Shown: positions 1 to 64,000 of the stretch, piece after piece
Layout: each line of letters opens with the position of its first letter
Numbering within the stretch: the first letter of the stretch is position 1
Assembly (NCBI RefSeq): GCF_004361735.1
Contig: NZ_SNVV01000005.1
Span: 1 to 64,000 of the forward strand
Length of the DNA stretch: 64,000 nt
Reading direction: 5' to 3'
Source of the DNA: Azoarcus indigens
Lineage (GTDB): Bacteria; Pseudomonadota; Gammaproteobacteria; Burkholderiales; Rhodocyclaceae
Translations under genes and position numbers: made by a program
The notes under the pieces: generated by a model
Database searches by the model: none
Seen by the model: the letters and a program-made list of their open reading frames with translations, nothing else
What the model was told of the DNA's origin: nothing

Positions 1-104
1 GGGTGACGCCGGAGCGGGTGCTGCCGGTGGCCGAAGCGAAGGCGGCGCTGGCGCTGGCGGCCGATACCTTGTCGGCCTGCGGGGTGGGCGCGCGGAGGCA
101 GTGA
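1..104 (+). CDS. C-terminal end of an unidentified protein (partial)
   Basis: The frame with codons starting at position 3 is open from the window edge to a TGA at 102-104 and reads as an alanine-rich, probably helical tail ending in GVGARRQ. The codon use is the G/C-third-position style of the neighbouring genes, so I take it as the end of a rightward gene whose body lies outside the window. Only about 33 residues are visible, too few to name a family. Confidence 0.5.
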   Translation, partial: VTPERVLPVAEAKAALALAADTLSACGVGARRQ

Positions 105-138
105 GGCGGCGCGGCGGTCCTTTCGACAACACACTTGC

Positions 139-208
139 CGCCAATCGCCAACCGCCAACCGCCAACCGCCAACCGCCAACCGCCAACCGCCAACCGCCAA
201 CCGCCAGG
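139..208. repeat. 7-bp tandem repeat array (CGCCAAC, about 9-10 copies)
   Basis: CGCCAAC is repeated head to tail from 146 to 201 in eight exact copies. It is flanked by one-base or two-base variants (CGCCAAT at 139, CGCCAGG at 202). It lies between two genes that end toward each other, so it is a non-coding minisatellite. A unit of 7 bp is not a multiple of 3, so any protein read through it (repeats of NRQPPTA) is an artefact. Confidence 0.9.
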
Positions 209-374
209 CAAGGAGCGTGGGACTCGGCCTCGTTCGCCCCGGGGCTCTCCGGCTGCCCTCAGGCAAGGCGCCGTCGAAGCCCGCCCGCAGCAATGCCGCC
301 GGCAAACACGACCGCGGCCAGTGCGGCGAAGCTGCTACCCCGCTGGACTCCGCCGCCCACGCTGGGTGCTGTCT

Positions 375-1775
375 TCACACCTTCACCACCTGCGGCTGCC
401 AGGCCAGGGCGTAGGCGCTGATCAGGTGCTCGCGGGTGGCCTTGTAGCGGTCCCAGTCGAAGCCGGCGAGGAAGGCGCGGGCGGTTTCGGCGCCGCGGCG
501 GAACAGGTCCAGCTTGCCGGCGTCGTCCATCTCGAAGTTCAGCCAGTCGTGGTCGGCGGTGTCGATGTAGGCCACCAACTGCTTGAAGTCCGGGTTCTTG
601 CGGATGAACTCGTAATCCAGGCAGTGGCGGGCGGAGTTGAAGGTCTGGGTGATGAGCTTGGACAGCTTGCCGATCTCGTGGCTGCGGTCGTCCCACTGCA
701 GCTTGGCGCCGAAGGTGGGGCGGCTGGGCACCTTGTAGGTGTTGTGGAAGGCGTCGATGGGGAAGTTGGAGAGCACGCCGCCGTCGATGAAGCAGGCTTG
801 CGGCGGCGGGAAGGGCGGGGCGCGGTCGGGCCGCAGGTCGCCATCGTTGAGGCCGGCCTGTTCGCACCACTGCGCCAGGTGGGCCGGGTCGCGGATCTTC
901 AGCGGCCGGTGGAAGGGGCGGAAGAAGACCGGGATGGACATGGAGCAGCGGGCGTAGTCGGCCGGGTTCACCGCCTCCGGTTCGTCCCAGTACAGCCCGG
1001 CCATGCGCGGGAATTCCACCTTGGTCTCGGTGGCGATGTCGGCGGCGACGATGCAGAGGTAGTCCTTCTCCGCGTCCAGCGCGGGCAGCTGGGCCTTGCC
1101 GTCCAGCTGCGAGGCGCGCTGCGGGCTGTCCTCGCGCAGATGCCAGCCCGGCGGGGTGGCGGCCATGCGGGCGCGCAGCTGGGCGGTGCTGTGGATGCCG
1201 GCCCCGGCCAGCACCTGGGTGAGCCAGGCATGGAAGCGGTCGCCGCGGTTGAGGCCCATCATCTCGTCCAGGTTGTCCAGGATCTGCATGCCTTTCCAGA
1301 AGCCCTTGATGAGGCCGGGGCGCTTCAGCATGGTGTTGATGAAGTCGGGCGCGTCGTCGTCGCCGTCGTCCTTGCCGTCGATGAAGCTGGCCATCGGCAT
1401 GTTGGCGACGACTTCGATCAGGGCATCGCTCTTCGCCTGCGCCGGTTCGTCCAGCGCCGCCAGCGCCAGCGCGGTGATGGAGCCGGCGGAGGCGCCGCCC
1501 AGGCAGACGAAGCGCAGCCCGGCCTGCTCCAGTGCGTAGATGTAGCCCAGCAGGGCGACGCCGAGCACGCCGCCGCCTTCCATCACCAGGTCGACGTACT
1601 GGTGGCCGGCGCCGTCCAGCACATCGCTGTAGCGCCGCTGGTCCAGTCCTTCCGCCTTCAGGCGCTCGATCACCGGCGCCGCCACCGCATGAAAATCCGC
1701 TGCCTTCAGTCCCATTTCCCGCTCCCAGGGTGTCCATGTTCCGCGGAAGTCTAGTTCCACGTCATGGATAGGCAA
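375..1775 (-). CDS. Patatin-like phospholipase family protein
   Basis: This 466-residue protein has the hallmarks of patatin-family serine hydrolases, which cleave acyl esters of phospholipids with a Ser-Asp dyad. A glycine-rich oxyanion segment EGGGVLG is near residues 66-72. The nucleophile elbow GGASAGS places Ser96, and the partner Asp331 is in the IDGGV motif. The order and spacing fit the family, but the middle section (residues 110-280) is long, as in uncharacterised bacterial patatins. There is no signal peptide, so it is probably cytoplasmic. It stands alone: the upstream neighbour at 1880 is divergent. Substrate unknown. Confidence 0.85.
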   Translation of the reverse strand: MPIHDVELDFRGTWTPWEREMGLKAADFHAVAAPVIERLKAEGLDQRRYSDVLDGAGHQYVDLVMEGGGVLGVALLGYIYALEQAGLRFVCLGGASAGSITALALAALDEPAQAKSDALIEVVANMPMASFIDGKDDGDDDAPDFINTMLKRPGLIKGFWKGMQILDNLDEMMGLNRGDRFHAWLTQVLAGAGIHSTAQLRARMAATPPGWHLREDSPQRASQLDGKAQLPALDAEKDYLCIVAADIATETKVEFPRMAGLYWDEPEAVNPADYARCSMSIPVFFRPFHRPLKIRDPAHLAQWCEQAGLNDGDLRPDRAPPFPPPQACFIDGGVLSNFPIDAFHNTYKVPSRPTFGAKLQWDDRSHEIGKLSKLITQTFNSARHCLDYEFIRKNPDFKQLVAYIDTADHDWLNFEMDDAGKLDLFRRGAETARAFLAGFDWDRYKATREHLISAYALAWQPQVVKV

Positions 1776-1879
1776 GGCGGCGTTTCCCCGGCGCTGGCGG
1801 TCGGCGCGGAAACGCCGCTGCGGGATTCAACGCGGCTCGATTAGAATCGCCCCTCCCGCCCTGGCATCGCGCCCTCATC

Positions 1880-3058
1880 TTGCACTCCAGTCCCTATTTC
1901 GAGTTGATCGTGCCCATAGGCTTCGGCCTGCTCGGCATCGTCCTGCTCGCTTGCTGGGGCGTGCTCAGGCAGCAGCGTTTCCTGCCCTGGATGGCGGCCG
2001 GCTATGTGCTGCCGGCGTTGGGGCTGGCGCTGCAGAGCGCGATGAGCAACGCCGAGCTCGCGCGCTGGTCGCTGTTCGCCGGCCTGCTGCACATGAGCGG
2101 ATGCTGGTCGCTGGCGCGCGGCCTGACGATGCGGCGCGGACAGGGCCTGCGGCTGTGGCCCGGCCTGCTGATAGGCGCGGCCACGCTGCTGGCGTTGTTC
2201 CATTACGGCTGGGTCGACGACCGCATCGGCCAGCGCGCGCTGTGGCTCTCCGCCGGCGTGGCGGCGATGTTGATGCTGCCGCTGGGCAGCGTGATGCGGG
2301 GCGGCACCGGCGGCGATCCGCTGGAGCGGCTGCTGAGAATCTTCTACGTGGTGCTGCTTGCCTACAGCGTGTTGCGGGTGGGGCTGGTCGCCTGGGTGAT
2401 CCCCTTCGAGGAGATTCCGCGCCTCACCCGCTCCGGCTACTGGCAGGTGCTGCTGGCGGGCACGCTGGTGTTCGGCATCGGTTTCATGTGCATCCTGGTG
2501 GCCTGCGCGGTGCGCGACGTGATCCGGGTGCTGCGCAAGGAGCGCGACCACGACAGCCTCACCGGCCTGCTCAACCGCCGCGCCTTCACCGAGATTGCCA
2601 GCGCCCGGTTGCAGGACCGCCGGTTGGCGCCGTGGACGCTGCTGGCCTGCGATCTCGACCACTTCAAGCAGGTAAACGACGCCTGGGGCCATGCCGCCGG
2701 TGACCAGGTGCTGCAGACGGTCGCCCGGGTGCTGCTGGAGCAGGTGCGGGAGGACGACCTGGTTGCCCGCTTCGGCGGCGAAGAGTTCATCCTGCTGCTG
2801 GGCCGCGCCGGCCCGGAAGCGGCGGTGGAGGTGGCGCGGCGCATCCAGGCAGAACTCGCCCGGCACCACTTCGACGCCATCTCCGGCGGGGTGACCGCCA
2901 GCATGGGCCTGGCCCCGCTGGCCTCGGCGGCGGAACTGCAGCAGGCGCTGGTGGAGGCCGATGGCCAGCTGTACGAAGCCAAGCGCGCCGGCCGCAACTG
3001 CATACGCGTGTTGTCGCCGGCCACGGCGTCGCCGGCGGTGGAGATGCACGGCGCCTGA
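1880..3058 (+). CDS. Membrane-anchored GGDEF diguanylate cyclase
   Basis: It makes cyclic di-GMP from two GTP. The N-terminal 210 residues form about six or seven hydrophobic segments, a membrane sensor module. They are followed by a GGDEF domain from about residue 222, with the DxLTGLxNRR-type entry motif (HDSLTGLLNRR) and the active site GGEEF at 299-303. An intact product-inhibition I-site (R290-E-D-D293) sits exactly five residues before it, so the enzyme should be active and feedback-inhibited. There is no EAL domain. The start chosen is a TTG with a poor ribosome binding site; an internal GTG 30 bp downstream is an alternative. Confidence 0.88.
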   Translation: MHSSPYFELIVPIGFGLLGIVLLACWGVLRQQRFLPWMAAGYVLPALGLALQSAMSNAELARWSLFAGLLHMSGCWSLARGLTMRRGQGLRLWPGLLIGAATLLALFHYGWVDDRIGQRALWLSAGVAAMLMLPLGSVMRGGTGGDPLERLLRIFYVVLLAYSVLRVGLVAWVIPFEEIPRLTRSGYWQVLLAGTLVFGIGFMCILVACAVRDVIRVLRKERDHDSLTGLLNRRAFTEIASARLQDRRLAPWTLLACDLDHFKQVNDAWGHAAGDQVLQTVARVLLEQVREDDLVARFGGEEFILLLGRAGPEAAVEVARRIQAELARHHFDAISGGVTASMGLAPLASAAELQQALVEADGQLYEAKRAGRNCIRVLSPATASPAVEMHGA

Positions 3059-3109
3059 AGTCCGCCTGCCGCGCCTGCGCCGCCTTCCAGTGAGGAGATC
3101 CACTTCGGC

Positions 3110-3704
3110 ATGAAATGCCTGGTCGTCATCGCCCATCCGCTCAGCGACAGCCTGTGCCAGGCGCTCGCCCGCAGCGCCATCGAAGCGCTGAGCGCCGCCG
3201 GCCACGAAGTGGTGGTCGAGGATCTCTACGCCAGCGCCTTTCCGCCCGCACTGAGTGCCCAAGAGCGGCGCAGCTACTACGCCGCCGGCTTCGACGCCCG
3301 GGCGGTGCAGACCCAGGCGGAACGCCTGCTGGCGGCCGAGGCTGGTGCTGGTCTTTCCCACCTGGTGGTTCGGCTTCCCGGCCATGCTCAAGGGCTGGTT
3401 CGACCGGGTCTGGGCGCCGGGCATCGCCTACGACCACGCTCGCGATCTCGGCGCCATCCAGCCGCGCCTGCTCAAGCTGCGGCGCGCGCTGATGATCACC
3501 AGCCTGGGTTCGCCCTGGTGGGTGGACCGCCTGGTGCTGCGCCAGCCGGTGAGGCGGGTGCTGAAGACCGCGCTGCTGGGCACCTGCGCGCCGGCCTGCC
3601 GGCTGCAGGCGCTGTCGCTGTACAAGGCGGAGCGCCTGGACGACGCCAGGGTGGAGGGCTTCCGGCGGCGTATCCGGCGCACCCTCGCGGGCTGGCGGGG
3701 GTGA
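3110..3704 (+). pseudogene. Flavodoxin-fold NAD(P)H oxidoreductase, broken by a frameshift near 3340
   Basis: The first 75-80 residues, from ATG 3110 with a GAGGAG ribosome binding site, begin MKCLVVIAHPLSDS. This is typical of the KefF/NQO1-type flavodoxin-like quinone reductases. The rest of the protein (LVLVFPTWWFGFPAMLKGW onward, ending at TGA 3702-3704) continues in another frame. Joining the two at about 3338-3345 gives a full-length protein of about 198 residues with the family's WWFGFPA substrate/flavin loop. The original frame runs on into unrelated sequence. One extra or two missing bases explain it; a sequencing error cannot be excluded. Confidence 0.75.
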
Positions 3705-4241
3705 TCGCCGTGCCGGTTGCCCATGGGCGTGAAGTCGGGAAATTTCCCGGCATTTGAGATTCCTGCCGAGGATTTCCCCGCCCTGTGCCTGGTGCTGCTT
3801 TCCATCAGGCAGGGCCGTGACGGGCTCACCCCGCCTTCGGTGTCGTCGCCGTGCTTGCCGACAGCGCGGCCAAGCTCACCGTCAGCGGCCATACCCTGAG
3901 CGCCCCGACTGCTGGCAGTGGCTACGTCCTTTACGGCAACCAGTGGACCGGCTTCGCCGGCGGCTCGGTGGGTCTCAGCAACATCTCCTGTCAGCAAGAC
4001 GCCGTTCTCGCCCGCGGCGGGGGAAGGACGATGGCTGCACGGCGCGCAGGCGGGAGGTGCCGCTCGCTCTCCGTTGGGCCGGAGTTCCCTGCAGGGAGCG
4101 GCTTCCGGCGGAAGAGGACCGGCGCTGATGGCGTGGTTCCTCCCGGACGGGGGCTGCAGTAGATTGGAGGGCTGCCATGCGTGCAGCTGTTGTTCGGCAG
4201 GGCGGCAGGGCAGCCAAATACCAAGACCAAGGGGAGAACCG
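3705..4241. other. 537-bp gene-poor stretch before the autotransporter
   Basis: No convincing gene was found. There is a perfect 14-bp palindrome CGGGAAATTTCCCG at 3736-3749. An open stretch around 3825-3998 on the plus strand encodes a serine/glycine-rich, beta-looking segment (LTVSGHTLSAPTAG, followed by YGNQWTGFAGG). It has an in-frame stop just upstream and no ribosome binding site, and may be a remnant of a surface or pilin-like gene. The last 40 bp lead to a strong GGGGAG ribosome binding site at 4231-4236 for the next gene. Confidence 0.45.
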
Positions 4242-7076
4242 ATGCAACAAAAAACAATGACGAAAGAACTGTTCAGGCGCGGCACGCTGTGCGCCGCCCT
4301 GGGCGCCCTGTTCCACGCGCCGGCTGCCCTGGCGGTTGCATGCGATGTGACCGGGACGGTCATCACCTTCAGTTGCGACGCCACCTCGGTCAACGTCCAG
4401 GCCGAGTCCGCTTCCTCGTCGCTGACGCTGACGGACTTCAGCACCGCCAGCCTGTTCTTTGCGCCCCGCCCCGCCGGCTACGCGAGCCAGCCGTCCTTCG
4501 ACCAGGTGCTGAACATCCTCGGCAGTTCGGTCATCAACAATTCGGCCGGGGTGGCGATCAACGGCCAGAGCTTCGATCAGGCCAACCGCAACATCGTCGT
4601 CAACATCGGCGCCGATGCGCAGATTTCATCCATCGGCGGCGACGGGGCGGTGTGGATACGCAACGACGTGTCCGGCGACATCACCATCGACAATGAAGGG
4701 ACGGTGGATTACACCGGCAGCGGCGCCGCGATCAGTGCCACCACCAACGATGGCAACGTCACCCTGAGCAACGCCGGCGTGGTGACCGCAACCGGCGGCG
4801 CCCGCGGCGTCTATGCCGACGGCGGCTTCAATAGCAGCAGCGCACTGGTGAGCATCGTCAATACCGGTACCGTCACCGCGGATGCGGCCGGGCTTCGCGC
4901 GGTGAACTACAACGGGCTGGCCAGCATAGACAACAGCGCCTCCGTGTCCTCGACCGAGCGCCAGGCGCTGGTCGCATGGTCGAGCGATGGGCCGGTGAGC
5001 ATCACCAACTCAGGCTCGGTTTCCTCGACCGCCGACATCGCCGTGCAGGCGGCGTCCGAATACGGCGACATCACCGTCACCAACAGCGGCCTGATCAATG
5101 CGCCGGCGGATGCCGCCGCGGCGGCGCTGGCGGGGCGTTCCGCCATGGGCATCTCCGCGGTGGTGGACATGGTGCCGGCCGACTGCTCCGACTGTTACGG
5201 CAATGTCAGCGTGACCAACACCGCCAGCGGCGAGATCAATGCGCTGGGCGATTACGGCATCGAAGCGCAGACGCCGGACGGCAACATCGTGCTGAACAAT
5301 GCCGGTACGGTGCGCGGCGCTTCCGGCGTCTACCTGAACTCGCTGTCAGGCACGGTCAACGCGACCAACACTGGCAGCATCTACGCGCTGGACGGCGGCG
5401 GCAGCGCGCTCCATGTCGAGGGCGCGGACAGCGGTACGGTGAGCAACAGTGGCTTGCTCTATGGCGTGAACACCGCAGTCAGCGTGGCCAGTGGCGCCAC
5501 GATCACGGTGAACAACGCCGCCGCCGGCCGCGTAATCGGCGGCCTGAGCATGGCCAGCGGCAGTTTCAGCAACAGCGGCCTGCTCGCGCTCAAGACCGGC
5601 GTCGATGCAAGTGCCCTTTCCTCCACCGGCAACGTGACTCATGCCACCGTCGCCGGCGACTTCGTGCAGACCGCCAGCGGCACGCTGATGATCGCGGCGC
5701 AGAGCGCGAATGCCTCCACCGGTTACAGCACGCTGAGCGTCGGCGGCAGCGCCAGCATCGCCGGCACCCTGTACGTGGACGTGAAGGCGCTGAATTCGCT
5801 GGCGGCCGGCGAGACCCTCACCAGCGTGGTCAGCGCCGGTAGTCTCAGCGGCAACTTCGACAGCGTGGTGGACAACAGCGCGATGTTCAATTTCCTCAGC
5901 GTTGCCACCACCGGCAGTGGTGGCCATATCGACCTCGCGGTGGTGAATACCCTTACCGCGGAGCAGGCGGTTACCGGCCTGGGTGCGACGCCGGCTATCG
6001 GCGCTGCGAGAGTCCTCGACCAGATCATCCAGAACAGCGGCAGCCACCCCGGCATGAGCGGCGTCATCCAGGCGCTGGGCAGCCTGGAGACGGCGGTCGA
6101 GGTAGGCGCGGCGGTGTCCCAGACCGTGCCGTTGATGACGGGTGGCACGATGCAGGCGACGCAGGGTGCGCTGGGCGGCATCAACCGCATCGTCCAGGCG
6201 CGCATCGACAGCAATCGCGGCTTGTCCTCCGGCGACGGCTTCGTCAGCGACGGCAACATCTGGGCCAAGACCTTCGCCTCCTGGGCGGACCAGGGCGAGC
6301 GTGACCGCGTCGAAGGCTACAAGGCCACCACCTACGGCTTCGTCTTCGGTGCCGATGGCGTCGTCTCGCCCACGCTGCGCCTGGGAGCCGCCTTCGCCTA
6401 CGGACGCAGCGATATCGACGGCAAGTCCTCCACTGCGCCGCAGAGCGCGGATGTCGATATCTACCAACTGATCGGCTACGGCAGCCTCAGCCTGGACGAG
6501 CGCACCGAACTCAACTTCCAGGCCGGCATCGGCCGCAACAGCAACGACGGCCGCCGCCGCATCGGCTTCATGGGCGTTACTGCCGACGCTGACTACGACA
6601 GCGACACCGCGATGCTGGGCGTGGGCATTGGCCGGGTCTACGCGCTGGATGCCAAGAGCAGCCTCACGCCCTCGGTCCGGCTGGACTACACCTGGGTGAA
6701 GGACCATTCCTACCGCGAGAGCGGTGCGGGGGCGCTGAGCCTGGATGTGGATAGCCGCAGCACCGAAGCGCTGGTCATCTCGGCCGAGGGCAAGCTGGCC
6801 CACCAGCTGAACGAGCGCACCGCGCTGACTGCCAGCCTGGGGGCCGGTTATGACACCATCAACAAGCGGGCAAGCATCGTTTCCGCCTTTGCTGGTGCGC
6901 CCGGCGCGGCCTTCGTCACCCGCGGCGCCCGGCAGGATCCCTGGCTGCTCCGGGGCGGCGCGGGGGCGACGTACAAGACCGCTTCCGGCGTCGAGCTCAC
7001 CGCGCGCTACGACGCCGAGTACCGCGATGACTTCCTTAACCAGACCGCGTCGGTGAAGGCTAACTGGCCGTTCTGA
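4242..7076 (+). CDS. Autotransporter (type Va) with a repetitive beta-helix passenger
   Basis: The 944-residue protein starts at an ATG behind GGGGAG. Residues 1-32 are a signal peptide (basic start, hydrophobic core, cleavage near APAALA). Residues 33 to about 640 are low-complexity Asn/Ser/Thr/Gly repeats with recurring V-x-N-T/S-G-x-V/I units, the pattern of parallel beta-helix passengers. From about residue 680 the sequence is a C-terminal autotransporter barrel (IWAKTFASWADQ, alternating hydrophobic strands, final WPF with terminal Phe). The passenger should be exported through the outer membrane as an adhesin-like surface protein. No protease motif was seen. Earlier in-frame starts lack a signal peptide. 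Confidence 0.92.
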   Translation: MQQKTMTKELFRRGTLCAALGALFHAPAALAVACDVTGTVITFSCDATSVNVQAESASSSLTLTDFSTASLFFAPRPAGYASQPSFDQVLNILGSSVINNSAGVAINGQSFDQANRNIVVNIGADAQISSIGGDGAVWIRNDVSGDITIDNEGTVDYTGSGAAISATTNDGNVTLSNAGVVTATGGARGVYADGGFNSSSALVSIVNTGTVTADAAGLRAVNYNGLASIDNSASVSSTERQALVAWSSDGPVSITNSGSVSSTADIAVQAASEYGDITVTNSGLINAPADAAAAALAGRSAMGISAVVDMVPADCSDCYGNVSVTNTASGEINALGDYGIEAQTPDGNIVLNNAGTVRGASGVYLNSLSGTVNATNTGSIYALDGGGSALHVEGADSGTVSNSGLLYGVNTAVSVASGATITVNNAAAGRVIGGLSMASGSFSNSGLLALKTGVDASALSSTGNVTHATVAGDFVQTASGTLMIAAQSANASTGYSTLSVGGSASIAGTLYVDVKALNSLAAGETLTSVVSAGSLSGNFDSVVDNSAMFNFLSVATTGSGGHIDLAVVNTLTAEQAVTGLGATPAIGAARVLDQIIQNSGSHPGMSGVIQALGSLETAVEVGAAVSQTVPLMTGGTMQATQGALGGINRIVQARIDSNRGLSSGDGFVSDGNIWAKTFASWADQGERDRVEGYKATTYGFVFGADGVVSPTLRLGAAFAYGRSDIDGKSSTAPQSADVDIYQLIGYGSLSLDERTELNFQAGIGRNSNDGRRRIGFMGVTADADYDSDTAMLGVGIGRVYALDAKSSLTPSVRLDYTWVKDHSYRESGAGALSLDVDSRSTEALVISAEGKLAHQLNERTALTASLGAGYDTINKRASIVSAFAGAPGAAFVTRGARQDPWLLRGGAGATYKTASGVELTARYDAEYRDDFLNQTASVKANWPF

Positions 7077-7359
7077 ACCGCACCGCGATTGCGGATTCGC
7101 AGGGAGGCGGACTGCACAGGATGCGCAACATTGGCTTTGACTACGACGAGCTGGTGTTGCGCCTCATCAAGGCGCCGGCGAGAAAGCGGAACCTGCCGGC
7201 TTTGTGTGCCAGCCTGTTTCGCTTGCGGCGGCGGTGCTCATATGGCGCGGCTTGTTCCTCTGGGCGAAAGTGATTCACATCCCCGACTGAATCTCAGCCC
7301 TACCGGCCCCGCTCCTGTTTCCTTCCTGCCTTGCATTTCTCTGCCTGCTGCCGGCCGCA

Positions 7360-7608
7360 TTGCTTGCGGATGAACGGGTGGCAGGGGGCGCGACTGTCGC
7401 CCTGGCGGTACTGTTGGCGCCCTTGGTGCTGCTTGCGGCGCATGCGCTGGAGGTAGGGAACCAGGGCGACTCTCTGCTGGGCAACATGGCTTTCCAGTAC
7501 TTCTGGATCGTTCTGTTCTTCTGCGCCGTCCCGGTGGTTCTTGTTCTGTTAATCCGCGTAGTCACTGATAAGCGCAAGCGGCGGGCCGATGGTGCCGGCC
7601 CCGTCTGA
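7360..7608 (+). CDS. Hypothetical small membrane protein
   Basis: An 82-residue frame from a TTG contains two clear hydrophobic segments (about residues 11-30 and 46-66) followed by a basic cytoplasmic-looking tail TDKRKRR, a plausible two-helix inner membrane protein. The same frame is open back to 7291 and is hydrophobic there too, so a longer form starting at a non-standard codon is possible. No good ribosome binding site was found and no family is recognised. It converges on the gene at 7609 with no space between the stop codons, which supports neither side. Confidence 0.35.
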   Translation: MLADERVAGGATVALAVLLAPLVLLAAHALEVGNQGDSLLGNMAFQYFWIVLFFCAVPVVLVLLIRVVTDKRKRRADGAGPV

Positions 7609-8244
7609 CTAGGGGGCGTCGGCCGCTGCTCCCGCGCGGCGGAAGGCCACCGGCCCGGGGACTTCGGCTCGTTTGTCCGCGGCGTCGGCGTCCCACACCA
7701 GCGGCAGGCTGCCGAAGTGCAGCTGCTCCTTGCCGGATTCGCCGCCGAGCCAGGCGCGCTCATGCAGGACGGTGCCGGCGGCGGCGAAGCGGAAGGCGGT
7801 GCAGCGCCGGCCGCTGACCTCGCGGGCGATGCCTGTCTGCCAGTCGCCCAGGCCGCAGCCGATGCTGTCCGGTCTGGCGTTGTACTGGGCGGCGACCCCG
7901 GCGTCGATCAGCGTCAGGCTGATCGCGGCGATGCGGTGTTCCAGGGCGTAGCGGCCATCGCCTTCTGCGCGCACTTCCAGCACAACGCCCTGGTAGCGTG
8001 CTTCGGCATTCGGCCGGGTGCAGGCGGGGTCGGCGTACAGGGTGGCGCGTGCCTGCACGCTGGCCGGGCTCAGCGCGACGCGGGTCAGGAGGCCGTGGCG
8101 GCCATCGCGGCCAACCGGGTGGCAGTCGCTGATCCACTCGCCGGCGATCGGTGTTTCGGTGGCGGTGGCCCTTATCGGCAGGCAGGCCACGGTGAGCAGG
8201 CATAGGGACAGCAGGTGGCGGACGGGCAGGGCGGTGACGTGCAT
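7609..8244 (-). CDS. Hypothetical exported protein
   Basis: The 211-residue product begins with a signal peptide (about residues 1-28, cleavage near ATATE). The mature part opens with IAGEWISDCHPV and contains four cysteines, including ADPACTRP and SIGCGLGDW. The GEW-SxC opening and the following 'response to an added acid/base-like solute' layout recall the lipocalin-like small periplasmic proteins, but I do not recognise a specific family. It is probably periplasmic, with disulfides. It is transcribed alone and is divergent from nhaA at 8499 across 254 bp. Confidence 0.6.
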   Translation of the reverse strand: MHVTALPVRHLLSLCLLTVACLPIRATATETPIAGEWISDCHPVGRDGRHGLLTRVALSPASVQARATLYADPACTRPNAEARYQGVVLEVRAEGDGRYALEHRIAAISLTLIDAGVAAQYNARPDSIGCGLGDWQTGIAREVSGRRCTAFRFAAAGTVLHERAWLGGESGKEQLHFGSLPLVWDADAADKRAEVPGPVAFRRAGAAADAP

Positions 8245-8498
8245 GGGCGGACCTCCAGGGGAGGATGAAGGGTTGATGACGGAGGCGAGCCGGCATCATA
8301 GCCAGCCGCTGTACGCTTGCGGCTCCTGCCGCGGCAGGCCCAGGGGCGGGATGGTCGGACCGCGGATTGGGCGGTGTCTGGCTTGTCCGGCCACCGCTGG
8401 CGCGGCTAAAATCGGGCCCGGGTGTCAGCCGCATGTCGCGGTGGGACAGGTTAAAGATGATGCGCGGTCGGGCCGCCGCGCGGAGTGAATCAAAAACC

Positions 8499-9890
8499 AT
8501 GTCCCGACATCCGTCCCGGCAGGATCTGCCGCGCGCGCAGATTCTGGCCGAGCGCGCCTTTTCCACCCTCGAGCGTTTCCTCCACATCGAAGCCTTCAGC
8601 GGCGTCGTGCTGCTGCTTGCGGCCGCCATCGCGCTGATCTGGGCGAACTCTCCCGCGGCGCACAGCTATCACGCCCTGTGGCATGCGCCGGTCACGCTGG
8701 GCATAGGCGATTACGTCTTCACCCAGACGCTGCATTTCTGGATCAACGATGCGCTGATGACGGTGTTCTTCCTCGTCGTCGGCATGGAGATCCGGCGCGA
8801 GATCCACGAAGGCGCCCTCGCCAGCCTCCAACTCGCCGCGCTGCCGCTGGCGGCGGCGCTCGGCGGGGTGGTGGTGCCGGCGCTGATCTTCCTCGCCCTC
8901 AATGGCAGCGATCCGCTGCAGCGCCAGGGTTGGGCGGTGCCCACCGCCACCGATATCGCCTTCGCCGTCGGCGTGCTGGCGCTGCTGGGCAAGTCCATCC
9001 CGGGCACGGTGCGGGTCTTCCTGCTTGCCCTGGCCATCATCGACGACATCGTCGCGGTGCTCATCATCGCCCTGTTCTACTCCGGTGGCCTGGATTACTC
9101 CGGGCTGCTGGTGGCGGCAGTCGGCATCGCCATGGTGGTGGGCCTGCAGCGCATCGGCGTCGGCAGTGCCTACGCCTACGTGGTGCCTGGCGCGGTGCTG
9201 TGGGTGGGCCTGCTGCAGACCGGCGCCCATCCCACGCTGGCCGGCGTGGTGCTTGGCATGATGACGCCGGTGCTGCCCGGCTTCTCGCGGGAACGGCCGG
9301 TCGATGTCGTCGGTCGCGCCATCAAGGACATCTGCGAGCGGGCGGAGGACACCAGCGCCGGCCCGCAGCCGCTGTTGGAGCCGCTGAAGCAGCTGCGCCG
9401 CGCCCAGCGCGACCTGATGCCGCCGGTGACGCGGGTGCAGATGGCCCTGCACCCCTGGGTGGCCTTCGGTGTCATGCCCTTGTTCGCGCTGGCCAATGCC
9501 GGCGTCAGCCTGGGGGGCGTGAACCTGGATGCCAGCGGCGCCTGGAGCGTGCTGGCCGGGGTGATGGTGGCGCTGGTGCTGGGCAAGCCGGTGGGCGTGA
9601 TTGCCGCCAGCTGGCTGGCGGTGCGGCTCGGCTGGTGCCGGCTGCCGGCGGGCGTGAGCTGGTCGGGCGTATGCGTGGTTGGCCTGCTGGCAGGCATCGG
9701 CTTCACCATGTCGATCTTCATTGCCATGCTCGCCTTCACCGACGAGAACCTGCTCGGCGCAGCCAAACTGGGCGTGCTGCTGGGCTCGCTGGTCGCCGCG
9801 GTGATCGGTATCGTCTGGGGGCGGGTGTATGCGCGGCGTCTGCGGGAGCAGGCGGGGCGGGCCGCTGCGCCGGCACCGGTGGCGGGCTGA
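8499..9890 (+). CDS. nhaA: Na+/H+ antiporter NhaA
   Basis: Inner-membrane antiporter that exports Na+ (or Li+) in exchange for H+, for salt and alkaline pH tolerance. The family signatures are in order: [19 protein letters not shown] in the second helix, [11 protein letters not shown] containing Asp152, and the ion-binding aspartate pair Asp182-Asp183 in [11 protein letters not shown], equivalent to E. coli D163/D164. At 463 residues it is longer than the E. coli protein (388) because of N-terminal and loop extensions. I chose the ATG at 8499, which gives a normal N-terminus; an earlier in-frame start would add about 44 unsupported residues. LysR genes follow, but no NhaR-specific feature is visible. 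Confidence 0.95.
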
Positions 9891-9899
9891 GCGCACCCT

Positions 9900-10802
9900 T
9901 CAGGGCTGTTCCTGCAGCCACGCCAGCAGGGCGGCGGCGGCCGGTTTGTGGCGGCCGGCGGCGCTGAGGCGCCCGTGGTACTGGCCGGCTTCCTGCTGCC
10001 AGGGGTGGATGGCGCACAGGCGGCCTTGCGCCACCAGCGGTTCCGCTGCCAGCGCCGGGGCGAGCAGGGCACCGGCGCCGGCGAGCGCCGCCTCCATCGC
10101 CGCGATGGGGTCGTCTACCTCCAGCCCGCCGGGCGGCGTCAGGCCGGTGCCCAGCGCGCCGCGCAGCCAGCGTTCCCAATTCAGGCCGTGGGCATGGATC
10201 AGCGGCAGATCCGTCAGCCGGCCCGCGGCCAGCAGGACGCTGCAGCGTTCCGCCAGGGCGGGCGCAGCATAGGCACCGATGCGCAGGGGCTGCAGCGGTA
10301 CGCCATCGGCGCGGGGATTGGTTTCCGGGTGGATCATCAGGTCGGCCTCGGCCAGCGGCGCCGGTGCGACCTCCAGAACCAGCCGTGGATGCTGGCGGCG
10401 GAAGGTGGCCAGCCGCGGCAGCAGCCAGCGGCTGCCGAACAGCGGAGCCACCTCGATGCGCAGGCGTTCGCCCTCTGCCGTGCGCAGGGTGGTGGCCTGC
10501 TGCCGCAGTGCGGCCAGCTGCGCCGCGACCGCCGCGGCATGGCGGGCACCGGCGGCCGACAGGCTCACGCGCCGGCCGCGGCGTTCGAACAACGCGACTC
10601 CCAGCTTGGCCTCCAGCTGCCGTACCCGGTGGCTCACTGCCGACTGGCTCAGCGCCAGTTCGCCGGCGGCGGCGGCAAAGCCGCCCAGGCGGGCGGCGGC
10701 CTCGAAGGCAATCAGCTCCGGCAGCGGCAGGCGGTGCAGCAGAGGCTGCCTTGAGGCAGGAGTCGAGGCAGGAGTCGAGGCGGAAGCGGGATGGCGGCTC
10801 AT
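9900..10802 (-). CDS. LysR-family transcriptional regulator (GcvA-like)
   Basis: A 300-residue LysR-type regulator. The winged helix-turn-helix spans about residues 26-85 (LIAFEAAARLGGFAAAAGEL, then SQSAVSHRVRQLEAKLG). A substrate-binding domain follows with the GcvA-subgroup entry SRWLLPRLATFRRQHPRL. An unusual Ser/Thr/Pro/Ala-rich N-terminal extension (residues 5-18) is encoded by a 12-bp direct repeat at about 10752-10788. The ATG at 10802 nevertheless has a well-placed GGAG. It is divergent from the LysR gene at 10906 across 103 bp, so both may share a control region. Its end is 9 bp from the end of nhaA. Effector unknown. Confidence 0.9.
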   Translation of the reverse strand: MSRHPASASTPASTPASRQPLLHRLPLPELIAFEAAARLGGFAAAAGELALSQSAVSHRVRQLEAKLGVALFERRGRRVSLSAAGARHAAAVAAQLAALRQQATTLRTAEGERLRIEVAPLFGSRWLLPRLATFRRQHPRLVLEVAPAPLAEADLMIHPETNPRADGVPLQPLRIGAYAAPALAERCSVLLAAGRLTDLPLIHAHGLNWERWLRGALGTGLTPPGGLEVDDPIAAMEAALAGAGALLAPALAAEPLVAQGRLCAIHPWQQEAGQYHGRLSAAGRHKPAAAALLAWLQEQP

Positions 10803-10905
10803 GATGGCTCCGGGGTTCCAAGGGGATTATCGGCCGCGGCGATTGCGGCGTCATGGTCTGCGCTGCGGCTGTCCTTGCTGTCATGATTGCGGCCGGAGGA
10901 AACCG

Positions 10906-11790
10906 ATGGACGCCCGCCTGCCCGAACCGCTGCCGCCTCTGCATGCCCTGCTCGCTTTCGAGGCGCTGGGCCGCTTGCGTTCGGTCGCTGCGGCCACTCG
11001 CGAGCTGCGTGTCAGCCGCGCCGCCCTGAGCCGTTCGATCATGCTGCTGGAGCACAGGGTGAAGCTGCGGCTGGTCCTGCGCTATTCGCCCGCGGTGGCA
11101 TTGAGTACCGCCGGCGAAGCCTATTTCCGCGCGGTGCAGCGCTTCGCGCTCGGACTGGCGGACGAGCTGCAGGCGTTGTCGCCCTCGGCGGTCGCCGAAC
11201 TGCGGGTGGCCGCCACCCCTGGTTTCGCCCGCTTGTGGCTGGCACCCCGCCTGGCCGGGCTCGCGCACCGGCTGCCGTGGCTGCGCCTGCGGCTGTCGGT
11301 GTCGGAGAACCTGGCGGACCTGGCAGGCGGGGAGGCGGAACTGGCGATCCGTTACTGCGAGGCGGTCGACCCGCCTTTCGAAGCGCTGCCGTTGTGGCGC
11401 GACGAGGCGATTGCCCTTGCCTGCCCGACGCTGGCTTCCACTGCCCGCTTGTTGTCGCCCGCCGCCTTGGTACGCGAGCTGCCGCTGGTCGCGCATCCTT
11501 CCTTTCCCTGGCGCGATTTCGCGCCGGAGGCGGAGGGGCGCCCCCTCCTGATCTGTCACGACCTGGTTTTCGTGCTGGAGGCGGCGGCCCGCGGCGATGG
11601 CATCGCCCTGGTGCCCGGCCGCCTCGCCGCTGACTTTGGCCGCGCCCACGGTCTGGTGCAGGCACATGAGCGCCGCGTGCCGGCGCGCCGCTACCAGCTG
11701 GTGGCGCCCGTTGGCGCCCTGCAACGGCCGGCGGCTCGTGCCTTCTCCGGTTGGTTGCTGGAGGAGGCGGCCAGCACCATGGCGGAGTGA
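10906..11790 (+). CDS. LysR-family transcriptional regulator
   Basis: A 294-residue LysR-type regulator behind an excellent GGAGGA ribosome binding site at 10895-10900. The helix-turn-helix is near residues 12-70 (LLAFEALGRLRSVAAATRE, then SRAALSRSIMLLEHRV). The effector domain contains the GcvA-subgroup pattern GFARLWLAPRLAGLAHRLPW. The usual glycine-rich close of the domain, GDGIALVPGRLA, is present. The DNA-reading helix has Arg-Ala-Ala-Leu in place of the more usual Gln-Ser/Pro-Ala-Val. It is divergent from the LysR gene at 10802. No obvious target gene is adjacent. Confidence 0.88.
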   Translation: MDARLPEPLPPLHALLAFEALGRLRSVAAATRELRVSRAALSRSIMLLEHRVKLRLVLRYSPAVALSTAGEAYFRAVQRFALGLADELQALSPSAVAELRVAATPGFARLWLAPRLAGLAHRLPWLRLRLSVSENLADLAGGEAELAIRYCEAVDPPFEALPLWRDEAIALACPTLASTARLLSPAALVRELPLVAHPSFPWRDFAPEAEGRPLLICHDLVFVLEAAARGDGIALVPGRLAADFGRAHGLVQAHERRVPARRYQLVAPVGALQRPAARAFSGWLLEEAASTMAE

Positions 11791-12118
11791 GCCGGGCGGC
11801 CACGCGCATTGCCGGGTCGGGCATGGATTGCCGGGGAGCTTGCCCAGGCCCGGTTCTTCGGTTCATGGGATCTGCTTTCCCGGAAAAAAGAAGGGCTCCC
11901 GCCGGGGAGCCCTTGCAAGACGGTGGACGTCGCGGATGAGAGAGGAAGGGCGCCACACCGCCAGGCCGCGAATAAGGCGGCAGGGCAGAGTCTGAACCGT
12001 CACGCCCGAGTGCTGGCGAAGCGCGCTTGACGGCCGATACGCAAGAATTCGCCAGCGCGGCGGCGGGACGACGGAATAGTGCAGATGACGGCCGCCTTCA
12101 TCGGCCGGGAGTCCGCCG
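11791..12118. other. 328-bp non-coding stretch with a leftward terminator
   Basis: No coding gene was found. The only clear signal is the minus-strand terminator at 11884-11914, which no minus-strand gene explains. The sequence between it and 12118 could therefore carry a small leftward RNA. An AT-poor promoter-like TTGCGT (minus strand, near 12040) is too weak to call. Confidence 0.4.
11884..11914 (-). terminator. Rho-independent terminator reading leftward
   Basis: A 10-bp perfect stem (AAGGGCTCCC at 11891-11900 with GGGAGCCCTT at 11905-11914) has a 4-base loop. On the minus strand it is followed by an uninterrupted run of six U (plus-strand AAAAAA at 11884-11889). On the plus strand the run is absent, so the orientation is leftward. 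It lies about 95 bp past the end of the rightward LysR gene. Confidence 0.7.
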
Positions 12119-12613
12119 ATGACTGTCGTCCTGCCGCTGCTCGACCTGACCGCCCTGCCAGTGGAAATCCGCGCAGACGGCGCGGTGCGCCTGATACGCG
12201 CCAGCCGCGCGGCCGGGCTGGAACGCCTGGGTTGCATGCTGACCGAGCTTGCGCCCGGCCATGCCGCCTGGCAGCGCCACGCCCACCGCAACAACGATGA
12301 ACTGGTCTACGTGCTCGCTGGCCGCGGCGAGGCGGAGTACGGCGAGCGCGGCGAACGCCGCATCTCCATCGCCGCCGGCGATCTGCTGTGCTTTCCCGCC
12401 AGCGCTGCGGCTGGCGCCCACCGCCTGGTCAATACCGGTGGCGAGATCCTGCGCTACCTGGCGGTCAGCTCCATGCTGGCGCCGGACGTCGTCGAGTATC
12501 CGGATGGCGGCAAGCTCGGCCTCTACCTGGGTGCGGCGCCCGGCGGTTCAGCCGAAAGGCGGCAGGAAACGCTGTACTTCCGCCGGCGCGATGCGGTGGC
12601 GTACGAGGATTGA
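12119..12613 (+). CDS. Cupin-domain protein
   Basis: A 164-residue single-domain cupin, a small beta-barrel that binds a metal or small ligand. Both cupin motifs are visible. Motif 1 has the His-x-His-x4-Glu metal ligands (HAHRNNDELVYVLAG, about residues 58-72) and motif 2 has the second-half histidine (GDLLCFPASAAAGAHRLVN, about 88-106). Such proteins range from sugar isomerases to dioxygenases and auxin/storage-like binding proteins; nothing here fixes the reaction. It is followed 31 bp later by a CmcJ-family gene, so the two are probably co-transcribed and may act on the same compound. Confidence 0.8.
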   Translation: MTVVLPLLDLTALPVEIRADGAVRLIRASRAAGLERLGCMLTELAPGHAAWQRHAHRNNDELVYVLAGRGEAEYGERGERRISIAAGDLLCFPASAAAGAHRLVNTGGEILRYLAVSSMLAPDVVEYPDGGKLGLYLGAAPGGSAERRQETLYFRRRDAVAYED

Positions 12614-12644
12614 GGACGCCTCGCCGGCGCCTGGGTAGTTCGCC

Positions 12645-13505
12645 ATGAATCCCGTTCCCCCCGCCGCCGTTCTGCAGACAAGGGCCGCAGCCGGGCCAGT
12701 GCGCGCGGCGCTGGGTTTCCTGCGGCCGACCGACTTGCGCCTCTATCACCATCTCTACCGCCCGCCGGGCGGCCTGCCGCGGCACAATTTCGCCTCGGAG
12801 CAGCGGCTCTGCGACATCCGCGACGCGCGCCGGTTGCAGCCCGGCCCGTCGATAGAAGTGGAGGGCTTCGAACTGGTCCGCGGTTGCAGCCCGCCGCCGG
12901 ATTGCCGGGACGCCGTCGCCCTGCTGCTCGACTACTACCCCGCTTGCGAGGGCTTGCTGCGCCGCCGCCTGGGCGCATGCCGCGCCATCGTCTTCGAACA
13001 TCGGCTGTGGCAGTGGGGGCTGGCGCGCGGTCTGGCTGCTGCAGACGGCGGGGAGGTGACGCTGGCCGCTCTGGCCCGGTGCGACTGCAGCGAGACCTCC
13101 GGCCGCCGCCGCCTGCACTTGGTGCTGCCGCAGGAGGCGGCTTCATTGGCGCGTCGTCGCCACGCCATCGTCAAGCTCTGGCGCCCGCTGGGCGGGCAGG
13201 GGCTGGATGCCTCGCTGGCCTTGTGCGATGCCGGTAGCCTGCAGAGGGACGCACTGGTGAGTTGCGATATCTACTCTCCGCGGCCTACCGAGCAGATCTT
13301 CCTGCTCACCTGGAGCGCCGGACAACGCTGGTTCCATTGCCCGCAGATGCAGCCGGACGAAGCGCTGATCTTCAAGTGCTTCGATTCCGCCAGCGATGGC
13401 CGGGCCCGCTTCACCCCGCATGCGGTTTTCGACCACCCGCGGGCTCCAGCCGATGTGCCGCCTTGCCCCAGCCTGGAGGTGAGCTGCCTGCTGTTGTTCG
13501 ACTGA
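12645..13505 (+). CDS. CmcJ/NvfI-family oxidoreductase
   Basis: A 286-residue protein whose C-terminal half carries the signature of the CmcJ/NvfI (gibberellin C-20 oxidase/GA4 desaturase-like) family: PLGGQGLDASLALCDAGSL, then IYSPRPTEQIFLLTWSAGQRW, FHCPQMQPDEALIFKCFDS and ARFTPHAVFDHP. Family members hydroxylate or desaturate secondary metabolites. Few bacterial ones have been characterised, and the cofactor use of the group is unsettled. The N-terminal part (LYHHLYRPPGGLPRHNF) also fits. The ATG 31 bp after the cupin gene suggests a two-gene operon. No signal peptide or membrane segment; cytoplasmic. Substrate unknown. Confidence 0.75.
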   Translation: MNPVPPAAVLQTRAAAGPVRAALGFLRPTDLRLYHHLYRPPGGLPRHNFASEQRLCDIRDARRLQPGPSIEVEGFELVRGCSPPPDCRDAVALLLDYYPACEGLLRRRLGACRAIVFEHRLWQWGLARGLAAADGGEVTLAALARCDCSETSGRRRLHLVLPQEAASLARRRHAIVKLWRPLGGQGLDASLALCDAGSLQRDALVSCDIYSPRPTEQIFLLTWSAGQRWFHCPQMQPDEALIFKCFDSASDGRARFTPHAVFDHPRAPADVPPCPSLEVSCLLLFD

Positions 13506-13656
13506 GGTGATCGGCGAAGGCGGCAGTGCGGCACCGCCACAGTGCAAGGCGCACCGAAAGCGGGCAGGGTGTGGCCGCCGCCGCCGGCGCTCTGGCATTC
13601 GTTCCAATGAAAACAAGGGCTTGAGATGTAGCCTCTGGCTGGCACGGTAATCGCTT

Positions 13657-13684
13657 TTCTTGAATGCGATCTTGTATTCAAGAA
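13657..13684. promoter_or_regulatory. Perfect inverted repeat upstream of atzF (probable repressor operator)
   Basis: TTCTTGAAT at 13657-13665 and its exact reverse complement ATTCAAGAA at 13676-13684 are separated by 10 bp. The right arm overlaps the AGAAGG ribosome binding site of the gene at 13692. It lies in a locally AT-rich patch. A GntR/FCD regulator encoded at the end of the same operon is the obvious candidate to bind it. An RNA hairpin hiding the ribosome binding site is an alternative reading. Confidence 0.65.
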
Positions 13685-13691
13685 GGTGCAC

Positions 13692-15530
<1,839 letters not shown>

Positions 15531-15608
15531 GTTTTCCCGCCGATCAATGCACGCCCAAGCCCTTTTTCACTCCCCCCGCCCGACAACATCCGAACGGAGA
15601 ACCGCCGC

Positions 15609-17222
15609 ATGAAACCCCTCAGAAACCTGCTGCTCCCGCTGGCCGCCGCCCTTGGCACCACGCTGCTGGCCACCGCCCCGGCCCTGGTCCATGCCCAGGA
15701 CAAGCGCCTGGAAACCCTGGTCGTCGCCAACGAATTCGGACCCAACATGCTGGACGTGCAGGGCGTGGGCGCCAACCGTCCGGCCTACGGCGTGTCCTGG
15801 ATCGTGTATGACCGCCTGATGAGCTACGGCCGCAAGCAGCTGGCCGACGGCACCTACAGCTACGACTTCACCAAGCTGGAGCCGGAGCTGGCCGAGTCCT
15901 GGGAAGTCGCGCCCGACGGCATGAGCGTGGTCTTCCACCTGCGCAAGGGCGCCACCTTCCATGACGGCAGCCCGGTGACCGCCGAGGACGTGAAGTGGTC
16001 CTTCGAGCGCGCGCTGGCCATGGGCGGCTTTCCCACCTTCCAGATGAAGGCCGGTTCGGTCGAGAAGCCGGAGCAGTTCGAGGTGGTGGATGCCCAGACC
16101 TTCCGCCTGAAGTTCCTGCGCAAGGACAAGATGACCCTGCCCGACCTCGCGGTGCCGGTGGCCTCCATCTACAACGCCAAGCTGGCCAAGCAGCACGCCA
16201 CCGCCGACGACCCGTGGGCGGCCAACTGGCTGAAGACCAACGCGGCCGGCGGCGGCGCCTACAAGGTGGCGTCGTGGAAGCCGGGCCAGGAGATCGTGTA
16301 TGACCGCTTCGACGCCTGGAAGAACGGCCCGCTGCCCAAGCTCAAGCGCGTGATCCAGCGCGACGTGCCCTCCGCCGGCAACCGCCGCGCGCTGCTGGCC
16401 CGGGGCGACATCGACATCACCTTCGAGCTGCCGCCCAAGGATTTCAACGAGATGGCGCAGGAGAAGGGCAACGTGAAGGTGGAGAGCACACCCATCGAGA
16501 ACTCGATGTGGTACCTCGGCATGAACAACGCCAAGCCGCCCTTCGACAACCTGAAGGTGCGCCAGGCGGTGGCCTGGGTGGTGCCCTACGACAAGATCAT
16601 GCAGAACGCCTTCTACGGCCGCGGCGTGCCGCTGTTCGGCGGCAGCGGCGTCAAGGACGGCAGCTGGATGCAGCCCACCGCGTTCAAGACCGACCTCGCC
16701 AAGGCCAGGCAGCTGATGAAGGAGGCCGGCTACGAGAACGGCTTCGAAACCACCATCTCCTTCGACCTCGGCACCGCCACCGTGTCCGAGCCGGCGGTGA
16801 TCCTGATCCAGGAGGCGCTGGCGCAGATCGGCATCAAGGCCGGCATCGAGAAGGTGCCCGGCTCCAACTGGCGTGCCGCCATCACCAAGAAGGACATGCC
16901 GATGATCTTCAACCGCTTCGGCGGCTGGCTGAACTATCCGGAGTACTTCTTCTTCTGGGCGTACCACGGCCAGAACGCGGTGTTCAACACCATGGGCTAC
17001 CAGAACGAGAAGCTGGACAAGCTGGTGGAAGCGGCCCGCTTCGAAACCGACGCCAAGAAGTACGACCAGGAGGTGAAGGGCTTCATCGACATCGCCTACA
17101 CCGAGGTGCCGCGCGTGCCCATCGTGCAGCCGATGATGGACGTGGCGATGCAGAAGAACGTGCACGGCTACACCTACTGGTTCCACCTGCAGCCGGACTA
17201 TCGCCAGATCTACAAGCAGTAA
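15609..17222 (+). CDS. ABC transporter substrate-binding protein, family 5 (dipeptide/nickel type)
   Basis: A 537-residue periplasmic solute-binding protein. The signal peptide is residues 1-30 (hydrophobic core, cleavage at VHAQD). The family 5 signature is LAESWEVAPDGMSVVFHLRKGATFHDGSPVTAEDV, here at about residues 95-130. The canonical lipobox Cys is missing, so it is soluble in the periplasm. Family members bind peptides, opines, nickel chelates or other small polar ligands. Being 78 bp downstream of atzF, it probably binds the nitrogenous compound whose breakdown ends in allophanate. A stable stem-loop follows it, as is common for genes that must be expressed above their permeases. Confidence 0.92.
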   Translation: MKPLRNLLLPLAAALGTTLLATAPALVHAQDKRLETLVVANEFGPNMLDVQGVGANRPAYGVSWIVYDRLMSYGRKQLADGTYSYDFTKLEPELAESWEVAPDGMSVVFHLRKGATFHDGSPVTAEDVKWSFERALAMGGFPTFQMKAGSVEKPEQFEVVDAQTFRLKFLRKDKMTLPDLAVPVASIYNAKLAKQHATADDPWAANWLKTNAAGGGAYKVASWKPGQEIVYDRFDAWKNGPLPKLKRVIQRDVPSAGNRRALLARGDIDITFELPPKDFNEMAQEKGNVKVESTPIENSMWYLGMNNAKPPFDNLKVRQAVAWVVPYDKIMQNAFYGRGVPLFGGSGVKDGSWMQPTAFKTDLAKARQLMKEAGYENGFETTISFDLGTATVSEPAVILIQEALAQIGIKAGIEKVPGSNWRAAITKKDMPMIFNRFGGWLNYPEYFFFWAYHGQNAVFNTMGYQNEKLDKLVEAARFETDAKKYDQEVKGFIDIAYTEVPRVPIVQPMMDVAMQKNVHGYTYWFHLQPDYRQIYKQ

Positions 17223-17232
17223 GCCGTACCCG

Positions 17233-17259
17233 CCGGCCCGGCACCTGACCGGGCCGGCA
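17233..17259 (+). promoter_or_regulatory. Stable intercistronic stem-loop after the binding-protein gene
   Basis: GCCGGCCCGG (17233-17242) pairs perfectly with CCGGGCCGGC (17250-17259) around a 7-base loop, with no U-run after it. Located between the binding protein and permease genes, it is best explained as an mRNA-stabilising or partial attenuation hairpin that favours binding-protein expression. Confidence 0.5.
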
Positions 17260-17356
17260 GCACCAGACGGCAGACGGCGGCAGCCACGGCTGCGTCGCCC
17301 GCCAACGCCGCCCCGCCGCCCCCCGCGGCGGCGGCGCGCAACCGGAGTCAGCAGCC

Positions 17357-18370
17357 ATGATCCAGGCCATTCTCAAACGTTTGCTCGGTGCCGTGCCCGC
17401 CATCATCGGCGTGGTCATCGTCACCTTCGTCCTCACCCGCGCCCTGCCGGGCGACCCGGCGGCCTACTTCGCCGGCCCCGCCGGCTCCACCGAAGCCATC
17501 GAGGAAATCCGGGTGAAGCTCGGCCTCGACCGAAGCCTGCCGGAGCAGTTCGTCTCCTACGTCGGCGACCTCGTCCGCGGCGACTGGGGCAACTCCCTCA
17601 CCACCGGCCAGCCGGTGCTGGCCGAGATCGCCGACCGCCTGCCGGCCTCGCTGGAACTCACCCTGGTCGGCCTGTTGCTGGCGGTGGTAGTGGCGATTCC
17701 GCTGGGCGTGCTGGCCGCCACCCGGCCGGGCTCGTGGATAGACCACCTCTGCCGGGGCATCACCACCGCCGGGGTGTCGCTGCCCACCTTCTTCACCGGC
17801 CTGCTGCTGGCCTACGTCTTCTACTTCCTGCTCGGCTGGGCGCCCTCGCCGCTGGGCCGGCTGGACCCCTACGCCACCGCGCCGGACTTCGTCACCGGTT
17901 TCTACCTGATCGACAGCCTGATCGCCGGCGACCTGGAGACCTTCGCCTCCGCCGCCAAGCAGCTCATCCTGCCGGCCATCACCCTGGCGCTGTTCGTGCT
18001 GGCGCCGCTGGCGCGGATGACGCGCGCCTCCATGCTGGGCGTGCTGTCGGCGGACTTCATCCGCACCGCCCGCGCCTCCGGCCTGCGGCCCACCACCGTG
18101 CTGTTCACCTACGCCTTCCGCAACGCCCTGCTGCCGGTGCTGACCACGCTGGGCATGGTGTTCTCCTTCCTGCTCGGCTCCAACGTGCTGGTGGAGAAGG
18201 TGTTCGCCTGGCCCGGCATAGGCTCCTTCGCCATCGAGGCGCTGGTGGCGTCCGACTACGCGCCGGTGCAGGGCTTCGTGCTTGCCATGGCGCTGCTCTA
18301 CGTCTTGCTCAACCTGCTGATCGACGTGGCCTACGGCCTGGTCGATCCGCGTGCCCGCCTGGAGGCCTGA
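17357..18370 (+). CDS. ABC transporter permease (DppB-like)
   Basis: A 337-residue inner-membrane permease with about six helices. It has the DppB N-terminal pattern (IIGVVIVTFVLTRALPGDPA, about 17-36) and the EAA loop contacting the ATPases in DFIRTARASGLRPTTVLF, ahead of the last helices (NALLPVLTTLG). It forms the channel with the permease encoded 1 bp downstream. The start ATG at 17357 follows an A/G-rich ACCGGAG. Gene order (binding protein, B, C, D, F) is that of classical dipeptide/oligopeptide importers. Confidence 0.93.
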   Translation: MIQAILKRLLGAVPAIIGVVIVTFVLTRALPGDPAAYFAGPAGSTEAIEEIRVKLGLDRSLPEQFVSYVGDLVRGDWGNSLTTGQPVLAEIADRLPASLELTLVGLLLAVVVAIPLGVLAATRPGSWIDHLCRGITTAGVSLPTFFTGLLLAYVFYFLLGWAPSPLGRLDPYATAPDFVTGFYLIDSLIAGDLETFASAAKQLILPAITLALFVLAPLARMTRASMLGVLSADFIRTARASGLRPTTVLFTYAFRNALLPVLTTLGMVFSFLLGSNVLVEKVFAWPGIGSFAIEALVASDYAPVQGFVLAMALLYVLLNLLIDVAYGLVDPRARLEA

Positions 18371-18371
18371 G

Positions 18372-19280
18372 ATGAGTGCCACGCCTTCCGCCGCCACCAC
18401 GGCCACCCCGGTGGCCGCGACCCAGTCCGGCGCCGTCGCCCTGTGGTGGCGCAACCTCTGTTATGTGTTCGGCGAGAACCCGCTGTCGGCCATCGCCGCC
18501 GGCCTGTTCGTGTTCTTCATCCTGCTGGCGGCGCTGGGGCCCTGGCTGGTGCCTTACGACCCGCTGGCCTCGCATGTGGGCGATCCACTGTCGCCGCCCT
18601 CGGCCGCGCACTGGTTCGGCACCGACGCCCTGGGGCGCGACATCCTCTCCCGCGTCGTCATCGCCACCCGGCTGGACCTGGGCATCGCGGTGGCGGCGGT
18701 GGCGCTGTCCTTCGTCGTCGGCGGGCTGATGGGCGCCTTCGCCGGCTACTTCGGCGGCTGGTTCGACCGCATCAGCACCCGGGTGTCGGACACCATCATG
18801 GCCTTCCCGCTGTTCGTGCTGGCGATGGGCATCGTCGCCGCCATGGGCAACACCGTGGCCAACATCGTGCTCGCCACCGCCATCATCAACCTGCCCTTCT
18901 ACCTGCGGGTGGCGCGGGCCGAGGTGCGGGTGCGGCGCGACGCCGGCTTCGTCGAGGCCGCCCGCCTGGCCGGCAACGGCGAGCTGCGGGTGCTGTTCCA
19001 CCACCTCATCCCCAACATCCTGCCGCCGATGATGGTGCAGATCTCGCTCAACATGGGCTGGGCCATCCTCAACGCCGCCGGCCTGTCCTTCATCGGCCTG
19101 GGCGTGCGGCCGCCGGAAGCGGAGTGGGGAATCATGGTCGCCGAGGGCGCGCAGTACATCGTCTCCGGCGAATGGTGGATCGCCCTCTTTCCCGGCCTGG
19201 TGCTGATGCTGGCCGTCTTCTGCTTCAACCTGCTCGGCGACTCGCTGCGCGACCTCATCGACCCGCGGAGAAGAACATGA
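18372..19280 (+). CDS. ABC transporter permease (DppC-like)
   Basis: A 302-residue second permease of the importer. The DppC-type N-terminus has a first helix (residues 36-58) followed by the conserved HWFGTDALGRDILSRV segment. The EAA loop is AGFVEAARLAGNGELRVLFHHLIPN. I take the ATG at 18372, one base after the stop of the preceding gene and behind GGAGG. A start 21 bp upstream lies inside the previous gene. Its stop overlaps the start of the next gene by 4 bp (ATGA), indicating translational coupling. Confidence 0.93.
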   Translation: MSATPSAATTATPVAATQSGAVALWWRNLCYVFGENPLSAIAAGLFVFFILLAALGPWLVPYDPLASHVGDPLSPPSAAHWFGTDALGRDILSRVVIATRLDLGIAVAAVALSFVVGGLMGAFAGYFGGWFDRISTRVSDTIMAFPLFVLAMGIVAAMGNTVANIVLATAIINLPFYLRVARAEVRVRRDAGFVEAARLAGNGELRVLFHHLIPNILPPMMVQISLNMGWAILNAAGLSFIGLGVRPPEAEWGIMVAEGAQYIVSGEWWIALFPGLVLMLAVFCFNLLGDSLRDLIDPRRRT

Positions 19281-20299
19281 ATGCGCTTTCCAACCCCTTG
19301 CTGGAAGTGGACCGCCTGGCGGTCGAATTCCGCACCCGCGGCGGCACCGTGCGCGCGCTGGAGAACGTCAGCCTGGCGCTGGCCGAGGGCGAAACCGTGG
19401 GCCTGGTGGGCGAATCCGGCTCCGGCAAGTCGGTGCTGTCCTTCGCCGCCATGGGCATACAGGACGCGGCGGCGCGCATCACCGCCGGCGCCATCCGCTT
19501 CGCCGGGCAGGACCTGCTGGCGAAGAAAGGCGCGGCGATGAAGGCGCTGCGCGGCCGCGAGATGGCGATGATCTTCCAGAACCCGCGGGTGGCGCTGAAC
19601 CCCATCCGCCAGGTCGGCCGCCAGATCGAGGACGTGCTGGCGCGCCACACCGACCTGCTGCCGGCGGCCCGCCGCGCCCGTGCCATCGAATGCCTGGCCG
19701 AGGTGCGCATCCCCGACCCGGAGCGGCGCTACGCCGCCTATCCCTTCGAACTGTCCGGCGGCATGTGCCAGCGGGTGATGATCGCCATTGCCCTGGCCTG
19801 CAAGCCGCGCCTGCTGATCGCCGACGAGCCCACAACCGGGCTGGACGTGACCACCCAGGCGGCCATCATGCGGCTGGTGCGCGAGCTGTCCGCCGAGCGC
19901 CGCATGGCCACGCTGCTCATCACCCACGACCTCGGCATGGCGCGCGAGTACTGCGACCGCATCGCGGTGATGCACGCCGGCCACATCGTCGAGGTCGGCC
20001 CCACCGAGGCGCTGTTCGCCGCGCCCCGCCACCCCTATACCGAGCGCCTGATCGCCGCCACGCCGGTGGGCGCCGCCTCGCTCGCCGAACTGGCCGCCAT
20101 CGACGGCAACCTGCCCGACCTGCGCCGCGCCGACCTGCCGGCCTGCCGCTTCGCCGAGCGCTGCCCGCGCCGCGGCGCCGAGTGCGAACGGCCGCTGGCG
20201 CTGGCGCCGGCCGGGGCGTCGTCCGCTACCCATCTCATCGCCTGTCACCGCCCGCTCACCGCCGCTGCCACGGAGGCCCGCCATGCCGCATTTGCTTGA
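19277..20299 (+). CDS. ABC transporter ATP-binding protein (DppD-like)
   Basis: A 340-residue ATPase of the dipeptide-type importer. Walker A is GESGSGKS (about residues 47-54), the ABC signature is LSGGMCQRV, Walker B is [12 protein letters not shown], and the switch histidine is in LLITHDLG. The C-terminal oligopeptide/dipeptide transporter domain is present with its conserved cysteines ([17 protein letters not shown]); in relatives these bind an iron-sulfur cluster. It overlaps both neighbours (4 bp and 17 bp), so the transporter genes form one message. Confidence 0.94.
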
Positions 20300-21275
20300 G
20301 GCGATTTCGCTGAAGCGCCTGTTCCCGGTCAAGAAGGACGGCCAGACCCGTCAGCTGCACGCGGTGGATGGCATCGACTTCCACATCGCCCCGGGTGAAA
20401 CCGTGGGCCTGGTGGGCGAGTCCGGCTGCGGCAAATCCACCCTGGTGCGCCTGCTCACCCGCACGCTGGACCCGAGCGACGGCCAGGTGCGCTTCCGCAA
20501 CCGCGACATCGGCCTGGTGCGCTCGCGGGCGATGGCGCTGCACCCGCAGCGCAAGGACATCCAGATGGTGTTCCAGGACCCGACCGACAGCCTCAACCCA
20601 CGCTACACCGCGCGCCAGACCATCGCCGAGTCGGTGCGCCTGCTGTGCGGCCTGCGCGGCGCCGAGGCCGCCGCCCGGGTGGAAGAGGCCGCCGGCTGGG
20701 TGGGCCTGCCGCTGGCCTTGCTGGACCGCTACCCGCACCAGCTCTCCGGCGGCCAGAAGGCGCGGGTGGGCATCGCCCGCGCCATCGTCAGCCGGCCGGC
20801 GCTGCTGGTGCTGGACGAACCCACCGCGGCGCTGGACGTGTCGGTGCAGACGGTGATCCTGCAGCTGCTGGAGCGGCTCAAGCAGGAACTGCAGATGAGC
20901 TTCCTGTTCGTCTCCCACGACCTCAACGTCGTCCGCCTGCTGTGCGACCGGGTGCTGGTGATGTATCTCGGCCGGGTGGTGGAGGCGGGGCCGACGGATG
21001 CGGTATTCCATGCGCCTGCTCACCCCTATACTCGCGCCCTGATCGCTTCCTTGCCCGGTGGTCTCGCCGGCGGCCAGGCCAGTGCCGCCGACCTGCTGGT
21101 GGGTGGCGATCCGCAAAGCCCGATAGACCCCGACCCTAACCGCTGCCGCCTGCTCGGCCGCTGCCCGCGCGGGCTGGCCCGCTGCGGCGAGGTCGGGCCG
21201 CAACTCGAAGACATCGGCGGCGGCCGCCAGGTCGCCTGCCACTATCCCGCGGTGGTGCAACATGTCCGACAGTAA
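20283..21275 (+). CDS. ABC transporter ATP-binding protein (DppF-like)
   Basis: The 330-residue partner ATPase. Walker A is GESGCGKS (about residues 44-51), the signature is LSGGQKARV, Walker B is [12 protein letters not shown] and the H-loop is FVSHDLN. The C-terminal domain has the usual cysteine cluster ([14 protein letters not shown], about residues 285-298). It pairs with the DppD-like ATPase to energise uptake. Its start lies inside the end of the previous gene and its end overlaps the following regulator gene by 14 bp. Confidence 0.94.
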
Positions 21276-21969
21276 ATCCGCCGCCGGCAAGGCCAACGCC
21301 CTGGCCGGCCAGATCTACCAGCGCCTCAAGGACGACATCTCCAACTTCGCCCTGCTGCCGGGCGACCGCTTCACCGAAACCGAGATGGCCGAGCGCTACG
21401 GCGTTTCCCGCACGCCGGTGCGCGACGCCCTCTACCGGTTGGAGCGCGAAGGCTATCTGCAGGTGGCCTTCCGCAGCGGCTGGAGCGTGCGCCCCTTCGA
21501 CTTCCACCGCTTCGACCAGCTCTACGACCTGCGCATCGTGCTGGAGCTGGCGGCGGTGGCGCGCATCTGCGAGGCCGAGCAGCCGGCCGATCTCTCCGCG
21601 CTGCAGGCCATCTGGTCGTTGCCGCGCGAGCAGCGCCTCACCGACGGCAAGCAGGTCGGCGAGCTGGACGAAGCCTTCCACCAGGGCCTCATCCTTGCCA
21701 CCGGCAACCTGGAGATGGCGCGGGTGCACCAGGAGGTGACCGACAAGATCCGCATCGTCCGCCGGCTGGACTTCACCCGCGCGCCACGCATCGACCTCAC
21801 CTACGACGAGCACCAGGAGGTGCTGCGCCTGCTCACCCAGCGCAAGGCCGCCCAGGCCGCCATCAACCTGCGCTCCCACATCGAGGCCAGCAAGGCCGAG
21901 GTGCACAAGATCACCCTGCACATGATCTACGAGGCGCGCCAGCGCGGGCTGGTGGGCGCGGCGGGCTGA
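21262..21969 (+). CDS. GntR-family (FCD) transcriptional regulator of the atzF operon
   Basis: A 235-residue repressor-type regulator. A winged helix-turn-helix spans residues about 12-78 (IYQRLKDDISNFALLPGD, then SRTPVRDALYRLEREGYL). An all-helical FCD ligand domain follows, with metal-binding-type residues (DEAFHQGLI, RSHIEASKAEV). It is the last gene of the atzF-transporter operon and overlaps the preceding ATPase gene. It therefore probably senses the imported compound or a breakdown product. The perfect inverted repeat at 13657-13684 is its likely operator, which would make the loop autoregulatory. Confidence 0.9.
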   Translation: MSDSKSAAGKANALAGQIYQRLKDDISNFALLPGDRFTETEMAERYGVSRTPVRDALYRLEREGYLQVAFRSGWSVRPFDFHRFDQLYDLRIVLELAAVARICEAEQPADLSALQAIWSLPREQRLTDGKQVGELDEAFHQGLILATGNLEMARVHQEVTDKIRIVRRLDFTRAPRIDLTYDEHQEVLRLLTQRKAAQAAINLRSHIEASKAEVHKITLHMIYEARQRGLVGAAG

Positions 21970-22000
21970 GCGCCGCCGTCGCAGTCTGCGCCTGGGGGAG

Positions 22001-22030
22001 GGCGGCACGCCGTGCAGGCGGCGTGCCGCC
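22001..22030 (+). terminator. Stem-loop after the atzF operon (weak terminator)
   Basis: GGCGGCACGCC (22001-22011) pairs perfectly with GGCGTGCCGCC (22020-22030) around an 8-base loop, about 30 bp beyond the regulator stop. No U-run follows, so it may act as a transcript end stabiliser or with Rho rather than as an intrinsic terminator. Confidence 0.4.
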
Positions 22031-22197
22031 GTCGAACTGCGCCACACCACGTGAAGGCCGGCTGGGCCACGGGCCGCGCCCACGCAGCATGACGCCTGCG
22101 CGGCAAGACGCCATGCCGCGCCGGAGCCGCAGCGCATCGGATATCGGGAAGACTGGAGCGCGCAGGACTTTGGCGCGGGGCGTGACGGTAGGCCCGC

Positions 22198-22743
22198 CTA
22201 TGAGCGCCCGGCAGAAGACGCCGGGCCAGGCGCGGAGGCCGTTGGCGAACTGCCCATCTGCACCACGGCCATGCCCAGCAGGATCAGCGCAATGCCCGCC
22301 ACCCGCCACCCGCCGGCAGGCTTGGGCGCCAGCCCCATCAAGCCATAGTGGTCGATCAGCAGCGACGCCAGCATCTGGCCCGCGATCACGCTGACGATGA
22401 AGCCGGCTGCGCCCAGCCTGGGCGTCAGCATGAGTGCGGCGGTGACATAGGCCACGCCAGCCACGCCGCCCAGCCACCACCACGCTGGCCCCTGCGCCGC
22501 AGTACCCAAAGCCGGCGCCGGGACGCGCATCAGCATCATCAAAGGCAGGACGACGAGCACGCTGACACCCAGCGAAGCCAAGGTGGCCCACAGCGGATGC
22601 CCCAGTGCCCGTCCCAATGCGGCGTTGCTCGCGGCTTGGAAGGGCACGGCAGCCCCCGCCGCCACGGCAATCGCCATTGGAAACACGGCGGGAAAAGAAG
22701 ATGGCCCTTGCATACGAGAACGCCTCACTGCAGATGAAAACAT
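22198..22743 (-). CDS. YdcZ/DUF606-type DMT transporter
   Basis: A protein of 171-181 residues with about five hydrophobic segments and the YdcZ (DUF606) pattern: an early AGAAVPFQAASNAALGRALG segment, then WWWLGGVAGVAYVTAALMLTPRLGAAGFI, and the close GGWRVAGIALILLGMAV. These are small members of the drug/metabolite transporter superfamily with unknown substrates. An internal ATG at 22713 gives a more typical N-terminus (171 residues) and may be the true start. It is divergent from a LysR gene at 22809, which probably controls it. Confidence 0.8.
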   Translation of the reverse strand: MFSSAVRRSRMQGPSSFPAVFPMAIAVAAGAAVPFQAASNAALGRALGHPLWATLASLGVSVLVVLPLMMLMRVPAPALGTAAQGPAWWWLGGVAGVAYVTAALMLTPRLGAAGFIVSVIAGQMLASLLIDHYGLMGLAPKPAGGWRVAGIALILLGMAVVQMGSSPTASAPGPASSAGRS

Positions 22744-22808
22744 GGCGCATGCTCAGGTATTTTTATAATGAATGGAAATTCTTATTTTGACTGTATATCA
22801 TTCGTTTC
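22744..22808. promoter_or_regulatory. AT-rich divergent control region (YdcZ-type gene / LysR gene)
   Basis: These 65 bp are markedly AT-rich compared with the rest of the window. They contain TATAATG near 22764 and a dispersed GAATG...CATTC pair, fitting a shared promoter and LysR binding region between the two divergent genes. The exact box is not clear by eye. Confidence 0.45.
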
Positions 22809-23732
22809 ATGGATGATCTACGGCGCATTGACCTCAATCTGCTGCTGACGCTTCATGCCTTGCTGGCGGAAAAGCACGTCACCCGGGCAGCGTTGCGGCT
22901 GCACAAAAGCCAGCCGGCGGTCAGCCATGCGCTGGCGCAGTTGCGGGAGACCTTCAAAGACCCCTTGCTGACCCGGCGCGGCGCAGGCATGGCGTTGACG
23001 CCGCGCGCCCAGGATTTGCTGCTGCCCTTGGAGGCGGCTCTCCAGCAGCTCAACGGGCTGCTGCACGAGGGGGCTTTCGACCCTGGCCAGGCGGTGCGCC
23101 GCTTTCGCCTTGCCATGTCCGACTATGCGGCCCACCTCGTTCTGCCCACGCTGGTAAAACGGTTGCGCGATCAGGCGCCCGGCATCGACATGGTTGTATG
23201 CCAGGCCAGTCGTGAAGCCATGCTGGCCCAACTCGCGGACGGCGAGATCGACCTGGGCCTTGGCGTATTTCCGGACACTGCGAGCGGCATCGTCGTCGAA
23301 ACCCTGTTCGAGGAGCATTTCGTCAGCGTTGCGGACAAACGCTCGCTGCCGCCGCGCGGCAAGCTGGCGCTGGACAAATGGCTGGCGCGTCCGCATGTGC
23401 TGGTTGCCACGAGGCCGGACACCGAAAATGAGATCGACGCTGCGCTGGCCGCTCAAGGGCGGCACAGGCGCATTGCGCTGGTCCTGCCGCATTGGCGCGC
23501 TTCGACCGAAGTGCTGGCGGGTACCGATCTGATCCTGACCGTTGCCAGCCGCACGCTGGACCATCTGCCTGATGAGCAAGGGCTGACGCGCTTCACGCCG
23601 CCGTTCGAACTGCCCGGCTTTGCATTCCAGCAAGCGTGGCATGTGCGCCGAGAAGCCGATTCCGCACATCACTGGTTCAGAAGCGTAGTCATGGATTGCA
23701 GCCGGCCCATCCAGCAGGTCGCGAGGAAATAG
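22809..23732 (+). CDS. LysR-family transcriptional regulator (NodD/NahR-like subgroup)
   Basis: A 307-residue LysR regulator. The N-terminus DLRRIDLNLLLTLHALLAEK and the reading helix SQPAVSHALAQLRETFKDPL with LLTRRGAGMALTPRA are typical of the NodD/NahR/LinR subgroup. The effector domain follows from about residue 95 (FRLAMSDYAAHLVLPTLVKRL). It is divergent from the YdcZ-type transporter at 22743 across an AT-rich 65-bp region and is the likely regulator of that gene. Inducer unknown. Confidence 0.9.
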   Translation: MDDLRRIDLNLLLTLHALLAEKHVTRAALRLHKSQPAVSHALAQLRETFKDPLLTRRGAGMALTPRAQDLLLPLEAALQQLNGLLHEGAFDPGQAVRRFRLAMSDYAAHLVLPTLVKRLRDQAPGIDMVVCQASREAMLAQLADGEIDLGLGVFPDTASGIVVETLFEEHFVSVADKRSLPPRGKLALDKWLARPHVLVATRPDTENEIDAALAAQGRHRRIALVLPHWRASTEVLAGTDLILTVASRTLDHLPDEQGLTRFTPPFELPGFAFQQAWHVRREADSAHHWFRSVVMDCSRPIQQVARK

Positions 23733-23901
23733 GCGGCCTCATAAGGGAGGGCCGCGCTGGCACCCCATCTCCCAGGGAGAGCCGCCACCGCGCGCTGTCG
23801 CGGCAAGCTGCTTGCCCAGCCGCTGTTCCATCGCCGGCCGCCCAGGCACCCGACCGGGCCTATTCCCATGACGCTGGCGCGGCTATCACTCAAACGATTT
23901 T

Positions 23902-23940
23902 TTGACAAGTGAAAAGTGGCGATACTATGATCCAGATCAA
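23902..23940 (+). promoter_or_regulatory. gbsR-cydAB promoter with an overlapping FNR/ANR-like box
   Basis: TTGACA at 23902-23907 and TATGAT at 23926-23931 form a sigma-70 promoter with an 18-bp spacer, about 50 bp before the start codon at 23980. The sequence ATGATCCAGATCAA (23927-23940) differs in one base from the FNR/ANR consensus TTGAT-N4-ATCAA. It overlaps the -10 element and start site, a position from which such regulators repress. Confidence 0.65.
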
Positions 23941-23979
23941 ATTTTCAGAGTTTTTTGAAATTTGAAAAGGACAAGAAAT

Positions 23980-24618
23980 ATGTCGCCACTGATCCAGTCT
24001 TTCGTCCTCCACTTCGGTGAGATGGGCAGCCGCTGGGGTATCAACCGCACCGTCGGCCAGATCTACGCGTTGCTCTACGTCTCGGAAAAGCCGCTGAACG
24101 CGGACGAGATCGCCGAAGAGCTGGCCTTCTCCCGCTCCAACGTCAGCATCGGCCTGAAAGAGCTGCAGGCGTGGCGGCTGGTGAAGCTGCAGCACTTCCC
24201 GGGCGACCGCCGGGAGTATTTCTCCACCCCGGAAGACATCTGGGCCATCTTCCGCCTGCTGGCGGAGGAGCGGCAGAAGCGCGAGGTGGAGCCGACGCTG
24301 ACCATGCTGCGCGGCGCGCTGATGGAATCCCCGGCCAATGCCGCCGAGCGCCACGCCCAGGCGCGCATGCAGGCGATGTACGACCTCATCGAACTCATCA
24401 CCAGCTGGTTCGCCGAGATCCAGAAGCTGGACGCCGAAACCCTGCAGCGGCTGATGAAGCTGGGCTCGCGGGTGCAGAAGCTGCTGCAGATCACCCAGTC
24501 GCTGGCGCGCTTCACCCACCGCGACGGCGGCGACAAGGAGGCGAAGGCGGAGAGCCGCGCCGCCCGGCCGGACGACGACGAGCCCGGCACCGGCGGCAAC
24601 GAAGGGGAGGCACGCTGA
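23980..24618 (+). CDS. GbsR/MarR-family transcriptional regulator
   Basis: A 212-residue regulator. The winged helix region (INRTVGQIYALLYVSEKPLN, then LAFSRSNVSIGLKELQAWRLV, about residues 20-75) is that of the GbsR branch of MarR-like proteins. A helical C-terminal region and a charged, disordered tail rich in Asp/Glu/Arg follow. I chose the ATG at 23980, spaced correctly from AAAAGGA; the TTG 18 bp upstream is less likely. Its stop overlaps the cydA start (TGATG), so it is co-transcribed with the oxidase genes and is probably their autogenous regulator. Confidence 0.85.
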   Translation: MSPLIQSFVLHFGEMGSRWGINRTVGQIYALLYVSEKPLNADEIAEELAFSRSNVSIGLKELQAWRLVKLQHFPGDRREYFSTPEDIWAIFRLLAEERQKREVEPTLTMLRGALMESPANAAERHAQARMQAMYDLIELITSWFAEIQKLDAETLQRLMKLGSRVQKLLQITQSLARFTHRDGGDKEAKAESRAARPDDDEPGTGGNEGEAR

Positions 24619-25961
24619 TGGACCTCGATCCTGTCGTTCTGGCGCGCATCCAGTTCGGCGCCAACATCACCTTCCACATCCTCTTCCCCACCATCAGCAT
24701 CGCGCTCGGCTGGGTGTTGCTGTACTTCAAGCGCCGCTACGACCGCAGCGGCGACGAGGCGTGGATGGACGCCTACGGCTTCTGGGTCAAGGTGTTTGCG
24801 CTCACCTTCGCCCTCGGCGTGGTCAGCGGCATCACCATGAGCTTCCAGTTCGGCACCAACTGGCCGGGCTACATGCAGACGGTGGGCAACATCGCCGGGC
24901 CGCTGCTGGCTTACGAGATCCTCACCGCCTTCTTCCTGGAGGCCACCTTCCTCGGCGTGATGCTGTTCGGCCGCCGCAGGGTGTCCAACCGGGTGCATAC
25001 GCTGGCGACGCTGCTGGTGGCGCTGGGCACAACCGCCTCGGCATTCTGGATCCTGGCGCTGAACTCCTGGATGCAGACGCCGGCCGGCTTCGAAATGGTG
25101 AACGGCCAGGCCATCATCACCGATTGGTGGGCGGCGGTGTTCAACCCCTCGCTGCCCTACCGGCTGACGCACATGCTGATCGCCTCCGGCCTCACCGTCT
25201 CCTTCCTCGTCGCCGGCCTGTCGGCCTATCGCCGGCTGAAGGGCGATGAATCCGGCGGTGTCACCCGGGCGCTGCGCACCGGCGTGTTCGCCGCCGCCCT
25301 GCTGATTCCGCTGCAGATCGCGGTCGGCGACTTCCACGGCCTCAACACCCTGCATCACCAGCCGGCCAAGATCGCCGCGGTGGAAGGGGTGTGGGAGACC
25401 GAGCGCGGCGCGCCGCTGACGCTGTTCGCGCTGCCCAACGAGGCCGGGCGCCGCAATGACTACGCCATCGTCGTGCCCAAGCTCGCCAGCCTCATCCTGA
25501 CCCACGAGTGGGATGGCGAGATCCGCGGTCTCAATGAATTCGAGGGCGCCCATCCGCCGGTGGCCAAGGTGTTCTGGGCCTTCCGGGTGATGGTGGGCGT
25601 GGGCGTGCTGATGCTGGTCTGTTCCTGGTTCGCCGCCTGGCAGCTGCGCCGTGGCGGCCTGTCGCGCGGCGGCCTGCGGCTGCTGGTGGGCATGAGCTTC
25701 TCCGGCTGGGTGGCGACGGTGGCCGGCTGGTACGTCACCGAGATCGGCCGCCAGCCCTGGCTGGTGCAGGGCGTGCTGACCACCGCCGATGCCGCCGGCA
25801 CGGTGCCCGCCGGCATGATCGCCACCTCGCTGGCGATGTACCTCACCCTCTATGCGGCGCTGCTGCTGGCCTACGTCTCGGTGCTGTTCCACCTCGCCCG
25901 CAAGGCCGGCAAGCCGGACCCGGCCGCCGCCCGCTACCTCGCCAAGGAGATGCCACAATGA
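24618..25961 (+). CDS. cydA: Cytochrome bd-type quinol oxidase subunit I (short Q-loop, CIO-like)
   Basis: Catalytic subunit that oxidises ubiquinol and reduces O2 to water with hemes b558, b595 and d in the inner membrane. Visible ligands are His20 (heme b595/d side), His185 and the methionine in FWAFRVMVGVG (b558). The conserved acids of ILTAFFLEATFLG and the motif GRQPW are present. The quinol site has the GDFHGLNTLHHQPAKIAA signature. At 447 residues the Q-loop is short, as in the cyanide-insensitive oxidases (CioA) of pseudomonads and many betaproteobacteria. It starts inside the gbsR stop and overlaps cydB by 4 bp. Confidence 0.95.
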   Translation: MDLDPVVLARIQFGANITFHILFPTISIALGWVLLYFKRRYDRSGDEAWMDAYGFWVKVFALTFALGVVSGITMSFQFGTNWPGYMQTVGNIAGPLLAYEILTAFFLEATFLGVMLFGRRRVSNRVHTLATLLVALGTTASAFWILALNSWMQTPAGFEMVNGQAIITDWWAAVFNPSLPYRLTHMLIASGLTVSFLVAGLSAYRRLKGDESGGVTRALRTGVFAAALLIPLQIAVGDFHGLNTLHHQPAKIAAVEGVWETERGAPLTLFALPNEAGRRNDYAIVVPKLASLILTHEWDGEIRGLNEFEGAHPPVAKVFWAFRVMVGVGVLMLVCSWFAAWQLRRGGLSRGGLRLLVGMSFSGWVATVAGWYVTEIGRQPWLVQGVLTTADAAGTVPAGMIATSLAMYLTLYAALLLAYVSVLFHLARKAGKPDPAAARYLAKEMPQ

Positions 25962-26968
25962 CGCCCGAGTACTGGTTGCCGGTGGTGTTCGCCGGCCTGA
26001 TGGCCATCGCCCTGCTGGCCTATGTGATCCTCGACGGCTACGACCTCGGCGTCGGCCTGCTGCTGCCGCTGGGCGACGAGGAGGAGAAGGATCTGATGAT
26101 CGCCTCCATCGGCCCCTTCTGGGATGCCAACGAGACCTGGCTGGTGCTGGGCATCGGCCTGCTGCTGGTGGCCTTTCCGCTGGCCAACGGCATCATCCTC
26201 GGCGCGCTCTACCTGCCGGTGGCGGCCATGCTCGCCGGCCTGATCCTGCGCGGCGTGGCCTTCGATTTCCGCGTCAAGGCGCAGGACAGCCACAAGCCTT
26301 GGTGGAACGCCACCTTCGCCGCCGGCTCGCTGATCGCCGCGCTGGCGCAGGGCGTGATGCTGGGCCGCTTCCTCACCGGCTTCGCGCCGGGCGCCGCCGC
26401 CTGGGCCTTCGCCGCCCTGGTCGCCATCGGCCTCACCGCCGGCTATGCGCTGCTGGGCGCCGGCTGGCTGGTGATGAAGAGCGAAGGCCGGCTGCAGGCG
26501 CGGGCGCTGGCCTGGGCGCGGCCGGCGGTATGGGGCGCGGCGCTGGGTGTGGCGGCGGTGTCGGTGGCGACGCCGCTGGTGAGCGAGCGCATTGCCGCCA
26601 AGTGGTTCGAGCTGCCGGAGTTCTTCCTGCTGCTGCCGGTGCCGGCGGCCACGGTGGTGCTGTTCGCGGTGCTCGTCGTCAGCCTGCCGCGGCTGGCGCG
26701 GCGCCAGGCGGCGGGCAACGACAACGGCTGCTGGCTGCCTTTCGCCGCGGCCATCGGCATCTTCCTGCTCGCCTTCCACGGGCTGGCTTACAGCGTATTT
26801 CCGCAGATCGTCATCGACCAGCTCGACATCTGGCAGGCTGCCGCCCATCCGCAGGGGCTGAAGGTGATCCTGGCGGGCGCGCTGGTGGTGCTGCCGGCCA
26901 TCTTCGCTTACACCGCGTTCGCATACCGGGTGTTCTGGGGCAAGACGCGGGAACTCTCCTACCAGTAG
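25958..26968 (+). CDS. cydB: Cytochrome bd-type quinol oxidase subunit II
   Basis: A 336-residue membrane partner of subunit I, needed for heme d assembly and stability of the complex. It begins with the family pattern LMAIALLAYVILDGYDLGVG and continues with IGPFWDANETWLVLGIGLLL and RGVAFDFRVKAQD. The start overlaps the cydA stop (ATGA). No obvious CydX-like small subunit gene follows before the terminator at 26986; the space is only 17 bp. The downstream gene is an ABC transporter behind its own start region. Confidence 0.95.
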   Translation: MTPEYWLPVVFAGLMAIALLAYVILDGYDLGVGLLLPLGDEEEKDLMIASIGPFWDANETWLVLGIGLLLVAFPLANGIILGALYLPVAAMLAGLILRGVAFDFRVKAQDSHKPWWNATFAAGSLIAALAQGVMLGRFLTGFAPGAAAWAFAALVAIGLTAGYALLGAGWLVMKSEGRLQARALAWARPAVWGAALGVAAVSVATPLVSERIAAKWFELPEFFLLLPVPAATVVLFAVLVVSLPRLARRQAAGNDNGCWLPFAAAIGIFLLAFHGLAYSVFPQIVIDQLDIWQAAAHPQGLKVILAGALVVLPAIFAYTAFAYRVFWGKTRELSYQ

Positions 26969-26985
26969 AATCGTCAGTTGTGAAA

Positions 26986-27027
26986 ACCGGGGGCGGGCTC
27001 CACAAGAGCTCGCCCCCGGTCGTTTTC
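26986..27027 (+). terminator. Rho-independent terminator of gbsR-cydAB
   Basis: A 15-bp stem (26986-27000 with 27006-27020, one G-U wobble) around a 5-base loop is followed by CGTTTTCTTC. The position, 17 bp after the cydB stop, marks the end of the oxidase operon and separates it from the ABC exporter gene. Confidence 0.88.
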
Positions 27028-27088
27028 TTCGTCGCCGCGGACCTTGTGAAATGCCGCCCGCCGCGCGCCGCTGCCGGAGACTTGTGCC

Positions 27089-28960
27089 GTGTTTGCCTGG
27101 TTCGAAAAGCTGGTCGATCCCTATCCCGATACCCCGCCGGCGACGCCGCCCAAGGGCTTCTTCGCCTTCCTGTGGGCGGGCACCGAGGGCGTGCGCCCCT
27201 TCATCGTCGGCATGACCTGCTTCACCGCGGTGGTGGGCGCTTTCGAGGCGCTGCTGTTCGCGGTGCTGGGGCGGCTGGTGGACTGGCTGGCGGCGGTGCC
27301 GCCGGCTGAACTGTGGTCCACCCGCGGCGGCACGCTGCTGCTGATAGGCGCGGTGGTGATGGGCAGCGTCGCCCTGGTGGCGATGCAGACCATGCTGAAG
27401 CATCAGACGCTGGCGGGCAATTTCCCGATGCGGCTGCGCTGGAACTTCCACCGCCTGATGCTCGGGCAGAGCATGAGTTTTTACCAGGACGAGTTCGCCG
27501 GCCGCGTCGCCGCCAAGGTGATGCAGACCGCGCTGGCGGTGCGCGACACCTGCATGACCATGGGCGACATCCTGGTCTTCGTCATCATCTACTTTGTCAC
27601 CATGGCGGCGGTGGTGGGCGGCTTCAACGCCTGGCTGCTGCTGCCCTTCCTCGGCTGGCTGGTGCTCTACGTGGCGGCGCTGCGCTGGTTCGTGCCGCGC
27701 CTGTCCAAGGTGGGCAGCGCCCAGGCCGACGCCCGCTCGCTGATGACCGGGCGCATCACCGACGCCTACACCAACATCGCCACGGTGAAGCTGTTCTCCC
27801 ACGCTGGCCGCGAGGCGGGTTACGCGCGCTCGGCGATGCGCGAGTTCATGCGCACGGTGCACGCGCAGATGCGGCTGGTGAGCGGCATCGAGATCGTCAA
27901 CCACACGCTGAGCATGGGGCTGATCCTGAGCACCGCCGGCGTCACCCTGTGGCTGTGGACCCTGGGCGAGGTGGGCGTGGGCGCGCTGGCGGCGTCCACC
28001 GCGATGGCGCTGCGGCTGAACGGCATGTCGCACTGGGTGATGTGGGAGCTGGCCGGGCTGTTCGAGAACATCGGCACCGTGCAGGACGGCATCAACACCC
28101 TGTCGCAGCCGCACACCGTGGTGGACCGCGCCGACGCCCGGCCGCTGCAGGTGAGCCGCGGCGAGGTGCGCTTCGACAAGGTGCGCTTCGATTACGGCGG
28201 CGAAAGCATGCGCCCGGTGGTGGACGCGCTGACGCTGACCATACGCCCCGGCGAGAAGATCGGCCTGGTCGGCCGTTCCGGCGCCGGCAAGTCCACGCTG
28301 GTGAACCTGCTGCTGCGCTTCCACGACGTCGGCAGCGGCCGCATCCTGATCGACGGCCAGGACATCGCCAGCGTCACCCAGGAGAGCCTGCGCGAGAAGA
28401 TCGGCATGGTGACGCAGGACACCTCGCTGCTGCACCGCTCGGTGCGGGACAACATCCTCTACGGCCGGCCGGACGCCACCGAGGCCGACATGGAAGCCGC
28501 CGCCCGCCGCGCCGAGGCGCACGACTTCATCCTCGGCCTGGCCGACCCCACCGGCCGGCGGGGCTACGACGCCCACGTCGGCGAGCGCGGGGTGAAGCTC
28601 TCCGGCGGCCAGCGCCAGCGCATAGCCATCGCCCGGGTGATGCTGAAGGACGCGCCCATCCTGCTGCTGGACGAGGCCACCAGCGCGCTGGACTCGGAAG
28701 TGGAGGCCGCCATCCAGGCCAGCCTGTACCGGCTGATGGAGGGCAAGACTGTGGTCGCCATCGCCCACCGCCTGTCCACCATCGCGGCGATGGACCGCCT
28801 GGTGGTGCTGGACCACGGCCGCATCGTCGAGGAGGGCGATCACCGAAGCCTGCTCGCCCGCAACGGCCTCTACGCCCGGCTGTGGGCGCACCAGAGCGGC
28901 GGCTTCCTCGGCGAGGAGGCGGAGGATGATGCGACGGAGGCGTCGGCCGAGCCGGCTTGA
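27089..28960 (+). CDS. ABC exporter, fused permease-ATPase half transporter
   Basis: A 623-residue half transporter that should work as a dimer to export a lipophilic or peptide substrate. Residues about 1-330 are a six-helix exporter membrane domain. The ATPase follows, with Walker A GRSGAGKS (about 397-404), a Q-loop in GMVTQDTSLLH, the signature LSGGQRQRI, Walker B ILLLDEATSALD and the H-loop AIAHRLSTI. The start is GTG at 27089; no better ATG gives the N-terminal segment. Cytochrome bd genes often lie next to the CydDC exporter, but this is a single gene and its membrane domain does not obviously match CydC or CydD. Substrate unknown. Confidence 0.88.
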   Translation: MFAWFEKLVDPYPDTPPATPPKGFFAFLWAGTEGVRPFIVGMTCFTAVVGAFEALLFAVLGRLVDWLAAVPPAELWSTRGGTLLLIGAVVMGSVALVAMQTMLKHQTLAGNFPMRLRWNFHRLMLGQSMSFYQDEFAGRVAAKVMQTALAVRDTCMTMGDILVFVIIYFVTMAAVVGGFNAWLLLPFLGWLVLYVAALRWFVPRLSKVGSAQADARSLMTGRITDAYTNIATVKLFSHAGREAGYARSAMREFMRTVHAQMRLVSGIEIVNHTLSMGLILSTAGVTLWLWTLGEVGVGALAASTAMALRLNGMSHWVMWELAGLFENIGTVQDGINTLSQPHTVVDRADARPLQVSRGEVRFDKVRFDYGGESMRPVVDALTLTIRPGEKIGLVGRSGAGKSTLVNLLLRFHDVGSGRILIDGQDIASVTQESLREKIGMVTQDTSLLHRSVRDNILYGRPDATEADMEAAARRAEAHDFILGLADPTGRRGYDAHVGERGVKLSGGQRQRIAIARVMLKDAPILLLDEATSALDSEVEAAIQASLYRLMEGKTVVAIAHRLSTIAAMDRLVVLDHGRIVEEGDHRSLLARNGLYARLWAHQSGGFLGEEAEDDATEASAEPA

Positions 28961-28993
28961 GGCGGGCCGCCGCCCGGGCTTGGCGGGGCGGCT

Positions 28994-29788
28994 TCAGCCC
29001 AGCAACAGCGCGTCGTCCGACACCTTCTCGCCGCGGGTGCGCTCGAACATTTCCAGCAGGTCGGGCACGTCCAGCCCGGCGCGCTGCTCGCCGGCCACGT
29101 CCAGCACCACCTGGCCACGGTGCAGCATCACCGTGCGGCTGCCGTAGTCCAGCGCCTGGCGCATGCTGTGGGTCACCATCATCGTCGTCAGCTTGTTCTC
29201 CTCGACGATGCGGGCGGTGAGTTCCAGCACGAAGGCGGCGGTCTTCGGGTCCAGCGCGGCGGTGTGCTCGTCCAGCAGCAGGATGCGCGAGGGCTGCAGC
29301 GAGGCCATCAGCAGGCTCACCGCCTGGCGCTGGCCGCCGGAGAGCAGGCCGATGCGGTCGGTCAGGCGGTTCTCCAGGCCGAGATTGAGGATGGCGAGCT
29401 TGTCGCGGAACAGCTCGCGGTCGCCACGGCCGATGGCGAAGCGGAAGCCGCGGCGGCGGCCGCGCGCCATTGCCAGCGCCATGTTCTCCTCGATGCTCAG
29501 GGCCTCGCAGGTGCCGGCCATCGGGTCCTGGAACACCCGGGCGACGAGGTCGGCGCGCTGCCAGGCCTGCAGCCGGGTGACGTCGCGGCCGTCTATCTCC
29601 ACCTTGCCCTGGTCCACCAGCAGGTCGCCGGAGATGGCGTTGAGGAAGGTGGATTTGCCGGCGCCGTTGGAGCCGATCACCGACACGAACTGGCCGGCGG
29701 GGATCTCCAGGCTGAGGCCGCGCAGCGCCGGGTTCTCGATCGGCGTGCCGGGGTTGAAGGTGATGCGGAGCTCTTGCGCGCGCAGCAT
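28994..29788 (-). CDS. ABC transporter ATP-binding protein (TrpZ-like importer ATPase)
   Basis: A 264-residue ATPase with Walker A GSNGAGKS (about residues 40-47), signature LLSGGQRQAVSL, Walker B ILLLDEHTAALDP and H-loop MMVTHSM. The His in place of Pro after DE is typical of this COG1101 group, whose partners are the COG4120 permease and COG2984 binding protein. Its ATG overlaps the stop of the permease gene by one base (TGATG). It is the last gene of a three-gene leftward operon. Characterised relatives import tryptophan or related solutes. Confidence 0.92.
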   Translation of the reverse strand: MLRAQELRITFNPGTPIENPALRGLSLEIPAGQFVSVIGSNGAGKSTFLNAISGDLLVDQGKVEIDGRDVTRLQAWQRADLVARVFQDPMAGTCEALSIEENMALAMARGRRRGFRFAIGRGDRELFRDKLAILNLGLENRLTDRIGLLSGGQRQAVSLLMASLQPSRILLLDEHTAALDPKTAAFVLELTARIVEENKLTTMMVTHSMRQALDYGSRTVMLHRGQVVLDVAGEQRAGLDVPDLLEMFERTRGEKVSDDALLLG

Positions 29789-30678
29789 CAGCGGCCTCCG
29801 TTGCCGCGCAGGCGGCGCTTGAGGATGGGCAGCACCAGCACCACGGTGACCAGCGTCGCCGCCACCAGGTTGAGGTCCTGCGATTTCAGCCCGATGAGGT
29901 CGCTGTTGAGCGCCAGGGCGATGAAGAAGCGGTAGAGGATGGCGCCCAGCACCACCGCCAGCGTCAGCACCACGATGCGGCGGCCGGGCAGGATGCTCTC
30001 GCCGATGATGACCGCCGCCAGGCCGATGACGATGGTGCCTATGCCCATGGAGATGTCGGCGCCGCCCTGGCTCTGCGCGAACAACGCGCCGGCCAGCGCC
30101 ACCAGCGCGTTCGATAGCGCCAGCCCGGCCAGCACCGAGCGCCCGGTGGCCACGCCCTGGGCGCGCGCCATGCGCGGGTTGGCGCCGGTGGCGCGCATCG
30201 CCAGGCCGGTCTCGGAGGAGAAGAACCAGTCCAGCGCCAGCTTGGCGGCGATGACGATGACGATCAGCACCAGCGGCCGCTCGATGTAGTCCGGCATCAT
30301 CTCCGGCAGCAGCATGCTGAAGATGGTGGGCTCGGTGATCAGCGGCACGTTGGGCTTGCCCATGATGCGCAGGTTGATGGAGTACAGCGCCGTCATCAGC
30401 AGGATGCCGGCCAGCAGGTCCATGATGCGCAGGCGCACGTTGAACCAGCCGGTGAGCAGGCCGGCACAGGCGCCGGCGGCGAGGGCGGCCAGCGTGGCGA
30501 GGAAGGGATCGGTGCCGAGGGCGATCAGCGTGGCGGCGACGGCGCCGCCCAGCGGGAAGCTGCCATCCACCGTGAGGTCGGGGAAGTTGAGGATGCGGAA
30601 GGAGATCAGCACCCCGAGGGCGACCAGGCTGAAGATCAGGCCGATCTCCAGCGCGCCCATGAAGGAATACAGGGTCAT
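29788..30678 (-). CDS. ABC transporter permease (TrpY-like)
   Basis: A 296-residue inner-membrane permease with eight or nine hydrophobic segments. It shows features of the COG4120 group related to LivH/ribose permeases: LIFSLVALGVLISFRILNFP, then DLTVDGSFPLGGAVAATLI, the SSETGLAMRATGANPRMAR cytoplasmic loop contacting the ATPase, and a final basic KRRLRGNGGR tail. It is preceded by the binding-protein gene (45 bp gap) and followed without a gap by the ATPase gene, completing a full importer. Confidence 0.92.
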   Translation of the reverse strand: MTLYSFMGALEIGLIFSLVALGVLISFRILNFPDLTVDGSFPLGGAVAATLIALGTDPFLATLAALAAGACAGLLTGWFNVRLRIMDLLAGILLMTALYSINLRIMGKPNVPLITEPTIFSMLLPEMMPDYIERPLVLIVIVIAAKLALDWFFSSETGLAMRATGANPRMARAQGVATGRSVLAGLALSNALVALAGALFAQSQGGADISMGIGTIVIGLAAVIIGESILPGRRIVVLTLAVVLGAILYRFFIALALNSDLIGLKSQDLNLVAATLVTVVLVLPILKRRLRGNGGR

Positions 30679-30723
30679 GTGGATGGCTGCCGCGGCGCCG
30701 GGGGGCCGGCGCCGGCGGCTTTC

Positions 30724-31716
30724 TTACTGGAGGACGGTGGTGGCGGAGGAGAGGAACTCGGGCGCCAGGGTGACGCCCTGCTTCTTCGCCGCGGCGGCAT
30801 TCACCACCAGCTCCAGCTTGTCGCTGGAGCTGGACGGGATGGCGCCCGGCTGCTCGCCCTTGAGGATGCGGGCGACCACCTTGCCGGTCTGCCGGCCCAG
30901 GTCCAGGTAATTCACGCCCAGCGCCGCGATGGCGCCGCGCTTGACGCTGTCGGTGTCAGAGGCGATCAGCGGGATGCGGGCGTCGTTGGCCACCTTGACC
31001 AGCGCCTCGTAGGCGGAGACGACGTTGTTGTCGGTGTTGGTGTAGATCACATCCACCTTGCCGACCAGGCTGCGGGCGGCGGCGCCGACGTCTACGCTGC
31101 GCGGCGCCGAGGCCTCCACCAGCGTCATGCCGGCGGCCGGCAGCAGGGTCTTGAACTGGTTCACCACCACCGTGGAGTTGGCTTCGCCCGGGTTGTAGAC
31201 CATGCCGACGCGCTTGGCATTGGGCACCACCTTCTTGATCAGCTCCACCTGCTTGTCCAGCGCCAGCATGTCGGACACGCCGGTGACGTTGGTGCCGGAG
31301 GGCTTCCAGTCCTTCACCAGCTGGGCGGCCACCGGGTCGGTGACGCCGGAATACACCACCGGGATGGACTTGGTGGCGGCCACCACCGCCTGCGCCGACG
31401 GCGTGGCGATGGCGACGATGACATCCGGCTTGTCGCCGATGAACTTGCGCGCGATCTGTGCCGCGGTGCCGGTGTTGCCCTGGGCGCTCTGGTACTCCCA
31501 CTTGAGGTTCTTGCCAGCCTCGAAGCCCTCGGCCTTCAGGGTCTCCTGCACGCCGTCGCGGATGGCGTCCAGCGCCGGGTGTTCGACGATGGCGGTGACC
31601 GCCACCGACTTGTCCGCCGCCAGCGCGGGTGCGGCGGCCGCGGCGGCCAGCAGGAGGGCGAGTGCGTGTTTGCGCCAGCCTTGCGCGGCGGTGTTCTTGG
31701 GCGATTGGGTCGTCAT
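30724..31716 (-). CDS. ABC transporter substrate-binding protein (TrpX-like, COG2984)
   Basis: A 330-residue periplasmic binding protein. The signal peptide is about residues 1-34 (cleavage at ALAADKS). The mature start VAVTAIVEHPALDAIRDGV is the hallmark of the COG2984 family, followed by ATPSAQAVVAATKSIPVVYS and TNTDNNVVSAYEALVKVA. I use the ATG at 31716, exactly behind AGGAGGA; a longer frame upstream is not protein-like. Streptococcal TrpX binds aromatic amino acids, but the ligand here is open. Confidence 0.92.
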   Translation of the reverse strand: MTTQSPKNTAAQGWRKHALALLLAAAAAAPALAADKSVAVTAIVEHPALDAIRDGVQETLKAEGFEAGKNLKWEYQSAQGNTGTAAQIARKFIGDKPDVIVAIATPSAQAVVAATKSIPVVYSGVTDPVAAQLVKDWKPSGTNVTGVSDMLALDKQVELIKKVVPNAKRVGMVYNPGEANSTVVVNQFKTLLPAAGMTLVEASAPRSVDVGAAARSLVGKVDVIYTNTDNNVVSAYEALVKVANDARIPLIASDTDSVKRGAIAALGVNYLDLGRQTGKVVARILKGEQPGAIPSSSSDKLELVVNAAAAKKQGVTLAPEFLSSATTVLQ

Positions 31717-31970
31717 CTTGTTGTCCTCCTGATCGCAAGGAAGGGCCGGCTGCGGCCCCGCGTGCCTATGGTGTCGGTATGTCCCGCAAGTGCGGCTTGG
31801 TCGGCCGCCCGCCGGCAAAAGTTCGCGGCAGCCCGCATTTCAGCATCAAACGCCAGGGCTGGGTACACCTGGTTTGCCGCAGGCGGGGCAGATGGGTGTC
31901 ATGAGGATGCGGCGGCGGACGTGGGGACGCTTTCTCCCCTCTTCCCGCATGCGAAACCTCCCGCTCCGCT
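31717..31970. other. Leader region of the TrpXYZ-like operon
   Basis: 254 bp with the ribosome binding site of the binding-protein gene (minus strand, 31724-31730). A tiny minus-strand frame (about 31846-31902) reads MTPICPACGKPGVPSPGV, a single zinc-ribbon-like CPxCG knuckle, too short to call a gene. No promoter is clear by eye. Confidence 0.35.
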
Positions 31971-33422
31971 TCAGTCTTCCAGCAGCCGCACCCGTATGCG
32001 CTTGCCCTTGATGCGGCCTTCGCCCAGGCGGCGGGCGGCCTGCTCCGCGACGTCCGCCGCCACCGCGACATAGGAGACGGCGTCGGCGAGGTCGATGCGG
32101 CCGATCTGCCCGCGGCTGCAGCCGGCTTCGCCGGTGAGCGCGCCGAGGATGTCGCCGGCGCGCAGCTTGTCCTTGCGGCCGGCGAGCAGCTGCAGGGTGC
32201 GCATGGCGGGTTGCAGCGGGGCGGGGCCGGTGGCTTCGGTGATTTCCAGTTCGGCCAGCGGGTGCCATTCCAGGGTGAAGCCGTGGGTGGCGGCAAGGGC
32301 TTCGACCCGGCGGCGTTCGCGCGGGCCGACCAGGCTGAGCGCCCAGCCGTCCGCGCCCCGGCCGGTGCGGCCGATGCGGTGCACATGCACCGCCGGCTCG
32401 GGCGCCACATCCACATTGATCACCGCTTCCAGGCCGGCGATGTCCAGGCCGCGGGCGGCGACGTCGGTGGCTACCAGTACCCGGCTGCTGCCGTTGGCGA
32501 AGCGCACCAGCACCTGGTCGCGCTCGCGCTGCTCCAGTTCGCCGTGCAGCGCGAGTGCGGCGATGCCGTCGGCTTCCAGCCGGGCGACGAGGTCGCGGCA
32601 CTGCTGCCGGGTGTTGCAGAAAACCAGCGCGTTCGCCGGCCGGTAGTGCAACAGCAGGCGGGAGACCGCCGCCAGCCGTCCATCCTCGGCGACTTCGTAG
32701 AAGCGCTGGCGGATGCGGCCCTCGGCGTGGCCTTCGGCGAGGCGGATCTGTTCCGGCTCGCGCAGGAAGCGGCCGGCCAGCTCGGCGATGCTGGCCGGAT
32801 AGGTGGCGGAGAACAGCAGGGTCTGGCGGTGGGCGGGGCAGGCGTCGGCGACCGCGGCGATGTCGTCGCGGAAGCCCATGTCCAGCATGCGGTCGGCCTC
32901 GTCCAGCACCAGGGTGGAGAGCGCTTCCAGCGCCAGGTTGCCGCGCTGCAGGTGGTCCAGCAGGCGGCCGGGCGTGCCCACCACCACATGGGCGCCGTGG
33001 GCCAGGCTGGCGGCCTGCGGCTTCAGCGTGGCGCCGCCACACAGGGTGAGCACCTTGATGTTGTCCTCGGCGCGGGCGAGGCGGCGGATCTCCTTCGCCA
33101 CCTGGTCGGCCAGCTCGCGGGTGGGGCACAGCACCAGGGCCTGCACTCGGTTGTGGGCGAGATTGAGGCGGCCCAGCAGCGGCAGGGCGTAGGCGGCCGT
33201 CTTGCCGCTGCCGGTGCGGGCCTGGGCGATGAGGTCGCGGCCGGCGAGGGCGACCGGCAGCGCGGCGGCCTGGATGGGCGTCATCGCCAGGTAGCCCAGG
33301 CGCTGCAGGTTGTCGAGCACGGCCGGCGAAAGGCCCAGCGTGTCGAAGCCGGGGGATGGGGGAGCGGCGGAGTCGGGCGCCGGGGAGGTGTCGGGCGCGG
33401 GGGCGTGAGGTGCGGAGGTCAT
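31971..33422 (-). CDS. dbpA: ATP-dependent RNA helicase DbpA
   Basis: A DEAD-box helicase acting in 50S ribosomal subunit assembly through 23S rRNA. The 483-residue protein has the Q motif, Walker A ARTGSGKT (about residues 68-75), PTRELA, TPGRLLDHL, DEAD (in LDEADRMLDMGF), SATYP, and the second-domain motifs FCNTRQQC, ATDVAARGLD and HRIGRTGR. The C-terminal 75 residues (DKLRAGDILGALTGEAGCSR...) match the DbpA RNA-binding domain that recognises hairpin 92. A Pro/Ala-rich 25-residue N-terminal extension precedes the helicase core. Single gene. Confidence 0.93.
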   Translation of the reverse strand: MTSAPHAPAPDTSPAPDSAAPPSPGFDTLGLSPAVLDNLQRLGYLAMTPIQAAALPVALAGRDLIAQARTGSGKTAAYALPLLGRLNLAHNRVQALVLCPTRELADQVAKEIRRLARAEDNIKVLTLCGGATLKPQAASLAHGAHVVVGTPGRLLDHLQRGNLALEALSTLVLDEADRMLDMGFRDDIAAVADACPAHRQTLLFSATYPASIAELAGRFLREPEQIRLAEGHAEGRIRQRFYEVAEDGRLAAVSRLLLHYRPANALVFCNTRQQCRDLVARLEADGIAALALHGELEQRERDQVLVRFANGSSRVLVATDVAARGLDIAGLEAVINVDVAPEPAVHVHRIGRTGRGADGWALSLVGPRERRRVEALAATHGFTLEWHPLAELEITEATGPAPLQPAMRTLQLLAGRKDKLRAGDILGALTGEAGCSRGQIGRIDLADAVSYVAVAADVAEQAARRLGEGRIKGKRIRVRLLED

Positions 33423-33735
33423 GCCCGATTATAGGCGGTGGGCGGAGCGGGGCTGGAGGGTGGGAGAAATAGGGGTGGGAGGCGGAGAGAGGGGCGTGCT
33501 CCCTCCCCCCTTGCGGGGGAGAGCTGGGGAGAGGGGGCGCCCGCCAGGGCGTTGAGGGGGCTCAAGCGCCGTAGCCCCCTCTCCCCCGGCCCCGCTCCGC
33601 GCCCCGGCCCAGCGACCTGTCGGCCGCTGGGCGAAGCAGCGCTTCGCTCTTTCCACCTACGCCCCGCGAGGGGAGAGGGGAGAAAACCGCTATGCTCGGG
33701 GGGCGTCGAGCCCGTATCGCTCTCCGCGCCCAGCC
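33423..33735. repeat. Intergenic palindromic CTCTCCCC-type element
   Basis: No gene. From about 33495 to 33685 the sequence is built of complementary runs: CCCTCCCCCCTTGCGGGGGA, GGGGAGAGGGGGC, then GCCCCCTCTCCCCC and GAGGGGAGAGGGG. These can fold into several long G/C hairpins. This composition is typical of dispersed intergenic repeat elements in proteobacterial genomes. It may serve as a bidirectional transcription stop or mRNA end. Confidence 0.55.
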
Positions 33736-34788
33736 TCAGCGCTGCGCCTGCGCACCCTGCGCTTCCTTGTAGATGGCTTCGATCACGTCCTTGCCGACGC
33801 GGCTGGCCATTTCCTTGTGCACCGGCAGCATGGCCTGGCGCCAGCTCTCCCGTTCGGCGGCGGTGAGGGTGATGACCCTGGTCTTGCCGGAGGCGGCGAT
33901 CTTCTTCAGCGCTTCGTCGTTCTCCTGCTGGGCGATTTCGTTCACATAGCGGGTGCTGTCCTTCATCGCCTGCTCGAGCAGGGCGCGGATGTCGGGCGGC
34001 AGGCCGTCCCAGAACTTCTTGTTGGTGATCACCGCGTAGCCGATGTAGCCGTGGTCGGACACCGTCATGTCGCTCTGCACCTCCGAGGTCTTCTGCGTCC
34101 AGTAGTTGGAGGTGGTGTTCTCGGTGCCGTCGACCACGCCGGTCTGCAGCGCCTGGTAGACCTCGGAGAAGGCCAGCATCTGCGGCAGGGCGCCGACCGC
34201 GCGCATCTGTGCCTCCAGCACCTTGCTGGACTGGATGCGCATCTTCAGGCCGCGCATGTCCTTTACCTCGCGCAGCGGGCGGTTGGCGCTCATGACCTTG
34301 AAGCCGTTGTCCCAGTAGGCCAGGCCGGTGATGCCGCGGGTTTCCAGCTTCTTCAGCAGGGAGGCGCCCACCGGGCCTTCGGTGACGCGGGTCAGCACTT
34401 CGGCGTTGGGGAAGATGAAGGGCAGGTCGAAGACTTCGAATTCGCGCACGCCCAGCGGCCCGAACTTGGACAGGGCGGGCGCCAGCATCTGCACCGAGCC
34501 CAGCTGCAGCGCCTCGATTTCCTCCTTGTCCTTGTACAGCGTGCTGTTGGGATAGACCTCGACCTTCACCTTGCCGCCGCTGCGCTCTTCCACCAGTTGC
34601 TTGAAGCGGTCGGCGCCCTTGCCCTTGGGCGTGTCGGCGGTGGTGACGTGGCTGAACTTGATGACGATGGGGCCGCTCTGCTCGGCGGGCTGGGCGCCGG
34701 CCTGGCCGGGCAGCAGCGCCGCGGCGGCGATCGTGGTGATGGCGCCGGCGATGGCGAGCGCACGGTGGATGTGACGGACGGTGTGCAT
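33736..34788 (-). CDS. TRAP transporter substrate-binding protein (DctP family)
   Basis: A 350-residue periplasmic binding protein of the tripartite TRAP type. The signal peptide covers residues about 1-32 (cleavage after GQAGAQ). The family pattern IVIKFSHVTTADTPKGKGADRF, the LRGLKMR-type motif (DMRGLKMRIQSSKVLEAQM) with its carboxylate-binding arginine, and GVVDGTENTTSNYWTQ are present. It probably binds a dicarboxylate such as itaconate, because it ends the itaconate operon. The membrane subunits DctQ and DctM are not in this window, so it must use ones encoded elsewhere, or the operon has lost them. Confidence 0.9.
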   Translation of the reverse strand: MHTVRHIHRALAIAGAITTIAAAALLPGQAGAQPAEQSGPIVIKFSHVTTADTPKGKGADRFKQLVEERSGGKVKVEVYPNSTLYKDKEEIEALQLGSVQMLAPALSKFGPLGVREFEVFDLPFIFPNAEVLTRVTEGPVGASLLKKLETRGITGLAYWDNGFKVMSANRPLREVKDMRGLKMRIQSSKVLEAQMRAVGALPQMLAFSEVYQALQTGVVDGTENTTSNYWTQKTSEVQSDMTVSDHGYIGYAVITNKKFWDGLPPDIRALLEQAMKDSTRYVNEIAQQENDEALKKIAASGKTRVITLTAAERESWRQAMLPVHKEMASRVGKDVIEAIYKEAQGAQAQR

Positions 34789-34883
34789 GGTGCTGTCTCC
34801 TCCAGTGGAGTTTTATGGGTGCTGCGGAATCGGCGGTGGGGTCGGGGGCAGGGTTGATCGAAGGGTGGAGGCGGTGGCTGGCC

Positions 34884-35726
34884 TCAGCCGGCGGCGGCGC
34901 GTATGCGTTCGGCGCGGGCGATCACCGGCGCATCCACCATGCGGCCCTCCACCTGCACCGCGCCGCCGCCGGCCGAGGCAGCGGCGCTCAGCACCGCTTC
35001 GGCCCAGGCGCGCTCGGCGGCGCTGGGGGCGTAGGCGGCCCGGGTGGTGGAAACCTGGGCGGGGTGGATCAGCAGCAGCGCGCCGAAGCCGTGGTTGCGG
35101 GCGCGGCGGGCGTAGCGGGCGAGGCCGGCGCTGTCGCCGATGGCGGTGAACACGCCATCCACCGGCAGCGGCAGGCCGGCGCGGCGGCTGGCGAGGGCGA
35201 GCATGGCGCGGTAGGGCAGGAAGACCAGCTCTTCGGCGTCGTCCTCGTCCGGCACCAGGTCCAGCTCCACCGCCAGGTCCAGCTTGCCGAACACCAGCCG
35301 GGCGCAGCCGGGGGCGGTGGCGATGGCGTCCACCGCGCCCAGGCCGGCGGCGGTTTCCAGGATGGGCAGCACCGCGGTGGCGGCGCTGGCCTCGTGGGCG
35401 GCGGCGACGCTGGCGGCGGATTCGGCCTTGGGCAGCATCAGCCCGATCACGTCCGGATGGCGGCAGAGGACGAGGTCGGCTTCGTGCCAGGGCGTGCCGG
35501 CGGCGTTGATGCGCACCGCCAGCGCGCTGCCGGGGTGGTGGGCCAGCCAGGCGGCGAGGTGGGCGCGGGCGGCATCCTTGTCGGCCGGCGGCACCGCGTC
35601 TTCCAGATCGACGACGACCACGTCGGCGCCGCTGGACAGGGCCTTGGCGATGCGCTCCGGCCGGCTGGCGGGCACGAACAGGAAGCTGCGGGCGGCGGCG
35701 AGGCTGGCGGTGGCGTGGGTCTGCAT
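34884..35726 (-). CDS. ccl: HpcH/HpaI-family (CitE-like) lyase, probable (S)-citramalyl-CoA lyase
   Basis: Cleaves an acyl-CoA aldol. In this operon the expected reaction is citramalyl-CoA to acetyl-CoA and pyruvate. The 280-residue protein has the CitE-like TIM-barrel signatures: RSFLFVPASRPERIAKAL, the metal/carboxylate site VVVDLEDAVPPADKDAAR, AVRINAAGTPWHEADL, and the ETAAGLGAVDAIA catalytic glutamate region with KLDLAVELDL. Its ATG overlaps the CoA-transferase stop by one base (TGATG), so both are translated together. Malyl-CoA lyase is an alternative; the neighbours favour citramalyl-CoA. Confidence 0.85.
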   Translation of the reverse strand: MQTHATASLAAARSFLFVPASRPERIAKALSSGADVVVVDLEDAVPPADKDAARAHLAAWLAHHPGSALAVRINAAGTPWHEADLVLCRHPDVIGLMLPKAESAASVAAAHEASAATAVLPILETAAGLGAVDAIATAPGCARLVFGKLDLAVELDLVPDEDDAEELVFLPYRAMLALASRRAGLPLPVDGVFTAIGDSAGLARYARRARNHGFGALLLIHPAQVSTTRAAYAPSAAERAWAEAVLSAAASAGGGAVQVEGRMVDAPVIARAERIRAAAG

Positions 35727-36916
35727 CACACCACCCCCGCGTCGCGCAGTTCGCCGAAATGGCTGGTGTAGCCCAGCTCGGCGAGGATGGCCTCGGTGTG
35801 GGCGCCCAGCGCCGGGATGGGCGCCATGCGTGCCGGCCGCTGCGGGCCCATGCCCGGCGGCTGCAGCGCCGGCAGCGGGCCGGCGGGCGAGTCCACCGTG
35901 GTCCAGCGGCCGCGCGCCTGCAGCTGCGGGTGGCGCCACAGGTCGGCCATGGTGTTCACATGGGCGTTGGCGATGCCGGCGGCCTCCAGCCGGTCTATGA
36001 CCTGCTCGGCGTCCAGCGCGGCGAAGCTGTCCTCGATCAGCGCATGCAGGGCTTCGCGGTGGATGTTGCGGGCGGCGTTGTCGATGAAGCGCGGGTCGGC
36101 GCGCAGCGCCGGCTGGCGCAGCACCTGGTCGCAGAACAGCGCCCATTCGCGCTCGTTCTGCAGGCCCAGCATCACCGTGCGGCCGTCGCCGGCCTTGAAC
36201 GGGCCGTAGGGGTAGATGGTGGCGTGGGCGGCGCCGGCGCGCACCGGCGCCGGCTGGCCCTGCCAGGCGTAGTACATGGGGAAGCCCATCCACTCCACCA
36301 TCGCGTCCAGCATGGCGATCTCGACGCGGCGGCCGCGGCCGGTGCGGCCGCGCTCGATCAGCGCGGCGAGGATGCCGGAGTAGGCGTACATGCCGGCGGC
36401 GATGTCGGCCACCGAGATGCCGGCCTTGACGTTGTCCTCCGGCGTGCCGGTGACCGAGAGGAAGCCGCTCTCGCTCTGGATCAGCAGGTCGTAGGCCTTC
36501 TTCTCGGTGTAGGGGCCGTCGTCGCCGTAGCCGGAGATGTCGCAGACGATGAGGCGCGGATGCCGGGGCGCCAGCTCCTCGTGGGCGAGGCCGAGGCGGG
36601 CGGCGGCGCCGGGGGCGAGGTTCTGCACCAGCACGTCGGCCTGCTCCAGCAGCGCGGCGAGGATTTCCCGCGCCTGCGGCTGCTTGAGGTCCAGCGTGAG
36701 GCTTTCCTTGGAGCGGTTCACCCAGACGAAGTGGGAGGCCAGGCCCTCCACCCGGCGGTCGTAGGCGCGGGCGAAGTCGCCGACGCCGGGGCGTTCGATC
36801 TTGATGACACGGGCGCCGAGGTCGGCGAGGTGGCGGGTGGCGAGCGGGGCGGCGATGGCGTGTTCCAGCGACACCACGGTGATGCCTTCCAGCGGCAGCG
36901 GGCTTTTCGTCGTCAT
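35726..36916 (-). CDS. ict: CaiB/BaiF family CoA-transferase, probable itaconate CoA-transferase
   Basis: A class III CoA-transferase of 396 residues that moves CoA (probably from succinyl-CoA) to a dicarboxylate, predicted here to be itaconate. Family marks are the N-terminal GITVVSLEHAIAAPLATRHL, the CoA-site segment ADLGARVIKIERPGVGDFAR, the WVNRSKESLTLDLKQPQ block, and the catalytic aspartate region (ICDISGYGDDGPY, then AYDLLIQSESG). The start at 36916 lies 8 bp after the acyl-CoA dehydrogenase stop, and the stop overlaps the lyase start. The identification as itaconate-specific rests on operon context. Confidence 0.85.
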   Translation of the reverse strand: MTTKSPLPLEGITVVSLEHAIAAPLATRHLADLGARVIKIERPGVGDFARAYDRRVEGLASHFVWVNRSKESLTLDLKQPQAREILAALLEQADVLVQNLAPGAAARLGLAHEELAPRHPRLIVCDISGYGDDGPYTEKKAYDLLIQSESGFLSVTGTPEDNVKAGISVADIAAGMYAYSGILAALIERGRTGRGRRVEIAMLDAMVEWMGFPMYYAWQGQPAPVRAGAAHATIYPYGPFKAGDGRTVMLGLQNEREWALFCDQVLRQPALRADPRFIDNAARNIHREALHALIEDSFAALDAEQVIDRLEAAGIANAHVNTMADLWRHPQLQARGRWTTVDSPAGPLPALQPPGMGPQRPARMAPIPALGAHTEAILAELGYTSHFGELRDAGVV

Positions 36917-36924
36917 GGCGGGCC

Positions 36925-38115
36925 TCAGAAGGAGCGCGGCAGCTCGAGCAGGTGCTCGGCGACGTAGGACAGGATGAGGTTGGTGGAGATGGGCGCCACC
37001 TGGTACAGCCGGGTCTCGCGGAACTTGCGCTCGACGTCGTATTCGCAGGCGAAGCCGAAGCCGCCGTGGGTCTGCAGGCAGGCGTTGGCCGCTTCCCAGG
37101 AGGCCTTGGCGGCGAGGTGCTTGGCCATGTTGGCAGCCGGGCCGCAGGGGAGACCGGCGTCGAACTGGGCGCAGGCGCGCCAGCGCATCAGGTTGGCGGC
37201 CTCGATCTCCATGTAGGCCTCGGCCAGCGGGAACTGCACGCCCTGGTTCTGGCCGATGGGGCGGTCGAACACCACCCGGTCGCGGGCGTAGGCGGTGGCG
37301 CGGTCGATGAACCAGTAGCCGTCGCCTATGCACTCGGCGGCGATCAGGGTGCGCTCGGCGTTGAGGCCGTCGAGGATGTAGCGGAAGCCGCGGCCCTCCT
37401 CGCCGATGAGGTTCTCTGCGGGAATCTCCAGGTTGTCGAAGAAAAGCTCGTTGGTCTCGTGGTTCACCATGTTGGGGATGGGGCGCACGGTGAGGCCCTT
37501 GCCCACCGCCTCGCGGAGGTCCACCAGGAAGATGGACATGCCGTCGGTCTTCTTCGCGCACTGTTCGCGCGGCGTGGTACGGGCGAGCAGGATCATGTAA
37601 TCGGAATGGCGCACCCGGCTGATCCACACCTTCTGGCCATTCACGACGTAGCGGTCGCCCTGCTTCACCGCGGTGGTCTTCAGCCGCGAGGTGTCGGTGC
37701 CGGTGGTGGGCTCGGTGACGCCCATGGACTGCAGGCGCAGCTCGCCGGCGGCGATCTTCGGCAGCAGCGCGCGCTTCTGCGCTTCCGAGCCGTGGCGCAG
37801 CAGCGTGCCCATGTTGTACATCTGGCCATGCACCGCGCCGGAGTTGCCGCCGCAGCGGTTCACCTCCTCCAGCACCACCGAGGCTTCGGCCAGGCCGAGG
37901 CCGGAGCCGCCGTATTCCTCGGGAATCATCGCCGCCAGCCAGCCGGCGGCGGTCAGGGCGCCGACGAAGTCGTCGGGAAAGGCGCGGGCTTCATCCACCT
38001 TGCGCCAGTACTCGTCCGGGTAGTGGCTGCAGAGGTCGCGCACCGCGTCGCGGATGTCGGCATGGCTGGCGTCCAGGCGGGCGTCCAGCGGTGGAAAGGT
38101 GAAAGTGGCGCTCAT
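36925..38115 (-). CDS. Acyl-CoA dehydrogenase family protein of the itaconate operon
   Basis: A 396-residue flavoenzyme that oxidises an acyl-CoA to the 2,3-enoyl-CoA and passes electrons to ETF. Family signatures are MGVTEPTTGTDTSRLKTTA (FAD/substrate binding), VNGQKVWISRVRHSDYMILL, and the C-terminal QTHGGFGFACEYDVERKFRETRL. The catalytic base expected in short-chain types should lie in YDVERKFRE, but I cannot assign it with certainty. Relatives are commonly found with Ich, Ict and Ccl genes in pseudomonads, where their exact role in itaconate use is not settled. Confidence 0.87.
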   Translation of the reverse strand: MSATFTFPPLDARLDASHADIRDAVRDLCSHYPDEYWRKVDEARAFPDDFVGALTAAGWLAAMIPEEYGGSGLGLAEASVVLEEVNRCGGNSGAVHGQMYNMGTLLRHGSEAQKRALLPKIAAGELRLQSMGVTEPTTGTDTSRLKTTAVKQGDRYVVNGQKVWISRVRHSDYMILLARTTPREQCAKKTDGMSIFLVDLREAVGKGLTVRPIPNMVNHETNELFFDNLEIPAENLIGEEGRGFRYILDGLNAERTLIAAECIGDGYWFIDRATAYARDRVVFDRPIGQNQGVQFPLAEAYMEIEAANLMRWRACAQFDAGLPCGPAANMAKHLAAKASWEAANACLQTHGGFGFACEYDVERKFRETRLYQVAPISTNLILSYVAEHLLELPRSF

Positions 38116-38194
38116 GGTGGCTCGTTGTCGATATGCGTTCGGGTTTATGGGAGGCGTGTCGGGGTCGGAGGCGCGTCGGCGGGCTTTCAGGTGT

Positions 38195-39082
38195 TCAGGG
38201 CAAAGGGAAGGCGGCGGTGCGGGCGGTGGCGGGCAGGCTGTACTCCACCTCGGCGCGCATGCCGAGGCGGCCGCCGATGTCGGTCCACAGTTCGCTGCGG
38301 CCGCGGGCGTCGTCGCGGCCGCAGAAATCCACCGTTTCGCCCGCATGCAGCGGGCCGAGCGCGCGGAAGGCGAAGCGCTCGACCCGGCGCGCCGGATGCG
38401 TCTGGCGGTAGGCCTGCAGCAGCAGGGTGGCGGTCAGCGGGCCGTGCACCACCAGGCCGGGATAGCCTTCTTCGCCGGTGGTGTAGGGCTGGTCGTAGTG
38501 GATGCGGTGGCTGTTGAAGGTGAGCGCCGAGTAGCGGAACAGCAGCACCGGGTCCGGCACCCGGCGGATGCGGTAGTCGGCGCCGTCCGGCGCGCTCTCG
38601 CCAGCCGGGCGCTGGCCGCTTTGGCCAGGCTGGCGATAGACGATGTCCTGCTCTTCCTCTATGGCCGGGCCTTCGGCATCGGTAATGGTGTGGGCGACGG
38701 TGACGAACACCAGCTCGCCGCTGCGGCCCTGCTTGCGTTCGCAGCGCAGGATGCGGGAGCGGCGCTCCACCTCGGCACCCAGCGCCAGCGGCCGCAGGAA
38801 GCGGAGCCGGCCGCCGGCCCACATGCGGTTGGGCAGCGCCACCGGCGGCAGGAAGCCGCCGCGCGCCGGGTGGCCGTCGCGGCCCAGCTCGGCGCTGCGG
38901 GTGAGCGGGGTGAAATGGATCCAGTGCCACAGCGGCGGTAGCACGCCCTCGGCGAGCACCGCTTCAGGGGCCAGGTCCAGCGTGGCGGCCAGGGCGGCGG
39001 TGGGGCGGTGGTCGAGGCGGTCGGCGCGGCTTTCCTCGCGTCCCACCCAGTCGGCCAGGCCGGCCGGCGTCGTCTCTTGCAT
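38195..39082 (-). CDS. ich: MaoC-like hydratase, probable itaconyl-CoA hydratase
   Basis: A two-half hot-dog-fold protein of 295 residues, predicted to hydrate itaconyl-CoA (or mesaconyl-C4-CoA) to citramalyl-CoA. The N-terminal half carries the FAS1-dehydratase-like pattern (PLWHWIHFTPLTRSAELGRDG, then ERRSRILRCERKQGRSGELVF). The C-terminal half has the catalytic MaoC motif, with Asp and His in FNSHRIHYDQPYTTGEEGYPGLVVHGPL. I use the ATG at 39082 (behind GAGGAGA), since the upstream extension is not protein-like. It is the first gene of the leftward itaconate operon; a LysR-type palindrome lies 93-125 bp upstream. Confidence 0.85.
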   Translation of the reverse strand: MQETTPAGLADWVGREESRADRLDHRPTAALAATLDLAPEAVLAEGVLPPLWHWIHFTPLTRSAELGRDGHPARGGFLPPVALPNRMWAGGRLRFLRPLALGAEVERRSRILRCERKQGRSGELVFVTVAHTITDAEGPAIEEEQDIVYRQPGQSGQRPAGESAPDGADYRIRRVPDPVLLFRYSALTFNSHRIHYDQPYTTGEEGYPGLVVHGPLTATLLLQAYRQTHPARRVERFAFRALGPLHAGETVDFCGRDDARGRSELWTDIGGRLGMRAEVEYSLPATARTAAFPLP

Positions 39083-39434
39083 GTTCTCTCCTCGCGGCTT
39101 CTGTGGCCGGTGGTGGTGAGCCCATGGTGGCCACGGCAGGGGCGGCGAACAATTCGCCATTGCGGTAGCCCGCCTTCGGCATTGCCGAATCGCAGTGCAG
39201 CATTCGGGGGCTTCGGCGGGCTGGGCGCGCGGCGGGGTCGGCGCGCGGAATGCGGCGGAAAGGCGCGCCGTTCAAGGGGATGGCCGATGCCGGCGGGGGT
39301 ACGCAGGGCAGGCCGGCGGGCGGAGCGGGTGAAGGCTTGGCCGCAGCGGAAGGCTCGCGAAGGCGCGGACGCTGGAAAAGACGAGGGCGGAAGGCGGCCT
39401 GTCAGCCGCCTTCCGCCCTCGGTCCGGGGCGTGC
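39083..39434. other. Control region of the itaconate operon (352 bp, non-coding)
   Basis: Holds the promoter side of the leftward itaconate operon and the downstream end of the next leftward gene (glycosyltransferase-STAS). The main signal is the palindrome group at 39175-39207. Near 39399-39430 the sequence GGCGGCCTGTCAGCCGCC can form a short hairpin, a possible end of the glycosyltransferase transcript. No gene seen. Confidence 0.5.
39175..39207. promoter_or_regulatory. LysR-type operator group upstream of the itaconate operon
   Basis: TTCGGCATTGCCGAA at 39175-39189 is a perfect 15-bp palindrome containing the LysR T-N11-A core. It overlaps a second inverted repeat, CCGAAT (39185-39190) with ATTCGG (39202-39207), spaced by 11 bp. 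The group sits 93-125 bp upstream of the hydratase start codon, the usual place of a LysR recognition plus activation site. The LysR gene at 40759 is the nearest candidate regulator. Confidence 0.65.
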
Positions 39435-40562
39435 TCAGAGTGCGGCGGGTACCAGCGTGGGGCCGTCCGGCAGCGCTGGCTGCTCCAGCAGCACGCTGGC
39501 CAGGTGCAGCTGGAAGGCGCGGCGGGCGGCTTCGTCCGCCTCCACCCGCAGGCTGATGCCGTGGCGCTCCGCCTCGCTGCGCATGACGAAGAGGGCGCCG
39601 AGCAGGGAGGCATCCACCCGCGTGCCGGAGGGGATGAGGACATCTACCGCGGTGCTGGTGGGCAGCGCCTCGGCCAGCCGGCTCATCAGCGCGCCGCGCT
39701 GGGCGGGGGTGAGCACGCCGCGCAGGGTGATGTTGAGATGGCCGCCGCTGCCCACTTCCAGCGTGGAGGGCACCACTGCGCCGCTACCTCGCTTCCTCGC
39801 CGCCAGCGCGGCGGGCAGGGCGTGGCCGGCGAGCAGGCGCAGCAGGGCGTAGCCGTCGTCGGCGTAGCGGCGCAGCAGCTTGGGTTCTTCCTTGATGCGC
39901 CACAGCCATTCCAGGCCGGTGCGCTGCATCCACGCCGGCGCGCGGCTCACCGAGCCGGCGACGAAGTTGATGACCGCGCCCAGGTGGCTGATCACCGGCG
40001 CTTCCAGCTGGGCGCGGTTGTGCTCTATCCAGGCCTGCCCCTTGGCCGCGCCCAGGGCGACGACGACGAAGTCGGCGCCGCTGGCGTTGATCTCGGCGAT
40101 GCGCTCCGGGCTGCTCATCTCTTCCACCGTGCCGAAGCCGGGGCAGTGCTGGCCCACGCATTGCACCGGTCCGCCGAGCGCGGCGAGGCGCGCGGCGGCG
40201 CGTTCGCCGACGCCGGGTTCGCCGCCGAAGAAATACACCTTCACCGGTCCGGCGGCGCCGGCCATCAGCGCCTCGAACAGATCGGAGCCGGCCACCCGCT
40301 GCGGCACGGGCGCGCCCAGCAGGCGGGCGAGCCAGACGATGGGCATGCCATCGGCAATCGAGAGGTCGCTGTGCAGCACTGAATCCTGGAAGGCGCGCTT
40401 GCGCTGGCTGGCGATGAGGAAGTTGAGGTTGGGCGTGGACAGGAACAGGCGCTGGCGCTCCCGTATCGCCAGGGCAATGCTGCGCAGCGCATCGTCGCGC
40501 GTCACCGCGTCGAAAGGCAGGCCGAACAGCCAATATACCGGGCGCATGGTTTTGTTCTGCAT
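39435..40562 (-). CDS. WecB/TagA/CpsF glycosyltransferase fused to a STAS-like domain
   Basis: A 375-residue protein. Residues about 5-255 are a WecB/TagA/CpsF (GT26) glycosyltransferase of polysaccharide assembly, shown by FLSTPNLNFLIASQR, the catalytic-site segment SIADGMPIVWLARLLG, RVAGSDLFEAL, YFFGGEPGVGERAA and VVALGAAKGQAWIE. Residues about 275-370 have the alternating pattern of a STAS domain (LNITLRGVLTPAQRGALM, then VDVLIPSGTRVDASLLGALF), where a conserved Ser/Asp region often controls anti-sigma-like switches. I chose the ATG at 40562, which has GGAG upstream; 40547 is the alternative. It stands alone, with no other polysaccharide genes nearby. Confidence 0.82.
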   Translation of the reverse strand: MQNKTMRPVYWLFGLPFDAVTRDDALRSIALAIRERQRLFLSTPNLNFLIASQRKRAFQDSVLHSDLSIADGMPIVWLARLLGAPVPQRVAGSDLFEALMAGAAGPVKVYFFGGEPGVGERAAARLAALGGPVQCVGQHCPGFGTVEEMSSPERIAEINASGADFVVVALGAAKGQAWIEHNRAQLEAPVISHLGAVINFVAGSVSRAPAWMQRTGLEWLWRIKEEPKLLRRYADDGYALLRLLAGHALPAALAARKRGSGAVVPSTLEVGSGGHLNITLRGVLTPAQRGALMSRLAEALPTSTAVDVLIPSGTRVDASLLGALFVMRSEAERHGISLRVEADEAARRAFQLHLASVLLEQPALPDGPTLVPAAL

Positions 40563-40663
40563 GGGCGGGGGACTCCGGGGGGAACGCCCGATGCTATCCC
40601 ATCGCCCCTGCCGGCTTCCACGCCCGGCGGAATGCATTGGAAAGAAATTGTTATGGTTGGTGC

Positions 40664-40695
40664 GGCGTCCCGGCGTCCCGGCGTCCCGGCGTCCC
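40664..40695. repeat. 8-bp tandem repeat (GGCGTCCC, 4 copies)
   Basis: Four exact head-to-tail copies of GGCGTCCC lie in the 196-bp space between the divergent glycosyltransferase and LysR genes. Too short and regular for a CRISPR; probably slippage-generated, with possible effect on promoter spacing. Confidence 0.75.
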
Positions 40696-40758
40696 GGCGG
40701 CCGGGTGTGGTGGCGGCGCATAATCGGCCTATCGTCTTTTCCCCCGGCCCACCGCGCC

Positions 40759-41700
40759 ATGCACTTCGATCTCACCGACCTGCGCCTCTTCGTCCACGTG
40801 GCCGAGAGCAAGAGCCTGACCAAGGGCGCCGAGCGCAGCCATCTCTCGCTGCCGGCCGCCAGCGCGCGCATGAAGGAGCTGGAGCGCCAGGCCGGCGTGC
40901 GCCTGCTCTACCGCGCGCCGCGCGGGGTGGCGCCGACACCGGCGGGGCAGAGCCTGCTGCAGCATGCGCGCACCATGATGTCGCAGATCGAGCACCTGAA
41001 GAGCGACCTGCAGCGCTTCGGCCAGGGGGTGAAGGGCCACATCCGCATCTTCGCCAACACCACCGCCGTCACCGAATTCATGCCCGAGGTGCTGGCCACC
41101 TTCCTGGCGGAGCATCCGCAGGTGGACGTGGATCTGCAGGAGCGCCAGACCGGCGAGATCATCCGCGGCGTGCTGGACGGCACCACCGACCTCGGCATCG
41201 TCGCCGGCCCGGTGGATGTGGACGGCCTGGAGAAATACCACTTCAGCACCGACCGCCTGGCCCTGGCGGTGCCGCCCGGCCATGCGCTGGACCGCGCCGG
41301 CGCGGTGCACTTCGCCGAAACCTTCGCCCACGATTTCATCGGCCTGCACCAGGGCAGCACGCTGCAGCGCTTCCTCGACGGCCTGCTGCAGGGCGCCGGC
41401 GGCCGCCTCAACACCCGGGTGCAGGTGAGCAACTTCGAATCGGTGTGCCGCATGGTGGAGGCGGGCGTGGGCATAGGCGTGGTGCCGGAGTCCGCCGGCC
41501 TGCGCCACAGCCGCACAATGAAGATCGTGCTGAAGGCGCTGGACGAACCCTGGGCGGTGCGCGAGCGCTACATCCTCACCCGCCGCGGCGACTCGCTGCC
41601 GGCCTTTGCCCAGGCGCTGATCGACACGCTGTTCCGGCACCCGGGGCATGCGGCGTCGCTGGGCGTGCGGAGCGGGGGGAAGCGCAAGCGGGGGGTGTGA
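40759..41700 (+). CDS. LysR-family transcriptional regulator (possible itaconate regulator)
   Basis: A 313-residue LysR-type protein. The DNA-binding domain is TDLRLFVHVAESKSLTKGAE with SLPAASARMKELERQAGVRL (about residues 5-55). The effector domain from residue 92 (GHIRIFANTTAVTEFMPEVL) and FESVCRMVEAGVGIGVVPES follow the usual fold. A basic tail KRKRGV ends it. It lies 1.7 kb from the itaconate operon and reads away from it, separated only by the glycosyltransferase-STAS gene. In pseudomonads the itaconate regulator is a divergent LysR gene, so it is a reasonable candidate, not proven. Confidence 0.85.
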   Translation: MHFDLTDLRLFVHVAESKSLTKGAERSHLSLPAASARMKELERQAGVRLLYRAPRGVAPTPAGQSLLQHARTMMSQIEHLKSDLQRFGQGVKGHIRIFANTTAVTEFMPEVLATFLAEHPQVDVDLQERQTGEIIRGVLDGTTDLGIVAGPVDVDGLEKYHFSTDRLALAVPPGHALDRAGAVHFAETFAHDFIGLHQGSTLQRFLDGLLQGAGGRLNTRVQVSNFESVCRMVEAGVGIGVVPESAGLRHSRTMKIVLKALDEPWAVRERYILTRRGDSLPAFAQALIDTLFRHPGHAASLGVRSGGKRKRGV

Positions 41701-41742
41701 AAGAGGGGCGGGGAGGGGGTAAGGCGCGCCTCTTCGGCGTGA

Positions 41743-42348
41743 TCAGTTGCCCTGGAGAGGAGGAGAAGCGGCGGCCACCTCCGCCACCTCGCCGATATCG
41801 GCGAACAACTCGCCCGCAGCCAGTCGCAGGTCCACGCTGGCGAACTCCACCGCTTCCTCGCCGGCATAGGGATGCAGCACCCACAGGCCGTCGCTGCCCT
41901 TGCGATAGACGTCGGTGGCGCGGCGGTCGATGTCCACCAGCACGTATTCGCGCAGGCTGGCCAGGCGGCGGTAATGGGCGAACTTGTCGCCGCGGTCGTA
42001 GTTGCCGGTGGCCGGCGAGAGCACTTCGACGACCAGTAGCGGATGCGCCTTGAACAGGCGGCTGGCCTGGTCGGCCGGGTCGCAGGTGACCATCACGTCG
42101 GGATAAAAATAGGCCTTGGCGGCCTCGACGTGCAGGCGCATGTCGCTGATGTAGGTCTGGCAGGCGCTGCCGCGCAGGTGCTGGCGCAACGCCATGGCGA
42201 TGTTGAGCGCCACGGTGACATGGCGATCCTCCGCGCCGGCCATGGCGAAGACCTCGCCGTGGAGGTATTCGTGGCGCTGCTCCTGGGTTTCTTCCCAGGC
42301 CAGGTATTCGGCCGCGGTCAGCGGCGAGCCTTGCTGTGCGTATCCCAT
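41743..42348 (-). CDS. Uma2 family (DUF820) putative endonuclease
   Basis: A 201-residue member of the Uma2/DUF820 family, which has a PD-(D/E)XK nuclease-like fold and unknown biological role. The family pattern is clear: LTAAEYLAWEETQEQRHEYLHGEVFAMAGA, then the putative catalytic YFYPDVMVTCDP and LLVVEVLSPATGNYDRGDKFAHYRRL, followed by EYVLVDIDRRATDVYR. The acidic residues of PDV, VEV and the Lys of GDKF are in the expected order. I chose the ATG at 42348 as start; 14 further residues upstream are not conserved-looking. It is a single gene, converging on the LysR gene at 41700. Confidence 0.85.
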   Translation of the reverse strand: MGYAQQGSPLTAAEYLAWEETQEQRHEYLHGEVFAMAGAEDRHVTVALNIAMALRQHLRGSACQTYISDMRLHVEAAKAYFYPDVMVTCDPADQASRLFKAHPLLVVEVLSPATGNYDRGDKFAHYRRLASLREYVLVDIDRRATDVYRKGSDGLWVLHPYAGEEAVEFASVDLRLAAGELFADIGEVAEVAAASPPLQGN

Positions 42349-42423
42349 GGTCGGCCTCGCGGGCGTGGTGCTCGGGTGATTATGCGGCAAGTGGCGGCCG
42401 GGCCGCAGCAGGGGGGCAGCCGC

Positions 42424-43314
42424 TCAGGCCGTGCCCTCGCCGCCGCAGGCCAGGCCCTCCGCCTCCACCGGCACATACACCAGCAGGCGCTCGCCGTTGC
42501 GCGGGGCAGACCACCAGTTCATCTGCTGCAGCTCGACGAAGCTGCCGTCGGCGCGGCGGAAGCGCTTGCGGTGGTTTTCCACGCTGCGGACTTCGTAGCG
42601 CTGCCAGGTCTCGCGGAATTCGTCGGAGATGGCGAGGTAGCGCTGCAGATCGGCGTTCCAGACGGGGTCGTCCAGGTGGTCGGCCATGGCGGCGCGGAAG
42701 GAGGCGACCAGCTGCGGCATCACCTGCTCCCAGTCGGCGAGGTGGGCGCGCCAGGCGGGGTTGGTGAAGGCCAGGTAGATGCAGTTGCGCTCCTCCGCCG
42801 GCACGCTGGCGAGGTCCACCCCGACCAGCTCGCAGTAGGCGGCGTTGAAGCCGAGGATGTCGTAGCGCGGGTTCTGGATCACCGCCGGCAAGGGCTGCAG
42901 GCGGTCGAGGATGACCCGGGCGGCGGCGGAGAGCCGGGTGCATACGCGGCTCTTGGGCAGGCCGGCCTGGGGGAAGCCGGCCAGCGACAGCAGGTGACGG
43001 GTCTCGGCCTCGCTGCATTGCAGGGCTTCGGCGATGGCGTACAGCACCTGCATCGAGGGATTCACCGGCCGGCCCTGTTCGAGCCAGGTGTACCAGGAGG
43101 CGCTGACGTTGGCGAGCTGGGCCACTTCCTCCCGCCGCAGGCCGGGCGTGCGGCGGCGGCCGATGCGCGGCAGGCCGACGCGCGCCGGTTCCAGGTTCTC
43201 GCGCCGGGCGCGCAGGAAGGCGCCCAGCTCGTGGTTGCGGGGGGTGATTTCCGTGGCGGCCGACGGGGTGGCCGCGCTGGAAGAAGAGGCGGGCTGGGAG
43301 GCGACGAGGCTCAT
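42424..43314 (-). CDS. XRE-type regulator with a MmyB-like ligand domain
   Basis: A 296-residue regulator. An N-terminal helix-turn-helix (LGAFLRARRENLEPARVGLP, RTPGLRREEVAQLANVSASW, YTWLEQGRPVNPSMQVL, about residues 30-95) is followed by the MmyB-like PAS-related domain (PAVIQNPRYDILGFNAAYCE, then NCIYLAFTNPAWRAHLADW). In this family the C-terminal domain binds fatty acids or other small lipids and the protein represses a neighbouring transporter or dehydrogenase gene. It is divergent from an MFS pump at 43532, with two palindromic operator-like sites between. Confidence 0.92.
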   Translation of the reverse strand: MSLVASQPASSSSAATPSAATEITPRNHELGAFLRARRENLEPARVGLPRIGRRRTPGLRREEVAQLANVSASWYTWLEQGRPVNPSMQVLYAIAEALQCSEAETRHLLSLAGFPQAGLPKSRVCTRLSAAARVILDRLQPLPAVIQNPRYDILGFNAAYCELVGVDLASVPAEERNCIYLAFTNPAWRAHLADWEQVMPQLVASFRAAMADHLDDPVWNADLQRYLAISDEFRETWQRYEVRSVENHRKRFRRADGSFVELQQMNWWSAPRNGERLLVYVPVEAEGLACGGEGTA

Positions 43315-43428
43315 GGCGGTGGTCCGTATGAATGAGCGTGGGAGGGAGACGAGCCCGCGAAGACCCTGGCGATTGATGCGCTGTTCCGGCTGGGTTTCGC
43401 GGCCTGCATCGGCTCCATCGCAGCGCTG

Positions 43429-43471
43429 ACTGGTAGTGCCAGTCCTAGGATGGACAGAGACTGGTACCAGT
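43429..43471. promoter_or_regulatory. Two operator-like palindromes between the XRE regulator and the MFS pump
   Basis: ACTGGTAGTGCCAGT (43429-43443, arms ACTGG/CCAGT) and the perfect 12-bp palindrome ACTGGTACCAGT (43460-43471) share the same half-site. Their centres are about 30 bp apart, close to three DNA turns, so two dimers could bind the same face. They lie in the 217-bp divergent space, 61-103 bp upstream of the pump start codon. Confidence 0.75.
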
Positions 43472-43531
43472 TTACCGCGCCGCGCATACTCCAGGCCATC
43501 TTGCCGGAAACGGCATTCCGAGTTCGCCGCC

Positions 43532-44980
43532 ATGTCCCGAATCGCCCCCACATCCACGACTGCTCAGGCCGCCGCGACGCCCGGCCTGAGCATGGCCGGC
43601 CTGACCGTGCTGCTGGCCGGCCAGCTGCTGCCGCAGATCGACTTCACCATCGTCAACGTGGCGCTGGACGCCATCGCCCGTTCGCTGAACGCCGACGCCA
43701 CCGGGCTGGAGCTCATCATCGCCGCCTACGGCGTGGCCTTCGCGGTGTGCCTGGCGATGGGCGGCCGGCTGGGCGACAAGCTGGGGCGGCGGCGGGTGTT
43801 CGAGTGGGGCGTGGTGCTGTTCTTCGTCTCCTCGCTGCTGTGCGGGCTGGCGCAAGCGGTGTGGCAGCTGCTGGCGGCGCGGGCGCTGCAGGGCGTGGCG
43901 GCGGCGCTGATCGTGCCGCAGATCCTCGCCACCATCCATGTGACGCTGCAGGGCCATGCGCACTCGCGGGCGCTGGGTTACTACGGCGCCATCGGCGGCC
44001 TCTCCTTCATCGTCGGCCAGGTGCTGGGCGGCTTCCTGATTTCGGCCGACGTCGCCGGCCTGGGCTGGCGCAGCGTGTTCCTGATCAACCTGCCGCTGTG
44101 CCTCGGCGTGCTCGCCTGCAGCCGGCGCTGGGTGCCGGAGACGCGGCGCGAGGGCTGCGCTGCCATCGACTGGCCGGGCACGCTGCTGCTGGCGACCTTG
44201 ATCGTCTGCCTGCTGCTGGCGCTGACGCTGGGCCCCGGCCTGCGCTGGTCCTGGCCCTGCCTGGCCTTGCTGGCGGCGGTGCTGCCGCTGCTGGCGGCGC
44301 TGTGGCGGGTGGAGCAGGAGCAGGCGCGCCGCGGCGGCCATCCGCTGCTGCCGCCGGAGTTGCTGCGCCTGCCCAGCGTCGGCTTCGGCCTGCTGGTGGC
44401 CGTCCTGTTCTTCTCCGGCTGGAGCGGCTTCATGTTCGCGGTGGCGCTGACGCTGCAGAGCGGCGCCGGGCTGTCGCCTTTCGAATCCGGCAACGCCTTC
44501 ATCGCGCTGGGCGCCTCCTACTTCGTCTCTTCGCTGCTGAGCGCGCGGGTGTCGGCGCGGCTGGGGCAGGTGCGCACGCTGATCGTCGGCTGCCTGATCC
44601 AGATGAGCGGCCTGCTGGCGCTGATGCTGACCTTCGAGCTGGTGTGGCCGCAGCCTGGCGTGTTCAACCTGATGCCGGCGACCTGCCTGATCGGCTTTGG
44701 CCAGGCCTTCATCGTCGGCAGCTTCTTCCGCATCGGTCTGTCGGACGTGCCGCAGCAGCAGGCCGGCGCCGGCGCGGCCATGCTGTCCACCGTGCAGCAG
44801 GCGGCCTTCGGCCTGGGCGCGGCGCTGATAGGCGCGGTGTTCGCCCAGGTGTTGCACGGCGGCGGGGACTACCGCCAGGCGGTGTTGGCGGCGCTGGGCA
44901 GCGAGCTGGTGTTGATGCTGATGCTGGTGAGCAGCGCGCTGGTGTTCCGCGGCCGGCGCAGCCGCCGCTGCCTGGCCTGA
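43532..44980 (+). CDS. MFS transporter, DHA2 (EmrB/QacA-like) family
   Basis: A 482-residue inner-membrane efflux-type transporter with about 14 hydrophobic segments. Signatures are the helix 1 motif LLPQIDFTIVNVALDAIA, motif A (GGRLGDKLGRRRVFEWG) and motif C-like GLSFIVGQVLGGFLI in helix 5, as in DHA2 drug/H+ antiporters. I chose the ATG at 43532; the earlier in-frame start would run through the operator sites. No EmrA-type partner is present. The divergent MmyB-type regulator is the likely repressor, with the pump exporting the ligand it senses. Confidence 0.9.
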   Translation: MSRIAPTSTTAQAAATPGLSMAGLTVLLAGQLLPQIDFTIVNVALDAIARSLNADATGLELIIAAYGVAFAVCLAMGGRLGDKLGRRRVFEWGVVLFFVSSLLCGLAQAVWQLLAARALQGVAAALIVPQILATIHVTLQGHAHSRALGYYGAIGGLSFIVGQVLGGFLISADVAGLGWRSVFLINLPLCLGVLACSRRWVPETRREGCAAIDWPGTLLLATLIVCLLLALTLGPGLRWSWPCLALLAAVLPLLAALWRVEQEQARRGGHPLLPPELLRLPSVGFGLLVAVLFFSGWSGFMFAVALTLQSGAGLSPFESGNAFIALGASYFVSSLLSARVSARLGQVRTLIVGCLIQMSGLLALMLTFELVWPQPGVFNLMPATCLIGFGQAFIVGSFFRIGLSDVPQQQAGAGAAMLSTVQQAAFGLGAALIGAVFAQVLHGGGDYRQAVLAALGSELVLMLMLVSSALVFRGRRSRRCLA

Positions 44981-44983
44981 GCT

Positions 44984-45859
44984 TCAGCTTTCCGCGATGT
45001 CGGCCAGCAGCGCCGCCAGCGCCTGCGGTTGCGACATGAAGGGCGAGTGGCTGGCGTCCAGCGTGTGCACCCGGGTGGGATGGGCCGGCACGAAGGCGTC
45101 GGCGGCGGCGATGAAGCGCTGCTGCAGCGCCGGGCGTATCGCCTGGTCCTGCAGGCAGCGGATGTAGTGCCGCGGCACCGCGCCCCAGCGCGCGGCGGTG
45201 GTGGCGACCGGCGTGGCGAAGGGCGCGACCGGCACGTCCGGTGTCAGCAGGTTGGCGACGGCGGCGTAGGCGATGTCGTCCACATCGCCGTAGAAGGCCG
45301 CCTTGCTGGCGGCGCGGTAGGCCTCGTCGGCGCTGCGGTGGTTGATGCGCAGCGCGCCGACCGCGCTGGGGTCGGCCACGAACAGGCCGCCGACCCGCTG
45401 GCCCTCGTTCTCCGGCGCATCGATGTAGCTCACCGCCGGCACGCCGGATTCCGGCATGAAGGCGGTGAGATAGACCAGGTGGGCGATGGCCTCCGGTGCC
45501 CGCTCCGCCACCGCGCTGGCGACGATGCCGCCCATGCTGTGGGCGACCAGCACCACCTTGTCGTAGCCCAGGCCGCGCAGGCGCTGCAGCGTGGCGAGGG
45601 TGGCGTCCACGTAGTCGTTGAGCGTGACGCCGGCCACCGGCGAGGTTTCGGTAGCGAGCTTGGCCGGCCGCTGCGGCTGCTCCAGGTAGGTGGCGGGGAA
45701 GCGGGCGTTGAGGCCGTGGGCCGGCAGGTCGCAGGCGACGGCGGCATGGCCGCGCGCGGCCAGCAGCGGGATGATGCGCTCATAGGTCCAGGCGCCGTGC
45801 CAGGCACCGTGGACGAGCAGGAAGGGCAGGGCGGAAGAAGGGCGGCGGGTATCGCTCAT
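44984..45859 (-). CDS. Alpha/beta hydrolase (plant methylesterase-like)
   Basis: A 291-residue serine hydrolase. The oxyanion loop is FLLVHGAWHGAWTYERIIPL, the nucleophile elbow GHSMGG-like sequence is VLVAHSMGGIVAS (Ser near residue 108), and the catalytic histidine is in LDASHSPFMSQP near the end. The GAWHGAW opening and ASHSPF close resemble salicylate/methyl-ester hydrolases (MES/SABP2-like). It converges on the MFS gene with only 3 bp between the stops. It lies 94 bp downstream of the amidotransferase gene and could be the last gene of the oxygenase operon, for ester or amide release, but this is uncertain. Confidence 0.82.
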   Translation of the reverse strand: MSDTRRPSSALPFLLVHGAWHGAWTYERIIPLLAARGHAAVACDLPAHGLNARFPATYLEQPQRPAKLATETSPVAGVTLNDYVDATLATLQRLRGLGYDKVVLVAHSMGGIVASAVAERAPEAIAHLVYLTAFMPESGVPAVSYIDAPENEGQRVGGLFVADPSAVGALRINHRSADEAYRAASKAAFYGDVDDIAYAAVANLLTPDVPVAPFATPVATTAARWGAVPRHYIRCLQDQAIRPALQQRFIAAADAFVPAHPTRVHTLDASHSPFMSQPQALAALLADIAES

Positions 45860-45953
45860 GGTTTTGTCTCCTGTTGTCGTCGGCCTTGTCGGTGGCCGCT
45901 GGTGTGACAGCAGGATAGCCCCAAGCAGCGCCGCGGTGCATCGCGGCGCGTGC

Positions 45954-46676
45954 TCACACCGCCAGCTTGCGGCTCCAGCGCTGGTACAGCCGTTTCATCA
46001 CCGCATGCATGGCGGCGCTGCGGTTGTCGGCGTCGCGCAGGGTTTCGGCGCGGCTGCTGACCGCCGGGTTGCCAGCGGCGAGTTCGCGGTCGATCTCATG
46101 GCCGTTGCGCTCCACCGACAGTTCGATGAGGGCCGGCGTCATCTCCAGGTGGCATTGCATGCCGAGGTGGCGGTCGCGGGCGACGAAGACCTGGTGGGGG
46201 CAATCGGCGCTGCTCGCCAGCAGAACCGCGCCCGGCGGCAGCTCGAAGGTGTCGCCATGCCACTGGAACACTGGGATCTCGGCGCCGGCGTCGCCGCCGA
46301 ACCATTCCGCCGCGTAGGGAACGGCGGCAACCTTGATGCGCTGCCAGCCGATTTCCCGCCGCGGGTTGCGCCGCACCTGGGCGCCCAGCGCATGGGCGAG
46401 GATCTGGCTACCGAGGCAATGGCCGGCCACCGGGATGCCCTGGCGGTCGGCTTCGCGGATCAGCTGGAACTCCTGCTCCATCCACGGCAGGCCGTCGTTC
46501 ACGCCCATGTAGCCGCCCATGAACACCAGGCCGGAATAGGCGGAGGGGGACTCCGGCACCGGCGCGCCATCCACCAGCGGAATCACCACCGAGGGGATGC
46601 CGAGCTGCTCCAGCACCGCCGGCAGCGCGCCGGGCGCGCCCACCTCGGTGTGCTGAAAGATGGCGACCGGCTTCAT
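45954..46676 (-). CDS. Class I glutamine amidotransferase (TdnT/GMP-synthase-like)
   Basis: A 240-residue class I amidotransferase domain protein. The catalytic triad is Cys87 (AGHCLGSQILAHALG), His176 and Glu178 (MQCHLEMT). Alone, without a synthase domain, such proteins often hydrolyse gamma-glutamyl amides. In aniline degradation the homologous TdnT/AtdA2-type protein works against the GS-like ligase. Here it is 34 bp after the last ABC gene, in the same leftward operon as a GS-like ligase and a Rieske oxygenase. I therefore infer release of glutamate from a gamma-glutamylated intermediate or substrate. Confidence 0.82.
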   Translation of the reverse strand: MKPVAIFQHTEVGAPGALPAVLEQLGIPSVVIPLVDGAPVPESPSAYSGLVFMGGYMGVNDGLPWMEQEFQLIREADRQGIPVAGHCLGSQILAHALGAQVRRNPRREIGWQRIKVAAVPYAAEWFGGDAGAEIPVFQWHGDTFELPPGAVLLASSADCPHQVFVARDRHLGMQCHLEMTPALIELSVERNGHEIDRELAAGNPAVSSRAETLRDADNRSAAMHAVMKRLYQRWSRKLAV

Positions 46677-46710
46677 GGCTGGCCTCCCCGGCGAACGGAT
46701 TGCTGCGACA

Positions 46711-47457
46711 TCAGGCGAACCCCATCAGTTGATTCAGATGGTCCGGATTGTGCAGCAGAGTGTCGCTGGCGCCGTCGTAGATGATGCGGCCGCGGTCCAT
46801 CACCACCGCCTTGCTGGTCAGCTCCAGCGCCTGGCGGGCGTGCTGCTCGACCAGGATGAAGGAGAGGTCGCGGTCCAGCGTCATCTGGCCGATGGCGCGC
46901 ACCAGCTCCTCCACCACCACCGGGGCCAGGCCTTCCAGCGGTTCGTCCAGCAGCAGCAGGCGGGGGTTGAGCAGCAGCGCGCGGGCGATGGCCAGCATCT
47001 GCTGTTCGCCGCCGGAGAGCTGGGTGCCCATGTTGTCCTCGCGTTCCTGCAGGCGGGGGAAGAGTTCGTACACCCGCTCCAGCGTCCATTTGCCCGGCCG
47101 GGCGGTGACGGCGAGGTTCTCGCGCACCGTCAGCGAAGGGAAGATCCAGCGTTCCTGCGGCACCCAGCCGAGGCCGGCGGCGGAGCGGCGGTGCGCCGGC
47201 ACGGCCACCAGGTCGCCGCCGCGCCACTGCATGCGGCCGCCGCGCAGCACGGTGGCGCCCATCAGGGTGGCGATCAGCGTGCTCTTGCCGACGCCGTTGC
47301 GGCCCAGCAGGGCCAGGGTTTCGCCCTCGGCCAGGGTGAGGTTGATGTCTTCCAGGATGACCGCGCGGTCGTAGCCGGCGCTCACGCCCTCCAGGCGCAG
47401 CAGCGGCGTGTCGCCGGCGGCGCTTGCCGCCGGCGCGGGGGAAACAGCGGTGCTCAT
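46711..47457 (-). CDS. Branched-chain-type ABC importer, ATP-binding protein LivF-like
   Basis: A 248-residue ATPase of the HAAT (branched-chain amino acid/urea/amide) importer type. Walker A is GRNGVGKST (about residues 51-59), with LGWVPQERWIFPSLTVRENL, the signature LSGGEQQMLAIARAL, Walker B LLLLDEPLEGLAP and H-loop FILVEQH. The start overlaps the LivG-like stop by one base (TGATG). Together with the four preceding genes it forms a complete transporter. The long Ala/Pro-rich N-terminus (residues 1-18) is unremarkable. Confidence 0.94.
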   Translation of the reverse strand: MSTAVSPAPAASAAGDTPLLRLEGVSAGYDRAVILEDINLTLAEGETLALLGRNGVGKSTLIATLMGATVLRGGRMQWRGGDLVAVPAHRRSAAGLGWVPQERWIFPSLTVRENLAVTARPGKWTLERVYELFPRLQEREDNMGTQLSGGEQQMLAIARALLLNPRLLLLDEPLEGLAPVVVEELVRAIGQMTLDRDLSFILVEQHARQALELTSKAVVMDRGRIIYDGASDTLLHNPDHLNQLMGFA

Positions 47458-48212
47458 CAGGCGTGGCCCTCCGAATTGCCGAGATACACCGTGCGCACCT
47501 CGGGATTGGCCATGATCTCGGCCGGCGTGCCTTCGGCCAGGATGCCGCCGGCCACCAGCACGGTGACGCGGCTGGCGAAGCGCGACACCAGGTGCATGTC
47601 GTGCTCGATGAAGAGCAGCGAGATGTCTTCCGGCAGTTCGGCGATCACCTCGAACAGCTCGGCGCTCTCGCCGGAGGGAATGCCGGCGGCCGGCTCGTCC
47701 AGCAGCAGCACCCGCGGCCGCAGCGCCAGCGCCACCGCCACTTCGACGATGCGCTGCTGGCCGTAGGGCAGGGTGCGGGTGAGCAGGTGGCCGACGTGGC
47801 CCAGGTGCAGCCGCGCCAGGATTTCCGCGGCCTCGTCCAGCGCCGCGCGGTGCTCGCCGGTGCGCTTGTACCAGCGCGCGGTGAGGCCCAGGCGCTCGCA
47901 TACCGCCAGCGTCACCGACTGCATCGGCGTCAGCTCCGGGAACAGCGAGGTGACCTGGAAGGTGCGCGCCAGCCCGCGCTTGACGCGCTGGTCCGGCCGC
48001 TGGCCGGTGATGTCCTCGCCCAGCAGGGTGATGCTGCCGCTGGTGGCGGGCACGGTGCCGGTGAGCAGGTTGATGAAGGTGGTCTTGCCGGCGCCGTTGG
48101 GGCCGATCAGCGCATGGCGGGCGCCCACCGGCAGGCTGAAGTCCACCGCGCGGGTGACCTGCAGCGCGCCGTAGTTCTTGCTCAGACCGGCAGTGGTGAG
48201 GGCAATGCTCAT
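47457..48212 (-). CDS. Branched-chain-type ABC importer, ATP-binding protein LivG-like
   Basis: A 251-residue ATPase with Walker A GPNGAGKT (about residues 38-45), RTFQVTSLFPELTPMQSV, a Walker B LLLDEPAAGIPSGE, and H-loop FIEHDMHLV. Notably, the ABC signature reads LPYGQQRIVEVAVAL, so the usual LSGG/LSYG is shifted to LPYG, a variant that is common in this group. Its ATG overlaps the LivM-like stop (ATGA) and its stop overlaps the LivF-like start, so translation is coupled. Partner of the LivF-like ATPase. Confidence 0.93.
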   Translation of the reverse strand: MSIALTTAGLSKNYGALQVTRAVDFSLPVGARHALIGPNGAGKTTFINLLTGTVPATSGSITLLGEDITGQRPDQRVKRGLARTFQVTSLFPELTPMQSVTLAVCERLGLTARWYKRTGEHRAALDEAAEILARLHLGHVGHLLTRTLPYGQQRIVEVAVALALRPRVLLLDEPAAGIPSGESAELFEVIAELPEDISLLFIEHDMHLVSRFASRVTVLVAGGILAEGTPAEIMANPEVRTVYLGNSEGHA

Positions 48213-49252
48213 GCCGCACCTCCCTTGGTTGCCGGGGTGGCGGGCGCCGCTTTGGCGGTGCTGGTCCTGGCCACCGGCAGCAGGCGCTGGCGCAGCGAGC
48301 GCAGGATGCCGAGCACGCCGCCGGGGGCGAACAGCACCACCAGCACCATCACTCCGCCGACGCCGAACTGCCAGTACTGCGGGTTGAGGTCGGACAGCAG
48401 GTCGCGGGCGATCACGAACACCGCCGCGCCCACCAGGCCGCCGTAGCGGTGGCCGGCGCCGCCCAGCAGCAGCATGATCAGCACCTCGGCGGAGAGGCCG
48501 AAGGACAGCGTTTCCAGCGCCACGAACTGGCTGGTCTGCGCCATCAGCGCGCCGGCGATGCCGGCGAAGACGGCGGCGAACACATAGGCCTGGCGCAGGC
48601 GGGCGGCGGTCGGCGTGCCGATGGCCGCCATCCGCTTCGGGTTCTCGCGCAGGCCTTCCAGGGTGAGGCCGAAGGGCGAGTCTATGACCCGGGTGGCGAC
48701 GATGAAGCACAGCGCCAGCACCACGAAGGTGTAGAAGAAGGCGGTCTGGCCGAACAGGTCGAACTCGAACAGGCCCAGCACCGGCGATACCACCATGCCC
48801 TGCAGGCCATCGTCGCCGCCGGTGAGCCAGCGCGCGCGGTTGGCGGCCTCGAACACCAGCAGGCCGAAGCCCAGCGTCACCATCAACTGCGCCAGGTGCT
48901 GCACCCGCACTACCGCGAAGCTGGTGATGAAGCCGACCAGGCCGGCTACCAGGGCCGCAATCAGCAGGCCGGAGATGGGCTCGCCCCAGCCGTGCACCGC
49001 CAGCAGGCCGGCGGTGTAGGCGCCGATGCCGAAGAACATGGCGTGGCCCAGCGACAGCAGGCCGGCGTAGCCCACCAGCAGGTCCAGCGACAGCGCGAAC
49101 AGGCCGAGCGCGGCGACGTGGGTGGCGAGCAGGTAGTACTCGGGGAGGAACAGGGCGACCGCGAGCGGTACCGCGAGCCACAGGGCGATCTCGCCGCCGC
49201 GCCGCCGCAGCCAGCCGGCCTCGGCGGTGGAGGGGGGACAGGATGGGGTCAC
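48209..49252 (-). CDS. Branched-chain-type ABC importer, permease LivM-like
   Basis: A 347-residue permease with about ten hydrophobic segments. It has the LivM signature region LDLLVGYAGLLSLGHAMFFGIGAYTAG and the ATPase-contact loop SPFGLTLEGLRENPKRMAAIG. I take the GTG at 49252, which overlaps the LivH-like stop by 4 bp (GTGA); a longer ATG start at 49285 would overlap by 37 bp. A Lys/Ala/Pro-rich tail ends the protein. It forms the channel with the LivH-like permease. Confidence 0.93.
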   Translation of the reverse strand: MTPSCPPSTAEAGWLRRRGGEIALWLAVPLAVALFLPEYYLLATHVAALGLFALSLDLLVGYAGLLSLGHAMFFGIGAYTAGLLAVHGWGEPISGLLIAALVAGLVGFITSFAVVRVQHLAQLMVTLGFGLLVFEAANRARWLTGGDDGLQGMVVSPVLGLFEFDLFGQTAFFYTFVVLALCFIVATRVIDSPFGLTLEGLRENPKRMAAIGTPTAARLRQAYVFAAVFAGIAGALMAQTSQFVALETLSFGLSAEVLIMLLLGGAGHRYGGLVGAAVFVIARDLLSDLNPQYWQFGVGGVMVLVVLFAPGGVLGILRSLRQRLLPVARTSTAKAAPATPATKGGAA

Positions 49253-50115
49253 GATTTCTTTCCCAGCAGGCCGTGCGGACGCCACATCAGCAGGGCGACC
49301 ATGACTGCGTAAATGATGAAGGAGCCGATTTCCGGCAGGAAGTACTTGGTCATCATGTCGATGACGCCGACCACGCAGGCCGCCAGCAGCGCGCCGCCGA
49401 CCGAGCCCAGGCCGCCGACCGAGACGACGATGAGGAAGAGCACCAGGTACTTCAGCGGGAAGGCCGGGGTGAGGCCGAGGATCTGGATGCCCAGCGCCCC
49501 GCCCAGGCCGGCCAGGCCGCTGCCGATGGCGAAGGTGAGGGCGAACACGCCGCCGACATTGATGCCCAGGCCGGTGGCCATCACCGGGTTATCCACCGCG
49601 GCGCGGATCTTGGCGCCGAAGCGGGTGCGCTCCACCCCCAGCACCACCGCGGCGGCGACCAGCAGGCCGACGGCGACCAGGAACAGGCGGAAGATGCCCA
49701 CTTCCAGGCCGAAGAGGCTGACCTGGCCCTGCAGGAAGGCGGGCAGCACCACCGGTTGCTGGCTGGGGCCGTAGAACCAGGTGATGCCGGCCACCGACAT
49801 GAAGGTGAGGCCGACGGTGAACAGCACCTGGTCCAGCGGGCCGCGCCGGTACAGGCGCTGGTACAGCAGGCGCTCGACGACGATGCTGGCGAGCGCCACC
49901 AGGGCGAAGGCGACGGGCAGGGTGACCAGGAAGGGCACCCCGGCCCGCTGCATCAAGGTGGTCGCGACATACCCACCGAACATGGCGAAGGCGCCATGGG
50001 CGAGGTTGACGAACCCCATCATCCCCATCGTCACGGAGAGGCCGATGCTGATCAGGAACAGCAGCATCCCGTAGGCCAGACCGTCGAACAGGACGGTGAG
50101 CAGTATCGCAAGCAT
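49249..50115 (-). CDS. Branched-chain-type ABC importer, permease LivH-like
   Basis: A 288-residue permease with eight hydrophobic segments and the LivH pattern: FDGLAYGMLLFLISIGLSVTMGMMGFVNLAHGAFAMFGGY near the N-terminus, RTRFGAKIRAAVDNPVMATGLG (ATPase contact) and GLGSVGGALLAACVVGV near the end. It begins 24 bp after the binding-protein gene and overlaps the LivM-like gene. Confidence 0.94.
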   Translation of the reverse strand: MLAILLTVLFDGLAYGMLLFLISIGLSVTMGMMGFVNLAHGAFAMFGGYVATTLMQRAGVPFLVTLPVAFALVALASIVVERLLYQRLYRRGPLDQVLFTVGLTFMSVAGITWFYGPSQQPVVLPAFLQGQVSLFGLEVGIFRLFLVAVGLLVAAAVVLGVERTRFGAKIRAAVDNPVMATGLGINVGGVFALTFAIGSGLAGLGGALGIQILGLTPAFPLKYLVLFLIVVSVGGLGSVGGALLAACVVGVIDMMTKYFLPEIGSFIIYAVMVALLMWRPHGLLGKKS

Positions 50116-50139
50116 CTGGTGCGTGCCTCCGTATGACGG

Positions 50140-51324
50140 TTACTGGGCTTCCTTGGCCGGGTCCTTGACCCGCTCGAACTTGTCGAACTCGACGTTCACC
50201 AGTTCGCCGTCGACCTTCTCCACCTTGCGGATGTAGACCGTCTGCACGATGTCGCGGGTGGCGGCGTCGATCTCGATCGGGCCGCGCGGGCTTTCCAGCT
50301 TCAGGCCCTTGAGCGCTTCCATGACCTTGTCGCCGCTAACGTCGCCCTTGGTCTTCTCCAGCGCGCCGGCGATGGCGGCCATGCCGTCATAGGCGCTGAC
50401 GGCGAAGTAGCTGGGGCGCATTTCCTTGCCGAAGGCGGCGTAGAAGTTCTTCACGAACTTCTTGTTCAGCTCGGACGGGTGGGCGTAGGAGTAGTGGTGG
50501 CTGGTGATGAGGCCCAGCGCCACGTCGCCGGTGGCCTGCAGGTAGCTGTCGTCGGTGGCTTCGCCGGTGGCGAAGAGCTTGATGCCGGCTTCGTCCAGGC
50601 CGCGTTCCTTCCAGGCCTTGAGGAAGGCCGGGGGCATCACGCCGGAGGGGAAGAAGAAGAACACCGACTGCGGCTTCTCGTCCTTGATGCGCTGCACGTA
50701 GGCGGAGAAGTCCGGGTTGTTCATCGGCGTGCGTACGCTGCCGACCACCTTGCCGCCGCCGGCGGCGAAGGCTTTCTCGAAGGCATTGTGGGCGTCGGTG
50801 CCGGAGGCGTAGTCGGCCACCACCACATAGGTTTCCTTGATGCCGTTCTTCAGCATCCACTGCGCCATCGGCGCGGAATCCTGCTGCACGGTGAAGGATA
50901 CGCGGGCGATGTAGGGCGAGCTGGTGGTGATCGCCGAGGAGGAGGCGTTCATCACCACCGTCGGGATCTTGGCCTGGGTGACGATGGGGGCGATGGCGTA
51001 GGCGTTGGGGCTGAAGTCCAGGCCGGTGATGAAGTTCACCTTGTCGCGCACGATCAGCTCCTGGGCGAAGCGCTTGGCTGCGTCCGGGCCGGGGCCGGCG
51101 GTGTCCTTCTTCACGACCTCCACCTTCTTGCCGGCGATCTTGCCGTCATGTTCCTTGAGGTAGAGCTGGATGCCGGCGTCGAACTGACGGCCGTAGTCGG
51201 CGTAGGGGCCGGAGAAGGTTGCGATGACGCCGATGCGGAGAGGATCGTCGGCGGCAACGGCAACGTTCGCCAGGCTCGCACCCGCGAGCGCGAGGGCGGC
51301 CAGCAGGCCTGCTTTCTTCATCAT
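50140..51324 (-). CDS. Branched-chain-type ABC importer, substrate-binding protein
   Basis: A 394-residue periplasmic binding protein (type 1 fold, receptor family ligand-binding). The signal peptide is residues about 1-24 (cleavage VAVAADD). The mature start LRIGVIATFSGPYADYGRQF is characteristic, as are the FITGLDFSPNAYAIAPIVTQAKIP and AYDGMAAIAGALEKTKGD segments. Family relatives bind branched amino acids, amides, urea or aromatic acids; in aromatic-degradation operons they bind the growth substrate. I use ATG 51324 behind GTGGAG; an ATG 12 bp upstream is possible. Confidence 0.93.
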   Translation of the reverse strand: MMKKAGLLAALALAGASLANVAVAADDPLRIGVIATFSGPYADYGRQFDAGIQLYLKEHDGKIAGKKVEVVKKDTAGPGPDAAKRFAQELIVRDKVNFITGLDFSPNAYAIAPIVTQAKIPTVVMNASSSAITTSSPYIARVSFTVQQDSAPMAQWMLKNGIKETYVVVADYASGTDAHNAFEKAFAAGGGKVVGSVRTPMNNPDFSAYVQRIKDEKPQSVFFFFPSGVMPPAFLKAWKERGLDEAGIKLFATGEATDDSYLQATGDVALGLITSHHYSYAHPSELNKKFVKNFYAAFGKEMRPSYFAVSAYDGMAAIAGALEKTKGDVSGDKVMEALKGLKLESPRGPIEIDAATRDIVQTVYIRKVEKVDGELVNVEFDKFERVKDPAKEAQ

Positions 51325-51376
51325 GGGAATCTCCACTTCATGATGCCCCTATCTCTGTGGGGCGGGGGTTGGCGGC

Positions 51377-51397
51377 CCGGCGGAGGTCTTCCGCCGG
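51377..51397 (-). promoter_or_regulatory. Intercistronic stem-loop between reductase and binding-protein genes
   Basis: CCGGCGGA (51377-51384) and TCCGCCGG (51390-51397) form a perfect 8-bp stem with a 5-base loop inside the 133-bp space. There is no U-run on the minus strand. It may tune expression of the transporter half of the operon relative to the enzyme half. Confidence 0.4.
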
Positions 51398-51457
51398 TAC
51401 ATCGTCCTGCGCGCTAGCGTGGCGGCAGGATCGCTTGTTCCCTCGTACCGGCGCGCC

Positions 51458-52699
51458 TCAGGCGAGCAGGGACTTGAGATCGAAGGATTCGTCTGCCAGC
51501 TGCGCTGCGCTGGCGCTGGCGCTGGCGCCGGCGGCAACCAGCTTGCGGCCCAGCATGTGCTCGGCCGGGCGGCTGGCAGTATGCACCGCCGCCATGCGTC
51601 CCTTGCGCAGGCAGAACACGGTGAAGCGGCCGCCGGCGGGATCGCCGCGGACCACGACTTCGTCGTCCGCCGCCATCAGGCCGGCCATCTGCAGCTTGGC
51701 GTCGTACTGGTCGCTCCAGAACCAGGGCACCGCGGCGTAGGGCTGTGGCGCGCCCACCAGCAGGCTGGCGGCGGCGCGGGCGAGGTCGTTGGCGGCCTGG
51801 ATGGATTCCAGCCGTATCGGCAGCGCCGGATCGGGCGCATAGGGGTTGGGGAAGGCGGCGCAGTCGCCGGCGGCCAGCACGCGGGGCGCGGAGGTCTGCC
51901 CCAGGCCGTCGGTGAGGATGCCGTTGGCGCAGGCGATGCCGGCGGCTTCGGCCAGCCCGGTGTTGGGAATCACGCCGATGCCGACCACGACCAGGTCGCA
52001 GTCGATGCGCTCGCCGCTGGCCAGTTCCACCGCACACACCTTGCCGTTGTCGCCTTGCAGGGCGGAAACGGCCTGGCCGAAGGCAAAGCGGACGCCGTTG
52101 CGGCGGTGCAGGTCTTCGACGAAGGCGCTCATCTGCGGCGTGACCGCGCGGGCGAGCAGGCGCGGCAGGGCCTCGACCACGGTGACGTCCAGCCCGCGGC
52201 CGGCGAGGGCGGCGGCGACTTCGAGTCCAATGAAGCCGCCGCCGATGATACAGGCGCGGCGGGCGCCGCCCGCCGCGGCATCCAGCCGCAGCGCGTCATC
52301 CACCGTGCGCACTTCCAGCACGCCGGCGAGGTCGGCGCCGGCCACCGGCAGCGGCCGGCAGCGGGCGCCGGTGGTGAGCGCCAGCCAGTCATATTCCAGG
52401 CGGCTGCCATCGTCCAGCGCGACCTGCTGCCGCTCCGGCGCCAGCGCGGCGACGCGGCGGCCGAGCAGCAGTTCGATGCCGCTCTCGCGGTAGAACGCCT
52501 CGCTTTTCACCGGCAGCGATTCCACCGTGCTCTTGCCGGTGAGCAGGCCCTTGGACAGCGGCGGGCGCTGGTAGGGCGGCAGGGCTTCGTCGCCGATCAT
52601 GACGATGCGGCCTTCGAAGCCGAGGTTGCGGGCGCTGGCGGCCAGCTGCAGGCCGGCATAGGAGGCGCCGGCGATGAGCAGGGCGGCACGTGCGTTCAT
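51458..52699 (-). CDS. FAD-dependent ferredoxin reductase (rhodocoxin/putidaredoxin reductase type)
   Basis: Passes electrons from NAD(P)H to the ferredoxin encoded next to it. The 413-residue protein has the first dinucleotide motif LIAGASYAGLQLAASAR (FAD, residues about 7-23), the YQRPPLSKGLL motif, the second motif IIGGGFIGLEVAAALAGRGL (NAD(P)H, near residue 145), and VLAAGDCAAFPNPY (FAD ribityl). The C-terminal reductase domain is PWFWSDQYDAKLQMAG. The start at 52699 has GGAG 6 bp upstream. It lies 25 bp downstream of the ferredoxin gene. Confidence 0.93.
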   Translation of the reverse strand: MNARAALLIAGASYAGLQLAASARNLGFEGRIVMIGDEALPPYQRPPLSKGLLTGKSTVESLPVKSEAFYRESGIELLLGRRVAALAPERQQVALDDGSRLEYDWLALTTGARCRPLPVAGADLAGVLEVRTVDDALRLDAAAGGARRACIIGGGFIGLEVAAALAGRGLDVTVVEALPRLLARAVTPQMSAFVEDLHRRNGVRFAFGQAVSALQGDNGKVCAVELASGERIDCDLVVVGIGVIPNTGLAEAAGIACANGILTDGLGQTSAPRVLAAGDCAAFPNPYAPDPALPIRLESIQAANDLARAAASLLVGAPQPYAAVPWFWSDQYDAKLQMAGLMAADDEVVVRGDPAGGRFTVFCLRKGRMAAVHTASRPAEHMLGRKLVAAGASASASAAQLADESFDLKSLLA

Positions 52700-52724
52700 G
52701 GCGGTCTCCACGGGGCGTCGCCGT

Positions 52725-53048
52725 TCAGGCCTGGGTGGCAGGCACGGTGATGATGATGCCGTCCAGCTCGGCGCTCATCGGCAGCTGGCAGCTCAGGCGG
52801 CTGGTGGGGCGGCGCTCGGCGGTCACGCCTTCCAGCAGCTCCTGCTCCATGTCGTCGGCCGGCGGCAGGCGGTCGAGGAAGGCCTCGTCTACGTACACAT
52901 GGCAGGTGGCACAGGAGCAGCAGCCGCCGCATTCGGCGTCGATGCCGCGGATGTTGGCGCGGATGGCGGCTTCCATGACGCTGAGGCCGGCGGGCGCATC
53001 CACCGCGCGGGTGCTGCCGTCCTTGAGGATGTAGTTGATCGTGGGCAT
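52725..53048 (-). CDS. [2Fe-2S] ferredoxin, adrenodoxin/putidaredoxin type
   Basis: A 107-residue electron carrier. The cluster ligands are Cys40, Cys46, Cys49 (C-x5-C-x2-C in ECGGCCSCATC) and Cys87 (RLSCQLPM), the vertebrate-type arrangement found in camphor and dicamba monooxygenase systems. Two extra cysteines (43, 44) are inside the loop. The acidic helix DEAFLDRLPPADDMEQELLE is the usual docking surface. Its ATG overlaps the ligase stop by one base (TGATG), so it is translated with it. It should carry electrons from the reductase to the Rieske oxygenase. Confidence 0.94.
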   Translation of the reverse strand: MPTINYILKDGSTRAVDAPAGLSVMEAAIRANIRGIDAECGGCCSCATCHVYVDEAFLDRLPPADDMEQELLEGVTAERRPTSRLSCQLPMSAELDGIIITVPATQA

Positions 53049-54487
53049 CAGAACATCTCGAAATACTCGCGGTGCTCCCATTCGGAGACCTCGAGGTTGA
53101 ATCGGGCGATCTCGGCGTGCTTGATGTGGCACAGGTAGTCCACGAAGCGCTGGCCGAGTTGTTCGCAGAGGTAGGCGTCGGCGCGCAGGCAGTCGAGCGC
53201 GTCGCCCAGGGTGCGGGGCAGCTGCTCCGCCGGGGTTTCGTAGGGCGCGTCCGCCGAGGGGCCGGGGTCCAGCCTGCGTTCCAGGCCGTCCAGCCCGGAG
53301 AAGAGCTGGGAGGCGAGGTAGAGATAGGGATTGGCGGTGGGTTCGCCGATCCGGTTCTCGATCCGGGTGCCGGCATCGCCGACGCCGCCCAGCACCCGCA
53401 GCATGGCGCCGCGGTTGTCCCGGCCCCACACCGCGCGGTCGGGCGCCAGGGAGAAGGGGCGGTAGCGGCGGTAGCCGTTGATGGTGGGGCTGGCGAGCGC
53501 GGCGGAGGCGCAGGCGTGCTTGAGCAGGCCGCCGAGGTAGTGGCGGCCGGCGTCGCTCAGGTCCTGGCCGGCGGCTTCCGGGATGAAGGCGTTGGCGCCG
53601 CTGCTCTTGTGGCGCAGGGACTGGTGCAGGTGCCAGCCGCTGGACATCACGTTGGGGATCTTGGGCCGGCACATGAAGGTGGCGTGGTAGCCGTGGCGGC
53701 GGCACACCTGCTTCACCGCGCTGCGCAGCAGCACCATGGCGTCCGCCGGGGCGAGGCCGACGGTGGGGCCGAAGGTGAGCTCGAACTGGCTGGGGCCGAA
53801 TTCGATCTCCAGGGAGCGCAGCGGCAGGCCCAGGCCCTGCAGGTTGGTGCGCAGCAGTTCCATCACCGCGTCCACATCGTCGTAGCGCTGTTCGGTGAGG
53901 TACTGGTGGCCGTGCGACAGCAGCGACACCGCCGGCGGCGTGCCGGGCTGGCCGGAGTCGGCCAGGTTCATGCGCTTGTCGTCAAGGCGGAAGACGTGGA
54001 ATTCCACCTCCAGCCCGGCGACGAACTCCAGCCCGTGGGCGTCCAGCCGCTGCACCGCGCGGCGCAGGATGTTGCGGGTGGACAGCGGCGAGGGCCGGCC
54101 GTCGCTCATGAACATGTCGCACAGCAGCCAGCCTGTGCGGTTGGCCCAGGGCAGCACCTTGAAGGTGGCCGGGTCGGCCACCATGGTGAAGTCGGCGCCG
54201 CCCTGCATGCCCTCGAAGTCGAAGCCGCCGCCGGTGGCGAACACCGGGAAGACGGTCTTGTGCGAGGTGTCCTTGGCGAGCAGCGTGGTGGTCATGTTCA
54301 CCCCGCTGCGCAGGGCCGACTTGGCCTCCGCCGCAACCAGGGTCTTGCCGCGCAGCACGCCGTGCTGGTCGGGGAAGGCGAAGCGCACGAGCTCCAGCCC
54401 GTCGGCGTCGATGCGGCGGATGACTTCATCCGCCGCGGCCGCCTGCTCCGCCGTCCACACGTCGAATCGATCGACAAAGCTGGCCAT
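53048..54487 (-). CDS. Glutamine-synthetase-like ligase (gamma-glutamylamide synthetase type)
   Basis: A 479-residue GS-fold ligase: ATP, glutamate and an amine give a gamma-glutamylamide. Visible elements are the beta-grasp N-terminal domain (VRFAFPDQHGVLRGKTL), the metal site EVEFHVFRLDD (glutamates near residue 160), SLEIEFGPSQFELTFGP, MSSGWHLHQSL (ATP/metal His), the glutamate-binding NGYRRYRPFSLAPDRAVWG, and RIENRIGEPTANPYLYLA. The final Tyr/Arg adenylylation region of housekeeping GlnA is absent, so it is a specialised ligase like TdnQ/AtdA1 or PuuA. Position between oxygenase and ferredoxin genes indicates that it activates the oxygenase's amine substrate. Substrate unknown. Confidence 0.88.
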   Translation of the reverse strand: MASFVDRFDVWTAEQAAAADEVIRRIDADGLELVRFAFPDQHGVLRGKTLVAAEAKSALRSGVNMTTTLLAKDTSHKTVFPVFATGGGFDFEGMQGGADFTMVADPATFKVLPWANRTGWLLCDMFMSDGRPSPLSTRNILRRAVQRLDAHGLEFVAGLEVEFHVFRLDDKRMNLADSGQPGTPPAVSLLSHGHQYLTEQRYDDVDAVMELLRTNLQGLGLPLRSLEIEFGPSQFELTFGPTVGLAPADAMVLLRSAVKQVCRRHGYHATFMCRPKIPNVMSSGWHLHQSLRHKSSGANAFIPEAAGQDLSDAGRHYLGGLLKHACASAALASPTINGYRRYRPFSLAPDRAVWGRDNRGAMLRVLGGVGDAGTRIENRIGEPTANPYLYLASQLFSGLDGLERRLDPGPSADAPYETPAEQLPRTLGDALDCLRADAYLCEQLGQRFVDYLCHIKHAEIARFNLEVSEWEHREYFEMF

Positions 54488-54496
54488 GCCGGCTCC

Positions 54497-55822
54497 TTAC
54501 TTCGCCAGCCGCGCAGCGGCCCAGGTGGATTCCCGGCGGCGCTTGAGGTCGGCCTCGCGCCAGTAGGTTTCCGGCTCGCTGCCGCTGGTGTTGACGCCGT
54601 CGATGGAGGGCGGGCCGCTGAAGGTGGCGGCCTGCGCCTGGTCGATCAGCATGGGCACGCTGTCGCCGGCCTGGGTGCGCTCGATGGCATCCACCAGGAT
54701 GCGGCGGTAGGCGATGATGCCCTTGTCGGTGGTGCCCAGGTGCTCGCGGGTGCGGTCCTGGATGGTGCCCTGGGATTCGATCGCCCACTGGTCGTGCACA
54801 TTGATGTCCATGCCCATGCCGGTGTAGGTCTGGGTGTTCTGCTCGGCGACGCTGTAGCCGTAGTTGTTGCGCTTGTTCTGGCGCGAGGTGTAGTCCGGCA
54901 ATTCGTACAGCTTCAGGCGCTGCTCGCGCATCTGTTCCTTGTTCACCGGGCCGGTGAAGCTGGTGAAGATGGCGTACCAGTAGCAATTGTGGTCATCGAC
55001 CGGTACATGCCACTGGGAGATGGTCATCTCCGAGCTCATCGGGATCACGAAAGCCTGCGGGAAGACGACGTTGGTCACCCGCACGTGGGTGGTGTTCTCG
55101 TTCAGCTCGCGCAGCGTGGTCAGGCGCAGGCCGTAGTCGGTGCTGTCCACCTTGATCTCGGGGCGGTCGTACTCGCGCAGCACTTTGGTGATCGGGATCT
55201 GGGAGTCGGCGGAGGCGCCGCGGAACTGCTTGCCGTAGCTCTCGTCGGTGCTTTCGTCTTCGAAGAAGCGGTGCAGGTAGGAGGCGTGGGCGGGGTCGAT
55301 GCCGACTTCCAGCGCCTGCAGCCAGTTGCACTCGAACAGGCCCTTGAAGGCGAACACATGGCTGTCCGGGGCGACGAAACAGTCGAACTCCGGGAAGGCC
55401 GGCGGCTCGCCCTCGCCCAGGTAGGCGAAGATGATCCCGCTCTTCTCCACCACCGGGTAGGCGGACTGCTTGATGCGGGTGCACAGCTTGCTGCCCACCG
55501 GCTCGGCCGGCGTTTCCAGACAGGTGCCCTTGGTATCGAACAGCCAGCCGTGGAAGGGGCAGCGCAGGCCGCCACCCTCGAGGCGGCCGTAGGCCAGGTC
55601 GGCGCCGCGGTGCGGACAGTCGCGGTCCAGCATGCCCAGCTCACCCTTCTCATCGCGGAACAGGACGAAGTCCTGGCCCATCAGGCGCACCGCGCGCACC
55701 GGGCGCTCGCCCGCCAGCTCATCGGTGAGCGCTACCGGCTGCCAGTAGCGGCGCAGCAGTTTGCCGGCGGGCGCTTCAGGCCCGACGCGGGTGATCAAAT
55801 CATTCTGTTCGGCACTGATCAT
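54497..55822 (-). CDS. Rieske non-heme iron oxygenase, phthalate-dioxygenase type
   Basis: A 441-residue oxygenase alpha subunit that hydroxylates or dealkylates with O2 and two electrons. The Rieske cluster ligands are Cys69-x-His71 and Cys88-xx-His91 (CPHRGADLAYGR, then CPFHGW). The mononuclear iron ligands are His179 and His184 (GIDPAHASYLH), with Asp176 as bridge to the next subunit. The opening VGPEAPAGKLLRRYWQPVAL is the hallmark of the phthalate 4,5-dioxygenase/phenoxybenzoate-dioxygenase subgroup, which forms alpha3 or alpha6 without a beta subunit, and none is encoded here. It is the first gene of the leftward operon, with GGAG before the ATG. Confidence 0.93.
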   Translation of the reverse strand: MISAEQNDLITRVGPEAPAGKLLRRYWQPVALTDELAGERPVRAVRLMGQDFVLFRDEKGELGMLDRDCPHRGADLAYGRLEGGGLRCPFHGWLFDTKGTCLETPAEPVGSKLCTRIKQSAYPVVEKSGIIFAYLGEGEPPAFPEFDCFVAPDSHVFAFKGLFECNWLQALEVGIDPAHASYLHRFFEDESTDESYGKQFRGASADSQIPITKVLREYDRPEIKVDSTDYGLRLTTLRELNENTTHVRVTNVVFPQAFVIPMSSEMTISQWHVPVDDHNCYWYAIFTSFTGPVNKEQMREQRLKLYELPDYTSRQNKRNNYGYSVAEQNTQTYTGMGMDINVHDQWAIESQGTIQDRTREHLGTTDKGIIAYRRILVDAIERTQAGDSVPMLIDQAQAATFSGPPSIDGVNTSGSEPETYWREADLKRRRESTWAAARLAK

Positions 55823-55847
55823 GGTGTTCTCCAGCGTTGGTCATGTA

Positions 55848-55867
55848 CTGCATGCAATTGCATGCAA
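55848..55867. promoter_or_regulatory. Operator O1: tandem TTGCATGCAA sites at the oxygenase promoter
   Basis: CTGCATGCAA (55848-55857) directly abuts TTGCATGCAA (55858-55867). Together they contain the perfect 18-bp palindrome TGCATGCAATTGCATGCA at 55849-55866. The site abuts the -10 element and covers the expected transcription start of the leftward operon, the place for a repressor. Confidence 0.75.
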
Positions 55868-55894
55868 TGATAGACAGCACTTGATCCAGGTCAA
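55867..55894 (-). promoter_or_regulatory. Sigma-70 promoter of the oxygenase operon with an FNR-like box over the -35
   Basis: On the minus strand TTGACC (55894-55889) and TATCAT (55872-55867) are spaced by 16 bp, about 45 bp upstream of the oxygenase start codon. The -35 is part of TTGACCTGGATCAA (55894-55881), which differs in one base from the FNR/ANR/DNR consensus TTGAT-N4-ATCAA. Oxygen-dependent control of an oxygen-using pathway is possible. Confidence 0.65.
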
Positions 55895-56042
55895 CAAAAA
55901 TTGCATTTTCGTGACTGTCGGCTATCAGGTATACACATGACCGGATATCCTGCGGCACAGTCGGGAATGGGCTTGCCTCTGGCGTAAATGCTCGGTTTTC
56001 CCGGGATTTTGCTGAGGCGCTTCCTTCCAGTGCAGCGTTTGC

Positions 56043-56104
56043 TTGCATGTTGTTGCATGCAAAATCCAAGCCAGTGATTCTCCGTGCTGTATGCTTGCAT
56101 GCAA
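56043..56104. promoter_or_regulatory. Operators O2-O3: further TTGCATGCAA palindromes
   Basis: Perfect copies of TTGCATGCAA are at 56053-56062 and 56095-56104. A degenerate copy (TTGCATGTTG) is at 56043-56052, directly abutting the first as in O1. Another one-mismatch copy, TTGTATGCAA, is at 56164-56173. Perfect copies O2 and O3 have centres 42 bp apart, four helical turns. They are likely auxiliary or regulator-side operators of the GntR protein at 56461. Confidence 0.7.
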
Positions 56105-56460
56105 AGACGATGCGCAAGGCTTGCAGCTGGCTGAAAACGCGGGCCTTGTGGCGACTTGAGCGCTTGTATGCAATGGCCTGCAGCGCGGCTCGGGCAGGCG
56201 CTGGTGGCTGCACCGCCGTGGGGCATGCCGGCACCCGGCCGGTGCGGTGAAATGCGGGCGGGGCGGCCGGCGAGCGGCAGGGCGAGGGCCGGGTAGAATC
56301 CGCCGCTGGCTGCTGCCGTGGCCAGCGTACGCGAGGCGCGGGCGCGGCCTTCCGGTCCGCGTCGGGCGGTAGTGCCCGGATCGTGCTTCGTGGAGCCGAT
56401 CCGGCGGGCCGCGGCCCGCCGGGCATGTCCGGTAACCATGAATCCCAGGGAAGAAATCCC

Positions 56461-57210
56461 ATGATGCAGTCTCAGCAGTCCCGCGTTCTGGTGCAGTTGC
56501 GCGATCTCATCCTCAAGGGTGCGTTTTCGCCCGGAGAACGCTTGGCGGAGATCCCTCTGGCCGAGCGGCTGGAATCCTCGCGCACGCCGGTGCGCCTCGC
56601 GCTGGCCACGCTGGAGCACGAAGGCTTGATCGAGCCGCTGGCCGGCGGCGGCTACCAGATGCGCCGCTTCACCGCCCAGGAGGTGGCCGACGCCATCGAG
56701 GTGCGCGGCATGCTGGAGGGCATGGCGGCGCGCCTGCTGGCCGAGCGCGGCGCTTCCCGCCAGCTGATGCGCGAGTTCGAGGAATGCCTGGAACAGGGCG
56801 ACGAGGCGGTGAACAAGCCCACCATGGATTTGGACGACTACGCCATCTACCAGGAGATGAACAACCGTTTCCACGAGCTGCTGGTGCAGGGCTGCGGCAA
56901 TTCCGCGCTGATCCGTACCATGGACACGCTGAACGGCTTGCCCTTCGCTGCCGCCAGCGCCACCCTGCCGATGCAGTCGGCCTACAACGAGGAGGGCCAC
57001 CAGTGGATGCGCTACGCCCATCGCCAGCACCACGGCATCATCGATGGCATCAGGCGCAACCAGGGCGCGCGGGTCCAGGCGCTGGCGCAGGAACATGTGC
57101 AGATCGCGCGCATGAACGTGGATGAGGCGCTCGAGCGGCCGGAGCGGGTGGCGGACGTGCTGCCGGGCATCCGCCTGATGGCCGAGGTCGGCCGCCTGCC
57201 GCGGCCGTGA
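56461..57210 (+). CDS. GntR-family (FCD) regulator of the oxygenase operon
   Basis: A 249-residue regulator. The winged helix-turn-helix is residues about 10-72 (VLVQLRDLILKGAFSPGERL, SSRTPVRLALATLEHEGLIE). An FCD all-helical ligand domain follows, with metal-binding-type histidines (NNRFHELLVQG, RQHHGIIDGI, AQEHVQIARM). It is divergent from the Rieske-ligase operon and separated from it only by the palindrome-rich region, so it almost certainly binds the TTGCATGCAA sites. Most such proteins are repressors released by a pathway metabolite. The ATG at 56461 follows GGGAAGAA. Confidence 0.9.
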   Translation: MMQSQQSRVLVQLRDLILKGAFSPGERLAEIPLAERLESSRTPVRLALATLEHEGLIEPLAGGGYQMRRFTAQEVADAIEVRGMLEGMAARLLAERGASRQLMREFEECLEQGDEAVNKPTMDLDDYAIYQEMNNRFHELLVQGCGNSALIRTMDTLNGLPFAAASATLPMQSAYNEEGHQWMRYAHRQHHGIIDGIRRNQGARVQALAQEHVQIARMNVDEALERPERVADVLPGIRLMAEVGRLPRP

Positions 57211-57221
57211 AGGAGGCGCGC

Positions 57222-57800
57222 ATGACGATCACGCGTTGCAGCTGGGCCGGCAGCGACCCGCTCTACATCGACTACCACGACAAGGAATGGGGCGTACCTG
57301 AGCGCGACCCCGCCAAGCTCTTCGAGCTGCTGCTGCTGGAAGGCGCCCAGGCGGGCCTGTCCTGGATCACCGTGCTGCGCAAGCGCGAGCACTACCACAA
57401 GGTGTACGACGGCTTCGACATCCAGCGCATCGCCCGCTGGGACGACGCCAAGCGCCAGGCGCTGCTGGCCGATCCCGGCATCATCCGCAACCGCGCCAAG
57501 GTCGAGGCGGCCACGCTGAACGCCCAGGCGTGGCTGAAGATGCAGGAGGCCGGCGTGGATCCGGCGCAGTGGCTGTGGAGCTTTGTCGACGGCAAGCCGC
57601 TGCAGCGCGAGGTGGGCGGCACGGCCGGCCTGCCGGCATCCACGCCGGTATCCGATGCCATGAGCAAGGCGCTGAAGGCGCGCGGCTTCAAGTTCATCGG
57701 CAGCACTATCTGCTATGCCTTCATGCAGGCCAGTGGCATGGTCAACGATCATTTCGAGTCATGTTTCCGCTGCCGCGAAGTCGCCATGCTGGGTAGGTGA
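57222..57800 (+). CDS. tag: DNA-3-methyladenine glycosylase I
   Basis: Removes 3-methyladenine from alkylated DNA as the first step of base excision repair. The 192-residue length equals that of E. coli Tag. The zinc ligands are visible: Cys near the start (TRCSW), His in DYHDKEWG, and the C-terminal His and Cys in NDHFESCFRC. The catalytic/base-binding segment FELLLLEGAQAGLSWITVLRKRE is the family signature. The ATG at 57222 is behind GGAGG, 11 bp after the GntR gene stop, so the two may be co-transcribed although functionally unrelated. Confidence 0.95.
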   Translation: MTITRCSWAGSDPLYIDYHDKEWGVPERDPAKLFELLLLEGAQAGLSWITVLRKREHYHKVYDGFDIQRIARWDDAKRQALLADPGIIRNRAKVEAATLNAQAWLKMQEAGVDPAQWLWSFVDGKPLQREVGGTAGLPASTPVSDAMSKALKARGFKFIGSTICYAFMQASGMVNDHFESCFRCREVAMLGR

Positions 57801-57971
57801 GGGGGGCGACGCCCGGTGTGCGCCGCCTGCAAGGGCGGGCCCGCTTGCAGCGCGCGATGACGCGCGCCGGGGACGGTGTTAGCATCAGGCCCCAGTAGTG
57901 CGCGCTGTGCCGTTCAGGCCGGCCGCCGGGCCGTCCGGCCCATTCGAGCAACCTAGCGGACGAGGAGATGC

Positions 57972-58886
57972 GTGGAGCAATCGGGTAGGACCGTCGTGTT
58001 CGCCGACCTGACCGGCAGTACCGGTCTGTTCGAGTCGGCTGGCAACGTCGCTGCCACCCACGTGGTCACCCGCTGTACGCAGGCCGTGGGTTCTCACCTG
58101 GCGCGTTCAGGCGGGCGCGTGGTCAAGTATCTCGGCGACGGCGTGCTGGTCCTTTTCGACGACACGGTTGCGGCGGTGGACGCCTGTGCCCGGGTGCAGG
58201 ACGTGCTGCGCGACCTCAATTTCGGCGAACTCCGCTCCGCGCCGCTGGGCTTCAAGGTCGGCATCGAATATGGCTCCATCGTCGAGCACGACGGCGACAG
58301 CTACGGCGACGCGGTGAACGTGGCCGCCCGCTTGTCCGACCGGGCCGAGGCCAACGAGATCCTGATCGGCGAATCCGCCTTCAATCGCCTGCCCGAGTTC
58401 CGCCGCATCGCCTGCCACAGCCTGGACCGCATCAAGGTCAAGGGCAAGGCGGCGCCCATCCGCGTCTGGCGCATCGATTGGGCGCGCACCGCCGAGAGCA
58501 CGCTCACCATCCCGATCGAGTTGCTGGAAGCCCAGAGCCAGCTGCGTTCCATGCAGCGGCTGGACCTGGACCGCCTCGACCAGCACCTGGAACTCGCCCC
58601 GCCGGATGGCCCGCTGGTGCTGGGGCGTGGCGAGGGCGCCGGCTTCATCGTCAACGATCCACGGGTGTCGCGCCGCCACGCCCGCATCGAGTGGAGCGGC
58701 GGCCAGTGCGTGCTGACCGACTTCAGCAGCAACGGCACCTGGGTGCGCTTCCCGGCCTCGCCCACCGCGGTCATGCTCAAGCGTGACAGCTGCGTGCTGC
58801 ATGGCCAGGGCGAAATCGGCCTGGGCGCGACGCCGGACGACTTCACCGCCCCCACGCTGACTTTCCAGGTCATCAACGACGTTTGA
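57972..58886 (+). CDS. Class III nucleotide cyclase fused to an FHA domain
   Basis: A 304-residue signalling protein. Residues 1-175 are a class III adenylate/guanylate cyclase catalytic domain: metal-binding Asp12 (VVFADLTGSTGLF) and Asp56 (VVKYLGDGVLVLF), and the transition-state Asn/Arg in GDAVNVAARLSDR. Residues about 205-300 are an FHA phosphothreonine-binding domain (LVLGRGEGAGFIVNDPRVSR, RHARIEWSGG, DFSSNGTWVRF). There are no membrane segments, so it is a cytoplasmic cyclase whose localisation or activity may follow Ser/Thr kinase signalling. It starts with GTG behind GAGGAG. cAMP rather than cGMP is likely but not certain. Confidence 0.9.
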   Translation: MEQSGRTVVFADLTGSTGLFESAGNVAATHVVTRCTQAVGSHLARSGGRVVKYLGDGVLVLFDDTVAAVDACARVQDVLRDLNFGELRSAPLGFKVGIEYGSIVEHDGDSYGDAVNVAARLSDRAEANEILIGESAFNRLPEFRRIACHSLDRIKVKGKAAPIRVWRIDWARTAESTLTIPIELLEAQSQLRSMQRLDLDRLDQHLELAPPDGPLVLGRGEGAGFIVNDPRVSRRHARIEWSGGQCVLTDFSSNGTWVRFPASPTAVMLKRDSCVLHGQGEIGLGATPDDFTAPTLTFQVINDV

Positions 58887-58978
58887 TCCCGCTTCATGCC
58901 ACCGCCGCGGGGAAAGCCACCGCGGCTGGGCATCGTTTCCCGTGGTCCCCCGTGCCACGCCAGACAAGGAGAACCCGC

Positions 58979-60019
58979 ATGAGCCGAGCCTGCCGCTTCC
59001 TGCCCCAGGCTATCGCCTCCACCCTCGCCCTGCTCGCCGGCCAGGCGCTCGCCGCCGGCCCGGCGCCCGGCCACTACGCCGCGGTGCTGCCCTGCGCCGA
59101 CTGCCCCGGCATCGAGGTACAGCTGGATATCGCCGCCGACGGCAGCTACGCGCTGCGCGAGCGCTACCGCGACCGCGAGGAGGCCGGTCGCGATCACATC
59201 GGCCGCTGGATCATGGCCTCGGACGAACGCACGCTGGTGCTGCGCGGCGGCCACGAGCAGCCGCTCTACTTCGCAGTGGAGGACGATCGCACCCTGGTGC
59301 AACTGGACCGCGAGGCTCAGCCCATCGTCTCCAGCCTGGACTATCACCTGCGCCGCGACGACGCCCTGCCGCCGCTGGTGCCGCGGTTGACGCTCACCGG
59401 CCTGTTCCACCGCGGCAAGGGGCCGGCCACTTTCCAGGAATGCGGCATCGGCCAGCCGCTGCCGGTGGCCGGCGCCGAAGGCTATGCGGCACTGGAGCAG
59501 GCTTACGCCAGGGCCAAAGGCCCTGAGGACGTGGCGCTGATGACCCAACTGCGTGGCCGCATCGAGCCGCGCCCGGCGGCCAACGGCGGCGCGGCGGTGC
59601 CCACGCTGGTGGTCGAGGCCTTCGACAGCTTCCGCCCCGGCGTCAGCTGCCTGCCGCCGCTGGCGAACGCGCCGCTGGCCGGCACCCACTGGAAGCTGAC
59701 CCGCCTGGGCGATACGCCGGTGCAGGAAGGGCTGACACAGGAGCCGCACGTGGTCTTCGACCCCACCGGCCGCGTCATCGGCGCCACCGGCTGCAACCGC
59801 CTGGTGGCGCGTTACATCACCGAGGGGCGTTCACTGCGCATCGAGTCCGGCTTCACCACCCGCATGGCCTGCGCCCAGGGCATGGAAGTGGAGAAGAGCA
59901 TGATGGCTGCGCTGGCTGCCGCCCGCAGCTGGCGTGTCGCCGGCGGCATGCTGGACCTCTACGACGAGGGCGACCGCTTGGCGGGCCGCTTCATGGCGGT
60001 GGCGGAAGAGAGAAACTGA
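58979..60019 (+). CDS. NlpE-N / META domain envelope protein
   Basis: A 346-residue exported protein. The signal peptide covers about residues 1-26 (cleavage at ALAAGP). An NlpE N-terminal-like domain follows, with the CxxC motif (YAAVLPCADCPGIEVQLDI) at residues about 33-52 and its strand pattern to about 120. The C-terminal 110 residues are a META (HslJ-like) domain: ANAPLAGTHWKLTRLGDTPV, then GATGCNRLVARY and TTRMACAQGMEVEKSMMAAL. No lipobox, so it is probably periplasmic rather than lipid-anchored. Related proteins sense envelope or copper stress. RBS AAGGAG. It ends 50 bp before a terminator. Confidence 0.85.
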   Translation: MSRACRFLPQAIASTLALLAGQALAAGPAPGHYAAVLPCADCPGIEVQLDIAADGSYALRERYRDREEAGRDHIGRWIMASDERTLVLRGGHEQPLYFAVEDDRTLVQLDREAQPIVSSLDYHLRRDDALPPLVPRLTLTGLFHRGKGPATFQECGIGQPLPVAGAEGYAALEQAYARAKGPEDVALMTQLRGRIEPRPAANGGAAVPTLVVEAFDSFRPGVSCLPPLANAPLAGTHWKLTRLGDTPVQEGLTQEPHVVFDPTGRVIGATGCNRLVARYITEGRSLRIESGFTTRMACAQGMEVEKSMMAALAAARSWRVAGGMLDLYDEGDRLAGRFMAVAEERN

Positions 60020-60068
60020 GCTTCGCAGGCGGGCGGGAACGCCCACCGCCGGCGAGTGCCAGGAAAGC

Positions 60069-60100
60069 AAAAGGCCCGCGGGATACGCGGGCCTTTTTTC
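60069..60100. terminator. Bidirectional Rho-independent terminator
   Basis: AAAAGGCCCGCG pairs with CGCGGGCCTTTT around a GATA-type loop, followed by a T-run on the plus strand and preceded by an A-run (hence U-run for the minus strand). It lies between the ends of the envelope-protein gene (60019) and the convergent small gene (60153), serving both. Confidence 0.9.
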
Positions 60101-60152
60101 TACGCCTTGTGGGCGAAGCCGGCGGACGAAGCCGCCTTGAAACGGTTGCTGC

Positions 60153-60338
60153 TCAGCGAGCTGCCAGCTTTTGCTGAGCCAGCGCGGTGTTGGTGTCCTT
60201 GTGCAGCGCGTTGCGAACCGCGCGCTTGAGTGCATTCCAGCCGGCGCTGATCATGTCGCCGGTCGCTTCGGCACGCAGGCCGCGGGCTTCCATGATGAGG
60301 GCGGTGAGGTCGTTGGCGTTGAAGTCGTCTTTGCGCAT
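60153..60338 (-). CDS. Small conserved-type hypothetical protein (61 residues)
   Basis: A small, Ala/Leu/Arg-rich, probably helical protein. It has a clear AAGGAG ribosome binding site 9 bp before its ATG, its own promoter side facing a LysR gene, and a terminator after it. These signals make it a real gene despite the length. Sequence features are a polar start (MRKDDFNANDLTALI) and an amphipathic helix around EARGLRAEATGDMI and NALKRAVRNAL. There is no signal peptide or membrane segment. The family is not recognised. The divergent LysR regulator at 60454 probably controls it. Confidence 0.75.
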   Translation of the reverse strand: MRKDDFNANDLTALIMEARGLRAEATGDMISAGWNALKRAVRNALHKDTNTALAQQKLAAR

Positions 60339-60397
60339 TTTTGATGCTCCTTGAATCGGCTGGCCCGTCGTGGGGGTACGGTGCTAATGTAGGAGTA

Positions 60398-60414
60398 TTG
60401 TTGCGTCGCAACAA
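60398..60414. promoter_or_regulatory. Perfect 17-bp palindrome between the small gene and the LysR gene
   Basis: TTGTTGCGTCGCAACAA (arms TTGTTGCG/CGCAACAA around a central T) contains the LysR T-N11-A core. It sits 40 bp upstream of the LysR start codon and 60 bp upstream of the small gene, typical of a divergent LysR autoregulatory site. Confidence 0.75.
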
Positions 60415-60453
60415 ACGACGTTTTATCACGCGACGAAAGAGAAAAATTCATTC

Positions 60454-61428
60454 ATGGCCTACCGCCTCCCCCCACTGAATGCGCTGCGCGCTTTCGAGGC
60501 TGCCGCCCGACACCTGAGCTTCAAGCATGCCGCCGAAGAGCTCTCGGTGACGCCTACCGCGATCAGCCACCAGATCCGAGGCCTGGAAGAAGCGCTGGGC
60601 GTGCCCCTGTTCCGCCGGCTGACGCGGGCCCTGGAACTGACGCCGGAAGGCGAGGCGATGCTGCCCAAGATCACCGCTGGGCTGGACTGCTTCGCTGCCG
60701 GGGTGGAAAAGGTGAGGGAGATGGCCGGCACGCCCGGTGGCCGGCTGGACGTGATTGCGCCGCCGTCCTTCGCCTCGCGCTGGCTGGTGCCACGGCTGCA
60801 CCGTTTCTATGCGGATCATCCGGCGGTCGAACTCCACCTGGCGAGCGCGCTGCGCGCCATCGACGGCTCTGCCGGCCGCGATGGCCCGGGGGAAGACTTG
60901 CGCGGCGAGCGGCCGCAGCTGTGGATACGTTTCGGCGCCGGCCGCTATCCCGGTTTCCGCACCGAGTTGCTGTTCCGCCCCGGCTACACGCCGGTGTGCA
61001 GCCCGCGCCTGCTGCACGCCCGCACGCCGCTCAAGGAAGCGGCCGACCTGCGCTTCCACAACCTCATCCATGACGACACCATTCTCGACCTGCGTGAGCG
61101 TCCGTCCTGGGCGGAATGGTTGAAGGCGGCGGGGCTGGAGGAGGGCATCGGTACCCGCGGCGGCCTGCACTTCACCGACCCGGCGCTGGCGATCGCCGCC
61201 GCGATGGATGGCCTGGGCGTGGCGCTGGTACCCAAGCCCATGGTGTCGGCCGAGCTGGCGGACGGCCGCCTGGTGGCGCCTTTCGATGTGGCGCTGGCGA
61301 GCTCGGCCGGCTACCACCTGGTGATGCAGCATTCCGCCGCCGAACTGCCGGCGGTGAAGGTGTTCCGCGAGTGGCTGCTGAACGAGGTACATGCCGACGC
61401 CATCGCCATGGAGGGCGCCGGCTTTTAG
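60454..61428 (+). CDS. LysR-family transcriptional regulator (GcvA-like)
   Basis: A 324-residue LysR protein of the GcvA subgroup: LPPLNALRAFEAAARHLSFK, then TPTAISHQIRGLEEALGVPL and FRRLTRALELTPEGEAMLP in the DNA-binding domain, and SFASRWLVPRLHRFYADHP at the start of the effector domain. It is slightly longer than usual because of a loop around residues 130-150 (GSAGRDGPGEDLRGERPQ). It is divergent from the 61-residue gene with a palindromic site between them. It converges on the reductase gene at 61474 with 45 bp between. Confidence 0.92.
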   Translation: MAYRLPPLNALRAFEAAARHLSFKHAAEELSVTPTAISHQIRGLEEALGVPLFRRLTRALELTPEGEAMLPKITAGLDCFAAGVEKVREMAGTPGGRLDVIAPPSFASRWLVPRLHRFYADHPAVELHLASALRAIDGSAGRDGPGEDLRGERPQLWIRFGAGRYPGFRTELLFRPGYTPVCSPRLLHARTPLKEAADLRFHNLIHDDTILDLRERPSWAEWLKAAGLEEGIGTRGGLHFTDPALAIAAAMDGLGVALVPKPMVSAELADGRLVAPFDVALASSAGYHLVMQHSAAELPAVKVFREWLLNEVHADAIAMEGAGF

Positions 61429-61473
61429 CGGCGGCGAACTGGCCGGGCTTCCGCCGCGCGGCTTCATTCCGCC

Positions 61474-62112
61474 TCAGTAGGCCACGCTGAAGCGGCGGCG
61501 GCCGTGGGCGGGGCGCTCCAGTTCGTCGACGAAGGCGATGGCGTAGTCCGCCACCGACACGCGGCTCTTGCCTTCGGCGTCGGTCAGCAGGCTGTCGCCG
61601 CCCAGGCGGAAATGGCCGGTGCGCTCGCCGGGGAAAATGTCTGCTGCCGGCGACAGCATGGTCCAGTCCAGGGTCTGCTCTTCCTGCAGCAGCTTCAGCG
61701 CCGCCCGCGCGCCTTCCGCGGTGCCCTTCCACTGCGCCGGGAATGCCGGCGTATCCAGCAGTTGCACGCCCGGCGCCACTTCCAGGCTGCCGGCGCCGCC
61801 GACCACCAGCAGACGCGGCACGCCGGCCTTGCGGGTGGCATCGATGATGTTGCGCATGCCAGCGACGTAGTAGCCATAGACGTCGGCCTGGGCATGGCCG
61901 CTGAAGGCGCTGAGCACCGCGTCATGGCCAGCGAGCACGCCGGCGAGGGCGGCGGCATCCTGTACGTCCACCGCCTGGGCGCTAAGGCCGGGCTGGGCGG
62001 GCAGTTTCTCCGGGTGGCCGACCAGCGCAGTGACCTGGTGGCCGCGGGCGAGCAGCTCTTCGCGCAGGCCGGAGCCGATGTAGCCGGAAGCGCCGATGAG
62101 TGCGACTTTCAT
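61474..62112 (-). CDS. NAD(P)-binding reductase, NmrA/atypical SDR type
   Basis: A 212-residue Rossmann-fold protein. The nucleotide motif is KVALIGASGYIGSGLREELL at the N-terminus (GxxGxxG), with a conserved middle part GHDAVLSAFSGHAQ and VVGGAGSLEVAPG. The DWTMLSPAADIFPGERTG segment is typical of the short NAD(P)H-binding family of flavin-reductase-like or quinone-sensing SDRs. The Tyr-x-x-x-Lys of classical SDRs is not evident. It is divergent from the LysR gene at 62249, its likely regulator. Such LysR/reductase pairs often respond to electrophiles or quinones; the substrate is unknown. Confidence 0.87.
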   Translation of the reverse strand: MKVALIGASGYIGSGLREELLARGHQVTALVGHPEKLPAQPGLSAQAVDVQDAAALAGVLAGHDAVLSAFSGHAQADVYGYYVAGMRNIIDATRKAGVPRLLVVGGAGSLEVAPGVQLLDTPAFPAQWKGTAEGARAALKLLQEEQTLDWTMLSPAADIFPGERTGHFRLGGDSLLTDAEGKSRVSVADYAIAFVDELERPAHGRRRFSVAY

Positions 62113-62200
62113 TTGATTCTCTCCACTGAGGTTGGGACGCCGTTCGGCGTTGGTGGGGAGATCATGCGCTTCGGAATTGAGGCGATAAACGCGTAAATGG

Positions 62201-62215
62201 ATAATGGATTGTTAT
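62201..62215. promoter_or_regulatory. LysR-type box ATAA-N7-TTAT between the reductase and LysR genes
   Basis: ATAATGGATTGTTAT has inverted ATAA/TTAT ends and a T-N11-A core, in an AT-rich patch 34 bp upstream of the LysR start codon and 89 bp from the divergent reductase gene. It is followed by a related half-site ATTCATTC. It is the likely binding site of the LysR protein. Confidence 0.55.
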
Positions 62216-62248
62216 TCATTCAAGAACAAACCCGGCCGGAGCCCTCTC

Positions 62249-63169
62249 ATGAACAAGCCCACCACGCTGGACCTGAACGCCTTGCAGATCTTCGCCGCCG
62301 TGGCCGAGGCCGGCGGCTTCACCGCGGCCGCGCTGCGCCTGGGCATGACCAAGGGCCAGTTGAGCCTGCAGGTGCGGCGGCTGGAGGCGCGGCTGGGCAC
62401 CGCATTGTTCACCCGCACCACCCGGCAGGTGGCGCTTACCGCCGCCGGCCAGTCCCTGTTCGAGGAGTGCGGGCCACTGCTGGATCGACTGCGGGAGGCG
62501 GTGGACCGGATTGCCGCCGGCGAGGCGGAACTGGCCGGGCTGCTGCGCATCTCCACCTCGGTGGACCACGCCGCCCAGTCGCTGGCGCCGGCGGTGGCCC
62601 GTTTTGTTGCCCAGCATCCGGGCGTACAGGTGGAAATCCGCAGCAGCGACAAGGTGGTGGACATGGTGAAAGAGGGCATAGACCTCTCCATCCGCCTGGG
62701 CTGGCTGCGGGATTCGTCCCAGCGCGCGCTCTACTTGCGCGCCTTCGACCAGTACATCGTCGCCGCGCCGGCCTACCTGCGGCGCAAGGGCATGCCGATG
62801 CAACCGATGGATCTGGCGGAGCATGAGTGGATCGCGTTGACCCTGCTGCCAACGCCGCTGACCTGGACGCTGGAGCAGCGGGGCGGGGAGCCGGAGACGG
62901 TGCAGGAGACAGTACAGGTGAGCGCCCGCTTGAAGGTGGATTCCCCGGCGGCCCTGCGGGCGCTGCTGGTGGAGGGCGCCGGCATCTCAGTGCTGGACGA
63001 AAGCTCGGCGATGCCGGAGCTGGCGGCCGGCAGATTGCAGCGGGTGCTGGAGGGCTGGCAACTGAAGCGCGGCGGCATCCATGCCGTGCTGCCGCCGGGC
63101 CGCCATGTGCCCGCGCGGGTGCGGGCCTTCATCGAGTTCTATCGCAACTGGCTGGGGGCGGCCGGCTGA
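62249..63169 (+). CDS. LysR-family transcriptional regulator (CrgA/AaeR-like subgroup)
   Basis: A 306-residue LysR regulator. The DNA-binding part is LDLNALQIFAAVAEAGGFTA, then MTKGQLSLQVRRLEARLGT and LFTRTTRQVALTAAGQSLF. The effector domain begins at AELAGLLRISTSVDHAAQSL, with IDLSIRLGWLRDSSQRAL, as in the CrgA-like subgroup. I take the ATG at 62249, behind CCGGAG; an upstream in-frame start would add 15 residues read through the likely operator. It is divergent from the NmrA-type reductase gene. Confidence 0.9.
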   Translation: MNKPTTLDLNALQIFAAVAEAGGFTAAALRLGMTKGQLSLQVRRLEARLGTALFTRTTRQVALTAAGQSLFEECGPLLDRLREAVDRIAAGEAELAGLLRISTSVDHAAQSLAPAVARFVAQHPGVQVEIRSSDKVVDMVKEGIDLSIRLGWLRDSSQRALYLRAFDQYIVAAPAYLRRKGMPMQPMDLAEHEWIALTLLPTPLTWTLEQRGGEPETVQETVQVSARLKVDSPAALRALLVEGAGISVLDESSAMPELAAGRLQRVLEGWQLKRGGIHAVLPPGRHVPARVRAFIEFYRNWLGAAG

Positions 63170-63244
63170 AGCGCACGGCGCCGCTGCACGGACGCTGCGG
63201 CTGCCCGCCCCGCCGCCGGCAGGGCAAGGCAGCCGGGCGCGGCA

Positions 63245-63940
63245 TCAGGCGCTGACGGTGATGCTGGAGCCGATCAGCTTGTCCGTCGCGTTGGCGCCCA
63301 TGGTTCCATAGGAAGACGCGAGTTGCAGCAGGCGGGCGAACAGCTGGCCGTCGCTGCTGCTGCCGCTGGTGCTGGTGCCGGTGGCGGCCGCGCTGGCGCT
63401 CTGGCTGGTGCTGCTGCCGGTGGATTCTCGGTAGGCGGCGGCTTCCGAGGCGGTGACACGGCCATCGCCGTTGGCGTCCGCCGCTTCGAAGTTGGTGGCC
63501 AGCGTGCTGAACAGGCTGCTGGCGGCGCTGTCGCTGGCCTCGCTCGCCATCGCGCTCAGCTCGTCCTGGGTGAAGCCGGTGTCTTCCTCGCCGGAGCCCT
63601 GGGGCGGCGGCGGGGGCGGCATGCCGCCCTGTTCCATGCGCATGCGGTTGAATTCGCCGTCCAGCTGCTGGCTCAGTTTCTCCAGCGTGGCGCTCATCTC
63701 GTCCTGCGTCACCTTGCCGTCGGCGTCGCTGTCCATAGCGTTGAACAGGTCTTCGGCGCTGGCACCCTCGGTGCCCAGGCTGGCGATGGCGGACTCCAGG
63801 TCGCTCTGTTCGATGTAGCCCTGGCCGTCGGTGTCCAGTGCCGAGAAGAGGTTCTCGGCCATCTTGGAAGCCCGGCTGCTCGAGGATGAGCTGCCCCAGG
63901 CGGTGTAGCCGTAGCTACTGGCGCTGCTGATCGAGGTCAT
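63245..63940 (-). CDS. EF-hand calcium-binding protein (XopAW-like)
   Basis: A 231-residue acidic protein. It has a Ser-rich N-terminus without a classical signal peptide (residues 1-26) and three EF-hand loops: Asp36-Asp47 (DTDGQGYIEQSD, with Asp instead of Glu at position 12), Asp70-Glu81 (DSDADGKVTQDE) and Asp155-Glu166 (DANGDGRVTASE). A proline-rich spacer (MPPPPPPQGSG, about 107-117) separates EF2 from EF3, and a long Ser/Thr/Ala-rich linker leads to the C-terminus. The layout resembles XopAW-family proteins of plant pathogens, whose N-terminus acts in type III secretion. No secretion genes are in the window. CAGGAG precedes the ATG. Confidence 0.85.
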   Translation of the reverse strand: MTSISSASSYGYTAWGSSSSSSRASKMAENLFSALDTDGQGYIEQSDLESAIASLGTEGASAEDLFNAMDSDADGKVTQDEMSATLEKLSQQLDGEFNRMRMEQGGMPPPPPPQGSGEEDTGFTQDELSAMASEASDSAASSLFSTLATNFEAADANGDGRVTASEAAAYRESTGSSTSQSASAAATGTSTSGSSSDGQLFARLLQLASSYGTMGANATDKLIGSSITVSA

Positions 63941-64000
63941 GATGGTGCTCCTGAACGGTGGTGGGCGCCCGTCGGAGACAGCGGCGGACGATACGCGCGC

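What the first reader, a model, noticed from the sequence alone, without database searches (positions are those of the whole stretch)
45954..55822. Possible new amine-catabolic system: GS-like ligase, beta-less Rieske oxygenase, ferredoxin, reductase, importer and amidotransferase in one operon
Seen: nine leftward genes, mostly overlapping, encode a phthalate-dioxygenase-type Rieske oxygenase, a GS-like ligase, an adrenodoxin-type ferredoxin, a FAD reductase, a complete branched-chain-type ABC importer and a stand-alone class I amidotransferase (Cys87/His176/Glu178). Known: aniline degraders use TdnQ (GS-like) to make gamma-glutamylanilide, TdnT (amidotransferase) to hydrolyse it, and an alpha/beta dioxygenase. 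Inference: the same protect-oxidise-release logic, but with an alpha-only oxygenase, dicamba-monooxygenase-like electron carriers and a dedicated importer. It would act on a different, polar amine (amino-aromatic acid, N-alkylamine or heterocyclic amine). I know of no described pathway with this exact set.
Basis: partly seen in the sequence, partly recalled or inferred. Interest (0 to 1): 0.82.

Follow-up and report, generated by a model that had tools for sequence, protein, structure and literature searches.

The report
Sad-type operon, likely for 4-aminobenzoate
A ten-gene bacterial operon that appears to import an amino-aromatic acid (most likely 4-aminobenzoate, the folate building block), tag it with glutamate and oxidise it for food; its enzyme core resembles a known sulfanilate-degrading system, while the natural substrate, the importer and the control sites proposed here are new suggestions.

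Summary
In detail: ten (not nine) leftward genes encode an alpha-only Rieske oxygenase, GS-like ligase, ferredoxin, FAD reductase, branched-chain-type importer and class I amidotransferase (C87/H176/E178). The claim that no such set is described does not: the core matches the gene types of the sad operon (4-aminobenzenesulfonate 3,4-dioxygenase) of Hydrogenophaga, and the Rieske protein is 67% identical to its counterpart in the sulfanilate degrader Novosphingobium resinovorum SA1. The ligase is not GlnA. Rieske-ligase pairing is conserved in 79 of the 80 best relatives; the amidotransferase lies within 15 of those loci. Four lines favour 4-aminobenzoate, giving protocatechuate: the binding protein is 51% identical to a p-hydroxybenzoate-binding protein; some relatives sit beside PcaR-type regulators or nitroreductase, PnbB-family and PcaK-like genes; the host has two predicted protocatechuate 4,5-dioxygenases but no 4-sulfocatechol gene over cut-off (two tested); and the ligase has a lysine, invariant among Sad-type relatives, that ten aniline-type ligases lack. 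A divergent GntR gene has TGCATGCA sites at the promoter, also present in 31 of 38 relatives with that gene. The amidotransferase is probably a safety valve, not the release step. New variant of a known kind; substrate inferred.

The parts
54497..55822 (-). SadA-like Rieske oxygenase, alpha subunit only (441 aa); 3,4-dioxygenase candidate
   Evidence: Pfam Rieske + LigXa_C; Rieske and mononuclear-iron motifs; 67% identical to the N. resinovorum SA1 protein; 20-21% to full-length aniline-type alpha subunits
53048..54487 (-). SadB-like glutamyl-organic-amine synthetase candidate (GS-like ligase, 479 aa)
   Evidence: Best solved relative 8wwu, 460 bits against 183 for the next; its printed sequence agrees with the JS3066 plasmid ligase that I take as NpaA1; tree apart from GlnA; invariant Lys72 and Glu227/Glu229
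52725..53048 (-). 2Fe-2S ferredoxin, ISC/adrenodoxin type (107 aa from ATG)
   Evidence: Fer2, fdx_isc-like below cut-off, Cys cluster
51458..52699 (-). FAD ferredoxin reductase (413 aa)
   Evidence: Pyr_redox_2 + Reductase_C; AndAa-like 324 of 650 bits
50140..51324 (-). Periplasmic binding protein of the importer, benzoate type
   Evidence: Five best fold matches are chains of 4ey3 (p-hydroxybenzoic acid complex), 4eyg, 4evs and 4f06, 42-51% identical
49249..50115 (-). LivH-type permease
   Evidence: UrtB/LivH family, below equivalog cut-offs
48209..49252 (-). LivM-type permease (GTG start)
   Evidence: LivM/UrtC family, below cut-offs; 4-bp overlap with LivH
47457..48212 (-). LivG-type ATPase
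   Evidence: UrtD/LivG family, below cut-offs
46711..47457 (-). LivF-type ATPase
   Evidence: UrtE/LivF family, below cut-offs
45954..46676 (-). Class I amidotransferase (240 aa), probable gamma-glutamyl amide hydrolase
   Evidence: GATase; C87, H176, E178; 40% identity over 147 aa to DcaT
56461..57210 (+). Divergent GntR/FCD regulator, probable repressor
   Evidence: GntR + FCD; a relative at over 50% identity in 38 of 80 loci
55849..55866 (.). Tandem TGCATGCA, candidate operator at the operon promoter
56054..56061 (.). TGCATGCA copy
56096..56103 (.). TGCATGCA copy
55867..55894 (-). Promoter-like site TTGACC-16-TATCAT, the only one found in 44800-56600
   Evidence: one found against 0.7 expected in shuffles, so weak by itself; it abuts the tandem operator
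44984..45859 (-). Alpha/beta hydrolase, 94 bp downstream; doubtful member of the operon
   Evidence: among the 80 loci seen only in the near-identical Azoarcus locus L003

Best explanation
A self-contained catabolic operon for an anionic para-amino-aromatic acid, most likely 4-aminobenzoate. Proposed steps: (1) the benzoate-type ABC importer brings in 4-aminobenzoate; (2) the SadB-like ligase uses ATP to join L-glutamate to the amine, giving N-gamma-glutamyl-4-aminobenzoate, with Lys72 of the neighbouring subunit pairing with the carboxylate; (3) the SadA-like oxygenase, fed electrons by the FAD reductase and ferredoxin, dioxygenates C3/C4, the amide nitrogen leaves (presumably as glutamine) and protocatechuate is formed; (4) protocatechuate enters 4,5-cleavage (LigAB) elsewhere in the genome; (5) the amidotransferase hydrolyses excess conjugate back to the amine as a safety valve; (6) the divergent GntR protein represses through TGCATGCA sites over the promoter until an inducer binds. 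Shown here: gene content, family membership, synteny, operator-like sites, downstream genes. Inferred: substrate, chemistry, role of Lys72, repression.
For: Core gene types agree with the sad system that deaminates 4-aminobenzenesulfonate. The ligase's closest solved relative is 8wwu (NpaA1) and it is apart from GlnA. Binding protein: five best chains belong to 4ey3, 4eyg, 4evs, 4f06; the titles of 4ey3 and 4evs name hydroxybenzoate (the other two titles are cut off in the output; their benzoate-type ligands are recalled); leucine, urea and amide binders are at 19-25% identity. Neighbours in relatives: PcaR/PcaU/PobR-type regulator in 35 of 80 loci (one representative over the curated cut-off), nitroreductase in 7, PnbB-family lyase in 4, PuuD-type hydrolase in 3 of 80; one transporter representative is over the aromatic acid/H+ symport cut-off but below PcaK's. 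Host genome: two LigAB pairs, both alpha subunits over cut-off; best PcaH match 42 of 296 bits; best 4-sulfomuconolactone hydrolase match 214 of 500 bits. Lysine at the NpaA1 Phe75 position in 89 of 89 rows of the window/SA1/Bradyrhizobium set, 4 of 4 candidate sad rows and 2 of 2 further rows near a SadA-type gene; in 0 of 10 ligases next to alpha/beta oxygenase genes. Operators: 59 of 78 TGCATGCA copies in 38 loci with the GntR gene lie in the 400 bp before the Rieske gene.
Against: No biochemical, growth or expression data. The closest strain of known phenotype, N. resinovorum SA1, is a sulfanilate degrader. The PF16155 (PnbB) family is not diagnostic of nitrobenzoate: the host's own copy lies in a benzoyl-CoA (box) cluster, and Bradyrhizobium loci lie beside box genes, so other benzoates are possible. 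Lys72 is confounded by ancestry and near-copies, and the tree neither shows nor rejects a single clade of SadA-linked ligases (p-AU 0.37). The best solved binding proteins hold hydroxylated benzoates, not aminobenzoate. The operon is not next to the LigAB genes (different contigs).
Confidence: 0.65

Rival explanations
1. A true sulfanilate (4-aminobenzenesulfonate) operon: same chemistry, but the product is 4-sulfocatechol.
For: Core gene types as in sad; Rieske 67% identical to that of the sulfanilate degrader SA1, whose locus also holds a maleylacetate reductase gene, an enzyme listed in its 4-sulfocatechol cluster; four candidate sad loci fall inside the window's ligase group.
Against: In the host no PcaH-type protein and no 4-sulfomuconolactone hydrolase is over cut-off; the importer resembles carboxylate binders; spread in many soil bacteria argues for a natural substrate, as Gan et al. 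argued for sad.
Confidence: 0.12
2. Same chemistry on another amino-aromatic acid: 3-aminobenzoate, 4-aminosalicylate, an amino-hydroxybenzoate, or 4-aminobenzoate set free from p-aminobenzoyl-glutamate or N-acyl forms by neighbouring amidohydrolases.
For: The binding-protein class covers several benzoates; amidohydrolase genes neighbour some relatives (L037, L071, L079, L084).
Against: PcaR-type, PcaK-like and LigAB context favours a 3,4-dihydroxybenzoate product; 3-aminobenzoate has a different described cluster (mab; PMC9584955, passages).
Confidence: 0.18
3. One reading: an N-alkylamine or heterocyclic amine system of a new kind.
For: Related ligases act on aliphatic amines such as isopropylamine and putrescine (named in PMC11335346 section 10).
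Against: Benzoate-type importer, LigXa-class oxygenase, beta-ketoadipate-type regulators near relatives; ligase closest to an arylamine ligase among solved structures.
Confidence: 0.05

Closest known systems
sad operon, 4-aminobenzenesulfonate 3,4-dioxygenase, Hydrogenophaga intermedia PBC (PMC5632844; passages and sections 11-12 read)
   Same: Rieske-type dioxygenase, GS-like protein and ferredoxin in one operon, deaminating a para-amino-aromatic anion. Four loci from unnamed Comamonadaceae genomes have GntR-Rieske-ligase-ferredoxin and fall inside the window's ligase group with full support.
   Different: Here the reductase gene is in the operon, and an importer and amidotransferase are added. 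The four candidate loci are 57-62% (Rieske) and 50-52% (ligase) identical. That they are Hydrogenophaga sad loci is my inference; the named PBC sequences were not compared.
Sad-like locus of Novosphingobium resinovorum SA1, plasmid pSA3 (sulfanilate degrader)
   Same: Rieske 67% and ligase 60% identical, adjacent, with ferredoxin and reductase in the same locus.
   Different: No importer or amidotransferase of the window's type found in the 25-kb stretch, though a gene annotated glutaminase is there; a maleylacetate reductase gene and folP nearby.
Aniline / chloroaniline / 1-naphthylamine dioxygenase systems (AtdA, TdnQTA1A2B, DcaQTA1A2B, NpaA1-A5)
   Same: GS-like ligase 44-51% identical over the ten compared rows, class I amidotransferase, Rieske oxidation of the gamma-glutamyl amide.
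   Different: Alpha/beta oxygenase, alpha subunit only 20-21% identical in full-length rows; different reductase type (annotated ferredoxin--NADP reductase); ligases lack the lysine.
Benzoate-type ABC importers of Rhodopseudomonas palustris (4ey3, 4eyg, 4evs, 4f06)
   Same: Binding protein 42-51% identical, same fold.
   Different: Aminobenzoate binding not shown.

Membership tests
sad-type 4-aminobenzenesulfonate 3,4-dioxygenase system | Rieske oxygenase gene without beta subunit, directly followed by GS-like ligase gene | tested here: met
   9-bp gap in the window; Rieske upstream in 79 of 80 relatives and no beta-subunit match in any of the 80 loci. That sad itself lacks a beta gene is recalled
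sad-type 4-aminobenzenesulfonate 3,4-dioxygenase system | Ferredoxin and a reductase as electron carriers | tested here: met
   (genes only; electron transfer not shown)
sad-type 4-aminobenzenesulfonate 3,4-dioxygenase system | Sequence orthology to SadA/SadB of strain PBC | tested here: inconclusive
sad-type 4-aminobenzenesulfonate 3,4-dioxygenase system | Converts 4-aminobenzenesulfonate to 4-sulfocatechol | not testable with these tools
   Needs enzyme or growth assay
sad-type 4-aminobenzenesulfonate 3,4-dioxygenase system | Host carries a 4-sulfocatechol lower pathway (needed for growth on sulfanilate) | tested here: not met
   Genome-wide best: PcaH model 42 of 296 bits; 4-sulfomuconolactone hydrolase 214 of 500 bits; other steps not searched. 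Lowers 'sulfanilate operon', not 'Sad-like mechanism'
Aniline dioxygenase (Tdn/Atd/Dca/Npa) | Alpha plus beta oxygenase subunits | tested here: not met
   No beta gene among the operon's ten genes; Rieske alpha 20-21% identical to full-length DcaA1-type proteins
Aniline dioxygenase (Tdn/Atd/Dca/Npa) | Amidotransferase gene beside the ligase | tested here: inconclusive
   An amidotransferase of the same superfamily is last in the operon, 40% over 147 aa to DcaT, not beside the ligase
Glutamyl-organic-amine synthetase (GoaS) | Groups away from GlnA and keeps the amine-binding Glu pair of NpaA1 | tested here: met
   (E227/E229 = NpaA1 E232/E234); activity not tested
Housekeeping GlnA / PuuA | Equivalog score over cut-off | tested here: not met
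   GlnA 229 of 429, PuuA-type 254 of 650 bits
Benzoate-type branched-chain-family importer | Binding protein closest to benzoate-type binding proteins | tested here: met
   ligand not tested

The most novel reading that the evidence does not exclude
This is a first gene set for aerobic 4-aminobenzoate catabolism, i.e. the natural function from which the xenobiotic sulfanilate (sad) pathway was recruited: a unit spread in Beta- and Alphaproteobacteria that glutamylates 4-aminobenzoate, oxidises it to protocatechuate and so consumes a folate precursor that neighbours need, with a lysine from the adjacent ligase subunit acting as the carboxylate/sulfonate clamp that separates acid-type from aniline-type ligases.
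Probability: 0.5. Interest if true: 0.65.

Novelty: new variant of a known kind. Interest (0 to 1): 0.5.

Why it matters
Gan et al. (2017) noted that the sad operon is conserved in the Hydrogenophaga genomes they compared and probably has an unknown natural substrate. The evidence here names a candidate, 4-aminobenzoate, that can be tested directly with purified ligase. If right, it supplies genes for aerobic turnover of a folate precursor, explains the ancestry of sulfanilate degradation, gives one residue that should predict acid-type against aniline-type ligases, and offers an importer and operator pair for sensing or degrading aminobenzoates.

Tried and rejected
Rejected: housekeeping GlnA or PuuA; membership in the aniline alpha/beta systems; amidotransferase as the obligatory release step; urea import, suggested by Urt-like profile hits of the transporter, because those are below cut-off and the fold search puts benzoate binders first, urea binders at 20-25% identity; the PnbB (PF16155) family as proof of nitrobenzoate use, because the host's own copy sits in a box cluster.

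Led nowhere: single-sequence structure model of the binding protein (mean pLDDT 49, not used); literature search by PDB codes (unrelated papers); profile scan of ten other window ORFs (no catabolic link seen); alpha/beta hydrolase as operon member (only in L003 among 80 loci).

Trees: the 38-row ligase tree leaves the window's group, the SA1/Bradyrhizobium group, the aniline group and others in an unresolved fork. A second 39-row tree with the four candidate sad loci puts them in the window's 17-row group (100/99), and joins that group with the SA1 group only weakly (86/52); one clade of all 26 SadA-linked ligases is neither shown nor rejected (p-AU 0.37). The FastTree Rieske tree hangs the aniline group inside the window's group on a very long branch; I used only its identities.

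Not found in print: (open-access PMC library; listings) showed no paper that assigns genes to aerobic 4-aminobenzoate catabolism by glutamylation; most subscription papers are not held, and one passage says 4-aminobenzoate degradation is 'extensively reported' (PMC9584955). Gan et al. 2012 (PubMed 22609751) is not held; from recall only, its abstract says that deleting sadB abolished activity in E. coli and that sadD is the ferredoxin and sadC the reductase (the 2017 legend calls sadC the ferredoxin).

Row notes: the 80 loci are the best of 558 confirmed relatives. The 89 ligase rows were defined by leaving out the aniline-type, candidate sad, three other and three GlnA/PuuA-type rows, and include near-copies (window/L003, L017/L018, L029/L084, L041/L148). 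One search covered 16 genomes that I chose from the 80 loci; 10 of 16 had a match, six of these only at 34-40% identity, which may be general paralogues. The operator word was picked after seeing it in the window; the 40 loci without the GntR gene hold only 5 copies in all, so they are a weak control.
Full report
What is there. The minus strand of 45954-55822 carries ten intact genes in one direction: Rieske oxygenase, GS-like ligase, 2Fe-2S ferredoxin, FAD reductase, periplasmic binding protein, two permeases, two ATPases and a class I amidotransferase (families). Four of nine junctions overlap and the widest gap is 133 bp, between reductase and binding protein. A GntR/FCD regulator is divergent at 56461-57210. 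The nearest named genome is Azoarcus sp. TTM-91, 99% identical in the ligase.

Conservation. Of 558 confirmed ligase relatives in genome contigs the best 80 were kept. A SadA-type Rieske gene is directly upstream in 79 of 80; the miss, L051, starts at a contig end. In the same 80: ferredoxin 33, reductase 32, binding protein at over 50% identity 29, amidotransferase 15, PuuD-type hydrolase 3, GntR 38, PcaR-type regulator 35 (7 of 80 loci have less than 8 kb downstream). The whole ten-gene set is in 9 of 80 and in Polaromonas JS666. In the 39 loci outside the mainly betaproteobacterial set, nearly all from Bradyrhizobium and kin, no ferredoxin or GntR relative was found near, and 34 have the PcaR-type regulator; benzoate-CoA-ligase and BoxC families occur in 30 and 27 of the 87 loci clustered. 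In own-family genomes 6 of 150 have a ligase match at E <= 1e-100, the window's own included; two of the six lie next to alpha/beta oxygenase genes. In Comamonadaceae 21 of 299 match at E <= 1e-150: 22 places, 14 at 70-78% identity, 4 candidate sad loci and 4 beside alpha/beta oxygenase or DcaT-type genes.

Known system. [quoted passage not shown] outline, passages and sections 11-12 read). The named PBC sequences could not be fetched. As surrogate, the sulfanilate degrader N. resinovorum SA1 has the pair on plasmid pSA3, near a maleylacetate reductase gene; its Rieske protein is 67% identical to the window's and its ligase 60%. Four unnamed Comamonadaceae loci (L142-L145) have GntR-Rieske-ligase-ferredoxin and no reductase match beside them, at 57-62% (Rieske) and 50-52% (ligase); I take them as probable Hydrogenophaga-type sad loci, by inference. 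In a tree they fall inside the window's ligase group (100/99).

Ligase. Its best solved relative is 8wwu (460 bits; next 183), whose printed sequence agrees with the ligase of plasmid pJS3066, taken as NpaA1. Trees separate it from GlnA and the host's second GS with full support. The order among the window's group, the SA1/Bradyrhizobium group and the aniline ligases is not firmly resolved: window and SA1 groups join at 86/52, and one clade of all 26 SadA-linked rows is neither shown nor rejected (p-AU 0.37). NpaA1's amine-binding Glu232/Glu234 are kept (Glu227/Glu229). NpaA1's entry loop V68'-M81', which packs on the aromatic ring (PMC11335346; sections 9, 10, 12, 15 and passages read), is changed: the Phe75 position is Lys in 89 of 89 rows of the window/SA1/Bradyrhizobium set, 4 of 4 candidate sad rows and rows L088 and L091, and never Lys in the 10 ligases beside alpha/beta oxygenase genes or in the Streptomyces row L092. 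The Ser80 position is Arg or Lys in 84 of 89. Rows are related and include near-copies, so this is a pattern, not a proof. I read it as an anion clamp for carboxylate or sulfonate.

Oxygenase pairing. The window's Rieske is 20-21% identical to full-length DcaA1-type alpha subunits while the ligases are 44-51% identical: related tagging enzymes are paired with two very different oxygenases.

Substrate. The binding protein modelled with a 21-row alignment (mean pLDDT 85.7) has as its five best chains 4ey3 (title: p-hydroxybenzoic acid), 4eyg (two chains, title cut off), 4evs (title: 4-hydroxybenzo...) and 4f06 (title cut off) at 42-51% identity, against 19-25% for leucine, urea and amide binders; some other aromatic-acid binders are as low as 16-19% in the same list. 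In Cupriavidus and Caballeronia relatives the core lies near a nitroreductase, a 4-hydroxylaminobenzoate-lyase-family gene, a PcaK-like transporter and a PuuD-type hydrolase. The host has two LigAB pairs, no PcaH over cut-off and no 4-sulfomuconolactone hydrolase over cut-off. Dioxygenation of 4-aminobenzoate at C3/C4 would give protocatechuate, the substrate of LigAB (established chemistry, applied by inference). Against: PF16155 also occurs in the host's box cluster; SA1's phenotype is sulfanilate.

Amidotransferase. In aniline degradation the amidotransferase converts toxic gamma-glutamylanilide back to aniline (PMC4539516 section 5), and NpaA2 is not needed for naphthylamine conversion. 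The window's protein is related to DcaT (40% over 147 aa), a relative lies in 15 of 80 loci, and 6 of 16 chosen genomes had no match at E <= 1e-20. A safety valve fits; an obligatory release step does not.

Control. All four TGCATGCA copies in the 64-kb window lie between regulator and operon (by number alone four is unremarkable, 2.35 expected, 22 of 100 shuffles reach it). The position is what counts: over 38 loci with the GntR gene, 59 of 78 copies lie in the 400 bp before the Rieske gene, which is 15.2 of 793.8 kb, and 31 of 38 loci have one; the next palindromic octamer, CATGCATG, which overlaps the same motif, reaches 9 of 38 and the next after it 6. None of 40 loci without the GntR gene has a copy there, but those hold only 5 copies in all. 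The only promoter-like site in the region (-35 at 55894, -10 ending at 55867) abuts the tandem site 55849-55866. No strong internal terminator stands out (five terminator-like hits, 4.1 expected).

Verdict. A Sad-like, probably gamma-glutamylation-dependent Rieske system with its own importer, likely safety valve and operator set; most likely for 4-aminobenzoate. The mechanism class is known; the natural-substrate assignment, importer coupling, lysine signature and operator are the new parts.

Noticed in passing
window 55849-55866, 56054-56061, 56096-56103: TGCATGCA palindromes, found before the Rieske gene in 31 of 38 GntR-bearing relatives: likely operators of an FCD-type GntR regulator.
   Followed up: yes
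L087 1340-2170: A folP (dihydropteroate synthase) gene lies about 8 kb from the sad-like genes on the SA1 plasmid; possibly a guard against sulfanilate as a 4-aminobenzoate analogue.
   Followed up: no
L084 4192-4923, L085 15026-15775: In Cupriavidus and Caballeronia a PuuD-type (Peptidase_C26) hydrolase, not the window's amidotransferase type, lies near the same core: perhaps the same role filled by another branch of the superfamily.
   Followed up: partly
L110 7230-7712: A PF16155 (4-hydroxylaminobenzoate lyase family) gene sits inside a benzoyl-CoA (box) cluster in the host genome, so that family has members outside nitrobenzoate pathways.
   Followed up: partly
L092 5995-9189: Streptomyces tendae plasmid: a related ligase with a carbon-nitrogen hydrolase and an amidotransferase but no annotated Rieske gene in the 13-kb stretch; a possible separate amine pathway.
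   Followed up: no
L005 and L007: In two Verticiella loci the ferredoxin is kept without a reductase match beside it, and the GntR match lies about 7.5 kb upstream.
   Followed up: no
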